From NCBI GenBank assembly GCA_019454045.1, contig SKCR01035578.1, positions 20,863-84,862 of the forward strand: a stretch of DNA of 64,000 nt, given 5' to 3'. Shown piece after piece: positions 1-64,000 of this stretch (positions are counted from its first letter, which is position 1; each line of letters opens with the position of its first letter). Source of the DNA: Zanthoxylum bungeanum (taxonomy: Eukaryota; Streptophyta; Magnoliopsida; Sapindales; Rutaceae). The notes beneath the pieces are model-generated. The model had not been told where the DNA came from, ran no database searches, and saw only the letters and a program-made list of their open reading frames with translations. A program made the translations under genes and the position numbers.

Positions 1-186
1 CTGAACCCAACGGTTTGAGGTCTTCCCTTGCGAGGGGTGAGTGCGGCCTTAAATCTCATTTTCCCGGTTCACACCGGGTGGCGACTCCATTATTCTCCGT
101 TTTAGTCCCCCGTGGCTACTCCGTACTCCTACTAGGCCGAGAGCCTAGGACAGCATGGAACGCCTCAGATCCTGTGTTCCCACAGT
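1..186 (+). mobile_element. 3' terminal fragment of an element-A-type LTR (+)
   Basis: The first ~150 bases are an inverted copy of the stretch at about 6480-6632 (starting CTGAACCCAAC, with GTGAGTGCGGCCTTAAAT shared). In that minus-strand LTR the stretch is the last part before the primer site, so here it is the 3' end of the same LTR type on the plus strand. It runs to a CCCACA end near 186 with no primer site after it, which fits the 3' LTR end of an element that starts left of the window. No gene is seen. Confidence 0.55.
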
Positions 187-531
187 TTCTGTCTTTTTTT
201 TGTTTGTTCTTGGTCGTGAGTTTCATGGGCTGAAGCCAAAATCTAGGTTTAGTTTAGGGGTCCTTATATAGTGGTGAGCTAGGGTTAGGGTTTTGGATGG
301 GTACATATGGGCTTTTGGTGGGTGCGTGGGTTCTGGGCCAAGATTTTTAATTTTTAAAAACAAGAATCGACTGAGCGAATCCGCGGACAACCAGCGAGTT
401 AAAAATTGATGAGCTATTAATTTCAGAATTTTCCCTTCCAGAATACGTTTCCCGCGGTTCCCGAGACTTAAAAGGTAGTGCCTCCAAATGAGACTCATCA
501 TCGGGTCTTACATGCAAAACTGCAGTGCCTA
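187..531 (-). mobile_element. Fragment of element-A-type LTR, 5' part (-)
   Basis: The stretch resembles 3360-3596, the start of the element-A 3' LTR on the minus strand. Shared landmarks in order are the GACTGAGCGAA/GACTAAGCGAA stretch, the TTTTCCCTTCC stretch, GGTAGTGCCTCC, and the GCAAAA-TGCAGTGC terminus. It stops at 531, where copia LTR sequence begins. It is probably a solo or truncated LTR and holds no credible reading frame. Confidence 0.5.
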
Positions 532-1095
532 CAGTCACGTCACTAGTCAACTTTATCACTTTATTGTGATGGAAGTTGTTGGTTGATGGTTGAGTGCAAA
601 ACACTCAATTGTGATGTTTTGAATGACTAATACCATTTATTTATTTTTTGGTATATCATTTGAATTGATTTTATAAATCAACACACACAACACAACACAT
701 CTTCCTCTCTCTCTTCCATATTCGGCCTTGGGCCATTTTCTTTCCTCTCAATTTCTCTCAATGCCGAGAGCATGAAAAAACTTTAGGAAGAATTTGTGGT
801 AAATTTTTCCAAGTGCTAGCACATTAAAGAGTCATCCAAAGGTGATAGGGAAACAAACCCTTGAGCATGGAATCACCATTTACAAAGCATGGAGCTTGGA
901 GAACACATGAAGAGGGTTGACCGAACTTGGAGCATAAATTTTGGGCATGGCCGAGAGCTTCCATGGAGGAGGAAAAGTTTTTATTCTTCGCATCGCAAAT
1001 CCGTTCATTGTAAGTATGATTCCGCCATACTTCTTTATAGTATTCACATATTTTCATTGCTTGAATGATCTTGGGACTATAATAGAAACCCAACA
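532..1095 (+). mobile_element. Truncated copia LTR, 3' part
   Basis: This segment matches the last ~550 bases of the Copia-1 and Copia-2 LTRs: GCTAGCACAT, the GGTGATAGGGAA stretch, GTAAGTATGATTCCGCCAT, and a TTGGGAC...AGAAACCCAACA terminus at 1095. The 5' part of the LTR is missing and there is no internal region behind it, so it is a truncated solo LTR or recombination scar. It interrupts the element-A 3' LTR, whose sequence resumes at 1096. Confidence 0.7.
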
Positions 1096-3596
1096 CTACC
1101 GTCCATTCAAATTCAGCTATGGAATTTATGTCTGCTTTTCCATTCGATATACCGCAAGAGGCAACACTCAATCATTGACACAATGCAAACATGAAAGTAA
1201 ACGTGAAGCGATGGGGCAAGACATGAGCATGAATAAGAGCAGAATAATAAAGCGAGATGAATACATAAAAAAAGAAATGGCAGAAATAAATAACGGACAA
1301 TCAAAAGAAAAATAAATAATGAAATAAAAGAAATGAGATGCGGACACAAGACTTGGCCGATTTTAGTGTGGGATCTCGCATACCCGGTTGGACATATTCA
1401 CGTCTAACCAATCATGCAGCGTCCAGGACTACAAAATAAATATGGTAAAGGGTGCCCTCAGGCATTTTCCACAAATGGGTGACCTTTAATCCAAATTTAA
1501 GTAGTCATGAAAGTGGATACGAAGTAATATAGCCAAACATGAATAAAAGACAAACGAAAATAAATAACGGAACATAAAAAGAAAAAAGAAATAGCGAAAT
1601 AAAAGAAAGGAGATGCGACCAAGAGACTTGGCCAATTTCAGTGTGGGATCTCGCATGCCCGGTTGGACATATTTCAAGTTAACCAAACATGCAGCATCCA
1701 GGACTACAAAATAAATACGATAAGGGTGCCCGCATGCATTTCCCACAAAGGGGTGACCTTTAATCCAATATAAGTAGTCATGAAAGTGGATATGAAATAA
1801 TATAGCTGAACATGAACAAAAATAAAAACGAGACGATAAAATAATGATAAATGCAAGTAAATAAATATAAAAGATAAATAACAACAATAAATAACAAAAG
1901 TAAATACGAAACAATAAGTAAAGATAAAAAAATGATAGTAAATAAACATAAAAAGAGATGAATAACAAAAATACTAGAGAAAGCAAATGTGACCAAATGA
2001 CTTGGTCGTCTTGGATGTATGACCTCACATACCCGGTTGGACATATTTCACATCCAACCAGGCATGGCGCGTCCAGAACAAAATAAATATGGTAAAGGGT
2101 GCCCTCAGGTCTTACCTTTTAAGTTGTTTTTTGGGAGTACGTTGGGACGTCGCCGAAAGGATTAGATCTTTACTATTTTTCTGGTTCTCTGGTTCAATAA
2201 TTTTGCTAACTATTTTACTATTTTGAGCTGTTATTTTTCGATGATTAGGCTGCTGTTTTGGCCGCTGCTTTTGGGTTATTTTCCGTGGTTGTTTCACTAG
2301 TTTCGTGGGCTGTTTTTGGGTTATTTGTTCATTTTTTTAGGGAACTGTTTTGGGGCTATTTTGTATCAATAATGTGGCTTATTTTAGTTGAGGTTTTGTG
2401 TCGGTGGTGGGGCAGTTTAGTTGTTTATTTGTGTTGGTTGGAGGGCTATTTGTTGCTTCATTTTGGTTCGTGAAGGGCTGTGGTTTTTGTTTGTTTGTGT
2501 TTGTGATTCACGTGTGCATGGGTTGAAGGGTTGCTGCCATGTGAGTGTATTATGAAAGTGGAGCGAAGAGAGACTAACGTTGAGAGATGAGAGAGCTTAG
2601 GGTTTTGTGATTCACCTGTGGCTTAGAAATTGAGTGTTTTGGTTTGGTTTGTTTGTGTTTGTTGTTTGGCCGGGGTTTGTGGCTTTGTATGGGTGGCATG
2701 GATGTCTTGTTGGCAGTGCGCTGGTTGTAGGGGTTTAAGGTTTTGATATGAGAATTTAGGGTTTTTATGATTCACGTGGCCTGTGTGTGAAGCAGTTGAG
2801 GGTAGTTCGTTGAGCAAGGTGGGTGGTTTGTAGCCTGTTTGTTGATGGTGTGATGGAGGGTTGCGTGTGTGGAGAGAATAATATCTTAGGGTTTCTTGTT
2901 GTTGGTTTTCCGAGTGTGAGTGTGTGAGAGAAGAGAGAGTGGATGAGAGAGGCGAGATAGAGGTAGGAGAGATTAGGGTTCGGTTGTTGCCGTGTGTGCC
3001 TAGGTTATGTTTATGTGTGTGTTTAATTTTGCTAGTGGAGGGCTGTGGGTGGTTGCCGTGAATGTGAAAAAGCCAGGCCCCTCTGGGGTTTGGATATGTT
3101 ATGCTTTTATAGTTGCAAGCTAGGGTTTTCTTCCTTTTTCTTGGCTAGGGTTTCTTGTTGTCATGTGTGTGTGTTGCCGCCCCTCTCCCACTTTGGTCAA
3201 GATTTTCCTTCCAAATTTGGGGGATCCAATCTTGGCTAATTTGGAAGGGGATTTGAATGGATTTAGCACATGTTTTGCATGGCATTTTATTATTTTAGAG
3301 AGGGCTTGGGTGTGTGGGCCCTGTGTGATGGGTTGGATGGGCCTTGTGTGATGTGGGTGTGTGTGGTATGGATAAATGGGCTTTCATAGGTTGCAAGGGT
3401 TTTGGTCTGAGGCTAAGGTTTAAAACAGAGATTGACTAAGCGAACCCGAGGCTAGCTAGTGAGTTCAAATCCGATGAGGTATTAATTTTAGAGTTTTCCC
3501 TTCCGGCATTCATTTCCCGCGACTCCCGTGACTTATCAGGTAGTGCCTCCATACGAGGCTCATCATTCGGCATTATGCAAAAATGCAGTGCTTAAA
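1096..3596 (-). repeat. Element A 3' LTR (-)
   Basis: Bases 1096-2892 align with 7105-8904 in the same orientation with many substitutions. The part from about 2893 to 3565 is missing from the other copy, which rejoins at the GCATTATGCAAAAATGCA end. On the minus strand the LTR starts about 3596 (TTAAGCACTGC). The long Tyr/Phe-rich open frames here are low-complexity artefacts of A-rich repeats. Confidence 0.6.
1368..2110. repeat. Three degenerate tandem repeats inside element A 3' LTR
   Basis: The phrase CCCGGTTGGACATATT recurs near 1382, 1658 and 2031. Each copy is followed by ACCAANCATG, GTCCAG..., AAATA..GGTAAAGGGTGCCC and a GGGTGACCTTTAATCC block. The period is roughly 275-375 bp and the copies differ by A-rich insertions. 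Confidence 0.7.
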
Positions 3597-3726
3597 GTCG
3601 CCCCCACTTTGATGGGGCTTGTGCAGTGTGTGATAGTGACAACCATATCAAAGTTATGCATGCATTTTTACTTACCTAATTCATCGGTTATCGCCGGACT
3701 TACCTGTTGTTTTACTTCTGGTGTGA

Positions 3727-4079
3727 GATGGTTCATTCCCGAACCATTATTGAGTTGAGATGGTTCATTCCCGAACCATTACTGGTGTAAGATGGTTCAT
3801 TCCCGAACCGTTACTGAGTTGAGATGGTTCATTCCCGAACCGTTACTGATATGAGATGGTTCATTCCCGAACCGTTCCTAATATGAGATGGTTCATTTAT
3901 GAACCATTCATGAGTTGAGATGGTTCATTTTTGAACCGTTCCTGAGTTGAGATGGTTCATTTTTGAACCGTTTCTGAATTGAGATGGTTCATTTTTGAAC
4001 CGTTCCTGAGTTGAGATGGTTCATTTTTGAACCATTCCTGAGTTGAGATAGTTCATTTTTGAACCATTCCTGACTTGCT
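3727..4079. repeat. Eleven tandem 32-bp repeats, each a small hairpin
   Basis: The unit starts GATGGTTCATT and contains GGTTC..GAACC. Eleven consecutive copies each carry this inverted repeat. The first five have loop ATTCCC; later ones have GGTTCATTTTTGAACC, which lengthens the stem to GGTTCA/TGAACC with a TTTT loop. Spacing is exactly 32 bp throughout. The array lies in the element-A interior, close to its 3' LTR. Confidence 0.9.
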
Positions 4080-6438
4080 CATCTTTTCCGTTTTTTCATT
4101 TTTTTCTTCAAAAACCTGCGAACCCAAAAATTACGTGTATGTGACGTGTATGCATGTATGCATTGATGTATTTCCTATTCCGATGGGTTAGGCCTTCCTT
4201 GTGATCTTTGGTGCCCTTTGCCTACAAATGTCTCCGGTCGCCCCCTGGGCGTGCTTACAATTTCCTTCTGCCAATTCTCGCTTAGTGATTATTCAATTCT
4301 TTTTGTTTCATGGCTCAAGATCCCGTTATGTCCCTTATTCGTCAGGTGGTAGACTGGTCGCCCCCAGACCTGGTTTAGCTTTCTACTCTCCGCTGCTTGC
4401 ACTAGGTCAATGTGGACTATGTGATGTAGCATTCCGTATCAACATACTATATTACAGGCTACGAAATATTCCTAATAGTTATACATATAATTGTCCTCAA
4501 AGAATGCCCAATAATGAAACCAGAGAACCTTCAAAACACTGAATGCAACTCAGATCTGAGTTTTTGAATAAATGATTTAAGCCAGACTCAAAGTGTGTGT
4601 GCGTAAAGGTTCATTTACATCTTGATTCCTAGGTAAGCCAACTTAATGATTTCATTTAAAAATTGGGGTCGATGGGTCAAACCAACCTAGATGTCTCAAT
4701 TATGCTCTGCAATTGCTTTTTCTCTGCTCAATATGGTATGATTTTCTTTTTCTTTTATTTTGTCTCTTTTTGTCTTTTTTTTTTCAACATACCTACCTTT
4801 TAAGGTAGCATTTCTCCTCATGGTGGTCCTAATACTCACCCATGGGTAGCTTCACGCTTATCGGTTATAAGTGGTTTAATTTTTTTTTCTTTAGAGACTT
4901 TTTTTTTGTTTTCAACCATACCACCCATCATAACACAAGCAAATCAGGATAGATATCTAAGCAAACGGTCATTCATCGACCTGTAATTTCTTCAACTAGT
5001 CACATTACCGACTACTCAAGTTTCACTGCTAAAAACCTATAATTAAGTGCTTACGAGTCTAGCATAGATCAACTACTCAAAGTATCAGATAAGAGCACAT
5101 CAAGAACTTATCGTTTCTAAGATTTCACCCTAAAGCAATGAATTTCATCATTGGACTTATGCCTAACTATTAAGGACTAAGGACAAACAATTTTTCTTTT
5201 TTTGTTTTTTTTTTCTCTTTTTTTTGAAGGCCCCCTAATGGTCTTTCTATTCTTGCCATAAAATTTTCTGTTTCTCGGCTTCCTCTTCCTCGATATCCAT
5301 GTTTGCTAAACTCTTTTTGACAAGTCTTTCTTCTATAACCCAAGAGATATGTATGATGACTTTTAAGACATAGGGGTTAGCATGATGCGTGTATGCATGC
5401 GATGCATGTGGTTATCAAAACAACATATATCCTTCTGACCTTATTCCTCCCACACTCGTGGTAAGTCCATTTCTGTCCTAGGTATGGCTCATTTCATGCA
5501 CCAACGTGGGGTACACAAAATTGTTCTCTCTTACGCTACAAGGGTGAACCTTGGCTACCTCAGTCCCTTTCCGTCGGTAAAAGACAAAGACCGCCCATTT
5601 ACATTACTGACTAAGCCTATTATATGGATCGTGCCATTGTCTAGAAACGAAAAATTGGGCCTTCGGTAATCACGGTTGTGGGGATGGACTTGGAGATATC
5701 CAAAAGTATACAAATATGCCATAACAAGGCGTACCCTTCCTGGATGAAAGCCAGTGCGGATATCAGACTCATGCATTTGGCATATTCGGATCATGTTTGG
5801 ATCTTCTAAGCCCATCAAGGTTTTCATACAAGTTGGCTCATCATCATTTAAAGTGTTCAATCAGATCATCGCGGGGTGTAAACTTGTCCCAGTTGAAAAG
5901 GCCCAACAAGCTTACACTTTTGCGATAAGGTGGCTAAATAACTTCAAATGATAAGGGGCCCAAACACAAGGTGGCCCATTGTCATTTTGAAAACTTTTGG
6001 CCCAATTATCATAAGATATAAACGTGTCCCAATTTAAACGGCCCAACAAGTTCGTATCCTATGACGAGAAGTCCAAATGGATCCGAATGACAATGGTCCC
6101 AAACAGAAGCATATAGGTAGCTTCTAAGGGACATATAACTATGGTTCATATGTGGGCTTAGAAGGGTATGGATAAAGGCTCCCGCCGGTGAAGGGTTGCT
6201 CACAACTAAGTCTCCTCACTTAAGGGTACGAACGACCAAGTGAGCACACCTTTTTATAGCCTAGGGTATATGCCAACGAGTGATGGTCATCACATAACGA
6301 TCCACCGCCTTGAGTGAAATCGATTTCACGAAACATGATGCCATCGGGGTAAAAAGGGTATGCAAAATATATGAGACTTGGGTAACCAAAGCCAAAGCCA
6401 CGGACACTACAAGGCATTGTTTCGGGGACGATTCTCTA

Positions 6439-6456
6439 TCCCTAGTGGAGTCGCCA
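6439..6456 (-). other. Element A primer-binding site
   Basis: On the minus strand this reads TGGCGACTCCACTAGGGA, six bases after the presumed LTR end (…CCACCA). It resembles the TGGCGACTCC-type tRNA primer sites of plant Ty3 elements, with mismatches at its 3' part. Confidence 0.55.
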
Positions 6457-6461
6457 AACTA

Positions 6462-8936
6462 TGGTGGGAGCGAGGCGACGCTGTCCGGGCTCGCGGCCCG
6501 TAGAGAGTATGGAGTAGCCCACGGGGGACTAAACAGGAGAATAAAAGGGTCACCACCCAGTGTGAGTTGGGAAATAATTTAAGGCCGCACTCACCCTCGC
6601 AAGGGAAGACCTCAAACAGTTGGGTTCAGAATGGTCCCTTACTTATGCCAGTATAATGTACGGGTTCACACAAAGATATAACTAAGTCTTATAAGCACAT
6701 GCAAGATAACTCAAATAACACACAAGTTTGCACACCCATGAACATAAATATAAACGAAAGCGAATGCATAGTTCTGAAAGCATATTAATCAAAGTAGTAC
6801 GATAATGTAAATTATAATAACAGTAAAAGCGTTAATAATAAATGCAAATAATTAAGTGCATAATTCAAAATAGATAACTAAAGAGAAAAATGCATAAAAT
6901 ATAAAGAAAAAGTTTGTCCAGTGTGTGTGCGTTCGTTCAGCGTTCGAAAACGCATTCAAACAGAATGAGATAGAATGCATGTGTTCGAGTAGCGTTCAAA
7001 AATGCGTTCGAACGTGATTACAAAAATGGCATCTATAATAACATAAAAACATGCGTGAATGTTTCCCGAGTGGTACGTGGAGTTGTATCCCAAGTACAGA
7101 CCGCACTACCATCCATTCGGATTCAGCTACAGATTTATGTCTGGGTTTCCATCCGATATACCGCAAGAGGCAAACTCAATCATTGACGCAATGTAAACAT
7201 GAAAGTAAACGTGAAGCGATACGGCAAGACATGAGCATGAATAAGAGCGGAATAATAAATCGAGATGAATACATAAAAAGACAAATGTCGGAAATAAATA
7301 ACGGAACATCAAAAGAAAAATAAATGACGAAATAAAAGAAATGAGATGCGACCACGAGACTTGGCCGATTTTTGTGTGGGATCTCGTATACCCGGTTGGA
7401 CATATTTCACGTCTAACCAAGCATGCAGCGTCCATGACTATAAAATAAATATGGTAAAGGGTTGCCCTTAGGCATTTCCCATAAATGGGTGACCTTTAAT
7501 CCAATGTAAGTAGTCATGAAAGTGGATACAAAGTAATATAGCCGAACATGAACAAAAGACAAATGAAAATAAATAACAGAACATATAAAGAAAAAATAAA
7601 TAGCGAAATAAAAGAAAAGAGATGCGACCAAGAGACTTGGCCGATTTTAGTGTGGATCTCGCATGCCCGGTTGGACATATTTCACGTCAAACCAAGCATG
7701 CAGTGTCCATGACTACAAAATAAATACGGTAAAGGGTGCCCTCAGGCATTTCCCACAAATGGGTGACCTTTAATCCAATGTAAGTTGTCATGAAAGTGGA
7801 TACGAAATAATATAGCCGAACATGAACAAAAGTAAAAGCGAGACGATAAAATAATGATAAATGCAAGTAAATAAATAGAAAAGATAAATAACAACAATAA
7901 ATAACAAAAGTAAATGAGGAACAATAAGTAAAGATAAATAATGACAGTAAATAAACATACAAAGAGATGAATAACAAAAATACTAGAGAAAACAAATGTG
8001 ACCAAAAGACTTGGTCGTCTTGGATGTATGACCTCGCATACCCTGTTGGACGTATTTCACATCCAACCAGACATGTCGCGTCCAGAACAAAATAAATATG
8101 GTAAAGGGTGCCCTCAGGTCTTACATTTTAAGTCGCTTTTCAGAAGTGCATTGGGACGTCACCGAAAGGATTAGATCTTTATTGTTTTCCTGGTTTGCTA
8201 GTTCAATACTTTTGCTCACTGTTTCGCTGTTTTGGGCTGTTATTTTTTGGTGATTAGGCTATTGTTTTAGCCGCTGCTTTTGGGTTATTTTCGGTGGTTG
8301 TTTCATTGGTTCCGGGGGCTATTTTTTGGGTTATTTGTTCACTATTTTAGGGGACTGTTTTGGGGCAATTTTGTGTCAGTCATGTGGCTTATTTTAGTTG
8401 AAGTTTTGTGTCGGTGGTGGGGCAGTTTAGTTGTTTATTTGTGTCGGTTGGAGGGCTATTTTTGGCTTCATTTTTGTTCGTGAAGGTTGTGGTTTTTTTT
8501 TTTTGTTTTTCGTTTGTGATTCACGTGTGCATGGGTTGAATGGTTGCTGCTGTGTGAGTGTGTTAAGAAAGTGGAGAAAAGAGAGACTAAGGTTGAGAGA
8601 TGAGACATCTTAGGGTTTTTGTGATTCACGTGTGGCTTAGAAATTAAGTGTTTTGGTTTGGTTTGGTTTGTATTTGTTGTTTGGCCGTGGTTTGTGGCTT
8701 TGTATGGGTTGAGTGAATGTCTTGTTGGCATTGCGCTAGTTGTAGGGGTTTAGGTTTTGATTTGAGAATTTAGGGTTTTTTTATGATTCACGTGGCTTGT
8801 GTGTGAAGCCGTGGATGGTAGTTCGTTGAGCAAGGTGGGTGGTTTGTAGCCTACTTGTTGATGGCGTGATGGAGGGTTGCGTGTGTGGAGAAAATAATAT
8901 CTGCATTGGGCATTATGCAAAAATGCAATGCTTACA
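6462..8936 (-). repeat. Element A 5' LTR (-)
   Basis: On the minus strand it runs from TGTAAGCATTGC (8936) to CCACCA (6462), just before the primer site. It carries the same internal blocks as 1096-3596 but lacks the ~670-bp segment corresponding to about 2893-3565. The tandem CCCGGTTGGACATATT blocks lie near 7389, 7663 and, degenerate, 8039. Confidence 0.6.
7375..8120. repeat. Three degenerate tandem repeats inside element A 5' LTR
   Basis: This is the same ~275-375 bp repeat as at 1368-2110. Each unit ends with a GGTAAAGGGT.GCCCT block and a T-rich/A-rich tail. The repeats predate the divergence of the two LTR copies. Confidence 0.65.
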
Positions 8937-11448
8937 TTGTCTAAGCATTTACGGATCAAATCCAAAATACTATGTAGATAATCGCAAACACAACACTAAT
9001 ATCAAACTTCTAATCTCTAATGACACTATACAACTTCATAAGTCAATACTTCATAAGTTGCAACTAACTCCACTCTCACAGTGGAATCAATCGTGACACT
9101 CCCACTATGACGTAGACATGGTAAAGCAAACCTAATATGAACTCAATGGTTTCAGACTTTTTTCTCTATTAGTAAGAAACTCATTCTTAATATCTCAAAG
9201 ATAATAAAGAACATGTTTCAAGACCCATCTTATGATCTATAGGGTATAAAAATAACTCGTAACAATTACGATTAAATTGATATCTCTAATCGCACTTAAT
9301 ATAGTATTCATTATGCCATCATCTTATGATGCATAAGATTGACTAGAAATTCTGATCAATTTCCTTTTCGACAAAGGAATCAACTTTTACGAAAGATGAA
9401 CATTTTATATTATAGACACATTAACTGTCAAACAGTTATACTAACTGTCACACAGTTATACTAACTGTCACACAGATAGTCATGTTGTGTCGTTTATTAG
9501 ATCATATCTAATGTACGACTAATGAGAGTATCTCTCAAGTCTCTTAGTTTTATATCATGTATAAAACTTTATATCAAATAAACAGAAACCACTCCCACTG
9601 CTTTCACGGAGAAAATAATACTCAGGTAAACCTTTTACCTTACAAATATCTCATTATTACCTTAATAATGATAATGTCATTATGATGTAAAATAATAGAA
9701 AGAAATTTGTACGCTCACACTAACCCTTCTATCTCATATATATTCTCCATGCTTTGATAAAATCAGACAATCTGACTGATATCAAAATTAGGAAACACAA
9801 ATTTCCAAAAAGCTCATTTGAGTCTACAATAGGCACATAAGCTAATATACCAAACTGTAATATTATCTTAATACAAACTCCATGGCCATTTTCAAACTAA
9901 GAAATCACAATGGATCTCTTATCTGAAGAAACCATTCAGAAACGCCACTTTGTATTTCTAGCTAAAATATACAGTTTAATATTAATATTAACCAACAAAT
10001 CTTTAATTGTTCAATAAGTGTGACTAGAGACAAGTTTCCTCAGAATCTCTAATAGATTGCTGAGTATAATTTTCTCAATGTCTTACTATAAAGGTCAAAC
10101 CTTTAATAAGCTCACTTTACTTTTGCTGCGTAAACCATTTCCCTATTTTATGAACAATTTATAATGAAAGCTCAATCAAGTTAAAAACTTGATCGTAGTA
10201 AGCTATGAACAATCTTAGATCTATGGTTTAATGCTAATTTCCGGAATCGATATCAAATATCGTTCCCACTATAAGTTATAGGATAACTTTCTTCGATAAG
10301 AAAACAACAGAACTATTAAGTATCAAATACTTTGCAAATGATTCTGACATCCTTTTGAACTTATATGGAAGTAATTAAAGGGTATTTTCATCTTATTAAT
10401 TATGTAGTTCCATTTATAGTTAATCACTATCACTTTTGACTTCAATAAGTCAAGTCCTTTTTACAACAGTCAACATCTGATGTTACACACTAAGTAATAA
10501 AATAATTTTATCACTCGGGATTGTAGAAAAGATATTCTATCAAATAGAATACAATATTCTATTGAATAGAATAAATGATAAACTTCCACTCATACCTCCT
10601 AGGCACAAGTACTTTCAATTTTATAACCATTATACAAAAGAAAGATTTAAATCTTAAACATTTCAAGATTCGAATTTTCTAGCTGTACATATCATATAAG
10701 TAACTGTAGAAACTAATGGAACCTTAAATAAATGGATGAATAAGTGTTTCTGGAGCATATCCCGAAGAGTATTGAAACTAATTCGGTAACACTTAAAATC
10801 AAGCGAATGAAAATTGTATAAGATTTGATTTCTCCCACTCAACAATTCCATTATGATGGAATCATAGAAGAATCATATTGAGTAAGAATCATATTCATTC
10901 AATAACTTTAGAACTAATTGCGTAAATTTATATGTTTTATTATATCAAACATCTTTAAACATTTCAAAGACTCACGATGAATTTCAAAGATACAGTTTTC
11001 AAAACTTCAGATCGAATATATTTGAACCAGTCAAAATATTCTATCCGCGTTTCATCAGAAACACGTAACTAAGTTACGACGATTCATTGGCTAAGTTACG
11101 AAGGAAGGAAAACTACTTTATGCAATTTACAACTTATTAAAGTACATACATCCAATGTATCAGTTTAATAAATTTTCTGATCCAATGAAAATCGTTGGTT
11201 AAATGAGATTTAATCACCTTCCCGGATACAATATTCATAAAATGGATAAGAATATGTGGTGTGATCTAGTATCAGACCATCCTTTACCAAATGGAATAAG
11301 CATCTAATACTTAAGTGATAAAATCTCATAAAACATTATTCTAAGTTATTTACTTAACTGAATATTTTGCTTAATGTTTATCTATTGGTCAATAACACTA
11401 CTAGTTATATAAAAAAATATGTAACAATTATTTATAAAGAACAAGTAA
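8937..11448 (-). pseudogene. Decayed minus-strand copia element, downstream part
   Basis: This AT-rich stretch has no long frame. Read on the minus strand it holds a recognisable copia integrase relic at 10650-10860; the rest is too decayed to assign domain by domain. It continues, across the LOG-element insertion (TSD CTATC), into 33772-34984, where a copia primer site and LTR follow. A small tandem repeat of AACTGTCACACAGTT type sits at about 9425-9475, and paired AT hairpins lie at 10533-10573. A purine run (minus, about 9095-9110) could be an old polypurine tract. Confidence 0.5.
10650..10860 (-). pseudogene. Relic of copia integrase C-terminal core
   Basis: Minus-strand bases align by eye with the Copia-2 integrase segment at about 45710-45890. 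Landmarks are a GGAATTGTTGAGTGGGAGAA stretch (the NGV.ER region around the catalytic Glu), GGATATGCTCCAGAAAC (GYALET-like), and AAGGTTCCATTAGTTTCTAC followed by an ATGATATG-ACAGCTAGA stretch (KVPSK..S..PYE.W.GR-like). Several frameshifts and stops are present, so it cannot encode protein. It shows the direction of the fossil element is minus. Confidence 0.55.
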
Positions 11449-11453
11449 CTATC
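11449..11453. other. Target-site duplication CTATC (left) of LOG element
   Basis: CTATC directly precedes the LTR start TGATGAG at 11454 and recurs directly after the far LTR end at 33767-33771. This proves that 11454-33766 is one insertion. Confidence 0.9.
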
Positions 11454-11689
11454 TGATGAGTGGTATTTATATCACTATTTCCCACTCATTTAACCTGATA
11501 TTTTGTATAGTTTCTTGACTTTTGTCAACGTTTTGATGTGTTTTATTGTTATTTTGTAGATAAATAAAGTTTGGAAAGCATTGGAAGCAATTTGGGGCCA
11601 AAAGGGTATTTTGGTAATTTGGCCGCATCGCGACGCGCTATCCACCGGCGTCGTGATGCCTAACGTGCACCGTCATGCTCGCCGAGGGA

Positions 11690-12038
11690 CACGTGTCAGA
11701 ATTTGAGAAATTGGACTTGCTAACGTGCACCGGATCTTGCTACGTGTGCCGATCTTGCTAACTTGCGTCGTGCCACATGTCATCATCACATAAGATCAGC
11801 TAAAATGCGCCATTGCCACGTTTCATAATCCTATTGGACCAAACATAGCGCGTGCCACGTGTCGCCTTATCATTAGACCGAATCCCCGGTGAATCACATG
11901 CTGCCACGTGTCAAGCTCTCATTGGACCGATCTTTACCGCGTGCCACGTGTCAGATTCTCATTGGACCGAAACATCCACCAATCACTGTGTGCCATGTGT
12001 CGCCTTCCCATTGCACCATATTCAGCGCGTGCCACGTG
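11690..12038 (+). promoter_or_regulatory. U3 enhancer-like array of G-boxes with CCAAT boxes
   Basis: Perfect CACGTG cores start at 11690, 11866, 11905, 11945 and 12033, mostly as GTGCCACGTGTC. One-base variants (CACATG, CATGTG) lie between them. From 11866 on, the modules are 39-44 bp apart and most carry an ATTGG (CCAAT on the other strand) about 10 bases after the G-box. G-boxes bind plant bZIP/bHLH factors and ACGTGTC is the ABRE core, so ABA, stress or light control of this LTR is a reasonable inference, not shown. Confidence 0.75.
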
Positions 12039-12103
12039 TCATCACCAGATTTTGCCGACAGATTCCGAATGGTCAAAAACCGCGTTGATCGAAAACGCGT
12101 GCC

Positions 12104-12140
12104 AGCGTCGCGACGCTGGGATGTTTGGCGTCGCGACGCC
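12104..12140. repeat. Pair of GCGTCGCGACGC palindromes before the TATA box
   Basis: AGCGTCGCGACGCT (12104-12117) and GGCGTCGCGACGCC (12127-12140) are perfect palindromes nine bases apart. A decayed pair lies at the other side of the G-box array (about 11622-11660). Confidence 0.85.
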
Positions 12141-12156
12141 GGTTGCCGAGTTTGCC

Positions 12157-12164
12157 TATAAATT
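12157..12164 (+). promoter_or_regulatory. TATA box of LOG element 5' LTR
   Basis: TATAAATT follows the palindrome pair and lies about 120 bp after the last G-box. The same sequence occurs at 32503-32510 in the 3' LTR, and on the minus strand near 60411-60420 in the related LTR. Transcription of the element, including the LOG frame, would start roughly 30 bp downstream. Confidence 0.75.
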
Positions 12165-12443
12165 GAGCTCTTCACCACTTCATTTGGTGTGCTTTCCTTG
12201 GGAGATTTTCCCTATTTTTAGAGGATTGTATCTAGTTTTTGTAAATATAAATAATATTTAATTTATGTATTTTAATTTTCAGTAATAATAATAGTTCTTC
12301 TACTTCTCTTTTCTTTTATGTTTTATAGTTAAATTTCCGCTTGGGTAAAATGTGAAACATTTAATATAATTATCTAGGTAAATCTCACTTAACTATAATT
12401 TATAAATTATAATTTAATTGGATTAATTAATGTCAGACTTTAT

Positions 12444-12580
12444 TACCGCCTATATGGTCGGGTTAAATATAAATTACTTTACCGCATATATGGCTGGTTT
12501 TATGTGACAGATAATTACCACCTATATGGCTGGTGTAGTTGGACTAAATGGATTACCGTCTATATGGCTGGTTTTAATTG
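12444..12580 (+). repeat. Four spaced copies of ACCGCCTATATGGCTGG in R/U5
   Basis: Near-identical 17-mers start near 12444, 12480, 12515 and 12554, separated by dissimilar A/T-rich spacers of about 18 bp. They are conserved in the partner LTR (32789-32920) and, inverted, in the minus-strand LTR (about 59940-60130). Confidence 0.8.
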
Positions 12581-13425
12581 TTTAACATTATTAATTCCTG
12601 AGAAAGCAGAACATAAAATAATTTATATATTATAATAAGTGAGATTCCTAGATAAGAAATATTAAATGTGGAACCTCTAACCCCAGCATTTTATTTTTAT
12701 TCTAGGGAAGTGATGAAACACAATATTCACACTTAATAATTGATTTTCTTTTTATGAGTAATTCTTTAGTTTGTTTATTGAGTCTTAAGGTTAATGCTTC
12801 TTGTTGTCTGATCACCAATAAGATTGATATGGTAAACTTAAAATGAACTAGACATAGGGATTTTAGGTTTCAGCCTTAGATTCAATAGCCCACGATCTTC
12901 CTTGAGGATAGATAACCCTTTAATAGATTTCCTTACAGGATACACATATACCTGTCGGGCGGGGGTAGCCACAATTGGAACTTGATCTTAATGAATCCAG
13001 GTAATTTGGTTGACATAGACATATGGTTCAATTGGGTTATACTGGGTATTTGCGTCTGACCATCGACGGAGGCTTTTGCATAATTTCGTGTTCCAGGTTA
13101 GCAAACTGATTTATTACATATAATAAGAGAATCAATTCATCTTTATAATAATATTGTGTGGAGTCACGACCCTAAATCCTTGAGTCTTTTCTTTATTTTC
13201 CTTAGTATTTTCTTTTGAGTCTGTTTTATTTAATTAGCAAATCCATATTCAACCAACCAAAAGCAATCAATTCTCTTCTCCCTATAATTAGATACTTGTA
13301 AATAAATAGTATCAATAATTAGTAACAACAGTAGGAATTAAGTCCTCGTGGGATCAATATTTTTACATTACTTGAACGATACGTATGCTTGCGTTATACG
13401 TGTGTGTTTACGCCGGTCAAGTTTC

Positions 13426-13443
13426 TGGCGCCGTTGCCGGGGA
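13426..13443 (+). other. Primer-binding site of LOG element
   Basis: TGGCGCCGTTGCCGGGGA begins six bases after the LTR end. This is the classic tRNA-Asp-type primer site of plant Athila/Ty3 elements and appears unmutated. Confidence 0.85.
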
Positions 13444-13555
13444 CTTATTTTTCTTGAGTTATTAATTTTGAAGCTATCTAATTTACTTGTATCTAATTTT
13501 ATTTATTTTTATCTGTAATTTTTATTTCTTTCTTTTGTTGTCAGGTGATTGAAAA

Positions 13556-14317
13556 ATGGAACATTATAGGGAGATTGAGAGATCACGAGCTTTACTAGAA
13601 GATACACCCCAAATTTGGGAGCAACAATCCGGTTTTTTGAGGCCTATTAACCAGCCCAACAACTATCACTGGATATCAGAATCAATCAATACTACATTTG
13701 CTCATCAGAACGACATGGGGAGATGTGTAATTTGTGATGGTTACCACCTTAGCGATCAATGCATATACTTTTCAGAGTGGCAGAATTATCAGAATCATTC
13801 AAGGTACGAAGAACCATCATATTTTCCATCTTATCCACCATCTACCTACGATCTTCATCAACAATCAGAATCATCAGAAGAAGATCAGATGATTGACATG
13901 CTCAAAGATTGGTTCAAGAAACGAGATGAAGAGTTGGATACAATGCTTGAAACATATCAGAATCAACTCGAAAGTATTCAGAGACAATCAACATCTATTC
14001 AGAGGAAGACATATCAAATGAGACAATTCACAGAAAACCAGAACTACATACCTCAAGAACCAATTTCAGATGACACTGATGAAGCCTTCGAGTACCAATC
14101 AGTTCACAATGACACTTCAACAGAGGAGGAGGCTGAGCAGTATCAACAACCAGAGTTATCAGTTCAGGAGCCCAAACCAGCAAAGTCTCTATTTGACTTT
14201 TATTACTCAGATTCTGACGATGATGAAGCTGATCTATTTGTACCAACTGCACCAACAACGGAGGATCAAACTTTTAATCCTCAAAATGAAGAGATCTTGG
14301 AGCATGCTTTACCATGA
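13556..14317 (+). CDS. Gag-remnant protein with CCHC knuckle, 253 aa
   Basis: The ATG lies about 110 bp after the primer site and follows a GTGATTGAAAA leader. Residues around 58-70 form CVICDGYHLSDQC, a CX2CX3HX4C knuckle of the type found in plant Athila/Tat Gag. Before it, the large capsid (Retrotrans_gag) domain is absent. After it comes a polar, Gln/Glu-rich helix-prone segment (about 105-165, heptad-like), then a very acidic tail with a DSDDDEAD run. It is best read as an internally deleted Gag that kept the nucleic-acid-binding knuckle. It could package element RNA with a helper's capsid, which is inference. The frame continues beyond its stop as broken acidic pieces (14318-14481). Confidence 0.6.
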   Translation: MEHYREIERSRALLEDTPQIWEQQSGFLRPINQPNNYHWISESINTTFAHQNDMGRCVICDGYHLSDQCIYFSEWQNYQNHSRYEEPSYFPSYPPSTYDLHQQSESSEEDQMIDMLKDWFKKRDEELDTMLETYQNQLESIQRQSTSIQRKTYQMRQFTENQNYIPQEPISDDTDEAFEYQSVHNDTSTEEEAEQYQQPELSVQEPKPAKSLFDFYYSDSDDDEADLFVPTAPTTEDQTFNPQNEEILEHALP

Positions 14318-14481
14318 TGTTTGATGAAGATCTACATGAACCATCTATTCCAGTCGTATCAGAGGATGATACCTAATGTTAGAAACATCTTTACATCCTC
14401 AGGCAGATTCTTATGAAGCATGCATTTCACAGATGACAGATGAAGAATTGAATACAGAAATTTTAAAATTCATAAGAAAAG

Positions 14482-14718
14482 GTGGAACAAGAAATAGAGC
14501 AAATTGAGGAGCAATTGTCAGACCAAATTGAAGATCCAGAGTATTCAAGCGAAACATCACTGTTTTGGGGAGTACAATTTAGAGATATCACCCAGAAGCT
14601 TGACAGAATGGATCTTCCATTCCAAGTCAAGCACCATACGAGAGACCTCCTGATTTTATTTCATTCTTTTCAGGAACTACTGGAGCAACAAAGTTTAAGA
14701 TTGTGGAAAAATCACTGA
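14482..14718 (+). CDS. Short acidic hypothetical frame, 78 aa
   Basis: I do not recognise this product. It begins with a Glu/Gln-rich segment and ends with a more hydrophobic leucine-rich part (helical in character). It lies between the gag remnant and the post-pol GGGAGGCAACC block, in the place where gag-pol has been deleted, so it may be only the out-of-frame tail of the gag remnant. Earlier broken frames at 14318-14481 are similarly acidic. Coding status is uncertain. Confidence 0.3.
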   Translation: MEQEIEQIEEQLSDQIEDPEYSSETSLFWGVQFRDITQKLDRMDLPFQVKHHTRDLLILFHSFQELLEQQSLRLWKNH

Positions 14719-14863
14719 ATATGACAAATTTTGCCACTTTACCGTTGGAAAAGACCTTTCAAAAGTAACGCACATGGGATTGTCTTAAATCAGACGTCCA
14801 AAACGACACTGAAACCTCCTTAACAGATGGATTTCAGTCACGTCTGGCTGAAGACGAAAAATT

Positions 14864-14890
14864 TAGCGCTAGTAGGGAGGCAACCCATGC
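14864..14890 (+). other. Conserved post-pol block (TAGGGAGGCAACCCATGC)
   Basis: The sequence around TTTAGCGCTAG and GGGAGGCAACCCATGC has a close minus-strand counterpart at 61778-61806, directly after the integrase C-terminus of the Athila piece. It marks the end of pol in full elements and shows that the LOG frame sits in the post-pol (env-like) interval. Confidence 0.75.
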
Positions 14891-15348
14891 AATTTGTTGT
14901 AATTTCTGTTTTCATATTTTATGTATACATGTTGTAGAGTTTTTAATTTTGTGTGTTATTTTGTAGGGAAAAGCACAAACGGAGCATTTAAGGAGGAATG
15001 GTGTTTGGCAATCACAAAGATGAGAGCTAATTCATGAGTAGTGGCTGAGTAAGGAATGAATTCTTGAGACGCACCCTCATGAATTTATACTAAGCGAGTG
15101 GCGAATTGCGTACACAATTCCGTTGCCTTAATTATTGCTTTGATTTGCTTTTCTGTTGTAATTATCTTTATTTTCGTAGACAGGATCCTGACTTTTTTAC
15201 ATTTCACGATTTCTTTTGTTTTGTTTAGCTAACAAACGTCATATGGAAGATACTAGTGCTATTATTAATCACCCTTTTCAGGTACTATAAGTTTAGCCCG
15301 TCATTGCACTTTTGAAGGCATCCAGATTTAAGAAAGAAATATATAAAA
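14891..15348 (+). other. Leader region before LOG, with splice-like signals
   Basis: No long frame is seen. Pyrimidine-rich runs end in TAG at about 14967 (TTATTTTGTAG) and 15226-15228 (TTTTGTTTAG). A short upstream ATG frame starts at 15243 (ATGGAAGATAC, 15 codons). CAG/GTACTATAAG at 15279-15291 resembles a 5' splice site. These are hints of a spliced subgenomic message, not proof. Confidence 0.35.
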
Positions 15349-15831
15349 ATGGAAGCCACTTCAAGAAGACGAGTTGAAAACATCTGTGTGTTTTGCGGTA
15401 CTAGTGTTGGTACTAAGCCACAATACGTAGAGGCAGCACAAGAATTGGGTCGAGTCATAGCTGCAAGGAATATGCACTTAGTATATGGCGGAGGTAATCT
15501 TGGACTAATGGGGATCGTTTCAAAGGCTGTACAGGAGGGAGACAGTCACATTTTGGGAATCATCCCAAAACCCTTGGCAGAGGTAAATCTTATTGGATCA
15601 TCAAATGGAGATGAACTGATCGTGCCAGGTATGTCTGAACGATTGGTAGAAATGATTAACCGTGCTGATACTTTTATCGCTTTGCCAGGTGGATTGGGCA
15701 CATTGGAGGAAATTTTTATAGTGTTATCTTGGGCGAACTTGAACATACATCAGAAACCAATTGGGTTGTTTAATGTTGATGGATTTTATGATTTTCTTTG
15801 TGTGTTTTTTGATGATGCCCGAAGAAATGGG
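15349..15831 (+). pseudogene. LOG-like: LOG-family cytokinin phosphoribohydrolase, N-terminal 161 codons (split by Copia-1)
   Basis: LOG enzymes release active cytokinin bases from their riboside 5'-monophosphates. This frame starts at ATG 15349 in a strong context (AAAAATGG). It contains the family landmarks in order: ICVFCGTS (12-19), LVYGGGNLGLMG (44-55), GIIPK (70-74), MSERLVEM (95-102) and PGGLGTLEE (113-121), the phosphoribohydrolase signature. Then come KPIGLFNVDGFYD (136-148). In typical plant LOGs the 95-102 segment reads M..RKAEM; here Arg98 is kept but the following Lys is Leu. No introns are present, although plant LOG genes have several, so the copy is cDNA-like. It has no stop or frameshift up to codon 161, where Copia-1 begins after the TSD ATGGG. 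The last codons continue in frame at 30299. Confidence 0.9.
15827..15831. other. TSD ATGGG (left) of Copia-1
   Basis: ATGGG precedes the LTR start TGTTGGACAG at 15832 and recurs at 30294-30298 right after the LTR end CCCAACA. Removing the insert and one copy restores the LOG reading frame. Confidence 0.95.
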
Positions 15832-17906
15832 TGTTGGACAGTTATGACCCATAGCATCACTATTTGTACAGATCATGGTGTTGTTGTAAAAATTAACTAT
15901 GTGACAAAGGAAATTGCTCTTTTATCATTTGTAATTAGATTACCAAGATATATAAATGATAAAAGGTCCATATGATTAGTTCTGGATTGAGATGATATGA
16001 GACAATATCAATCCATAAAGGTTTAATCATTAAATATCCATAGTCATAGTATTATCGATATTGGACATCAATAATGCAGAATAGACTAGTATTACACTTG
16101 TGCGTGTTGTAGGAGCATAAAGGCATAGTTCTCATATATTTGGGTATAGGATACTCATGCAAGTGTAATAGGAGGTTGTGTTTACCGATGGTACGGAAAC
16201 AACTTCGCTCTGGATAGACCCCTCTGAATTCCATTGATAGTATGACTATGTGTCTATGGAAGTCCGAACCAGGGTAGGTGTATTTGGTCTTAACCTGAGA
16301 CTTGCACCGATAATACTTGCGACAATCAATATACTTTGGTTTTGGTCGTCCAGGGCTTTAACAGGTTATGTGTACGCCTCTTCTGGGTATATTGAGAATC
16401 ATAGTGTATTGGGTGTGATGTCGAGATGGAAGTATCACTCCAGTCATAGTGGAGATGATGATCACGTAGGATACGGAACTGGTGCTCTTATATACTGCAG
16501 TCATCGGGATAATATGACTAGGTCATGATTATCCGATTATAGAGACTAGTTACCAGAGATTCGATATGTGCTTCTTACGGGGCAGATACAATTCCAGCCA
16601 CAGGCCTTGGACGTGACATCCGATACTGGATCGAAATACGCAATACTACGTATACTACGCCTGATATAGATCAATATTCCAGTAAGAATATTTATGGAGA
16701 ATTGGGTAGGCACGATGTTTTTCTAGAAGCCAACCATGTCTTGTAAATCGGTAAAAACGTAGTACTAGGTACGTACGTGTTCGGATAGTCCGACGACCAA
16801 ATTTACTGCTAACATATCCGAGGATCTCATGGGTCGCTTCCCGAAGATTCACCGATGACATATGACTCACACTTTATTAATATGGGATTAATTATAAGAG
16901 AGAGAAAATTAATCTGGGATTAATTATGGAGATATTTTATCTCGGATAAAATATTATTAAAGAGAGAGAGAACGTTAATTTGGAATTAATCGATAAAATA
17001 ATATATTCGATATATTATATACGAATTGGATTTCGACGCAGAATTAAAATTAGATTTTAATTCGGGCGAACGAGTTAATTTAGAATTAATTCGTTAGCGA
17101 CGTGAATAGTAATTTTACTAGGCAAAATTATTTAATTGAATTTGATTTAATTACGTCGCAACGGAAAATTCGTTAATTTGGAATTAGCTAACCCGACCCC
17201 GGGAGTGTTTGCGGGCCCACTCGCATTTCGAATTCAAGTGTGGCCCACAAGTCACATCTAGCGTCAAATCACTAGTCAATCAAGTGATGAAAGTCAAATC
17301 ACTTTGAGTGAAGTGATGCTTGTCATCATTGATTGATGTGAATAGTGACATGAGTGGTTGATGGCATTTTTGGCCATTTTTGGCTCCAAATTATTTTGAC
17401 TTTTTGAAAGCCTTTTACAAGATTTTGGAGATCAATCTTTTGGTATTAGTTTTAGAAACAAAACCAAAACCATCACACTTACCATTCTCTCTCTCCACTC
17501 ACGGTTTGGAACCATTTCCCTCCTCTCCCTCTCTCGGCTTTGAAGCCAAAATTTCCTCTCATTTTCTTGTCAAATGCCGAGAACAAGATGAAGTGAAATG
17601 GAAGATTTGTTGCAAATCTTGCCAATGCTAGCATATGAAGAGTCATCCTAAGGTGATAGGGAACTAACTTATGAGTATGGAATCACCACACAAAGCTTGG
17701 AGATTGGAGATTCATCCATGGAGTTGATCGAATATGGAGGAGCACAAAAAGTGGCCAAATCCGAGAGGTCAAAGAGCTTGGAAATTTGTTGTTCCTCGCA
17801 TCGCATAACCGATCAATGTAAGTATGATTCCACCATTCTTCATTGTTGTATTCACTCATGTTTCATTGCTTGAAATTCGATCTTGGGACTAACAAGAAAC
17901 CCAATA
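15832..17906 (+). repeat. Copia-1 5' LTR
   Basis: It begins TGTTGGACAG and ends CCCAATA, where the 3' LTR has CCCAACA. The same LTR architecture as in Copia-2 is seen, with the GGTAGTATGNCTATGTGTCTATGG, GTACGTACGTGTTCGGAT, GCTAGCACAT and GTAAGTATGATTC landmarks, but sequence identity with Copia-2 is only moderate. Confidence 0.9.
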
Positions 17907-20900
17907 ATGGTATCTTGAGCCATTTTGAGCATGAAATGAATTTAGGGTAAAATTTGGGTAAAATCAATTTGAGCATGACTTGATAAAATTGATTGATTGA
18001 GTATGCTTGAATGATGATGTATTGAAGTTGTATATGATCAATTTCATGAAATATTGATTGGATCAATTTTTCCCCAATATATGAGGCTTGGCCGAATGTA
18101 TGCAATGCTCTAATGTCATGGTATTTTTTGTTTTTTTAAATCATTGGATGAGTTGGAAAACATTGGGTAATGTTGATTGTGGATTTAATTGGATTGAAAC
18201 CGAATCGAACAATAAAAACCCCAAAATGCCGAGACTTGATTAACATGGAAAATGATTAATTTTTTGATTCAAATGTGTTGGACATGTTTTGATGATAATG
18301 AGCATAATTAATTGAGTGAATTAGTATTTTTGAAATGTTAATTTGGTTAATTAATTATGGCATACACTTTAGATTAATTGAATTGGGAAATTTGGAAATT
18401 TAATTAATTGGCCAAATTTTGGAATTGGGCTTGTAAAGTTGTAATTGGGCTTAATGGGCTTGGTTGGGCCAAGTTTGGTTTAGACTAATTGGTTGGATCC
18501 AATTGGGCCCAAACCATATCCATAAAGTCCAATTATGACTTAATGGACCTTTAATTTTAATTGGGCCTAAATTGGTTTCTTGGCAAATAAGGGTGATTCC
18601 TTAAATGGGCTTTGGTATTTGGGTTTGACCCATATTGACCAAAAGTCCATGCCTTAAGAAATTAATTAAAAGCCCATTGGTCTTTAATTAAATTGACATT
18701 GGATGTTAATTGGCTTTGAGACCCGAAAATATTAGATTTAGAATCTAAGTCGCTAAAGGCACATTAAAAGTGTAATATTTAATTTGGAATTAAATATAAA
18801 ATTAGTATTAAATACAAATTAAATTGGATTTAATGTTGTAGTTTAATATAATTCAAGAATTCGTACTTTGAGTAATTATTCGCAATACGAGTTTGACTCG
18901 CGCAAAATCAAATCATTGTTTGAACATTGGATGGTCATTAATTTTCAGATTAATTAATTGTATTAGATTGATGATAACATGCTTGTGTGATACATGATTG
19001 CGATGTATGAATAATGTATATCGGATGGATATTAAATGGGTGAGGGCAATTTTGGAAATTGTTGTAATAAATTTAGAATTTATTAATTAGACCTGCGTGT
19101 CTAGCCTATTACCTTTTGACTCTGTGTATTTCTCTTCTCACCTATTCCCCTCAATGTAAATGAGTTTCTTTAGAAGTGTTATGTAATTGGGTAGAAGTAA
19201 TACTTGTGCTAGCGGGAGAGAGGAAATGGAGAGATTTGTTCTAGGAACAATGTGTTAAGTATCCATCCGCATATCATTATTATATTTATTTATACGCGCC
19301 TTATTATGTTTCATTGCTTGAAATTCGATCTTGGGACTAATAAGAAACCCAACAATTGTATCTTGAGCCATTTTGAGCATGAAATGAATTAGGGTAAAAT
19401 TTGGGTAAAATCAATTTGAGCATGATTTGATAAAATTGATTGATTGAGTATGCTTGAATGATGATGTATTGAAGTTGTATATGATCAATTCATGAAATAT
19501 TGATTGGATCAATTTTTCCCCAATATGTGAGGCTTGGCCGAATGTATGCAATGCCCTAATGTCATGGTATTTTTTGTTTTTTAAATCATTGGATGAGTTG
19601 GAAAACATTGGGTAATGTTGATTGTGGATTTAATTGGATTGAAACCGAATCGAACAATAAAAACCCCAAAATGCCGAGACTTGATAAGCATGGAAAATGA
19701 TTAATTTTTTGATTCAAATGTGTTGGACATGTTTTGATGATAATGAGCATAATTAATTGAGTGAATTAGTATTTTTGAAATGTTAATTTGGTTAATTAAT
19801 TATGGCATACACTTTAGATTAATTGAATTGGGAAATTTGGAAATTTAATTAATTGGGCCAAATTTTGGAATTGGGCTTGTAAAGTTGTAATTGGGCTTAA
19901 TGGGCTTGGTTGGGCCAAGTTTGGTTTAGACTAATTGGTTGGATCCAATTGGGCCCAAAACCATATCCATAAAGTCCAATTATGACTTAATGGACCTTTA
20001 ATTTTAATTGGGCCTAAATTGGTTTCTTGGCAAATAAGGGTAATTCCTTAAATGGGCTTTGGTATTTGGGTTTGACCCATATTGACCAAAAGTCCATGCC
20101 TTAAGAAATTAATTAAAATCCCATTGGTCTTTAATTAAATTGACATTGGATGTTAATTGGGCTTTGAGACCCGAAAATATTAGATTTAAAATCTAAGTCG
20201 CTAAAGGCACATTAAAAGTGTAATATTTAATTTGGAATTAAATATAAAATTAGTATTAAATACAAATTAAATTGGATTTAATGTTGTAGTTTAATATAAT
20301 TCAAGAATTCGTACTTTGAGTACTTATTCGCAATACGAGTTTGACTCGCGCAAAATCAAATCATTGTTTGAACATTGGATGGTCATTAATTTTCAGATTA
20401 ATTAATTGTATTAGATTGATTGATAACATGCTTGTGTGAATACATGATTGCGATGTATGAATAATGTATATCGGATGGATATTAAATGGGTGAGGGCAAT
20501 TTTGGAAATTGTTGTAATAAATTTAGAATTTAATTTATTAATTGGACCTGCGTGTCTAGCCTATTACCTTTTGACTCTGTGTATTTCTCTTCTCACCTAT
20601 TCCCCTCAATGTAAATGAGGTTTCTTTAGAAGTGTTATGTAATTGGGTAGAAGTAATACTTGTGCTAGCGGGAGAGAGGAAATTGAGAGATTTGTTCTAG
20701 GAACAATGTGTTAAGTATCCATCCGCATATCATTATTATATTTATTTATACGCGCCTTATTATGTTTCATTGCTTGAAATTCGATCTTGGGACTAATAAG
20801 AAACCCAACAATTGTATCTTGAGCCATTTTGAGCATGAAATGAATTTAGGGTAAAATTTGGGTAAAATCAATTTGAGCATGATTTGATAAAATTGATTGA

Positions 20901-23661
20901 TTGAGTATGCTTGAATGATGATGTATTGAAGTTGTATATGATCAATTTCATGAAATATTGATTGGATCAATTTTTCCCCAATATGTGAGGCTTGGCCGAA
21001 TGTATGCAATGCCCTAATGTCATGGTATTTTTTGTTTTTTAAATCATTGGATGAGTTGGAAAACATTGGGTAATGTTGATTGTGGATTTAATTGGATTGA
21101 AACCGAATCGAACAATAAAAACCCCAAAATGCCGAGACTTGATAAGCATGGAAAATGATTAATTTTTTGATTCAAATGTGTTGGACATGTTTTGATGATA
21201 ATGAGCATAATTAATTGAGTGAATTAGTATTTTTGAAATGTTAATTTGGTTAATTAATTATGGCATACACTTTAGATTAATTGAATTGGGAATTTGGAAA
21301 TTTAATTAATTGGGCCAAATTTTGGAATTGGGCTTGTAAAGTTGTAATTGGGCTTAATGGGCTTGTTGGGCCAAGTTTGGTTTAGACTAATTGGTTGGAT
21401 CCAATTGGGCCCAAAACCATATCCATAAAGTCCAATTATGACTTAATGAACCTTTAATTTTAATTGGGCCTAAATTGGTTCTTGGCAATAAGGGTAATTC
21501 CTTAAATGGGCTTTGGTATTTGGGTTTGACCCATATTGACCAAAAGTCCATGCCTTAAGAAATTAATTAAAAGCCCATTGGTCTTTAATTAAATTGACAT
21601 TGGATGTTAATTGGGCTTTGAGACCCGAAAATATTAGATTTAAAATCTAAGTCGCTAAAGGCACATTAAAAGTGTAATATTTAATTTGGAATTAAATATA
21701 AAATTAGTATTAAATACAAATTAAATTGGATTTAATGTTGTAGTTTAATATAATTCAAGAATTCGTACTTGAGTACTTATTCGCAATACGAGTTTGACTC
21801 GCGCAAAATCAAATCATTGTTTGAACATTGGATGGTCATTAATTTTCAGATTAATTAATTGTATTAGATTGATTGATAACATGCTTGTGTGAATACATGA
21901 TTGCGATGTATGAATAATGTATATCGGATGGATATTAAATGGGTTAGGGCAATTTTGGAAATTGTTGTAATAAATTTAGAATTTATTAATTGGACCTGCG
22001 TGTCTAGCCTATTACCTTTTGACTCTGTGTATTTCTCTTCTCACCTATTCCCCTCAATGTAAATGAGGTTTCTTTAGAAGTGTTATGTAATTGGGTAGAA
22101 GTAATACTTGTGCTAGCGGGAGAGAGGAAATGGAGAGATTTGTTCTAGGAACAATGTGTTAAGTATCCATCCGCATATCATTATTATATTTATTTATACG
22201 CGCCTTATTATGTTTCATTGCTTGAAATTCGATCTTGGGACTAACAAGAAACCCAACAATTGTATCTTGAGCCATTTTGAGCATGAAATGAATTTAGGGA
22301 AAATTTGGGTAAAATCAATTTGAGCATGATTTCATAAAATTGATTGATTGAGTATGCTTGAATGATGATGTATTGAAGTTGTATATGATCAATTTCATGA
22401 AATATTGATTGGATCAATTTTTCCCCAATATGTGAGGCTGGGCCGAATGTATGCAATGCCCTAATGTCATGGTATTTTTTGTTTTTTAAATCATTGGATG
22501 AGTTGGAAAACATTGGGTAATGTTGATGTGGATTTAATTGGATTGAAACCGAATCGAACAATAAAAACCCCAAAATGCCGAGACTTGATAAGCATGGAAA
22601 ATGATTAATTTTTTGATTCAAATGTGTTGGACATGTTTTGATGATAATGAGCATAATTAATTGAGTGAATTAGTATTTTTGAAATGTTAATTTGGTTAAT
22701 TAATTATGGCATACACTTTAGATTAATTGAATTGGGAAATTTGGTAATTTAATTAATTGGGCCAAATTTTAGAATTGGGCTTGTAAAGTTGTAATTGGGC
22801 TTAATGGGCTTTGTTGGGCCAAGTTTGGTTTAGACTAATTGGTTGGATCCAATTGGGCCCAAAACCATATCCATAAAGTCCAATTATGACTTAATGGACC
22901 TTTAATTTTAATTGGGCATAAATTGGTTTCTTGGCAAATAAGGGTGATTCCTTAAATGGGCTTTGGTATTTGGGTTTGACCCATATTGACCAAAATTCCA
23001 TGCCTTAAGAAATTAATTAAAAGCCCATTGGTCTTTAATTAAATTGACATTGGATGTTAATTGGGCTTTGAGACCCGAAAATATTAGATTTAGAATCTAA
23101 GTCGCTAAAGGCACATTAAAAGTGTACTATTTAATTTGGAATTAAAAATAAAATTAGTATTAAATACAAATTAAATTGGATTTAATGTTGTAGTATAATA
23201 TAATTCAAGAATTCGTACTTTGAGTACTTATTCGCAATACGAGTTTGACTGGCGCAAAATCAAATCGTTGTTTGAACAGTGGATGGTCATTAATTTTCAG
23301 ATTAATTAATTGTATTAGATTGATTGATAACATGCTTGTGTGAATACATGATTGCGATGTATGAATAATGTATATCGGATGGATATTAGATGGGTGAGGG
23401 CAATTTTGGAAATTGTTGTATAAATTTAGAATTTATTAATTGGACCTGCGTGTCCAGCCTATTACCTTTTGACTCTGTGTATTTCTCTTCTCACATATTC
23501 CCCTCAATGTAAATGAGGTTTCTTTAGAAGTGTTATGTAATTGGTAGAAGTAATACTTGTGCTAGCGGGAGAGAGGAAATGGAGAGATTTGTTCTAGGAA
23601 CAATGTGTTAAGTATCCATCCGCATATCATTATTTATCTATTTATACGCGCCTTATTATGT
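17861..23661 (+). repeat. Four tandem ~1.45-kb copies of the Copia-1 LTR-end/PBS/leader unit
   Basis: Units start with TTTCATTGCTTGAAATTCGA at 17861, 19309, 20765 and 22213 (lengths 1448, 1456, 1448, ~1448). Each holds the last ~46 bp of the LTR, the primer-site region and the leader up to TACGCGCCTTATTATG. Copies are highly similar, differing by scattered small changes. Junctions lie at an ATGT shared by the LTR (CTCATGTTTC) and the leader (TTATGTGTTT). Copia-2 has a single such unit (about 41680-43145). No gene is seen in any copy. Confidence 0.95.
17908..17921 (+). other. Copia-1 primer-binding site
   Basis: TGGTATCTTGAGCC follows the 5' LTR and resembles the TGGTATCAGAGC site for initiator tRNA-Met. 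In the three later tandem copies the corresponding bases read TTGTATCTTGAGCC, losing the second base of TGG. Confidence 0.7.
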
Positions 23662-24659
23662 GTTTAGAATGCATGTTTAAGGGTGTATGATGATAAGACC
23701 TTAACAAAGATTATTAATTGGTTGTCAATTCGCGCGAAAAACCCTCAAAACATATTAAGCGTTTTCCTTCCATTGAGTGATTCTTACTCAAGATCAAAGA
23801 CTGGCACTGGTTTGTTGGCCAAAGTCAAGACCCTTGTCCCTCGCGAATGTGTTGAATCATGAAGGCTTTGTTTCATATCAGTGTCTTGTCCAATTTGTGA
23901 TTTGTTGGCCAAATTCAAGATCACTTCTTGTCCATCGACATCGATTACGAAGCTTTCCATGGTCAATGGGTTCCGCTTAACTGGGATCACTAAGTTGTTG
24001 TGCCAAAGCCAAGGCTTAGTTGATTCAGAGGAAAAATGTTAGGGAATATATTGGATATATTGGATATATAAGATATTATGTTTCGGACTTGGATGTCCAC
24101 CTACTGGATCTAGGAATTGGATAGGATCCAATTGATCTTAGAGATCTACCTAGTTAATTATCATATAATTTGTTGGCCAGAGTCAAGATTGTGTGTTATT
24201 TAACGGGATCCTAGCCCACTAGGAAACAAGGCTTCCCGAGTACTCAACAGAGGTTAGAGGCTCACCGAAAAATAGTGGGAGGCAAGTATTAAATTTGCAA
24301 TATTCATTAGTTACTTGCCATACGCGCTCATTTCAAATTTTTCGTCAAATAATTAATATATTAGTTGGACTAATATTTAATCGTTGTTTTGATATGACAG
24401 TTGGACTGTATTCAAACTATTTCATTTATAGTTGATTATATAATTGGATTATAGTAATCAATATATTTGAATTAACTAATTTCAATTAATAGTTGATTTT
24501 ATATTGGATTATAGTAATCAATATATTTGAATTAACCTATTAAATATAGTTGATCATATAGTTGGACTATAGTAATCATTATGATGAATAGTACCTAAAA
24601 TCGTTGATTGATAGTTTGACTATTGGAATCAAGATAATTGAAAGATTAGTGTTTAAAAC
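23662..24659 (+). other. Copia-1 distal leader with short repeats
   Basis: Non-coding. It contains four dispersed copies of a CCAAAGTCAAGA-like motif (near 23819, 23909, 24002, 24178), and a degenerate ~60-bp tandem repeat at about 24420-24600 built on TTGGATTATAGTAATCA. Both have counterparts in Copia-2 (43301-43670 and 43850-43935). Confidence 0.6.
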
Positions 24660-25260
24660 ATAATCCTGGGTGAAAATGTATTTAAACGGCTTTAATTTTC
24701 AAATTGGGAATAAAACTTCAGGATAGTCCTGAAAACCGAGAAGTTACTTTATTTGATATAGTGACATCTCGAGCCTAAGCCCGGAGTTGAGCAAATAGTA
24801 GAGCATGATCCTTGGAAGATTCATGTGATGATAACTTTAGTGCTTAATCCATTAAGCTTGCCAAATAGATTCCTTAATTTCTTAAGTCAGAACTAAGGAT
24901 TAGATCCTTATAGTATGATATTGAAATTGAAGGATCTTCATAGATCTATCTTTAGATCTTAGAAGTACTAAATTGCAATATTAAACTCTTGGAGAGTTAA
25001 TGGCTATTCTCAAGGAGACAAAGCCAAAGTTTGCAATAAGGCAAAAAGCGCAAGGCGCATCTTATTTCGACATTCTAGAAGGCCAAGGCTTGGCCAAAGG
25101 CTTATGGGGTGTGGAAAAAGGGCAAAGGCAAAATTATCACAGTCTTCTAGGAAGACAAATGACATATCCCAAGATTTCTGACTAAACTGTGGCAAACAGG
25201 GTCACTGGAAGCGTGACTGCCGTATGGACAAGGCATACATGAAGGAATTGAAGACGGTAT
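24660..25260 (+). pseudogene. Copia-1 gag relic
   Basis: This aligns by eye with the Copia-2 gag: the CATAATCCTGGGTGAAAATG start matches CATAATCATGGGCGATAATG of Copia-2. The middle is deleted and there are several stops. Near 25185-25232 the zinc knuckle is still readable as NCGKQGHWKRDC, preceded by a stop. It cannot make Gag. Confidence 0.65.
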
Positions 25261-25299
25261 TAAGGCTCCGACTTCAAATATGTTTGTCATAAACATGTT

Positions 25300-28190
25300 C
25301 ACTGCTAGTATTAAAATTGGATTTTAGATTCTAGATGTTGGTACATAAAAATATGTACTGGTGTGCAGAATCTGCTGGTTAGCAGGATACTGACTTCAGT
25401 TGAGATTTATCTACGAATCGGAAACGGGACGACAATCGCTGTTTTAACCGTAGAAACCTAAGTTTATGAACAACCCTTTGGGTGTGTACTTAAATTATCA
25501 AACTTTTAGAATGTAACTAGTTTGACTAGAAATATTATCTCTATATCAGGTTTAACCCATTACGGGTATACCTTTATATTCTAGAACACTAAAGTGTTTT
25601 ATTTTATAAAGATGATATTGAGATAAACACATTAGATGTGAATAACAGTATTTATATTTTGAATATAAATAAATCTCAAACATATAACATGACAAACAAA
25701 TAGCTTAAACTGAATTAATCAGTTGAGACTTATTTGTGGCATTGTTGTCTGGGACACAATTAATAAGACTCGTATATCCACACTTTTGAAGAGTGGATAT
25801 TTTGAGGGATTGATTCTATTCAAATAATGTCTACGAATCTAGTTTATTAGGCAAAGTGCCCTAAAACATCTTTTACTTGGTAAAAGTGCAAGTGCCACCG
25901 ATCTGTTAGCCCTTGTTCATAGTGACGTAAGTGGGCCCATATCTAGCTAGGCTAGAGGTGGATATGAATGTTTCGTGACCTTTACGAATGTGGCATCGCA
26001 TTATAGTTATGTGTTTCTTTTGAAACACGGATAAAAAACTTTTGATTAATTCAAAGAGTTTCGACACGAAGTAGACAAACAGATCGGCTAAAGTATTAAA
26101 AGCGTCACAGTTAGACCATGATGGAAAATACTTAAACAATAAGTTTCTCAAATACTTGAAAGAGTATAGTATTCTTTCAATGAGGACTCCTCCCGGAACA
26201 CGTCAATTTGACAGTGTGTCCGAGCGGAGAAACCGAATTTTGTTCGACATGATAAGGTTAATCATGAGTCGCTCTGAGCTACCATTTCCTTCAAGGGATA
26301 CACATTAATCAGTGCAAAACTTATTTTGAATAAGGTTCCATAAAAATCTGTTTGACAGACTTCATATTAGATATGAACATGAAAGAAACCGGGTTTTCTC
26401 ATTCCTGTAGATTTGAGTATGCTGGGCATATGTTCGGATGATACCAAACTAGAACCCAAATTGGATAAGTTCCTAAGTTGTGGGTTATCCTAGGGAAACC
26501 AAGTATAGTACTTATACAACTCACTAAAGAACAATGTAATTATTGCTCGCCATGCGGTTTTCTTGAGAGGAATATTTATATGCAGTGGTAAGTGTGAGGT
26601 GAGGAAAGTAAACTCGATGAAAACGGAGTAATACTATTCCAGGCACCGATTCCTTAATGGAACACAAATAGTTCATCAAGGATGAAACTATACCAATAAT
26701 CTTCGAATACACAAGAACCACGTAAGTCGGAGAGAGTCAGAAAACAAACTGGGGTATGGGTTTCTGATCTCACCTCATGAATATGTCAATCTTATTGAGA
26801 ATACGAACTGACTACGTATGAGGAAGTGATACAAGGTATCGACTCCCTATTATGGCAAAGTGCCATGATGTCCGAAATGGATTCCATGTGAACCAACCAA
26901 GTTTAGACACTGGTTGATGTACCGGAAGGCATTGTGCCTATTGGTACTATATAAGTCTTCAAGGAAGACATACATGGAAGGAAACATACCAACGTACAAA
27001 GCTAGGCTTGTACCGAAAAGGTATCGTTATCAACATTGTGTCGATTACGACGAAACCTTTTACCCATTGCCATTGTTAAATCCATTTGGATAATGCTTGC
27101 TGCTGCTGCATGGCAACTAAACGCCAAAATTGTTTTCCTTAACGAAAACCTTTTGGAGGATGTTTACAACATCCTGACGGTTTTGTCGTACCAAAACGAG
27201 CAAACAAGGTTTGCAGTTATTCGATCCATTGATGGATTGAAGCAAGCATTGAGTTCTTAGAACTATGTCGCTTTGATGTAATCATAATGGTATATGATTT
27301 CATTCAAAACAAAAATGATTCTTGTGTATATAAGGAGGTTAGTGGGAGCGCACTGACAATAAATATCCTATATAATGATAATATGTCATTTCTTGGAAAT
27401 GACATTCCTATATAATGATGACATATCATTTCTTGGAAATGATATTCCCATAATTCAATCGGTGAAGTTTGTCTTTCATGAAAAAGTCTCCGTAGAATTC
27501 TTGGGAGAGACAACCTTTATTCTAGGAATAAAGATCTACTGGGATAGATCTAAAAGTTGTTGGTACTCTCCGAGAACTCGTACATTGAAATAAATGTACG
27601 CGACCTGGTGTCTCATATGCTTTGAGCATATGGAGTCATAATCAGGCCAATCCAAGTGATAGTCACTAGATTGATATTAAGAACATCTTTTAGTATCTTA
27701 GAGAACTAAGGATGCTTTTTACACTATGGAGAAGGAGAACTTGAAGTGACTGGGTTCACTACTGCAAGTTTCCAAACCGATAAGAACGACTAAAAGTCGT
27801 AACAAAGGTACTATAAAGTTTGAATAACAGAACAGTGAGCTGGAAATTTTCCATGCAAGATACTGTTACCGAATAAACAACAAAAGTGGGATATTGCTGC
27901 AACCGAGAGAGCAATAGAAGCCTTCTGGATTGATAATAATCCTAATCAGATTAGGAGTAGTTCTGTTAGCAGCTGAGCTAGGCTACAGCACATGCTAAAG
28001 AATTAATGGTCTCAACAACGATCTAGATAAATACTTCGAATATTCATCTGATTCGTTCGGATCATACATCGTGGCGATGTGATGATCGAATAAATCGCAT
28101 CAGATAGTAATCATGCAAATCCGCTGACGAAAGCATTTCCTCAGCAGAAGTTTGAGCGAACCGTACATAGTTCGGGTGTAGGACACTTGA
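25300..28190 (+). pseudogene. Copia-1 pol relic (protease, integrase, RT, RNase H)
   Basis: The order of domains matches Copia-2 throughout. The protease region around 25315 reads W-I-L-D-S-R-C, with the catalytic DSG changed to DSR. A pre-integrase segment follows near 25735 (YLWHCCLGH). The integrase start LVHSDVSGP is near 25912, and decayed integrase runs to about 26450. RT spans about 26800-27560, with a readable piece at 27036-27260. RNase H relics run about 27740-28190. Numerous frameshifts, stops and small deletions make it non-functional. Confidence 0.75.
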
Positions 28191-28207
28191 GTGATTGGCT
28201 ATAGGCC

Positions 28208-28218
28208 AAGTGGGAGAT
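28208..28218 (+). other. Copia-1 polypurine tract
   Basis: AAGTGGGAGAT abuts the 3' LTR and is identical in Copia-2 (47888-47898). Confidence 0.85.
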
Positions 28219-30293
28219 TGTTGGACAGTTATGACCCATAGCATCACTATTTGTACAGATCATGGTGTTGTTGTATCAATTAACTATGTGACAAAGAAAA
28301 TTGCTCTTTTATCATTTGTAATTAGATTACCAAGATATATAAATGATAAAAGGTCCATATGATTAGTTTCGGATTGAGATGATATGAGACAGTACCAATC
28401 CATAAAGGTTTTATCATTAAATATCCATAGTCGTAGTATTATCAAGATTGGACATCGATAATGCGGAATAGACTAGTATTACACTTGTGCGCGTTGTGGG
28501 AGCATAAATGCATAATTCTCATATATTTGGGTATATGATACTCATGCAAGTGTAATAGGAGGTTGTGTTTACCGATGGTATGGAAACAGCTTCGCTCTGG
28601 ATAGACCCATCGAAATTCCATTGGTAGTATGACTATGTGTCTATGGAAGTCCGAATCAGGGTAGGTGTATTTGGTCTTAACCTGAGACTTGCACCGCTAA
28701 TACTTGCGACAATCAATATACTTTGGTTTTGGTCATCCAGAGCTTTAACAGGTTCTGTGTACGCCTCTTCTTGGTATATTGAGAATCGTAGTGTATTGGG
28801 TGTGATGTCGAGATGGAAGTATCACTCCAGTCATAGTGGAGATGATGATCACGTAGGATACGAAACTGGTGCTCTTATATACTACAGTCATCGGGATAAT
28901 ATTACTAGGTCATGATTATCCGATTATAGAGACTAGTTACCAGAGATCTGATATGTGCTTCGTACGGGGCAGACACAATTCCAGCCCCAGGCCTTGCACG
29001 TGACATCCGATACTGGATCAAAATACGCAATACTACGTATACTACGCCTGATATAGATCACATATTCCAGTAAGAATATTTCTGGAGAATTGGGTAGGCA
29101 CGGTGCTTTGCTAGAAGCCAACCATGTCTTGTAAATCGATAAAAATGTAGTACTAGGTACGTACGTGTTCGGATAGTCCGACGACCGGATTTACTGCCAA
29201 CATATCCGGGGATCTCATGGGTCGCTTCCCGAAGATTCACCGATGACGTATGACTCGCACTTTATTAATCTGGGATTAATTATAAGAGAGAGAAAATTAA
29301 TCTGGGATTAATTACAGATATATTTTATCTGGGATAAAATATTAATTAAAGAGAGAGAGAACGATTAATTTGGAATTAATCGATAAAATAATATATTCTA
29401 TATATTATAAGAAATTGGATTTCGACGCTGAATTTAAATTAGATTTTAATTCGGGCGAACGAGTTAATTTAGAATAATTCGTTAGCGACGTGAATAGTAA
29501 TTTTGCAAGGCAAAATTATTTAATTGAATTGATTTAATTACGTCGCAACGGAAAATTCGTTAATTCGGAATTAGCGAACCCGAGCCCGAGAGTGTTTGCG
29601 GGACCACTCGCATTTCGAATTCAAGTGTGGCCCACAAGTCACATCTAGCATCAAATCACTAGTCAGTCAAGTGATGAAAGTCACATCACTTTGAATGATG
29701 TGATGCTTGTCATCATTGATTGATGTGAATAGTGACATGAGTGGTTGATGGCATTTTTGGCCATTTTTGGCTCCAAATTCTTTTGACTTTTTGAAAGCCT
29801 TTTACAAGATTTTGGAGATCAATCTTTTGGTATTAGTTTTAGAAACAAAACCAAAACCATCACCCTTGCCCTTCTCTCTCTCCACTCAAGGTTTGGAACC
29901 ATTTCCCTTCTCTCCCTCTCTCGGCTTTGAAGGCAAAATTTCCTCTTCTTTTCTTGTCAAATGCCGAGATCAATATGAAGTGAAATGGAATATTTGTTGC
30001 AAATCTTGCCAATGCTAGCACATGAAGAGTCATCCTAAGGTGATAGGGAACTAACTTATGAGCATGGAATCACCACACAAAGCTTGGAGCTTGGAGATTC
30101 ATCCATGGAGTTGACCGAATATGGAGGAGCACAAAAAGTGGCCAAAGCCGAGAGGTCAAGGAGCTTGGAGTTTTGTTGTTCCTCGTATTGCATAACCGAT
30201 CAATGTAAGTATGATTTCGCCATTCTTCATTGTTGTATTCACACATGTTTCATTGCTTGAAATTCGATCTTGGGACTAACTACAAACCCAACA
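28219..30293 (+). repeat. Copia-1 3' LTR
   Basis: It runs from TGTTGGACAG to CCCAACA and is the partner of 15832-17906. A ~92-codon open frame (28637-28915) is present in the equivalent place in all four copia LTRs of this window but is probably not a gene. Confidence 0.9.
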
Positions 30294-30298
30294 ATGGG

Positions 30299-30469
30299 TT
30301 CGTGTCAAAACCTTTAAAAGAACTAATATTCACTGCCAGAACTGCTCCGGATCTAATAGACAAACTCTTAGCCTATGAACCACAAGTTGACCCTATCATT
30401 TCAAAGATAAATTGGTCCGAGGACGATCGTGGTAAGAGGCGTCGGATTAATCTGGATCTTAACCTTTAA
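30299..30469 (+). pseudogene. LOG-like: LOG-family enzyme, C-terminal 56 codons with KRRR and LDLNL tail
   Basis: It continues the frame broken at 15831. Codons 162-217 of the pre-insertion frame start with GFVS-type sequence (Gly161 lies before the insert), which matches the GFIS/GFV of plant LOGs. An APDLIDKLLAYEP stretch corresponds to the AKEL..KLE.Y of the family. The end departs from usual LOGs: after SKINW, an acidic ED-D run leads to KRRR (207-210) and the final five residues LDLNL (213-217), then TAA. KRRR could act as a nuclear signal, and LDLNL fits the LxLxL form of the EAR repression motif. Both are inferences. The piece alone has an ATG only in copia LTR sequence (30230), so it is not a separate gene. 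Confidence 0.85.
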
Positions 30470-30997
30470 TTTCCTGTAGAATTTCAGCTAACCAGGTATT
30501 ATCTTATAAACTCTTCTTCTACTGTTTAAGACATTGGGGACAATGTCTCATTTAGGTTTGGGGGATGGAATTAGTTGATCAATACCTTCTTTTTAGTTTG
30601 TGTGTTATTTTTATTTTTAGTCCAAAATTTTTCGAAAAATACAAAAAAATTGATTTCTTTTTCAAAAATTACAAAATGATTTTGCGTTTTTGTGTTTTTA
30701 TTTTGACTAAAAAGGTGAAATTCGTAAGAGATAGTTGAGTAAGGAGTTTCCACTCCTGAGACGTATCTCAAACCTATTTCGGAACAAGTTAGTTTTTGTT
30801 TATTTCATTTTAAATTATTTAATTTGTAAATTCTCCATAAAATTGACTAAAATGGATCTTTATATGCTCAGTTGACATGTATTATCAACATGTATAGTAA
30901 CATACAGACATGAACTGTAATTGAAAAGTTTGGAATATTCAGTGCTCTAATTTAATTGGAGGAAGCATCTCAAAAAGCAATGGAGTAAAAAAAAAAA

Positions 30998-31240
30998 TCT
31001 GAGATCCGAGTTATTAAGTCTGTAAGGGTGTTTTAAACCTAGTGCCCTAAAGCCAACTGGTTTGGGAGTCACTGGCCCAAAGCTCGCTACATGGATCAAG
31101 GATGTTGCAAGAATATATATATATCTGAAGTCTGAGTAATTAAGTCCGTAGGGGTGTCTTAATACATAGTGCCCTAAAGCCAACTGGTTTGGGAGCCACC
31201 GACCCAAAGCTCGCTACATAGACGGAAGATATTGTATATA
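30998..31240 (+). repeat. Two-unit tandem repeat, ~127-bp period
   Basis: AGTGCCCTAAAGCCAACTGG occurs at 31041 and 31168, and is followed in both by TTTGGGAG.CAC and CCCAAAGCTCGCTACAT. Units differ at about 15 positions. Confidence 0.85.
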
Positions 31241-31781
31241 AATAAAAGATAAAATCAAAAATCAAAGAAAAAAATCAGAAAAATCCGAAAAATTATTCCA
31301 TTGCTGCAAAAAGGTGTGAATTCTGATAAAACTTTAGGACAAAAATATTACTCTCTTATCAACTGCATTTATGACTGTTGTGGGAAAAAATGAGTTGTTT
31401 AATATTATGTTGGCTGTGTATATGGAGAATGGTAAATATAATCGGAGAATTTACTTATTCAGTAATTTAGAAAGAAACAAAACAGCTAGTAACTTGGAGT
31501 AGAAGTTTCACCTGATTAGTTACTAACTTTTTTATTCTCTTTTCGCTTGTCTTTTTGCTTTTGTGTGCATTAGTTTGACTACCTTTTTACTTTTGTAAAA
31601 TATTTGTGGGTATCATTGCTGTAAACCCTCACGATACTACAACTCGTCCACTATGGACACCTATGGGTTTAAGAGCTTGTTGCATACGCTAAATGCAACC
31701 GTGATCCCTACAAAAGTGGCATAGTTTAAATTTTTTTATGATATTTTATTTTGTGTTTTGCTCGAGGACTAGCAAAATGTT

Positions 31782-31794
31782 AGGTTTGGGGGTG
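31782..31794 (+). other. LOG element polypurine tract
   Basis: AGGTTTGGGGGTG lies immediately before the 3' LTR start TGATGAG at 31795. Confidence 0.85.
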
Positions 31795-33766
31795 TGATGA
31801 GTGGTATTTATATCACTATTTCCCACTCATTTAACCTAATATTTTGTATAGTTTCTTGAGTTTTGTGAACGTTTTGATGTGTTTTATTGTTATTTTGTAG
31901 ATAAATAAAGTTTGGAAAGCATTGGAAGCAATTTGGGGCCAAAACAGTGAAAAATGACGAAAAAGGGTATTTTGGTAATTTGGCCGCGTCACGACGCCTA
32001 ACGTGCAGCGGTCATGCTAACGTGCGCCGACGGACACATGTCAGAATCTGAGAAATTGGCCTTGCTAACGTGCGCCAGATCTTTCAAACGTGCGCCGATC
32101 TTGCTAACGTGCGCCATGCCACTTGTCATCATCACAGAAGATCAGCTAAAATGCGCCATTGCCACATGTCATAATCCTATTGGACCAAACATAACGCGTG
32201 CCACGTGTCGCCTTATCATTGGACCGAATCACCAGTGAATCACATGCTGCCACGTGTCAAGCTCTCATTGGACCGATCTTTACAGCGTGCAACGTGTCAG
32301 ATTCTCATTGGACCGAAACATCCACCAATCACCGTGTGCCACATGTCGCCTTCCCATTGCACCACATTCAGCGCGTGCCACATGTCATCACCGGATTGTG
32401 CCGACGGATTCAGCGTGGTCAAAAACTGCTTTGACCGAAAACGCGTGCCAACGTCGCGACGCTGTGATGTTTGGCTTCGCCACGCCGGTTGCCGAGTTTG
32501 CCTATAAATTGAGGTCTTCACCACTTCATTTGGTGTGCTTTCCTTGGGAGCTTTTCCCTGTTTTTAGAGGATTGCATCTAGTTTTTGTAAATATAAATAA
32601 TATTTAGTTTATATATTTTAATTTTCAGTAATAATAATAGTTCTTCTTCTTCTCTTTTCTTTTATATTTTATAGTTAAATTTCCGCTGGGGTAAAAGGTG
32701 AAACATTTAATATAATTTTCTAGGTAAATCTCACTTAACTATAATTTATAAATTATAATTTAACCGAATTAATTAATGTCAGACTTTATTATCGCCTATA
32801 TGGTCGGGTTAAATATAAATTACTTTACCGCCTATATGGCTGGTCTTTATGTGACAAATAATTACCGCCTATATGGCTGGTGTAGTTGGACTAAATGGAT
32901 TACTGCCTATATGGTTGGTTTTAATTGTTTTTATTAATTACTGAGAAAGCAGAACATAAAATAATTTATATATTATAATAAGTGAGATTCCTAGATAAGA
33001 AATATTAAATGTGGATCCTCTAACCCCCAGCATTTTATTTTTATTCTAGGGAAGTGATGAAACACAATATTCACACTTAATAATTGATTTTCTTTTTATT
33101 GGTAATTCTTTAGTTTGTTTATTGAGTCTTAAGGTTAATTCTTCTTGTTGTCTGATCACCAATAAGATTGATATGGTAAACTTAAAATGAACTAGACATA
33201 GGGATTTTAGGTTTCAGCCTTAGATTCAATAGTCCACGATCTTCCTTGAGGATAGATAACCCTTTAATAGATTTCCTTACAGGATAGACATATACCTGTC
33301 GGGCGGGGGTAGCCACAATTGGAACTTGATCTTAATGAATCCAGGTATTTGGTTGACATAGACATATGGTTCAATTGGGTTATACTGGGTATTTGCGTCT
33401 GACCATCAATAAAGGCTTTTGCATAATTTCGTGTTCCAGGTTAGCAAACTGATTTATTACACATAAATAAGAGAATCAATTCATCTTTATAATAATATTG
33501 TGTGGAGTCACGACCCTAGATCCTTGAGTCTTTTCTTTTATTTTCCTTAGTATTTTCTTTTGAGTCTATTTTTATTTTAATTAGCAAATCCACATTCAAC
33601 CAACCAAAAGCAATCAATTCTCTTCTCCCTATAATTAGATACTTGTAAATAAATAGTATCAATAATTAGTAACAACAGTAGGAATTAAGTCCTCGTGGGA
33701 TCGATATTTTTATACTACTTGAACGATACGTACGCTTGCGTTATACGTGTGTGTTTACGCCGGTCA
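31795..33766 (+). repeat. 3' LTR of LOG element
   Basis: This is the partner of 11454-13419, with the TATA box at 32503-32510 and the four 17-mers at 32789-32920. Several G-box cores have changed from CACGTG to CACATG, consistent with CpG deamination. The TSD CTATC follows at 33767-33771. Confidence 0.9.
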
Positions 33767-33771
33767 CTATC

Positions 33772-34984
33772 CAATAGTCGCAAGTTCTGATATCAAATAT
33801 CAAAATAATCATTCAACAATATTTTAAATAACTAGACATGAGATTTGGTATCCAATACTTACAGTTGTCATGTTGTGAGAATCAATGTTTTCTACACACA
33901 ACTATACGCATCTCATTTTTTTAGCTTTATTATTTTGCCTTCAACTATTTACAACAATTGCAAATAATTGAAAAGTAAATAGTGTTGGACATGTAACCTC
34001 TAAATGTCACTAAAGCCAAGAAACATCATTATCAGATAAATAAATAACTAATGGGGTTTTCTTAATGCCAATGAAGAATCTCAAGACATGAACTAATTCT
34101 TGTCAATCTTTACCGCATAAGAAACTATTCTCTCTAGAAGGATTATATCATAGTCTATTCTAATCTAGAACATATTCTAGAAATCTGCAACATAAGTGAA
34201 GTTAGAAAACATATATAAAATATGCATGCAGTGGATAAAAATTTAATTCTATCTAAATAATAGAATACGGAAAATACATAAGCGACAATTTTCATAAAAT
34301 TACACACTGCATTAGTTATGGATTTTAACCTAGCAGTGCCTCCTACTACTTTACGTAATACCGTAATCCCCAACGAAAAAAAAGAATTCAATAATTAAAT
34401 CGAATTCCATAATGGGAAGTGGACCCCATGAATATATTTCGACTTACAGCTTTGGCACGTTCTCACATACGTATATTAACGGGTAGACAACTCATTGTCA
34501 ATCACACTCGTTGTGACTCCTGATTTTGTCCTGACCATTTCTCGTTATGACAGCTTTGGAACGTTTACAGGAGTCGTATCAAGGCTTCACTTGTCAATGA
34601 CAAACTCAAGCTACTGATGTAGTCCTGACAGCTTTGGCACGTTCAGGATTTCCACTTTCATTTGAATTTGTCTCTTATCATATAAGTTCTACCGGCATAA
34701 ATGAACTACATTAAACATAATTGCACAGCTTTGGCACGATATAGCTATAGCATCGTGAAATCATTCACATCCGTATTGACAAGGATGACGAAGAAACAAG
34801 TATTCCTAATGCTAGTCACTTTATAAAATCTTATTTAACGGGGATTTTCCTAAAAAATATAATTAAATTTATTTAATAAAATTAAATAATACATGCATAT
34901 AAAAAGTAAAGATCAGATTAAATATCAAATTTAAAGGGCTAATCATATCATGGGTCCAGAATCAGACTTGCTCTTATACCATTT
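33772..34984 (-). other. Decayed copia element, leader/gag part
   Basis: This continues the sequence interrupted at 11448. No frame is readable. Four copies of an ACAGCTTTGGCACGT motif lie near 34446, 34549, 34627 and 34725. On the minus strand they sit between the primer site and where gag would be. Confidence 0.5.
34970..34981 (-). other. Primer-binding site of decayed copia element
   Basis: On the minus strand this reads TGGTATAAGAGC after an LTR end CCCCAACA and AAA. It is a one/two-base variant of the initiator tRNA-Met site and sets the element direction as minus. Confidence 0.65.
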
Positions 34985-37729
34985 TGTTGGGGTTTTAATA
35001 AGGGCAGCACAGCGGAAGAAGCGCAGTTCGGGCTAAATCGTAGTTTAAATTTTTAAACTTACGAATAATTATTCAATATCCAATATTAATAATCAATTCA
35101 TATTTCACCTAAACATATTTATTTGATATCAAATATCGACATAAATAAGATAGAAACACTGCGAAACTTTTACGAAAATATTTTTCCGTAAAATAGCATA
35201 AAATATATTTCTGACCGATTGACTGACCAATGCAAATAAGGACTACCCACGTCAGCCCCAATATCATTTGGATAGTATGTGGGCTGCCCGAACAGTGACC
35301 AACTAACTGTTTGGACAGCCGTTACCCGGTAACGCCATTTTTCGTCGTTTTCGCATATTTTCTCTCCGAAATAATTTCTGGTAATTATTTTTCTTAGACA
35401 ATTAAAATAAATCAAATTATTCTAATTACACAATACTCAAAAACAGATTTTTATCCCAAAAATCAGATTTTTCTCATAATTAATGTGACACCCCAATAGT
35501 TTGTATTTTGATCATTTTAGTCCTAATTTGTCAAATACAAATTTAAGTGATTTCAAATCACTACCAAAATGATTTATACATATCATATACATCAAAATAC
35601 ATTTCACAACATAAAATCCACAATTTCTTCAAATTCCCAAGAGGTCCCAACATTTTTCAGATTTTATAGTTTGGTCAAAATTTGTTCAAAACAACATTAG
35701 ATGATATCCAATCAACACCAAATTAAATGTATATCATATATACATTATTATACAACACATATATGAAAAGCCCTAATTTGGGTTTAGGTTAAGAACCCTA
35801 ATTGTTTAAATTAGTTCAATTAACAAAATCAACCAAAATTAACCAAATACAACACTTAATTTAATCTCTACAACACTAAACAAGTCTCACCACTTTGAAA
35901 CAACTCAAGAACAATTATAGGTCATCAATGAGTGTCCTAACAACTCTATAATGGCAACAAGATCATCAAATGATCAAAAGAAAGCTTATACACAATTTAT
36001 AAGCTTACTTTATTAAACATACATGCATACATCTTTCTTTCATGCTTCCAACAATCAAAATACAAACATAAGAGAGTAGAAAAACTTAAGAACTACACAT
36101 ATTGTAGCCAAGAACAAAAGGAACAAGTTTCCTTCTAATAGAAAGTTGGAAAAACTTACTTAAATCTAGGGTTTCTTCATTTTTCTTATTGGTTTCTTTT
36201 ATTTTTCTCTCAACATTTTTTTTTAGTTTTTGGTGGCTTGAATAAGTGAGAAGCAAATGAAAAAACAAATCCTTAAATACTAGGTCAAGGTGGCCGAATT
36301 TGGTGTAGAAAAAGATTAGATATTTTTTTAATTTTTCAAACAAATATCTAACAAGCCAAATGCCATTTGACTTTCTTTTTCTTTAATGTAAAGTCAACAA
36401 TTTACACTAAGTAATCATTTCCAAACTTTATCATAATGGTAGATATTTATATTTTAATTACTTTAATCATTTAACAATTAAATAACTAAATAATTAATTA
36501 AATATAAATATCCCAAATACATATATTAATGATACATGTCAAATATCACAATTTGACATTTAATTAATTTGTATTTAATAAAGTCAAATATTAAATACAA
36601 ATACACGTTAATTAAGAAATGACCAAAATGTCCATTTGTATGTATCTTTTGTTTAACCGTTAAACGATTTATAAATAATCAGTATTATTCATAATTGTTG
36701 TTGTAGTGCTCTACGAGTTTATTTCATTAGTGAGACTCTCTAAGTTTAGGTATATCCATCACGAAATCAAATTTCGTGTCCATAATTTACGCACCCGTAA
36801 ATTATGACGATCACAGATAAACTCGTTGAACTATAAAGGTCGAGGTCATCGTCTATGTACAATCCATCTGTCACAGGTATTCAGATTATTCCGGAGATAT
36901 ATATATTAATATCAAATCTTTATTGGTATAATCATGTCGACGATTCTATTAATAATCTTATAATAACACTTAGAATTCACTTCTACAGTGTACCACAGAT
37001 CCATGGATTTAACAGATTGCTAATCCTCTAATGAATACTTATGCCATGTACACAGCATTCACATATCCTATCTTGGTACACACAGTATATCATGAGCATG
37101 AGTCCACACCCAACGAACAGGTAGAGGTATGATCTTAATAGATCGGTGACATGACTGCCATCTAAGTGTGGAGGATAACTCATATATCCACAGTGGTATC
37201 TCAAGTCAAAGAGTCACTATGCTAGTCAACCCGAGAAGATTCCTATTGTTGTTGGTGTACCATCTATTAGGTAATCTTCGGTGAGTCATTCAGTGTTTAT
37301 CAAATAAACACCTACACATCTATATGAGTCTCCTAAGACTCATGGTTCATTGGGATAAACCATCGGAACAAGTCACGATATACAACATGTACTGGACTTA
37401 GCGGATTTTACTAACCGACCCATGTCAGTAAATCTTGGCCAGGAACTTAATTTAATAATATATTTCTAGTAGTGACAATCCCAATGTCAATTACAAGCTA
37501 CGTTATAATTGCGCACTACATTATATATTATCGGATTTTTATCTAATATATATATATATATCACTAAACATGATTTAGTTTCAATCTAATGAATTAGATT
37601 GAATATATATAATAAAAGACAAGAGGTGCTACCATAAATAAGTAATTTTATGGAAAAAAAGTATTGCTCGTATTCATGAATCAGACATAAATACGATCTG
37701 GATTGGCACTCCGAGCACCAACCCTAACA
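34985..37729 (-). repeat. 2.7-kb LTR of decayed copia element (-)
   Basis: On the minus strand it starts TGTTAGGGTTGGTG at 37729 and ends CCCCAACA at 34985, next to the primer site. It is AT-rich and lacks credible frames. Two adjacent perfect hairpins lie at 36760-36806. No second copy is visible in the window, so the far LTR has been lost or lies under other insertions. Confidence 0.55.
36760..36806. repeat. Two adjacent perfect hairpins
   Basis: CACGAAAT/ATTTCGTG with a 3-nt loop (36760-36778) is followed two bases later by CATAATTTACG/CGTAAATTATG with a 4-nt loop (36781-36806). Stems of 8 and 11 bp are exact. Confidence 0.9.
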
Positions 37730-38082
37730 GCAAAGACCACATATCTCATTCTCTAGGCATTTTTCTTCCCATTTCCACGATCTCCATCTACTCCGGCGAT
37801 CCTCTTTCCCATTATTATCTCATCTCTCCTTCTGTTGGGATCTTTTTCCCCTTTCTCTCTGTCTTCTTTTCTAACTTCTCATTCTTTTCCATCATAGCCT
37901 TCATGAAGGCTTGAGTCGTTTCCCTCACCTTTTTTGCATCTTCTCTCTCATTCCGCAGGATTTCTTCCATCTTCTCCATCCACTCCGTTATCGAAGCCTC
38001 TGAAGTTCTATAGTTTCCATCTCTTGCCATCATCTTAGTGTGTTTGTTACTTTTTGTACTAAATCCCCACATACGGCGCCAA
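37730..38082 (-). pseudogene. 5' end of an LTR element: primer site and start of a gag-like frame
   Basis: On the minus strand a primer site TTGGCGCCGTATGTGGGGA (38064-38082) is followed by an open frame (38072-37815). Its first usable start is probably the ATG-ATG of the MMARD segment, because the nominal ATG overlaps the primer site. The product is a short, highly charged, Glu/Lys-rich coiled-coil-like peptide ending at a stop. The element is cut at 37730 by the neighbouring copia LTR. The primer site is of the same type as in element D. Confidence 0.45.
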
Positions 38083-38790
38083 CTATTGACAGCTGTTTTT
38101 TATTCCAAGGATAATTCGGGAAAAACTACTCCTCGAACAAACCTCCCCCAAATAGTGAGTTTATTTGGTTAGTTTGGAACCAAAGCAAACTAAACATGCG
38201 AATAAGAAATCACAAAGAAAACAAAGGATTTAATGTGATTCGGTGGAATGGATCTAACCTACGTCCATATATATATAAATAAAGAACTTTTGTTACAAGA
38301 TCGGGTGAAACCAACTTGCCTTATCTCTCTCTAACACTAAGCTTTTAGCTCCCTTTTACAAGTTGTGAAAATGCTAAAATTGATAGAAAATAATCATCAC
38401 CCATTTCACACTGAGTCTTGAATCTCTTTATATAATGCATCTATATCCACTATTACACCAACTCATGACGTCAGCCACGTTACCCTGTAATCATTGCCCA
38501 TGATCTTTTACCTAACTCCTCTGCAAAACAGTAGCTCTGTCGTCTGACACAACTACCCTCTGCCATTTGAAACTCACCATTCTAGCCTTCTTACCTACTG
38601 TTACACGTTTTTCCCATGTGCCAGCCTGTATTTCAACCACTCACCTTGTTCCGTGTGTCAGGGGGATAAGCCTATGGCCTACTCTCATATCATCAACCTT
38701 TTGGGGGCTCAAATGTAGGGCTTATCTTACTCCCACATAAGCACGATACTACAAACCTCATGTATATCATCGGATCGGCATACTGAGGTG
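38083..38790 (-). mobile_element. Diverged element-D-type LTR
   Basis: It starts (forward) TATTGACAGCTG directly after the primer site, as element-D LTRs do, and shares phrases such as TTATTTGGTTAGTTTGGAACCAAAGCAAAC and GATTCGGTGGAATGGATCTAACCTACGTCCA in part. It then diverges. A TATA-like TTTATATAA lies near 38430. The right boundary is uncertain. Confidence 0.4.
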
Positions 38791-39655
38791 TTTGATACTT
38801 GATCATTTTCTTCTATTCTTTACAAGGTCGGTTCGAGATTCCTTCACCTCCCCCACTTTCTCTTTGCAATTCCTGACCATTCTCGGCAAGTACTTGAAGG
38901 CTTATGAGCCTCATTTGCTTCCTTGTTTGGTGTATGTGACTATGCCTTTGTTAGCTTACTCCAAATCCCATTCCCATCGTTACAACATAATAACAAATCC
39001 CCCGATATCCTCGAGTCGGTCTTCATCTGCGCAAATGTTAATTGAAGCCTATTTCCAATTTCTATATTCTTCTTCTTTTTATTTGAGTATCCTCTCCCTT
39101 TTATAGTTCATTGAACTGAGGGGTTCAATTAAACCTATTTCCATATTCTTCTTTTATTTATTTTATTTATTATTATTCAATAACTCATCAAGATGCAATA
39201 AACTAAGTAAAGGTAACTTGCTATCTTGAAGACATTCTAGAGTTGAGAAGCCAATGACAGGAACAAGCGAGGGTGAAATAACGGGGATTTGACTAAAGTT
39301 AGGGCTCGTGACCGAGAGGTCCCAATTTGGTGCCTTCATTGAGAAGATACTTGCTACAAAGGACCTGTTATGTGAAAAGGAAGAGCTCAGATTTGATTTT
39401 GAAGGCTACTAGAAAAATCAGAACAATAATAATGTCTAAGAAAATTTACGCATTGTTACGAAAACGAATAGAAAATTCAACTTGGATTCCGAATCACGGC
39501 GAAAGCTTTTGGGAAATTTTCTTAACACCTAAATGTCAATTTTAACACTGAACTCACATTAATTGGATCTCCCAATTGTTTACGGCAAATTTAGAAGTTG
39601 ACTGTCGCGTAGAGAATGCCATCCGAAAAACTCTCTTTGCAGAAGAACGAATAAA
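38791..39655. other. Unassigned sequence left of element D
   Basis: This holds open frames of 60-104 codons (38792-39106, 39327-39545, 39576 onward, all +), none recognisable. The last is interrupted by element D and remains open for a further ~46 codons at 56561-56700 when one TSD copy is removed. Possibly a decayed gene or an older repeat. Confidence 0.35.
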
Positions 39656-39660
39656 GAAAC
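39656..39660. other. TSD GAAAC (left) of element D
   Basis: GAAAC precedes the first LTR base at 39661 and recurs at 56556-56560 directly after the last LTR (…CCAACAACA). The whole four-LTR structure is therefore one insertion. Confidence 0.8.
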
Positions 39661-39806
39661 TATTGACGACTGATTTTTGGGAAACCTTCCTTCACATAGG
39701 AATTTGTTTGGTTATGGGAAACCAAAAGCAAACTTGTGGAAAGGCGGAAAAAAAACACACAGATTGGCAAATGAGTATTAACGTGGTCGGCAGGACGAAT
39801 CAAACC
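39661..39806 (-). repeat. Element D terminal LTR, part 1 (continues at 49821)
   Basis: It matches the first ~145 bp (forward) of the other element-D LTRs: TGATTTTTGGGA, TTTGGTTATGGGAAACCAAAAGC, CACACAGATTGGCAAATGAG. It is interrupted at 39806 by Copia-2. Confidence 0.85.
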
Positions 39807-41730
39807 TGTTAGACATTATGTCCCATAGCGTCACTGTTTGTAAATGATATTGTATTATTGTACAAAATTAACTATGTGATAATGAAATTGCCTTTTGCCG
39901 TTTTGTAATATTATTTACTTTGATATATAAATGGCGAAAGTCCATATGATTAATACCGGATTGAGATGATATGAGACAGTATCAATCCATAAAGGTTTAA
40001 TCATTAAATATCCCTAGTCGGAGTATTATCGAGATCGGACATCGATAATGCGGAATAGACTAGTATTGCGCTTGTGCACGTTGTGAGGGCACAACGGCAT
40101 AGTTCTCATATATTTAAGTATTGGATACTTATGCAAGTGCGATAGGAGGTTGTGTTTTACCGATGGTACGGAAAACAGCTTCGCTCTGGATAGACCCCGC
40201 GGAATCCCATTGGTAGTATGTCTGCGTGTCTATGGGAGGCCGCATCAGGGTAGGTGTATATGGTCTTAACCTGAGACTTACATCGCTAGTACTTGCGACA
40301 ATCGGTAAACTTTGGTTTTGGTGGTTGGGGACCTTAACCGGTTCTGTGTACACCTCTTCTGGGTTTATCGAGAATCGTAGTGTACTGGATGTGATGTCGA
40401 GATGGAAGTATCACTTCAGACATATGGAGGTGATGATCACGCAGGACACAGAACTAGTACTCTATAAAAGGTTGCAACCGTCGGGACAATATGACCAGGT
40501 CAGGATTGTCCGATTTAAAGAGACTAGTTGCTTGATGTCCGATATATGTTTCGTACGGGGCAGACACATCTCCAGCCCCAGGCCTAACATGTGATCGTCC
40601 GATACTGGATCGATGTACGCAATACTACGGTATACTACGCTTGATATAGATCTTATATTCCTATAAGAATATTTCTGGAGAATTGGGTAGGCATGGCGCT
40701 TTGCTAGAAGCCAACCTTGTCTTGTGAATCGGTAAAAACGTAGTACGAGGTACGTACGTGTTCGGATTATCCGACGACCGTATTTACTGCCAACATATCC
40801 GGAGATCTCTTGGGTCGCTTCCTGAAGATTCACCTATGATATTTGATTCGGACTTAATTAATCTTGGATTAATTGCGGAGAAACTTTATCTTGGATAAAG
40901 TGCCTTATTTAGAGAGAGAACGATTAATTTGGAATTAATCGATAAAATTTTTATATTCGATATAATAATCGAAATTCGATTTCGACGCGAAATTAAAATT
41001 AGATTTTAATTCGGGCATACGAGTTAATTTAGAATTAATTCGTTAGCGACGTAAATAATAATTTCGCTAGGCGCAATTATTTATTTAAATTCGGATTTAA
41101 TTAACGTCGCGACGTAAGTTCGGTATTTCGGAAATATCGAACCCGAACGCGTGAGTGCACGTGGGCCCACTTTCATTTGGAAACGTGTGGGGCCCACATG
41201 ACACATGTCATTATATGCATTATTTAATTGTTAATGCATTGCATGGTGATAGTGTACAATACACTCAATGGTTTTGCATGGAGTTTGAGTGTTTGACACT
41301 CTAAGCCATTGCATGATTGTGTCATAAGTTTATTATTAATTTAATAAATATTATGGCATAAATATAAATTGATTTTTGGTAACAAAAATTAATTACACAA
41401 AAAAAACTCTCTCTCTCTCACAATGCCGTGACTTCCATTAGGGCAAAGAAGATTTGATTTTCTTTTCTCCATTTGCTAGCACATTGAAGGATCAAAGGAG
41501 GTGATAGGGGGAAACCATCAAAGAGCTTGGAATACACAAAGCTTGGAGCTTCAACTCTTCTTCCTCCCTTGGCCGAAACTTGAAGCTTGGAGATTCAAAG
41601 ATTTCTTCATCACTTCTCATCACAAAAGCTTTGTAAGTATGATTCCGCCATGCTTCAAGATTATTATATATATTCATTGTTGTATTTCATATGCTTAATC
41701 TTTCCTTGGGACATATAATAGAAACCAACA
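39807..41730 (+). repeat. Copia-2 5' LTR
   Basis: It begins TGTTAGACATTATGTCCC and ends GAAACCAACA. It contains overlapping open frames on both strands (40226-40594 +, 40462-40833 -) that recur in the 3' LTR; these are not supported as genes. Confidence 0.95.
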
Positions 41731-41731
41731 A

Positions 41732-41746
41732 TGGTATCATGGAGCC
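41732..41746 (+). other. Copia-2 primer-binding site
   Basis: TGGTATCATGGAGCC starts two bases after the LTR end and matches the 3' end of initiator tRNA-Met in the usual copia way. Confidence 0.8.
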
Positions 41747-43917
41747 ATGGTTAAGCATGAAATACTTTAGGTTAAAATTTGGGTAAAATTGATTGAAGCA
41801 TGTTCTTGTGAAATTTGATGAATGAGTATGCTTACATGTATATAGAATGATGTTATATGGAATCAATTTTGAGAAAAATGCATTGGATGATTTTTCCCCA
41901 AAAATGTAACCTTGGCCGAATGTGTTGCTACTTGGAGTGGATTGGAATTTTTTGTGTTTAAGATCATTGGATGACTTAGAACGTATACGGGACGTAGATT
42001 AGTAATTCAATCGGATTGAAAAACAAATCGACACAAAAAACTCACCTTGGCCGAATACTAATAGACATGAAAATGGACTTGATTTTTGTTCAAATTAATG
42101 TTGGACATATGTTTTGAACAATAGATGATTAATAAATTAAATGGGTATTTTTGAAATATTTGGTTTAATATATTAATCTTGGTTACACTTTAATTAATTG
42201 GACTTTATGTTTGGAATATTAAAATTAATTAATGGGCTTAATTGGTGAATTGGGCTTTTAATATTGTATTTGGGCATAATGGGCTTGGTTGGACCAAGTA
42301 GATTTGGGCCAAAAGGATTGGATCCAATTTGGGCCTAAATCACTCCATTAAGTCCAAATATAATATAATGGGCTTTAAAAATTAATTGGGCCTTATGGGC
42401 TTAAAATTGGTTTTATGGCATTTAAGGGTGATTCCTTATTTGGGCTTGGTAATTGGGTTTGACCCACATTGACCAAAGCCCAAGCCTTAATAAATCAATT
42501 GAAAGCCCATTTGACTTGAATTAAATTAAACATTGGATGTTAGTTGGGCTTTGAGACCCAATAGAATTAGATTTAGAATCTAAGTCTTTAAAGCACATTA
42601 AAAGTGTAAACATTTAATTTGGAATTAAATAATTGAATTAGTATTGAATACGAATTAAATTAGATTTAATAAGTAGTTCGATATAATTCGCGAATTCGTA
42701 CCTTATGTACTTATTCTCAATCGAGTTGGACTCGCGCAAAATCAAACCGTTGTTTGAACATTGGATGATCACTTAAACAAAGACTAATTAATTGGATTAG
42801 ATTGGTTGTAAAGCATGTCTTGTTTGAATATATATGTATGTGATGAATGAATAGTGTATATCGGATGGATATTAGAAGGGAAAGGGTAATTTTAGAAATA
42901 TTGTAAATTTGGAATTTATAAATTGGACCTGCGTGTCCAGCCTTATCTCTTTTCTCTTTGTATTCTCTTCTCACCTAATTCCCCTCAATGTAAATGAGGT
43001 TTCTCTTATTGTATTATGTAATTGGGTAGTAGTAGAATAGTGCTAGCGGGGAGAGGAAAGGAGAGTGATTTGTTCTAGGAACAAGTTGTTTATATATCCA
43101 TCCGCATATCACTATTAATTTACTTTACGCGCTTTATGATGTTTTAGAAGCATGCTTAAGGGTGTATGATGATGAGACCTAACAAAGATAAATAAATTGG
43201 TTGCCAATTACGCGAAAATCCCTCAATTTATATTAAGCAAATATCCTTCCATTGAATGATTCTTGTTCAAGATCCGAAGTTGGCATTGGTTTGTTTTTGA
43301 CCAAAGTCAAGACCTTTGTCAATCAAGGATGTACTTGAATCATGAGAGTTTTGTTGCATATCGGTGTCTTGTCCAAATCGTGATTTTTATTGGCCAAAGT
43401 CAAGATCACTTTTGTCCAATGACATTGATTACGAAACTTTCCTCGTCAATGGGTCCCGCTTAACTGGAATCATTAGGTTTGTTTTTGGCCAAAGCCAAGG
43501 CCTAGATGATTCGGAGGATAGGGTTAGGAAAATGTAATGGATACATTGACATTATACATATGTTTCGGACTTGGATGTCCACCTAACCGGATCTAGGAAT
43601 TGGATGAGATCCAATTGATCATAGAGATCTACCTAAGTTAAATAGCATACAAGTTTATTGGCCAAAGTCAAGGTTGTGTGTTATTTAACGGGATCCTAGC
43701 CCACTAGGAAATTCGATTTCCCGAGTTCTCTACAGAGGGTTAGAGACTTGAAGAAAATAGTGGGAGGCTATTATTGAATTTGCAATTTCGTTCAGATACT
43801 TAGCCTTACGCGTCTTTCAAAATTATTTCGTCAATATTTAAATAATTAGTTGGACTAATATATTGTTATTTTACTTGTAACAGTTTGACTGTACCCATAA
43901 CATCGTTGACTTTATAG
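41747..43917 (+). other. Copia-2 long leader (single copy of the unit amplified in Copia-1)
   Basis: This is homologous to the Copia-1 leader: the TTTTTCCCCAAA stretch, GGGCTTTGAGACCC, GGACCTGCGTGTCCAGCC and TTTGTTCTAGGAACAA landmarks. It occurs once here. Four CCAAAGTCAAGA-like motifs are near 43301, 43394, 43488 and 43662. The ~60-bp TTGGACTATAGT repeats precede gag. No gene is seen. Confidence 0.75.
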
Positions 43918-44640
43918 TTGGACTATAGTTGTCAAGATGACTGGCAAGGTAATATCCGCGACATAATCATGGGCGATAATGTCTTCAAAGGGACAAACTT
44001 TGCCGACTGGGAAATGAACCTCAAGATAGTGCTTGGGGCTGAGAGGGTGCTGTATACTATTCAGAGACCTCTCCCGCCTAAACCCACTGAGCCACTGGAG
44101 CTAGAGTTATGGAAGACTCATAGTGACGATTGTGACCAAGCTCAGTCAGTTATGCTAGCTGCAATGACCCAGCATTTCAGACGCCAGAACAGGGACTTGG
44201 ATCCCTATAACATGATGGCAAGATTGCGTGATCTCCACCGCACCAACAAGCGGATGGAGAGGTACGAGCTAGTAAGGAAACTCTTCCGCTCCCGGATGAC
44301 AGACGGCGCATCAGTTGAGGCCCACGGGACTCAAATGATCGCTGACATAGATGAGTTAGCCAAGATGGGCATTGTCTTGGAGGCAGAGCTGACGATTGAT
44401 ATGCTATTACAATCGCTACCCGATACTTGGAAACAAATCATCATCAACTATAAGTTGATGGACACTGACGACACTCTTGGAGAGTTGTTGTCCGTGCTGA
44501 AGGAGTCCGAAAAGGAACTCCTAAAGGGGAGCAAGCGCGAGGCGCATTATGCATCGACCTCTCATGCGCCAAGGCTGGGCCCAAGGCAATTGGAGGTGCG
44601 AGGAAGAAGAAGTTCAAGAACAAGGGCAAAGGCAAGTTGA
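43918..44640 (+). CDS. gag: Copia-2 Gag, N-terminal and central part
   Basis: The true start is probably ATG 43969 (MGDNVFKG, residue 18 of the longest frame), because that segment is shared with the Copia-1 relic. The product resembles copia Gag (UBN2-type): NF.DW.MNLKIVL near the start, a W-THSDDCDQAQSVMLAAM helix region and a long helical body ending LLSVLKESEKELLKG. The frame closes at 44638-44640 only because of a one-base loss near 44565. In the next frame the basic segment with KKKFKNKGKGK continues to the zinc knuckle. Gag would form the virus-like particle in the cytoplasm. Confidence 0.85.
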   Translation: MDYSCQDDWQGNIRDIIMGDNVFKGTNFADWEMNLKIVLGAERVLYTIQRPLPPKPTEPLELELWKTHSDDCDQAQSVMLAAMTQHFRRQNRDLDPYNMMARLRDLHRTNKRMERYELVRKLFRSRMTDGASVEAHGTQMIADIDELAKMGIVLEAELTIDMLLQSLPDTWKQIIINYKLMDTDDTLGELLSVLKESEKELLKGSKREAHYASTSHAPRLGPRQLEVRGRRSSRTRAKAS

Positions 44641-44996
44641 CAGTGGCTTCTAGGAAGCCAAAGGACAAATCTCGCGACATCTGCCTCAACTGCGGCAAGA
44701 GGGGTCACTGGAAACGTGACTGCCGAATGGGCATAGGGCAGAGGGAGGATATCAAGGCTGGCAAGGCTATCGCCTCTGGTATGTTTGTTATTGAGATAAA
44801 TATGAATACTTCTAGTTTTAAAAATTGGATTTTTGATTCTGGTTGTGGTGCTCATATTTGTACTGATGTGCAGGATCTGCAGGATAGCAGGGTGCTGGCG
44901 TCAGGGGAGGGATCTACGGGTCGGAAACGGAACACCTGTTGCTGTTTTGGCCGTAGGGACTTTTGTTTTAGAACTGCCCTCAGGGCATGTACTTAA
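44637..44996 (+). CDS. gag-pol: Copia-2 Gag zinc knuckle and protease active site
   Basis: The frame reads CLNCGKRGHWKRDC (CX2CX4HX4C, nucleic-acid binding) around residues 16-29 and WIFDSGCGAHICTDV (copia aspartic protease, catalytic DSG) about 40 residues later. It then shifts at about 44910 (apparently two bases lost) and the protein continues in the frame beginning at 44833. The protease active site is intact, unlike in Copia-1, where DSG is DSR. Confidence 0.85.
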   Translation: MTVASRKPKDKSRDICLNCGKRGHWKRDCRMGIGQREDIKAGKAIASGMFVIEINMNTSSFKNWIFDSGCGAHICTDVQDLQDSRVLASGEGSTGRKRNTCCCFGRRDFCFRTALRACT

Positions 44997-45125
44997 ACTT
45001 TTGAACTGTTATTTTGTACCTAGTTTAACTAGGAATATTATATCTGTATCCTTGTTAACCCAGCAGGGTTACACTTTTGTATTTAGAAACACGGGGTGTA
45101 TATTTATAAAAATGATGCAGAAATT
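44905..45125 (+). CDS. pol: Copia-2 protease C-terminal half
   Basis: In this frame the sequence GNGTPVAVLAVGTFVLELPSG is followed by the LLNCYFVPSLTRNIISVSLLTQQGY signature, which is the conserved end of the copia protease (…VP.L..NL.S...L). It runs out of frame at about 45100, where an A-run appears one base short, and continues in the 45096 frame. Confidence 0.8.
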
Positions 45126-45518
45126 TGCACAGCTGTTGCAAATAACGGTCTTTATATTTTGAATATAAATGAATCTCCTAAAATGACAAACAAAAGGCTC
45201 AAAAGGAGTAATCTAAAAGATGAAGCTTATATGTGGCATTGTCGTCTAGGACACATCAACAAGACTCGCATATCCACACTTTCGAAGAGTGGGTACTTGG
45301 ACGAATTTGATCCCAATTCATATGACGTCTGCGAATCTTGTCTTTTAGGCAAAATGCCTAAATCACCTTTTAGCGGTAAAGGTGAACGTGCCACAGAACT
45401 GTTGGCTCTCGTTCATACTGACGTATGCGGGCCCATGTCTAGCCAGGCTAGAGGTGGATTTCACTACTTCGTAACTTTACAGATGATGCATCTCGTTACG
45501 GTTATGTGTATCTTATGA
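45096..45518 (+). CDS. pol: Copia-2 pre-integrase and integrase N-terminus
   Basis: It contains MWHCRLGHIN (GAG_pre-integrase), a KS..DVCESCLLGKM segment with the integrase zinc-site cysteines, and LVHTDVCGPM, where Asp is the first residue of the DDE triad. The frame is lost at about 45477, in a T-run one base short (ACTTTACAG in place of the expected ACTTTTACAG), and continues at 45506. Confidence 0.85.
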   Translation: MYIYKNDAEICTAVANNGLYILNINESPKMTNKRLKRSNLKDEAYMWHCRLGHINKTRISTLSKSGYLDEFDPNSYDVCESCLLGKMPKSPFSGKGERATELLALVHTDVCGPMSSQARGGFHYFVTLQMMHLVTVMCIL

Positions 45519-46069
45519 GACACAAGTCGGAAACTTTTGAGAAATTCAAAGAGTTTCGACACGAAGTGGAGAAACAAACAGGGAAGAGTATTAAGACATT
45601 ACGGTCAGACCGTGGTGGCGAATACTTAAGTTATGAGTTTCAAGATTACTTGAAAGAATATGGTATTCTTTCACAGTGGACTCCTCCTGGAACACCGCAA
45701 TTAAACGGTGTGTCCGAACGGAGAAACCGCACCTTGTTGGACATGGTAAGGTCAATGATGAGTCGCACTGAGCTACCAATATCCTTCTGGGGATACGCAT
45801 TAAACAGTGCTATACTTATTTTGAATAAGGTACCGTCGAAGTCTGTTGAACAGACTCCATATGAGATATGGACAGGAAGGAAACCAGGTTTCTCTTTCCT
45901 GAAGATTTGGGGATGCTGGGCATATGTTAAACGTTTGGAAGGTACCAAACTTGAACCCAAATCTGATAAATGCCTTTTCGTAGGATATCCTAGGGAAACC
46001 AAAGGATATTACTTCTATCACCCACAAGAGAACAAAAGTATTTGTTGCTCTACAAGCATTTTTCCTTGA
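45480..46069 (+). CDS. pol: Copia-2 integrase catalytic core
   Basis: The ATG-initiated frame begins at 45506. It contains TLRSDRGGEYLS (second catalytic Asp) and TPQLNGVSERRNRTLLDMVR (catalytic Glu), then FWGYALNSAILILNKVPSKSV and TPYEIWTGRKP, which together are the copia integrase signature. C-terminally CLFVGYP.ETKGYYFY is the usual tail. The stop at 46067-46069 follows a one-base insertion (AAAA in ACAAAAGTATTTG), after which the frame resumes near 46040. Confidence 0.9.
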
Positions 46070-46748
46070 GAAGGATTTTATAAATGCAGTGGTAAGTGGG
46101 AGGAAAGTAGAACTCGATGAAGATCGTAGTGATACTGTTCCTGGCAATGAATCAACGACGGAACAAGAACAGACCGTCCGGGATGAGTCTGTACCACAAA
46201 CTTCACATACACAAGGACCGCGTAGGTCGGAGAGAGTCAGAACAGTACCTGAGAGGTATGGGTTCCTGATCTCACCTCATGTAGATATTAATCTTATTGA
46301 GGATAATGAGCCGGCTACGTATGAGGAAGCGATACAAAATATCGATTCCGCTTTATGGCAAGAAGCCATGAAGTCCGAGATGGATTCCATGTACGCCAAC
46401 CAAGTTTGGACACTGGTTGATGCACCAGAAGGCGTAAAGCCTATTGGATGCAGATGGATCTTCAAGAAGAAGACCGACATGGATGGCAACGTACAAACGT
46501 ACAAAGCTAGGCTTGTAGCGAAGGGGTATCGTCAACAATATGGTATTGATTATGACGAAACCTTCTCACCCGTTGCCATGATTAAATCCATTCGGATAAT
46601 GCTTGCAATAGCTGCATATTTCGACTTCGAGATATGGCAGATGGACGTTAAAACCGCTTTCCTTAACGGAAACCTTTTGGAGGATTTTATATGCAACAGC
46701 CTGACGGTTTTATCGTACCAAGACTTGCAAACAAGGTTTGTAAGTTAA
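46040..46748 (+). CDS. pol: Copia-2 reverse transcriptase, N-terminal part
   Basis: The first ATG is 46089. A linker (EQEQTVRDESV..) ends with RRSERVR, followed by EAIQNIDSALWQEAMKSEMDS, QVWTLVDAPEGVKPIGCRWIFKKK and KARLVAKGYRQQYGIDYDETF (copia RT fingers) and QMDVKTAFLNG with the first catalytic Asp. A one-base loss at about 46686 (GATTTTATATG versus GATGTTTAC in Copia-1) ends the frame. RT resumes at 46691. Confidence 0.9.
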
Positions 46749-47884
46749 ATCGATCCATTTATGGATTGAAGCAAGCATCACGGTCATGGAATCAGCGTTT
46801 TGATGAGATCATAAAAGAATATGATTTCGTGCAAAACGCAGATGACCCTTGTGTATACAAGAAGGTTAGTGGGAGAGCACTTACTTTTATTGTCCTTTAT
46901 GTCGACGACGTATTGCTTATAGGCAATGACATTCCCATGCTAACGTCGGTGAAAGCTTGGCTTTCATTAAAATTCTCCATGAAAGATCTGGGAGAAGCAG
47001 CCTTTATTCTTGGAATAAAGATCTACCGGGATAGATCTAGAAAGCTGCTTGGACTCTCCCAGAGTACATACATTGATAAAGTGTTGAAGCGATTCAACAT
47101 GGAACAATCCAAGAGGGGATTGGTTCCAATGGTACGTGGTACCTCTCTGTCTAAGGACATGTGTCCTAAGACTCAGGAAGAGAGAGACAACATGAGTCGG
47201 ATACCGTTCGCCTCGGCAGTCGGATCGATCATGTATGCCATGATATGTACACGACCTGATGTCTCATATGCTTTGAGCATGTGCAGTCGCTATCAGGCCG
47301 ATCCAGGTGAAGGTCACTGGATAGCAGTTAAGAATATCCTTAAGTATCTTAAACGAACTAAGGATGCTTTCTTAATTTATGGAGGTGGAGAACTTGCGGT
47401 ATCTGGGTATACCGATGCAAGTTTCCAAACCGACAAGGATGACTACAAGTCGCAATCCGGGTACATTTTTTGTTTGAATAACGGAGCAGTGAGCTGGAAA
47501 TCTTCCAAGCAAGATACTGTTGCCGATTCAACAACAGAAGCGGAGTACATCGCTGCATCTGAAGCAGCAAAGGAGGCAGTTTGGATCCGAAAGTTCCTAA
47601 TCGGATTAGGAGTAGTTCCGTTAGCAGCTGAGCCCGTTCCATTGTATTGTGACAATAACGGGGCTATAGCGCAGGCTAAGGAACCAAGGTCTCATCAACG
47701 GTCCAAGCATGTTCTTCGACGTTACCATCTGATTCGGGAGATTATACATCGTGGCGATGTAAAGGTCGAGAAGGTCACATCAGATGACAACATTGCAGAT
47801 CCGCTGACGAAGGCTGTTCTTCAGCAAGTTTTTGAACGACACATACATAGTTCGGGTATTAGATGCTTGAGTGACTGGCTATAG
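46691..47884 (+). CDS. pol: Copia-2 reverse transcriptase palm/thumb and RNase H
   Basis: This 397-residue frame starts at MQQPDGF, which is internal to the RT domain, so the ATG is not a true start. SIYGLKQASRSWNQRFD and the catalytic YVDD (70-73) are intact. RNase H follows with GYTDASF (catalytic Asp), STTEAEYIAASEAAKEAVWIRKFL (catalytic Glu) and YCDNNGAI (Asp), and the copia terminal HIRSKH..RYHLIRE-type element. It ends at the TAG 47882-47884, four bases before the PPT. This is the longest intact piece of the element. Confidence 0.95.
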   Translation: MQQPDGFIVPRLANKVCKLNRSIYGLKQASRSWNQRFDEIIKEYDFVQNADDPCVYKKVSGRALTFIVLYVDDVLLIGNDIPMLTSVKAWLSLKFSMKDLGEAAFILGIKIYRDRSRKLLGLSQSTYIDKVLKRFNMEQSKRGLVPMVRGTSLSKDMCPKTQEERDNMSRIPFASAVGSIMYAMICTRPDVSYALSMCSRYQADPGEGHWIAVKNILKYLKRTKDAFLIYGGGELAVSGYTDASFQTDKDDYKSQSGYIFCLNNGAVSWKSSKQDTVADSTTEAEYIAASEAAKEAVWIRKFLIGLGVVPLAAEPVPLYCDNNGAIAQAKEPRSHQRSKHVLRRYHLIREIIHRGDVKVEKVTSDDNIADPLTKAVLQQVFERHIHSSGIRCLSDWL

Positions 47885-47887
47885 GCC

Positions 47888-47898
47888 AAGTGGGAGAT
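47888..47898 (+). other. Copia-2 polypurine tract
   Basis: AAGTGGGAGAT lies immediately before the 3' LTR, overlapping nothing, and follows the pol stop. Confidence 0.9.
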
Positions 47899-49815
47899 TG
47901 TTAGACATTATGTCCCATAGCGTCACTGTTTGTAAATGATATTGTATTATTGTACAAAATTAACTATGTGATAATGAAATTGCCTTTTGCGTTTTGTAAT
48001 ATTATTTACTTTGATATATAAATGGCGAAAGTCCATATGATAATACCGGATTGAGATGATATGAGACAGTATCAATCCATAAAGGTTTAATCATTAAATA
48101 TCCCTAGTCGGAGTATTATCGAGATCGGACATCGATAATGCGGAATAGACTAGTATTGCGCTTGTGCACGTTGTGAGGGCACAACGGCATAGTTCTCATA
48201 TATTTAAGTATTGGATACTTATGCAAGTGCGATAGGAGGTTGTGTTTTACCGATGGTACGAAAAACAGCTTCGCTCTGGATAGACCCCGCGGAATCCCAT
48301 TGGTAGTATGTCTGCGTGTCTATGGGAGGCCGCATCAGGGTAGGTGTATATGGTCTTAACCTGAGACTTACATCGCTAGTACTTGCGACAATCGGTAAAC
48401 TTTGGTTTTGGTGGTTGGGGACCTTAACCGGTTCTGTGTACACCTCTTCTGGGTTTATCGAGAATCGTAGTGTACTGGATGTGATGTCGAGATGGAAGTA
48501 TCACTTCAGACATATGGAGGTGATGATCACGCAGGACACAGAACTAGTACTCTATAAAAGGTTGCAACCGTCGGGACAATATGACCAGGTCAGGATTGTC
48601 CGATTTAAAGAGACTAGTTGCTTGATGTCCGATATATGTTTCGTACGGGGCAGACACATCTCCAGCCCCAGGCCTAACATGTGATCGTCCGATACTGGAT
48701 CGATGTACGCAATACTACGGTATACTACGCTTGATATAGATCTTATATTCCTATAAGAATATTTCTGGAGAATTGGGTAGGCATGGCGCTTTGCTAGAAG
48801 CCAACCTTGTCTTGTGAATCGGTAAAAACGTAGTACGAGGTACGTACGTGTTCGGATTATCCGACGACCGTATTTACTGCCAACATATCCGGAGATCTCT
48901 TGGGTCGCTTCCTGAAGATTCACCTATGATATTTGATTCGGACTTAATTAATCTTGGATTAATTGCGGAGAAACTTTATCTTGGATAAAGTGCCTTATTT
49001 AGAGAGAGAACGATTAATTTGGAATTAATCGATAAATTTTTATATTCGATATAATAATCGAAATTCGATTTCGACGCGAAATTAAAATTAGATTTTAATT
49101 CGGGCATACGAGTTAATTTAGAATTAATTCGTTAGCGACGTAAATAATAATTTCGCTAGGCGCAATTATTTATTTAAATTCGATTTAATTAACGTCGCGA
49201 CGTAAGTTCGGTATTTCGGAAATATCGAACCCGAACGCGTGAGTGCACGTGGGCCCACTTTCATTTGGAAACGTGTGGGGCCCACATGACACATGTCATT
49301 ATATGCATTATTTAATTGTTAATGCATTGCATGGTGATAGTGTACAATACACTCAATGGTTTTGCATGGAGTTTGAGTGTTTGACTCTCTAAGCCATTGC
49401 ATGATTTGTGTCATAAGTTTATTATTAATTTAATAAATATTATGGCATAAATATAAATTGATTTTTGGTAACAAAAATTAATTACACAAAAAACTCTCCT
49501 CTCTCTCTCACAATGCCGTGACTTCCATTAGGGCAAAGAAGATTTGATTTTTTTTCTCCATTTGCTAGCACATTGAAGGATCAAAGGAGGTGATAGGAAA
49601 CCATCAAAGAGCTTGGAATACACAAATTGGAGCTTCAACTCTTCTTCCTCCCTTGGCCGAAACTTGAAGCTTGGAGATTCAAAGATTTTCTTCATCACTT
49701 CTCATCACAAAAGCTTTGTAAGTATGATTCCGCCATGCTTCAAGATTATTATATATATTCATTGTTGTATTTCATATGCTTAATCTTTCCTTGGGACATA
49801 TAATAGAAACCAACA
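47899..49815 (+). repeat. Copia-2 3' LTR
   Basis: It is nearly identical to 39807-41730. Differences seen are one G/A change near 48261, one A/T change near 49386, and indels in short homopolymers or simple runs. Confidence 0.95.
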
Positions 49816-49820
49816 CAACC

Positions 49821-50545
49821 TACGTCCACATGTACAAAATGATGGAGGTTGTTTTAGTGCCAAGAACTAACTCGTCCGACCTGTTTTATATTAAGGTCGG
49901 CGTATTACCGTGCAGTTGAAAGAGGTTACAGTTCTATTTTCTATTGTTACAAAACTGATATTCGGAGCCTCTTCCACAGAGATACCCTACTTTATATACC
50001 CCCAAAAAACGATACTGTTCTTCCCACTTGCAATACTTCCCATGTGCTGCCTGACCGATTTGACGGGTTCTCTACCCTAGCCTGACGGTTCTGTCACATA
50101 ACTCTGCCTCTTCCTCTGCCACACACAACAAAATGGTGAAGCCTGGTGGTGGTGCTTCCGGGAGATGACACGGTAAAGGAAAATCATAGACTCTAGTTTT
50201 CTGTCGGTTGCCAAGTGATCTGCCAAATACATCACCGAACCATTGAGCTATTTTTGTCATGTCCTGAAATGTCCGAGCTCTTCAACCTGCTCAAAGGGGG
50301 AGCAGAATAGGCCCGAACCGAGTGATGACCTAAAGTGGTCATCCATAGCTCTGAGGTGATTGGTCTTGTAACTTATACCATATCGCGTGTTATGGTTAGC
50401 CAGATCTGAGAGACCGTATCCGGACTCTCTGCCGGCCGAAGAGTGACTAATACTTTCTGAACACCCGTCCCTTTTGGAAAAGAGGAAATCCATCTCTGCC
50501 CCTGGTCACACTGTTCAATATGCTTTTCAAAATACACCAACAACA
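49821..50545 (-). repeat. Element D terminal LTR, part 2
   Basis: This resumes the LTR cut at 39806 and ends (forward) ATACACCAACAACA. The PPT of element D, purine-rich on the minus strand (GAACTAGGGGATGGA), is at 50546-50562 just outside. Confidence 0.85.
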
Positions 50546-51238
50546 TCCATCCCCTAGTTCTCGGTATCAACGAGTTAGTGAGTTGATTTCGGGAACTATG
50601 AAAAAGAGGGGTGGCTGATCATTCGGTCGGTGGTTGCTCCGAGAACCATAGAGAAACTGTTTTTGCTATCAAATCAAGTCTTTCCTCGCCATCTTCATCA
50701 TTCGGTCACCGAGAATCCTGCTATTGATTCAGTTCTACAGAGGGGGGTTCTCGGAGGATGAAGCTGTTACCCTATTTGCCCCTCCTTTAGAGCGAATTCA
50801 ATATTCCGAACTCAAGTCTTCCGTGCTCATGTCCTTAGTTCTTGAGGAGTTACCGCCTGAAGTTCCTGTCCTTGTTCCCGAAGTACCTGCAACTGAAGCT
50901 AAAAAAAACCCATTCTGCCGAGTCAGAGCCAGAGGTCCTACCTCATGAAACTGATTGAGCTGAACCCATTGCCTTTGTGCGGGCTGATGAACGAGGGTGA
51001 CCCTGCGGCGACTTTTTGTAACAAAAAATATACTTGTGTTTTCATAATAATATCTGCAATCTTTATTCCTTGCCTATCTCTGACTGCTCTGTTTCCTGCC
51101 TTTCATACTTTGCACGATTTCCTCATCTATCTTGCTATTTTGCTCTTCCAAATCTAAACGAGAGGAAACATTCTGAGCCCGATCAATTTTAAATCCAACC
51201 ATGGGGCGAACGCTCGATTCCTGATCCGTTTATGATTC

Positions 51239-51930
51239 ACTCGGTGGGACATAACCCGACCCCGAGCTAAAAAGAAAACTTGGCTCTGGGGGAATGTTAC
51301 GTCCCCAGACAAAAGTGGTTGACTCTGTGGGACGTAACCCGACCCCGAGCTGAAAAGAAAACTTGGCTCTATGGGAATGTTACATCCTCAGACCAAAGAG
51401 GTTTACTCGGCGGGACGTAACCCGACCCCGAGCTGAAAAGAAAACTTGGCTCTGGGGGAATGTTACATCCCCAGACCAAAAAGGCTGGCTCGGTGGGACG
51501 TAACCCGACCCATAGCTGAAAAGAAAAACTTGGCTCTGGGGGAATGTTACATCCCCATACCAAAAAGAATGACTCGGTGGGACGTAACCCGACCCCAAGC
51601 TGAAAAGAAAACTCGGCTCTAGGGGAATGTTACATCCCCATAACAAAGAGGCTAACTCAGTGGGATGTAACCCGACCCCAAGCTGAAAAGAAAACTTGGC
51701 TTGGGAATGTTACATCCCCAGACCAAAGAGGTTGACTCGGTGGGACGTAACACGACCCTGAACTGAAAATAAACTTTGCTCTGGGGGAATGTTACATCCT
51801 CAGACCAAAGAGGTTGACTCGGTGGGATGTAACCCGACCCCCTGCTGAATAAAACTTGGCTCTGGGGGAATGTTACATCCCCAGACCAAAGAGATTGACT
51901 CAGTGGGAAGTAACCCGACCCCGAGCCGAT
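51239..51930. repeat. 83-bp tandem array, about 8.5 copies
   Basis: GTGGGACGTAACCCGACCCC heads recur at 51246, 51329, 51412, 51495, about 51578, 51661, 51741, 51824 and 51906. Each unit also holds a CTGGGG...CCCCAG inverted repeat around GAATGTTACAT. Long repetitive open frames on the minus strand are by-products of the 83-bp period. Confidence 0.9.
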
Positions 51931-52270
51931 TAAACGATGAAGCCTCGGTGGAATGAATCCAGCCCCGAGTCGATGGCACACAGAGGCCTCGGCGGAATGA
52001 ATCTAGCCCCGAGCCGATTAAACCATGAATCCTCGGTGGAACGAATCCAGCCCCGAGCTGATGGCACACAGAGGCCTCAGCGGAACGAATCCAGCCGTGA
52101 GCCGATAGCACACAGAGGCCTCTGCGGAACGAATCCAGCCCGGAGCCGATTAAACCATGAAGCCTCGGCGGAGTGAATCTAGCCCCGAGCTGATGGCACA
52201 CAGAGGCTTCGGTGGAACGAATCCAGCCCCGAGCCCATTAAACCATGAAGCCGCGGTGGAACGAACCATG
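51931..52270. repeat. ~44-bp tandem array with two alternating unit types, 8 copies
   Basis: CCTCGG(T/C)GGAA heads recur every 43-44 bp from 51943 to 52249. Units differ by carrying either TAAACCATGA or GGCACACAGA, mostly alternating, so the higher-order period is ~88 bp. AATCCAGCCCCGAGC here resembles AACCCGACCCCGAGC of the adjoining 83-bp array. Confidence 0.85.
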
Positions 52271-53451
52271 AGCTGATGGCACATTATCCCTCAAAAATGC
52301 AAGTCATGGGGTAGTTACGCTCCAGCCTCGGGAGTTTGATACAGCCACGAGGGGTTCGCGCGCTCCCTAATGCACTTCATCCCTTAAAGCAATCTAAATC
52401 CACTTAAAATGAAAGGAGCCAGGTCGGCGTACTTTTACTCGAGGGTTTGATAATGACACCAGTGTTTGGCGTGCCACGGGTTTGATACCCTTCCCGATCT
52501 CAATTCGTTCCCTCGCATCGAGCACGTCCCAAAAAATAATGAAAATAACTTTCGCGTTTAATTTAACAAACAAGCAAGGTAGGCAAGTTTCTTAAAAAAA
52601 AGAGAGTTGTATTCATATTTAAAGGACCTACTGCTCTTCTTACAACTCTTTGTGGGAAATTTAAGAGAGGCTTTACAATGTTTTCTTCTGTTCATTACTT
52701 TGCAGTCCGACCTTTTCCTCCAAGCCGAGCTCCAAGAACTCCCGATGCGTATGTCGTAGTTGTAAACTTCACCACTTCACCGGCAAGTTGTTTTCACATC
52801 AGGGTTTATTCAGATCCGTCTGGTCCGCTCTTGCTTTCCCGACAATGCCGATAAGATTTCCCTGTGCCGAACCCTCCATAGGCGTCCTTCGATAATGAAT
52901 TTTCCCAGGATCTTACATATCCCGAGAAAATATGGGAGCCTAGTCGAGGTCTTCAGTCTTTGCTTCTTGTGGTTCTCCCGCGTACTTTTTACCTTCTTTC
53001 TTCCCATTTGGGGAGACTACCACTGCACTAATTGAGGACTGGCTTGATGGGTGTCCCTCCTCACCATTGGCTGACTAGCTACCCGACCGATCTTTCAGTA
53101 CATGTAATCTGCGAAACGAATATTGGAAGCTTGTCAGGCGCAGTACCTTCCCACATAGGAACTTGGTCAGCCGCGGCCAACGGACGTAACCCATCCACAA
53201 CGTTATATTCCATTTCACACTCAACCCTGGTGGATTTCCGTTGGCTAACCTCTTTTACATTCCATTTCACAACTCATCAAGAAAAGGCTTTGTTGCCGAC
53301 AACCCCTTTTCCATATGAACCATTTCTTCCCCCATTCTGCTCTACTTCTTCCATTCCTTCCCCTTTCCATCCATTCTGTTGTTGAACTATTCACCAACCT
53401 ACGGTCTCTACCTCCCACCATCGTCTAACTACGAAATCGCTTTTCATTCTT

Positions 53452-53470
53452 TCCCCACAGACGGTGGCAA
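53452..53470 (-). other. Element D primer site copy 1 (mutated)
   Basis: On minus: TTGCCACCGTCTGTGGGGA, two changes from the consensus seen at 54551-54569. Confidence 0.7.
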
Positions 53471-54550
53471 CTGTTGACAGCTGATTTTTGGGATAATCTT
53501 CCTTCAACAGTGAATTTGTTTGGTTATGGGAAACCAAAAGCAAACTTAGTGGAAAGGCGGAAAAACACACAGATTGGCATAGGAGTATTAATGTGGTTCG
53601 GCGGGACGAATCCAACCTACGTCCACGGGCATAAAATAATGGAGGTTGTTTTATTGCCAAGAACTGACTCAGCTGACCTGTTTTGTATAAGGTCGGCGTA
53701 TGGTCGAGCAGTTGAAAGAGGTTACAGTTGCTATTTTCTGTTGTTACAAACTGCTATTCGGAGCCTCCCCTTACACGATACTACCCTCCCCTTTATATAC
53801 TCCCCAAAACACGGTACTATTCTTCCGACTTGCAATACTTCCCATGTGCTACCTGACCGATTTGAAGGGTTCTCTACCTTAGGCGTGAGGGTTCTGTCAC
53901 ATCAACTCTGTCTCTTCCTCTGCCACACGCAACAATAATGGTGACAGCCTGGACGGTGCCTCCGGGAGATGACATGTGTAAAGGAAAATCATAGACTCTA
54001 GTCTTCTGTCGGTTGCCATGTGATCGGCCAAATACATCACCGAACCCATCGAGCTATTTCTGTCCTATCCTGAAATGTTCGAGCTCTTCAACCCGCTCAA
54101 AAGGGGAGTAGAATAGGCTCGAACCGAGATGATGACCTAAAATGGTCGTGCATAGTACTGAGGTGATTGGTCTTGTAACTTATACCATATCGCGTGCTAT
54201 GGTCAGCCAGATCTGAAGGACCGTATCCAGATTCTCTCCCAGGCTGAACAGTGACTAATACTTTCTGAACACCCGTCCCATTTGGAAAAGGGGAAATTCC
54301 ATCTCTGACCCTGGTCGCACTGTTCAATATGCTTGTCAAAATAAATCAACAACACATTCTTTTCACAACTCATCAAGAAAATGCTTCTGTTGCCGACAGC
54401 CCCTTTTCCATATGAACCATTTCTTCCTCCCGTTCTGATCTGCTTCTTCCCATTCCTTCCCATTTCCATCCATTATGCTATTGAACTATTCACCAACCTA
54501 CGGTCTCTACCTCCCACCATCGTCTTACTATGAAAATTGATTTTCATTTT

Positions 54551-54569
54551 TCCCCACAGACGGCGCCAA
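54551..54569 (-). other. Element D primer site copy 2 (consensus form)
   Basis: On minus: TTGGCGCCGTCTGTGGGGA, adjacent to LTR2. It is the only one of three copies without changes relative to the common plant LTR-element primer site. Confidence 0.8.
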
Positions 54570-55652
54570 CTATTGACTGCTGATTTTTGGGATAACCTTC
54601 CTTCAACAGTGAATTTGTTTGGTTATGGGAAACCAAAAGCAAACTTAGTGGAAAGGTGGAAAAACACACAGATTGGCAAATGAGTAATAACATGGTTCGG
54701 CGGGATGAATCCAACCTACGTCCACAGGTAAAAAAATGATGGAGGTTGTTTTATTGCCAAGAACTGACTCGACTGACCTATTTTGTATAAGGTTGGCGTA
54801 TGGCCGAGCAGTTGAAAGAGGTTACAATTGCTATTTTCTATTGTTACAAACTGCTATTCTGAGCCTCCCCCTTACACGAGACTACCATCTCCTTTATATA
54901 CTCCCCAAAACACGATATTGTTCTTCCCACTTGGAATGCTTCCCATGTGCTGCCTGATCGATTTGATAGGTTCTCTGCCCTAGGCCTGACGATTCTGTCA
55001 CATCAACTCTGCCTCTTCCTCTGCCACACACAACAATAATGGTGACAGCTTGGACGGTACTTCCTGGAGATGACACGTGTAAAGGAAAATCATAGACTCT
55101 AGTCTTCTGTCGGTTGCCAAGTGATAGGCCAAATACATCACCGAACCCATCGAGTTATTTCTGTCATATCCTGAAATGTCTGAGTTCTTCAACCTGCTCA
55201 AAGGGGGAGCATAATAGGCCCGAACCGTGCTGATAACCTAAAGTGGTCGTCCATATCTCTGAGGTGATTGGTCTTGTAACTTATACCATATCGCGTGCTA
55301 TAGTCGGCCAGATCTGAGAGATCGTATCCGGACTATCTTCCGGGTTGAAGAGTGACTAATACTTTCTGAACACCCGTCCCTTTTGGAAAAGGGGAAATTC
55401 AATTTTTGCCCCTGGTCGCACTGTTCAATATGCTTGTCAAAATAAACCAACAACACATTCCATTTCACAACCCATCAAGAAAAGGCTTCTGTTACTGACA
55501 TCTCCTTTTCCATATGAACCCTTTCTTCCTCCCATTCAGATCTGCTTCTTCCCATTCCTTCCCCTTTCCATCCATTCTACGTTGAACTATTCACTAACCT
55601 ACGGTCTCTACCTCCCACCATCGTCTTACTATGAAAATCGCTTTTCATTCTT

Positions 55653-55671
55653 TCCCCATAGACGGTGCCAA
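55653..55671 (-). other. Element D primer site copy 3 (mutated)
   Basis: On minus: TTGGCACCGTCTATGGGGA, two changes from the copy at 54551. Confidence 0.7.
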
Positions 55672-56560
55672 CTATTGACGGCTGAATTTTGGGATAACCT
55701 TCCTTCAACAGTGAATTTGTTTGGTTATGGGAAACCAAAAGCAAAATTAATGGAAAGGCGAAAAAACACACAGATTGGAAAATGAGTATTAACGTAGTTC
55801 GGCGGGATGAATCCAACCTACGTCCACGGGCACAAAACGATGAAGGTTGTTTTATTGCCAATAACTGACTCGGCTGACCTGTTTTGTATAAGGTCGGCAT
55901 ATGGTCGAGCAGTTGAAAGAGGTTACAGTTGCTATTTTCTATTGTTACAAACTTCTATTAAGAGCCTCCCCCTACACGAGACTACCAACCCATTTATATA
56001 CTCCCCAAAACACGGTACTGTTCTTCCCACTTGCAATGCTTCCCATGTGCTGCCTGATCGATTTGATGGGTTCTCTGCCCTAGGCCTGATGGTTTTGTCA
56101 CATCAACTCTGCCTCTTCCTCTACCACACGCAACAATAATGGTGACAGCCTGGACGGTGCTTCTAGGAGATGACACGTGTAAAGGAAAATCATAGACTCT
56201 AGTCTTCTGTCGGTTGCCAAGTGATCGGCCAAATACATCACTGAACCCATCAAGCTATTTTTGTCATGTCCTGAAATGTCCGAGCTCTTCAACCTGCTCA
56301 AAGGAGGAGCATAATAGGCCCGAACCGAGCTGATGACCTAAAGTGGTCGTCCATTGCTCTGAGGTGATTGGTCTTGTAACTTATACCATATCACGTGCTA
56401 TGGTAGGCCAGATCTGAGAGACCGCATCATGACTCTCTGCACGGTCGAAGAGTGACTAATACTTTCTGAACACCCCTCCCTTTTGAAAAATGGTAAATTC
56501 CATCTCTGCCCCTGGTCGCACTGTTCAATATGCTTGTCAAAATACACCAACAACAGAAAC

Positions 56561-57267
56561 TAAAGAGTCTACGTGAAGATTTTTCAAAAGTGGTTTATGG
56601 CCACACATTACTGACACATAGAAGTGCGTCTCAGAATTTAGCGCCGTACCTTGATCATTCTGAATCAGGTTTCTTGGACAAAACTTAGAGATTAAGTTTC
56701 AAGAAATTTTTTCAAAAAAGTAACATCTTGACACTTGAAACTTTTTCTCATGGAGAAAAATCAGAGGAGTCTAAACAAAATTAGTACTAATCAGGAAAGG
56801 ATTGAGATGTTGAAAGTAAGTGCCCAACGGATCACTCACATTCTAGAAAGCCTAAACACATTCGTGGGTGGGGGATTTGAAATCTTCCTTTTCCACGTCT
56901 CTCCAAGAGAACAAAACTTTTCTGGACACCATCAAGCATCGACAACAATAACAAATTGAAAGAATTGAAGCATAAAATCTTAGGAGGGACTAAAACTACC
57001 AACATTCCAACCAAAGAAGAGGCCACCTAAAGGATAAAGCCACTACTCAAACAAGAGATGACTGAGCTTCCAAAATTCAATAGTGGGGATAAAAGTGGTA
57101 AAACGAATTAACGAATCGAATTTGTGCTGAATATTAAACGAACGAATCAAATTATTTCAAATTCGAATTCAATTCGTTTATTAAGCGAATAATAATATTA
57201 TGATTCAGATTTTAACAAAATTAAATAAATCAAATCGAATTTTATATTCATTTAAATTCATTTAGAT
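56561..57267. other. Unassigned sequence right of element D, then AT-rich stretch
   Basis: 56561-56700 continues in frame (+) with 39576-39660 across the removed TSD. Further short charged frames (56735-56959 +) are unrecognised. 57090-57267 is AT-rich with repeated AATTCGAATTCAATTCG-like words. No gene is identified. Confidence 0.35.
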
Positions 57268-57660
57268 TCCTTCCCATTTCAACTTCGGGGGAAGTTTCCT
57301 CTGAATGATGGCACTGCATTCTTATGTCAATGCTACTGTCTCGTAGTCTCCCAATCTCCATTTTCGTGAAAGAATGTCTTTCATGAATTTTACATAGCTG
57401 GGCATTTGTTCCAACGCTTCTGCAAATGGAATGTTGATGTGTAGCTTTTTGAACACCTCCAGGAAACGAACAAACTACTTGTCCAGTTTGTTTTTCTGAA
57501 GACGCTAAGGAAAATGTGGAGGTGGAGTGATCTGTTCTTTTTCCTTTGCTTCTTTTTCCTCCATCTGTTGCTTTGTCTCTTTTGGAAAATCTTCAATTGT
57601 TGCCTTGATTCCAACATCTTTGTTGATTTCAGTACCGTTTTTTAACATGATGGCATGACA
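57268..57660 (-). pseudogene. gag-pol: Athila gag-protease linker, three stops
   Basis: In one minus frame the sequence reads RLQKNKLDK, then FVRFLEVFKKLHINIPFAEAL and EQMPSYVKFMKDILS, GDYETVALT, and CSAIIQRKLPPKLK. This is the highly conserved segment before the protease in plant Athila/Tat elements. In-frame stops replace three expected Gln/Glu codons (two TAG, one TAA). It ends at 57268 just before the expected protease active site. Confidence 0.75.
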
Positions 57661-58825
57661 TTATTCTTTTACCATGTTCCTTGGATTTGGCTCTGTGTTG
57701 CTAGGATTGGTACCTGGCGGTCTGTAACTCTGAGCATTGGCCAGTTGTCCCATTTGATTCTCCAGTGCTTTGATAGAGGCTGAATGGCTTTGATTCAATG
57801 CTACTTGATTTTGAACCATAGCTGCTAAAGCATCGTATTTTGCTTCTTGCTTCTTCAACTGGGCCAACACTTCTATTATTCTTGGTTCTTTTTCATGATC
57901 ATGGCCTTTGTTCTTATGCTGGAATCCAGGTGGTGGATAGTTCTGTTGTTGGAATCCATGTGGTGGATTGTTCTTTTGCCCTGAATTGTCGCTCCATGAA
58001 AAATTCAGATGATTCCTCCACCCTGGGTTGTAGGTGTTGGAATATGGATTGTTCCACTGTTTATTGAAATTGTTGACATAATTCACCATTTCTTTAAGTT
58101 GGTTTTGTTCTGGTGCTCCTCCATATGGTGAACTTATGGATCCACCATTAACTTTCATGTTAAGAGTTTCCAGATTTTTGCAAATCACATCCAGCTTGGA
58201 ATTCAGCAGCAGCATCAATTGTGGTTCTCATTATTCCAGAAAGTCCATTGTAGAAGGTTTGGACTTGTAGCCATTTTGCAATCTCATGGTGAGGACATTT
58301 CCGGAGTAAATCTTTGAATCTTTCCCAAGCTTCGCAGAGGGATTCTAAATCTTGTTGTACAAAAGATGTGATGTCATTTCTCAGTTTTGATGTTCTGGCT
58401 GGTGGAAAGTACTTTGCAAGGAAATTGGTGGCTAGAGTGTTCCAAGTTGTGATGGAACCTGCTGGTAACGAATGTAGCCAAGCTTTAGCTCTATCGTTCA
58501 GGGAATTTGGAAAAACCCGCAGTCTCATTTCTTCTTCAGCTGCTCGGTTGTAATTGAAAGTACCGCAAACTTCCAGGAAGTTGCTGATGTGGGCATTAGG
58601 ATCTTCAGTTGCATTTCCCCAAAACTGTACTGACTGCTGAATCATCTGGATGCATGTTTTGATGTCACCCGCATTTGTTGGTAATGGAGGAAGTACAATA
58701 CAGGAAATGAAGCCGTCGACCACCGGAATGGTTCTGTCTCGAATGGTTTTCGGTGGTGCAACGGTCAAAGGTTCAGGTTCCATGTTAATGATTGGTTCTT
58801 GGCCTTCTCGCATTTCCCTTCTCAA
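57661..58825 (-). pseudogene. gag: Athila Gag (Retrotrans_gag), one frameshift
   Basis: The first frame (58825-58160, 221 codons) has the Retrotrans_gag capsid core: an NFLEVC..F.....A..E..RLR.FP.SL..RAK.WL..LP region, then FL.KYFPPARTSKLRNDI..F.Q and CP.H....WLQ...FYNGL. The second (58218-57661) resumes at a small deletion and carries a Gln/Asn/Pro-rich linker and a helix (QNQVALNQSHSASIKALENQMGQLA). The CCHC knuckle usually found between these parts is missing. The LOG element's gag remnant has the opposite set: knuckle but no capsid core. Confidence 0.85.
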
Positions 58826-58998
58826 CTGTTTGATGGTTCTTTCAATCTCTGGGTCAAGCGGTCGGAGTTAAAAGCTTCTGGTTCATCTCATGTAGTTTCT
58901 GATAACCTGAAACACAAGAAAACAAAAACAATAAGTAAAAAGAAATTAGATACAAGTAACGTATCTAACCCCAAAACTAATAGTGAAAGATAAATAAG

Positions 58999-59016
58999 TC
59001 CACGGTAACTGCACCA
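58999..59016 (-). other. Mutated Athila primer site
   Basis: On minus: TGGTGCAGTTACCGTGGA, four changes from TGGCGCCGTTGCCGGGGA of the LOG element. The LTR end is six bases away. Confidence 0.75.
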
Positions 59017-59022
59017 AAAACT

Positions 59023-61186
59023 TGACCGGTGCGTAATCACACGCGTATAACGCAAGCGTACGTATCGTTCAAGTAGTATAAAAAGTATCGATCCCACGAG
59101 GACTTAATGCCTAATCTATTAATTTTATGAGGTCAAATGATTACTAGTATCTAACATGTTGATTGATTGATTTGAAATGGTGATGATTCTAAATTTAAAA
59201 ACAAGTAAATAAAATTACACGAAAGTAGGTTTAAGAAAATTCAATATTAGGAAACTATCTAGGGTTGTGAATCTTTCTAATATCTTTTAAAAGATAAAGT
59301 GGTTAATTCATGTTTGTGTAATAAATCGGTTTACTAACCTGGAACTCTAAATTATGCGAAAGCCTCTGTCGATGGTCAGACGCAAATACCCAGTATAACC
59401 CAATTGAACCACATGTCTATGTCAACCAAATTACCTGGATTCATTATGTTTAAGTTCCAATTATGGCTACCCCCGCTCGACAGGTGTATGTCTATCCTGT
59501 AAGGAAATCTATTAAAGGGTTATCTATCCTCAATGAAGATCATGGGCTATTAAGTCTAAGGCTGAAACCTAAAATTCCTTTGTCAAGTTTATTTTAGATT
59601 TACCAGATCAATCTTATTAGTGGCTAATTAACAAGACGCATTAAGCTTAAGACTTAATATGGAAACCTTTAAATTACCCAAACTATAAAATAACCCATTA
59701 TAAACCGGTGATATTAGAATTCATCACAACCCCAGATAACTAATTTAGTTACGACACATAACTAGGGCTAGTAAAATAAAAGACATAAAGTAAAATTGCT
59801 GAAAAGTAATTGTGGTAAAGTAAAAGCTGAAAAGTAAATTACAATAAAATAAAATGCTTAGGTAAAAGGATCAACTTTTACTACTACTAATTAGATATCT
59901 CCCTTAATATAATATATTAACTTGTGATTATTTTACCAACTAGCCATATAGGCGGTAACCTGATTAAGTAAAATTAATTTCAACCAGCCATAAAGGCGGA
60001 ACCAAAAATAACCCGCCATATAGGCGGTAAGAAAATTTAATTACCAACCGACCAATCTGGCGGTATCCTTGATTAGTCAGGTTTAAACCAGTTTAAAATG
60101 AATTACCAACCGACCAATATAGCGGTATCCTCATTAAGTCAATATTTTAAATAGTGAATATATTATATTTAAGGGAGATTAATCTAATAGCAATAGTAAA
60201 AGAATTACCTTTCACCCTAGCAGGGGGAAGTTACCTCCTCATGTGTGAATAGTAAAAACTATAAAAGTAAAAAAAAGTAAATTACTATTATTACATAACG
60301 TAATTAAAATTAATTACAAAACTAAAATTTAAAAGAAACTAGATAGAAAACTCCATATTTACATCAGAGAAATCAGAGAGGAAGGTACATCTGAAACTGA
60401 AATTTTGAGCTATATTTATAGGCGTCCATAAGTGCCACGCGTCGCGACGCACAGGTTTCTTCTTGCGTCGCGACGCACTGAAGTGGCAGCTTCTGATTGG
60501 TTGGCTTCAGATTCTTATCTGACATGTGGCGATTGCGGATAAGGTGATAAGGTGACACGTGGCAAGGCGATTCGCACTCAATGATTATGCTGATGTGGCG
60601 ATGATGTGGCGCTGATGTTGCACTGACATGGCGACATGTGGCGATAGTGACTGTCGGCACCATAGAATTATGACATGTGGCACTTTTTGATTGAATGATG
60701 ATGACATGGCGGTGACGTGGCATGTTGTCTCAGTCAACTGGTGATGTGGATGATGACGTGGCTGACACATGGAGAGTGACATGTGGCGACACGTGGTGAT
60801 GGCGATTGTCGGCACCGTAGGATGATGACACGTAGCTCGGCGCACGTTAGCAGATCGTCTGTGATGGTGACACATGGCACGACGCACGTTAGCAAAGTCA
60901 AACTTTTCAGATTCTGACATGTGGACTCGGCTCACGTTAGCATGGATTAGCGCACGTTAGGCGTCGCGACGCCAAAGGCTTGCGCGTCGCGACGCGCGAA
61001 ATGATGAAAATGCCCTTTATGTTCTTTTTTTCACTGTTTTGGCCCCAAATCACCTCCAGAATGTCCTGAAACTTTATTATTCTACAAAATAACACAAAAC
61101 ACATCAAAATATTCACAAAACGCAAGAAACTATACAAAATATTAGGTCAAATGAGTGGGAAATAGTGATACATTTACCACTCATCA
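59023..61186 (-). repeat. Athila-type LTR related to LOG-element LTRs (-)
   Basis: On minus it starts TGATGAGTGG and ends GCACCGGTCA. It has the same plan as the LOG-element LTR: palindrome pair (60961-60997), a field of TGACACGTGGC/TGACATGTGGCG motifs (about 60520-60930), a second palindrome pair (60439-60476), a TATA box (60411-60420) and the 17-mer repeats (about 59940-60130). Sequence identity is only partial, so it is a sister subfamily. Confidence 0.85.
60411..60930 (-). promoter_or_regulatory. U3 promoter of the minus-strand LTR
   Basis: The TATA box reads TATAAATATA on minus (60411-60420). Upstream are CACGTG cores (for example near 60556 and 60788) and many ACATGTGGCG or ACGTGGC variants. 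The paired palindromes at 60439-60450 and 60465-60476 lie between the TATA box and the array, as in the LOG element. Confidence 0.65.
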
Positions 61187-61641
61187 CTTATAAATTGGCA
61201 AACAGGGTATTTTAAAGTCAGATTCCCGAGACTTAAATGTTGTCTTTCTTTTTGGAATTGTGTATATAACATGTGAATTGCATGATGCACATATCCACTG
61301 GAATGCGTCTCAAGAGTCTTATATATGTCATCCAAAGACTCCTTACTCAATCCATCCCTAATGAATTTAATTTTATCTTCACGGTTATCAGACACCATTC
61401 CTAAAGAACGACAACGAGTATTACATGTCATGCGAGCACATTTATAGCAAACACCCATTCTTTTAGCTCTTCACTTTTTAGCATAGGTGTTTCTTCCTAA
61501 ACCAGACAGATATGAATAAAAAGAGTCAGAGGACTCACCTGCCAATCGGACCCGTGCTTCAATAATCCAACGAATGTCATTAGGAATACCTTTGATCATC
61601 AGTAGTCTCATTCGTTCCAAGCAAGCTTTATAGACTTTCAT
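61174..61641 (-). pseudogene. Small basic Cys-rich protein in the env-like position, one stop
   Basis: The frame runs from ATG 61641 to a stop at 61174, with one in-frame TGA at 61471-61473 (an expected CGA Arg changed by C-to-T). The N-terminal half is helical and holds C-ERMRLLM..GIPNDI. A GESS segment follows. A basic patch spans the stop (AKK, then RAKRMG), directly followed by CYKC and NTRC cysteine pairs (C-X2-C-X4-C-X3-C) and an IKFIRDGL-type helix. The order of leucine-rich start, GES, basic patch and Cys cluster resembles the cysteine-rich nucleic-acid-binding proteins of carlaviruses, which act in silencing suppression. That match is from memory of the family layout and unproven. 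The 3' end is overrun by the LTR at 61186, so the natural C-terminus is lost. Confidence 0.45.
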
Positions 61642-61777
61642 CAGAGAGTTTTGAGGGAGAGAAGGAAATTACTTGTGATGATTTACGAGAACGTCTTCCA
61701 TCGTGAAATATGACTTTACCTACACAAATTAAACACACCAAAATAAAACACACCAAATCACAATATATACACAAATT

Positions 61778-61806
61778 GCATGGATTGCCTCCCAGCTAGC
61801 GCTAAG
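61778..61806 (-). other. Conserved post-pol block
   Basis: On minus TTAGCGCTAGCTGGG continues into AGGCAATCCATGC. It is the counterpart of 14864-14890 in the LOG element, about 36 bases after the integrase stop. Confidence 0.75.
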
Positions 61807-61841
61807 TTTAAAGTCATCAGCTAGACATGACTACCCGAATG

Positions 61842-62384
61842 TTAGGCTGGATCTGAAAGTGTGACACTTTCTGTTTTTCGCTCAAATGATTCTCTCGAGT
61901 AGTGCTTGACACGCTGGCTGTTAACTTTGAATGTTTTGTTGGTGTTGGGATCAAGTAACTCAACAGCTCCATATGGTAAAACCTGAGTGATCACAAATGG
62001 ACCTGACCACCTTGACTTCAACTTTCCAGGGAAAAGTTTTAACCGTGAATTGTATAATAACACTTGCTGCCTTGGTTCCAAATGTTTGTGCACTATTTTT
62101 CGATCATGCCATTTCTTGGTATTTTCTTTGTATAATCTAGAATTCACATAAGCCTGTAGGTGAAATTCCTCCAATTCGTTAAGTTGGTGGAGTCGATTTT
62201 CTCCTGCTGCTTGTAGATCAAGATTCAATTTCTTCAGTGCCGAGTACGCCTTGTGTTCAAGCTCCACCGGCAGATGGCACGCTTTCCCAAACACCATTCG
62301 ATATTGAGACATACCAAATGGTGTCTTGTAAGCTGTCCGATAGGCCCATAATGCGTCATCTAGTTTTGTAGACCAGTCCTTCAT
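61842..62384 (-). CDS. pol: Athila integrase C-terminal domain, 180 aa frame
   Basis: The frame reads [19 protein letters not shown], then [16 protein letters not shown] (Athila signature), a helical linker [19 protein letters not shown], and the DNA-binding SH3-like end [27 protein letters not shown]. The natural stop is TAA/TAG before the post-pol block. The start ATG is internal, since integrase runs on from 62768-62403 with a frame break near 62395. Confidence 0.9.
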
Positions 62385-62402
62385 TGTTGATCCAACAGTT
62401 CT

Positions 62403-62768
62403 TTACAAGATTCTTTTGATCTCCCTGTTTGAAACTTCAACCTGTCCATTTGACTGTGGATGGTAGGCAGTGGAAACTTTATGAGTAACTCTGTATTTAG
62501 ATAGGAGTGCATCAAAGTATCTGTTGCAGAAATGTGTGCCACAATCACTGATAATTGCACGAGGTGTTCCGTAGCGAGTGAAAATATTCTTTTTAAGGAA
62601 TTTTATCACCACTTTTGAATTATTGGATGGCAGTGCAATTGCTTCAACCCATTTGGAGACGTAGTCTACTACAACTAGTATGTATATGTTTCTGAATGAT
62701 GGAACAAAGGGTCCCATAAAATCAATCCCCCATATATCAAATATCTCCACTTCCAGAATGTTTTGCAA
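62403..62768 (-). CDS. pol: Athila integrase catalytic core
   Basis: WGIDFMGPF (first Asp), [13 protein letters not shown] (second Asp) and [17 protein letters not shown] (Glu) make a complete DDE set. [12 protein letters not shown] between them is typical of plant Ty3 integrases. The second motif has Cys where Gly is usual (SDCGTHF, normally SDGGTHF), which may impair catalysis. The frame ends at 62403 with a stop, then pol continues in another frame. Confidence 0.9.
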
Positions 62769-62771
62769 AGT

Positions 62772-63280
62772 TCATTCATTTCTCCTTGAAATATTTCTTG
62801 TTCTCTGGCACCTGTCACATTGAAGAGCAAATAAGTAAGCATATTTAAAAAGAGTGGGCCAGAACAAACCTGATTGAAGGACTTTGGCTGCAGTTTTATT
62901 CCCGCTGAAGTGTCTGCCATATGGTGATGAATGACAATGTTGCAGAACACAGTTGACCTCATCATGTGGAACACAACGTCTCAGTAATTGATCAGCACAA
63001 CATTTGAATAGGTACGGCTCATCCCAGACATAGTGCTTGATTCTTTGAAGAATTTCTTCCATTGTTGAGTTGTCCATTCCAATGGCCATTTTCCTGATCC
63101 TATGTAGTTGACATAGTCAGCATACCAAGAGACATCATGTTTTTTCATGGCAAATAACTGTTCATATGGAAAAGTTTCTTTGATTGTTAGTTCTTTGCCA
63201 GCTGTTTCTTCTTCATTCTTGAGCCTCGATAAGTGATCTGCCACTTGGTTTTCTATTCCTTTCTTATCTCGGATCTCCAC
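62772..63280 (-). CDS. pol: Athila RNase H end and integrase zinc-binding domain
   Basis: Two overlapping frames cover it. 63280-62981 has the end of RNase H (GIENQVADHLSRL) and an F-DEQLF-like linker. 63089-62772 has YLFKCCADQLLRRCVP, HCHSSPYGRHFSGNKTAAK and LQCDRCQR, the HHCC integrase zinc site. Frame changes occur near 63050 and 62770. The expected Gly in the HSSPYGGHF motif is Arg here. Confidence 0.85.
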
Positions 63281-63596
63281 ATCAATCTTGCAGTAGAAGT
63301 ATCCAACGGATCAATCTGGGTTTGGCATTTTTCTTCGCGATAAGTATTTGATTGCTGAATGATCTGTGTAGACCACCAATTTGGGACCCAGTAGATATGG
63401 GCAGAATTTATCAAAAATAAACACAACTGCAAGCAACTCTTTTTCCGTGGTGTGTAGTTGAAGTTGAGTTTTAATTCAGAGTTCTGCTGGAGTAATAAAT
63501 TGTGTGAAAGTTCTTTGCTTGTGTTGTCCCAAAACTGCACCTACAGCAAAATACTAGCATCGCACATTAACTCAAATGGAAGGGTCCAGTTTGGTG
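63253..63596 (-). pseudogene. pol: Athila RT-RNase H junction, frameshifted
   Basis: From the cut at 63596 the minus strand reads PNWTLPFELMCDAS, the start of the Ty3 RNase H domain, then loses frame at about 63555 (one base lost after the DAS codons). The remaining RNase H (Y-TTEKELLAVVF-like, then LLGPKLVVYTDHSAIKYL-like) is visible in a mixture of frames. The RT domain would lie beyond the plus-strand LTR, outside the window. Confidence 0.8.
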
Positions 63597-64000
63597 TGAT
63601 GAGTGGTATTTCTATCACTATTTCCCACTCATTTAACTTAATATTTTGTATAGTTTCTTGAGTTTTATGAACGTTTTGATATATTTTGTGTTATTTTGCA
63701 GATAAATAAAGTTTCAGGACATTCTGGAGCTGTTTTGGGGCAAATTGGACAAAAATGGACAAAAAGGGCAAAATCGTCATTTCAGCGTCGCGCCGCCCAG
63801 ACCTTCAGCGTCGCGACGCTCAGTGTGCGCCGAATCTGCTAACATGCGCCTGGTCCACAAAATCAGAATCTGAGAAAAGTTGACTTTGCTAACGTGCGCC
63901 GTGCCACGTGTCACCATCACAACGGAGATGCTAAAATGCGCCGTGCCACGTGTCGAAATCTCATTGCTTGGACGGCCACCGCCCCACGTGTCATCCTACG
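63597..64000 (+). repeat. Start of another LTR of the LOG-element family (+), truncated by window edge
   Basis: TGATGAGTGGTATTTCTATC matches the LTR start at 11454. The paired palindromes occur at about 63785-63822 (the first decayed to GCGTCGCGCCGC) and GTGCCACGTGTC modules near 63902, 63940 and 63984. It interrupts the minus-strand pol between RT and RNase H; the predicted TSD is TGGTG (63592-63596). Confidence 0.85.

What the first reader, a model, noticed from the sequence alone, without database searches (positions are those of the whole stretch)
15349..30469. An LTR retrotransposon carrying an intron-less LOG cytokinin-activating enzyme gene
Seen: a frame with ICVFCG, YGGG.LGLMG and PGGLGTLEE motifs runs from 15349 to 15831 and resumes in phase at 30299-30469 once Copia-1 and one ATGGG are removed, giving 217 codons without a stop. 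It lies inside an element with its own LTRs, PBS, PPT and perfect CTATC TSD. Known: LOG proteins convert cytokinin nucleotides to free bases, and plant LOG genes contain introns. Inferred: the gene was taken up as cDNA and transposes as cargo under an LTR promoter. I know of no described LTR retrotransposon family with a LOG cargo.
Basis: partly seen in the sequence, partly recalled or inferred. Interest (0 to 1): 0.92.

Follow-up and report, generated by a model that had tools for sequence, protein, structure and literature searches.

The report
Retrotransposon carrying a cytokinin-activating enzyme gene
A plant jumping gene in this genome carries an intron-less, selectively conserved relative of the enzyme that switches on the growth hormone cytokinin; elements of this kind were reported before in citrus and poplar, but the measured selection, the special protein tail and a neighbouring virus-like gene add new detail.

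Summary
Confirmed: the element at 11454-33766 (LTRs 93% identical, TSD CTATC) holds an intron-less LOG frame split by a Copia-type insertion. Pfam, fold and motif support a type-I LOG. It is a mobile cargo: 40 scored places (window included) match LOG DNA at 95-100%, 150 of 150 scored places match a LOG3 stretch; five of 20 fetched copies show other TSDs; 7 of 20 keep 217 open codons; pN/pS is 0.31 against a neutral mean of 0.77. Relatives carry pol, a carlavirus-like nucleic-acid-binding ORF, then LOG. Two host LOG genes are broken by introns and roughly half identical, so capture is old. Element-type LOGs end in a basic LxLxL tail (90 of 120 relatives, 0 of 120 LOG1/LOG3-type LOGs). Against an 'always kept' story: of 15 window-type copies chosen by another ORF, only 4 have LOG where expected. 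The window copy is dead. The effect (local cytokinin activation, perhaps nuclear action through the tail) is inferred, untested.

The parts
11449..11453 (.). target-site duplication CTATC, left
   Evidence: same 5 bases at 33767-33771
11454..13419 (+). 5' LTR (TGATGAG...GCCGGTCA); TATA-like CTATAAA at 12156; five ACGTGTC boxes between 11691 and 12040
13426..13445 (+). primer-binding-site-like TGGCGCCGTTGCCGGGGACT (tRNA-Asp type from recall, not tested)
13556..14317 (+). 253-codon ORF A of unknown function, CX2CX3HX4C motif; no Pfam family over its cut-off; pN/pS 0.61 over 13 rows, not clearly below non-coding
15240..15348 (+). leader of LOG with TTTTCAGG at 15275-15282, splice-acceptor-like (23 of 30 rows have TYTTCAGG within 140 nt)
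15349..15831 (+). LOG frame, codons 1-161
15832..30293 (+). Copia-type insertion with further repeats inside, TSD ATGGG; splits LOG
30299..30469 (+). LOG frame, codons 162-217 and stop; tail KRRRINLDLNL
   Evidence: letters
30470..31794 (+). 3' internal region shared with pol-bearing relatives; internal PPT-like TTAGGTTTGGGGGA at 30552-30565 and PPT before the 3' LTR
31795..33766 (+). 3' LTR
33767..33771 (.). target-site duplication CTATC, right

Best explanation
The window holds a dead, non-autonomous member of a Ty3/gypsy (Athila-like) LTR-retrotransposon lineage that long ago took up a spliced host LOG transcript and has since kept it, in many but not all members, as an accessory gene. Shown: LOG frame inside LTRs; many copies, with different TSDs where these could be read; relatives with RT, RNase H and integrase followed by a carlavirus-like nucleic-acid-binding ORF and then LOG; purifying selection on LOG; a lineage-specific C-terminal tail. 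Inferred: the capture as cDNA; that the protein is an active cytokinin-nucleotide phosphoribohydrolase, made from an LTR-driven (perhaps spliced) RNA, which raises free cytokinin in the expressing cell and so favours dividing, meristem-like cells from which new insertions are inherited; that pol-bearing relatives supplied the proteins that moved the window's element, which has no pol and whose LOG is interrupted.
For: LOG family, fold and catalytic motif; copies; pol-NABP-LOG order; selection: pN/pS 0.31 (codon bootstrap 0.20-0.45) in 7 open copies against a neutral simulation mean of 0.77, lowest of 200 runs 0.43, falling to 0.17 at dS above 0.6; ORF A 0.61 against LOG 0.37 in the same 13 rows; two host genes broken by introns and without such a tail; tail 90 of 120 relatives against 0 of 120 LOG1/LOG3-type LOGs.
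Against: No expression or enzyme data. 13 of 20 fetched copies have a broken LOG, and one of the 7 open ones starts with ACG. Of 15 copies chosen by ORF A and not by LOG, 11 lack LOG where it is expected, so window-type elements can do without it. Low pN/pS in window-type copies could come from recombination with pol-bearing ones. One pseudo-frame of the non-coding 3' region has pN/pS 0.58, so the contrast with non-coding DNA is not extreme. The Athila assignment rests on recalled features; no RT tree was made.
Confidence: 0.65

Rival explanations
1. Passenger: LOG was captured by chance, has no function for the element, and looks conserved because the copies are young.
For: Most fetched copies are broken (13 of 20); 11 of 15 ORF A copies do without LOG at its usual place.
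Against: Synonymous divergence is about 0.10 among the 21 rows and 1.3-1.4 between L029 and L019 or L017, while pN/pS is 0.31-0.36 in the pooled sets and 0.15-0.16 for L029, below neutral simulation; tail and catalytic residues are conserved across relatives 51-89% identical.
Confidence: 0.12
2. Changed role: the LOG fold is kept but the main job is nuclear. The basic patch and LxLxL tail (EAR-like, from recall) bring a co-repressor or take the enzyme into the nucleus, so that the element alters host transcription or silencing.
For: LxLxL at the C terminus in 90 of 120 relatives, 0 of 120 LOG1/LOG3-type LOGs, 66 of 6000 shuffled tails; the tail is of low confidence in the model, as a flexible docking tail would be.
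Against: Catalytic motif residues stay invariant or nearly so, which argues that the enzyme still works; EAR function was not tested; four relatives on the canonical side of the tree lack the full tail.
Confidence: 0.2
3. Host gene with LTR elements inserted around it: the LOG is a normal host locus.
For: LOG genes exist in this genome (24 exon matches).
Against: The two host genes read are broken by introns and roughly half identical to the element LOG; LOG lies at the same place between LTRs in copies with different TSDs.
Confidence: 0.02
4. Modular exchange: LOG is selected only in pol-bearing elements; non-autonomous ones gain and lose it by template switching, and their LOG is a hitch-hiker. 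(Compatible with the best explanation; it narrows where selection acts.)
For: LOG pS (0.096) is half that of ORF A (0.21) in the same 13 rows; the eight other copies have somewhat lower pN/pS (0.27, bootstrap 0.17-0.45); LOG is missing in 11 of 15 ORF A copies.
Against: pN/pS within the 13 window-type rows is still 0.37 (bootstrap 0.27-0.53), and the two ranges overlap.
Confidence: 0.4

Closest known systems
LOG (YgdH-domain)-bearing LTR elements of Citrus sinensis, C. clementina and Populus trichocarpa (PMC9289625, section 12 read; it cites Steinbauerova et al. 2011 Genetica 139:1543, which is not held; abstract recalled: two Athila-like elements with LOGL4-like extra ORFs)
   Same: LTR retrotransposon with a LOG-family extra ORF
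   Different: Here: another genome, at least 150 places, pol-less derivatives with LOG, selection measured, C-terminal tail and upstream NABP ORF described. The section read gives no such detail on the LOG case.
Canonical plant LOG cytokinin riboside 5'-monophosphate phosphoribohydrolases (LOG3 2a33, LOG8 1ydh)
   Same: Fold (Foldseek E 2e-21, 50% identity to LOG3), PGGxGTxEE motif, length
   Different: Intron-less, separated by a branch of 0.74 changes per column, basic LxLxL tail; 0 of 120 LOG1/LOG3-type proteins have it (LOG5, LOG7, LOG8 types not sampled for tails)
Phalaenopsis Ty3/gypsy elements with an m6A demethylase domain (PMC9289625)
   Same: Enzyme domain acquired by a plant gypsy element
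   Different: Different enzyme; found there in two Phalaenopsis species only
Carlavirus cysteine-rich NABP (PMC8839810, passages)
   Same: The ORF upstream of LOG in pol-bearing relatives matches PF05515 and PF01623
   Different: Encoded by a retroelement; Cys spacing CX2CX4CX3C in L019, not the CX2CX12CX4C given for that virus

Membership tests
LOG phosphoribohydrolase (type I) | Lysine_decarbox/LOG domain over curated cut-off | tested here: met
   window piece 104.4 bits, L019 copy 125.9 bits, cut-off 27
LOG phosphoribohydrolase (type I) | PGGxGTxxE motif and the upstream Arg (catalytic roles recalled) | tested here: met
   P113, G114, G115, G117, E120, E121 invariant and R98 nearly invariant in 28 aligned sequences
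LOG phosphoribohydrolase (type I) | Rossmann-type LOG fold | tested here: met
   AlphaFold2 of L019 LOG, pLDDT 86; best PDB match LOG3 2a33, TM 0.95 by target, 0.76 by query
LOG phosphoribohydrolase (type I) | release of free cytokinin from its nucleotide | not testable with these tools
   needs an enzyme assay
Ty3/gypsy LTR retrotransposon | pol order RT - RNase H - integrase | tested here: met
   in relative L019, pieces searched apart; the window copy has no pol
Ty3/gypsy LTR retrotransposon | LTRs, PBS, PPT, 5-bp TSD | tested here: met
   window and 5 of 20 copies for TSD; the tRNA behind the PBS is recalled
Athila lineage | RT/INT phylogeny within Athila | not tested
   no reference set at hand; assignment recalled from PBS, PPT and gag wording
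Athila lineage | Athila ORF-1 domain PF03078 (in 16% of Athila elements by PMC6317226, passage) | tested here: not met
   no hit in the pieces scanned; a minority feature, so not decisive
LARD / TRIM | non-autonomous and without coding capacity (definition recalled) | tested here: not met
   window element carries ORF A and LOG

The most novel reading that the evidence does not exclude
An old, eudicot-wide retroelement lineage runs a virus-like two-gene accessory module behind pol: a carlavirus-type zinc-finger nucleic-acid-binding protein (a class of silencing suppressors and symptom factors) and a cytokinin-activating LOG with a nuclear, EAR-like tail. Together they would push host cells towards division and weaken silencing, so that the element spreads through meristems; parts of the module are lost or swapped in non-autonomous derivatives.
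Probability: 0.3. Interest if true: 0.88.

Novelty: new variant of a known kind. Interest (0 to 1): 0.6.

Why it matters
If the element LOG is active, a transposon family manipulates a plant growth hormone from within the genome, with at least 150 such places in this one genome (34 of the 150 in open frames of 217 codons or more). It would make testable what extra ORFs in plant Ty3/gypsy elements are for. It also warns annotators: plant gene models such as Populus 'LOGL10' with the basic LxLxL tail, and similar ones in Reevesia and Paulownia, may be transposon genes rather than hormone genes of the host.

Tried and rejected
Rejected: host LOG locus with LTRs inserted around it. Rejected after a control: 'non-autonomous copies always keep LOG'. 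All 20 first copies had been found with a LOG query; 15 of the 39 non-window places found with ORF A (the best-scoring ones, except C33166, whose expected spot lies off its contig, and C3591, left out as a near-twin of C3590) gave LOG in 4 of 15. In L054 and L056 other sequence fills the spot and the usual 3' region follows; L053 shows 3' region and LTR there; the other 8 hold other sequence. LOG further away was not looked for.

Led nowhere: scan of viral contigs (4 pattern stretches, none a relative); AlphaFold2 of the NABP ORF (pLDDT 58, not used for a fold search); matK for naming the plant: fragments, and no protein search left to name it, so the species stays unknown. Ten paper searches: the only held paper in which I saw LOG in LTR elements is PMC9289625; I saw none on a carlavirus-type NABP in a plant retrotransposon, but opened only passages of PMC7264820, PMC6317226 and PMC8839810 besides; other papers were seen as listings only, and the underscore terms matched nothing.

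Full report
WHAT IS THERE. At 1.3e-8 substitutions per site and year (recalled grass rate) this is roughly 2.5-3 million years; the rate for this plant is unknown. The LOG frame is 161 codons at 15349-15831 and 56 codons plus stop at 30299-30469, with ATGGG at both edges of a Copia-type insertion 15832-30293 (PBS-like AATGGTATCTTGAGCC after its 5' LTR, type recalled). The natural open copy L019 matches both pieces (94% and 95%). Pfam: PF03641 6.6e-30, PF18306 4.8e-17. AlphaFold2 of the L019 LOG (pLDDT 86) matches Arabidopsis LOG3 2a33 best (E 2e-21, 50% identity, TM 0.95 by target, 0.76 by query), then LOG8 and bacterial type-I LOGs.

IT IS A MOBILE FAMILY. The 483-base LOG piece gave 40 matches of 40 scored, the window included (7,964 first-look candidates), 95-100% identical. 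A 45-residue LOG3 stretch gave 150 of 150 scored at E 1.7e-10 or better (38,733 candidates), 58-67% identical, 34 of them in open frames of 217 or more; the 12 of these 150 that I fetched are all element-type LOG, whole or in pieces. Candidate numbers are not copy numbers. Of 20 copies fetched (19 at 9.9 kb, one at 8.6 kb) all carry LOG, as they must, having been found with it; 7 of 20 have no stop or frameshift in 217 codons (L013 begins with ACG). Five of 20 show a 5-bp TSD at the LTR ends by my scan, all different: GTATT, TATTA, CATGT, ATAGG, GAGAG; in the other 15 an end lies outside the stretch or none was recognised. In the 12 copies with at least 900 aligned LTR bases the pair is 93.8-97.5% identical.

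TYPES OF ELEMENT. Three of 20 (L016, L019, L027) match all four quarters of the L019 pol frame; L019 itself has RVT_1, RT_RNaseH and rve in one open frame. L025 has a gag end, RNase H and integrase but lacks most of RT. Three (L010, L021, L028) have gag and only the end of pol. Twelve are of the window's type, with ORF A. One (L022) is a composite. So pol-bearing elements with LOG exist and could supply proteins to the window type; that they do is inferred.

A VIRUS-LIKE ORF BESIDE LOG. Between pol and LOG in 7 of 20 copies (L018 and L023 give weak traces only, E 0.006-0.008) and upstream of LOG in 9 of 12 further loci lies an ORF of about 155-180 codons that matches Viral_NABP PF05515 (1.1e-6, 29.2 bits, cut-off 23) and Carla_C4 PF01623 (2.4e-6, 27.8 bits, cut-off 20.9) in L019; 22 of 25 members of an alignment of L019 and 24 relatives match each family. 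A database search gave 322 relatives among 371 candidates; the 120 listed carry PF01623 in the precomputed column (counted by eye); named ones are from Xanthoceras, Populus, Acer, Orobanche and Rhamnella. Its pN/pS is 0.71 for pairs at dS under 0.1 and 0.31-0.40 beyond (no simulation was run for it). In carlaviruses such proteins bind nucleic acid, act as silencing suppressors and symptom determinants, and in one virus are tied to uppL and cell proliferation (PMC8839810, passages). Which way the gene went, virus to retroelement or back, is open.

SELECTION. Pooled pN/pS over the 7 open LOG copies is 0.31 (codon bootstrap 0.20-0.45), over all 21 rows 0.33 (0.22-0.50), over the 13 broken ones 0.36. 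Neutral simulation with the observed transition bias gives a mean of 0.77, lower 2.5% 0.49, lowest of 200 runs 0.43; the non-coding 3' region of 18 rows (three copies dropped for truncated matches) read as pseudo-codons gives 0.91, 0.58 and 0.69. With the 7 open copies and 12 more loci, pairs at dS below 0.2 give about 0.40, at 0.2-0.6 about 0.33, above 0.6 0.17 (pairs with 90 or fewer codons dropped), the pattern expected when replicating lineages are constrained and inserted copies decay. In the 13 window-type rows ORF A has 0.61 and LOG 0.37; the eight other rows have LOG 0.27. LOG pS is 0.096 and ORF A pS 0.21 in the same rows, so LOG has a younger ancestry than its neighbour: recombination among subfamilies is likely.

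AGAINST A SIMPLE STORY. I took 15 copies found with ORF A (not with LOG) and read 901 bases where LOG should lie: LOG in 4 of 15 (L051, L052, L059 without a stop, L057 with one), none in 11. Two of the 11 (L054, L056) have the usual 3' region after other, repeat-like sequence, one (L053) has 3' region and LTR, the other eight hold other sequence. So LOG is a common module of the lineage, not a constant part of the window's subfamily.

ORIGIN. Twenty-four matches to a canonical LOG exon pattern (20 exact) lie in the genome. Two of these places were read (L043 LOG3-like, L044 LOG1-like): tblastn pieces imply five interruptions in L043 and about six in L044 where the element LOG runs on; two clean exon matches of L043 to the element LOG are 54% and 56% identical, other matches are lower or run into introns. 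L043 ends ...SKLSWEMEQLDYSQEYDIN. Among the 120 listed closest relatives of the element LOG (some incomplete), 90 have LxLxL within two residues of the C terminus and 101 fit a looser basic-plus-hydrophobic pattern; shuffled tails fit in 66 and 125 of 6,000. Of 120 listed relatives of LOG3, from Arabidopsis to Cryptomeria, none fits either; these are LOG1/LOG3-type, other LOG types were not sampled. In a tree of 126 rows (relatives outside 205-260 residues dropped) canonical LOGs are one side of a branch (100/100, length 0.74), and the element copies fall among tailed relatives (midpoint root; P0033, P0036, P0037 and P0080, without the full tail, attach on the canonical side). Named tailed relatives come from Populus, Reevesia, Diplodiscus and Paulownia. 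Whether those genes lie in LTR elements was not tested here; for Populus and Citrus LOG-bearing elements are in print. The simplest reading is one old capture of a spliced LOG message, then long life as an element gene.

MECHANISM. Shown: enzyme fold and catalytic motif conserved, selection, LTR setting. Inferred: expression from the LTR (TATA-like box at 12156; five ACGTGTC boxes in 620 bp of the 5' LTR, Markov expectation 0.08, most in 500 runs 2; three in the whole 3' LTR), perhaps through a spliced RNA using the TTTTCAGG before LOG (23 of 30), and local cytokinin activation that favours dividing cells. The tail suggests nuclear targeting and a co-repressor contact (EAR motif, recalled).

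NOVELTY. Not met in the ten paper searches: measured selection on such a LOG, the tail as a lineage mark, the NABP neighbour, presence and absence in non-autonomous relatives.

Noticed in passing
L019:3895-4359 and relatives; window 61246-61698 (-): ORF between pol and LOG with carlavirus-type NABP/zinc-finger domain (PF05515, PF01623) and 322 database relatives; a copy with two stop codons lies in the window on the minus strand.
   Followed up: partly
window 58412-63596 (-): Further element(s) of the same lineage on the minus strand: pol and NABP at 63596-61187, an LTR start at 61186 with no PPT before it (looks like a nested insertion), gag at 58945-58412; no LOG found there.
   Followed up: partly
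window 11691-12040 and 32203-32300: Repeated ACGTGTC (G-box/ABRE-like, recalled) and ATTGGACC boxes in the LTR, far above Markov expectation in the 5' LTR.
   Followed up: partly
L054, L056 (also L045, L046): Window-type relatives with repeat-like sequence where LOG lies in others; in L054 and L056 the same 3' region follows: an apparent cargo swap or loss.
   Followed up: partly
window 17858-23544: Four tandem units of about 1.45 kb inside the Copia-type insertion.
   Followed up: no
G000 contig C40003 (L041, L042) and 26 other contigs: Fragments of plastid matK, many with stops, probably nuclear insertions.
   Followed up: no
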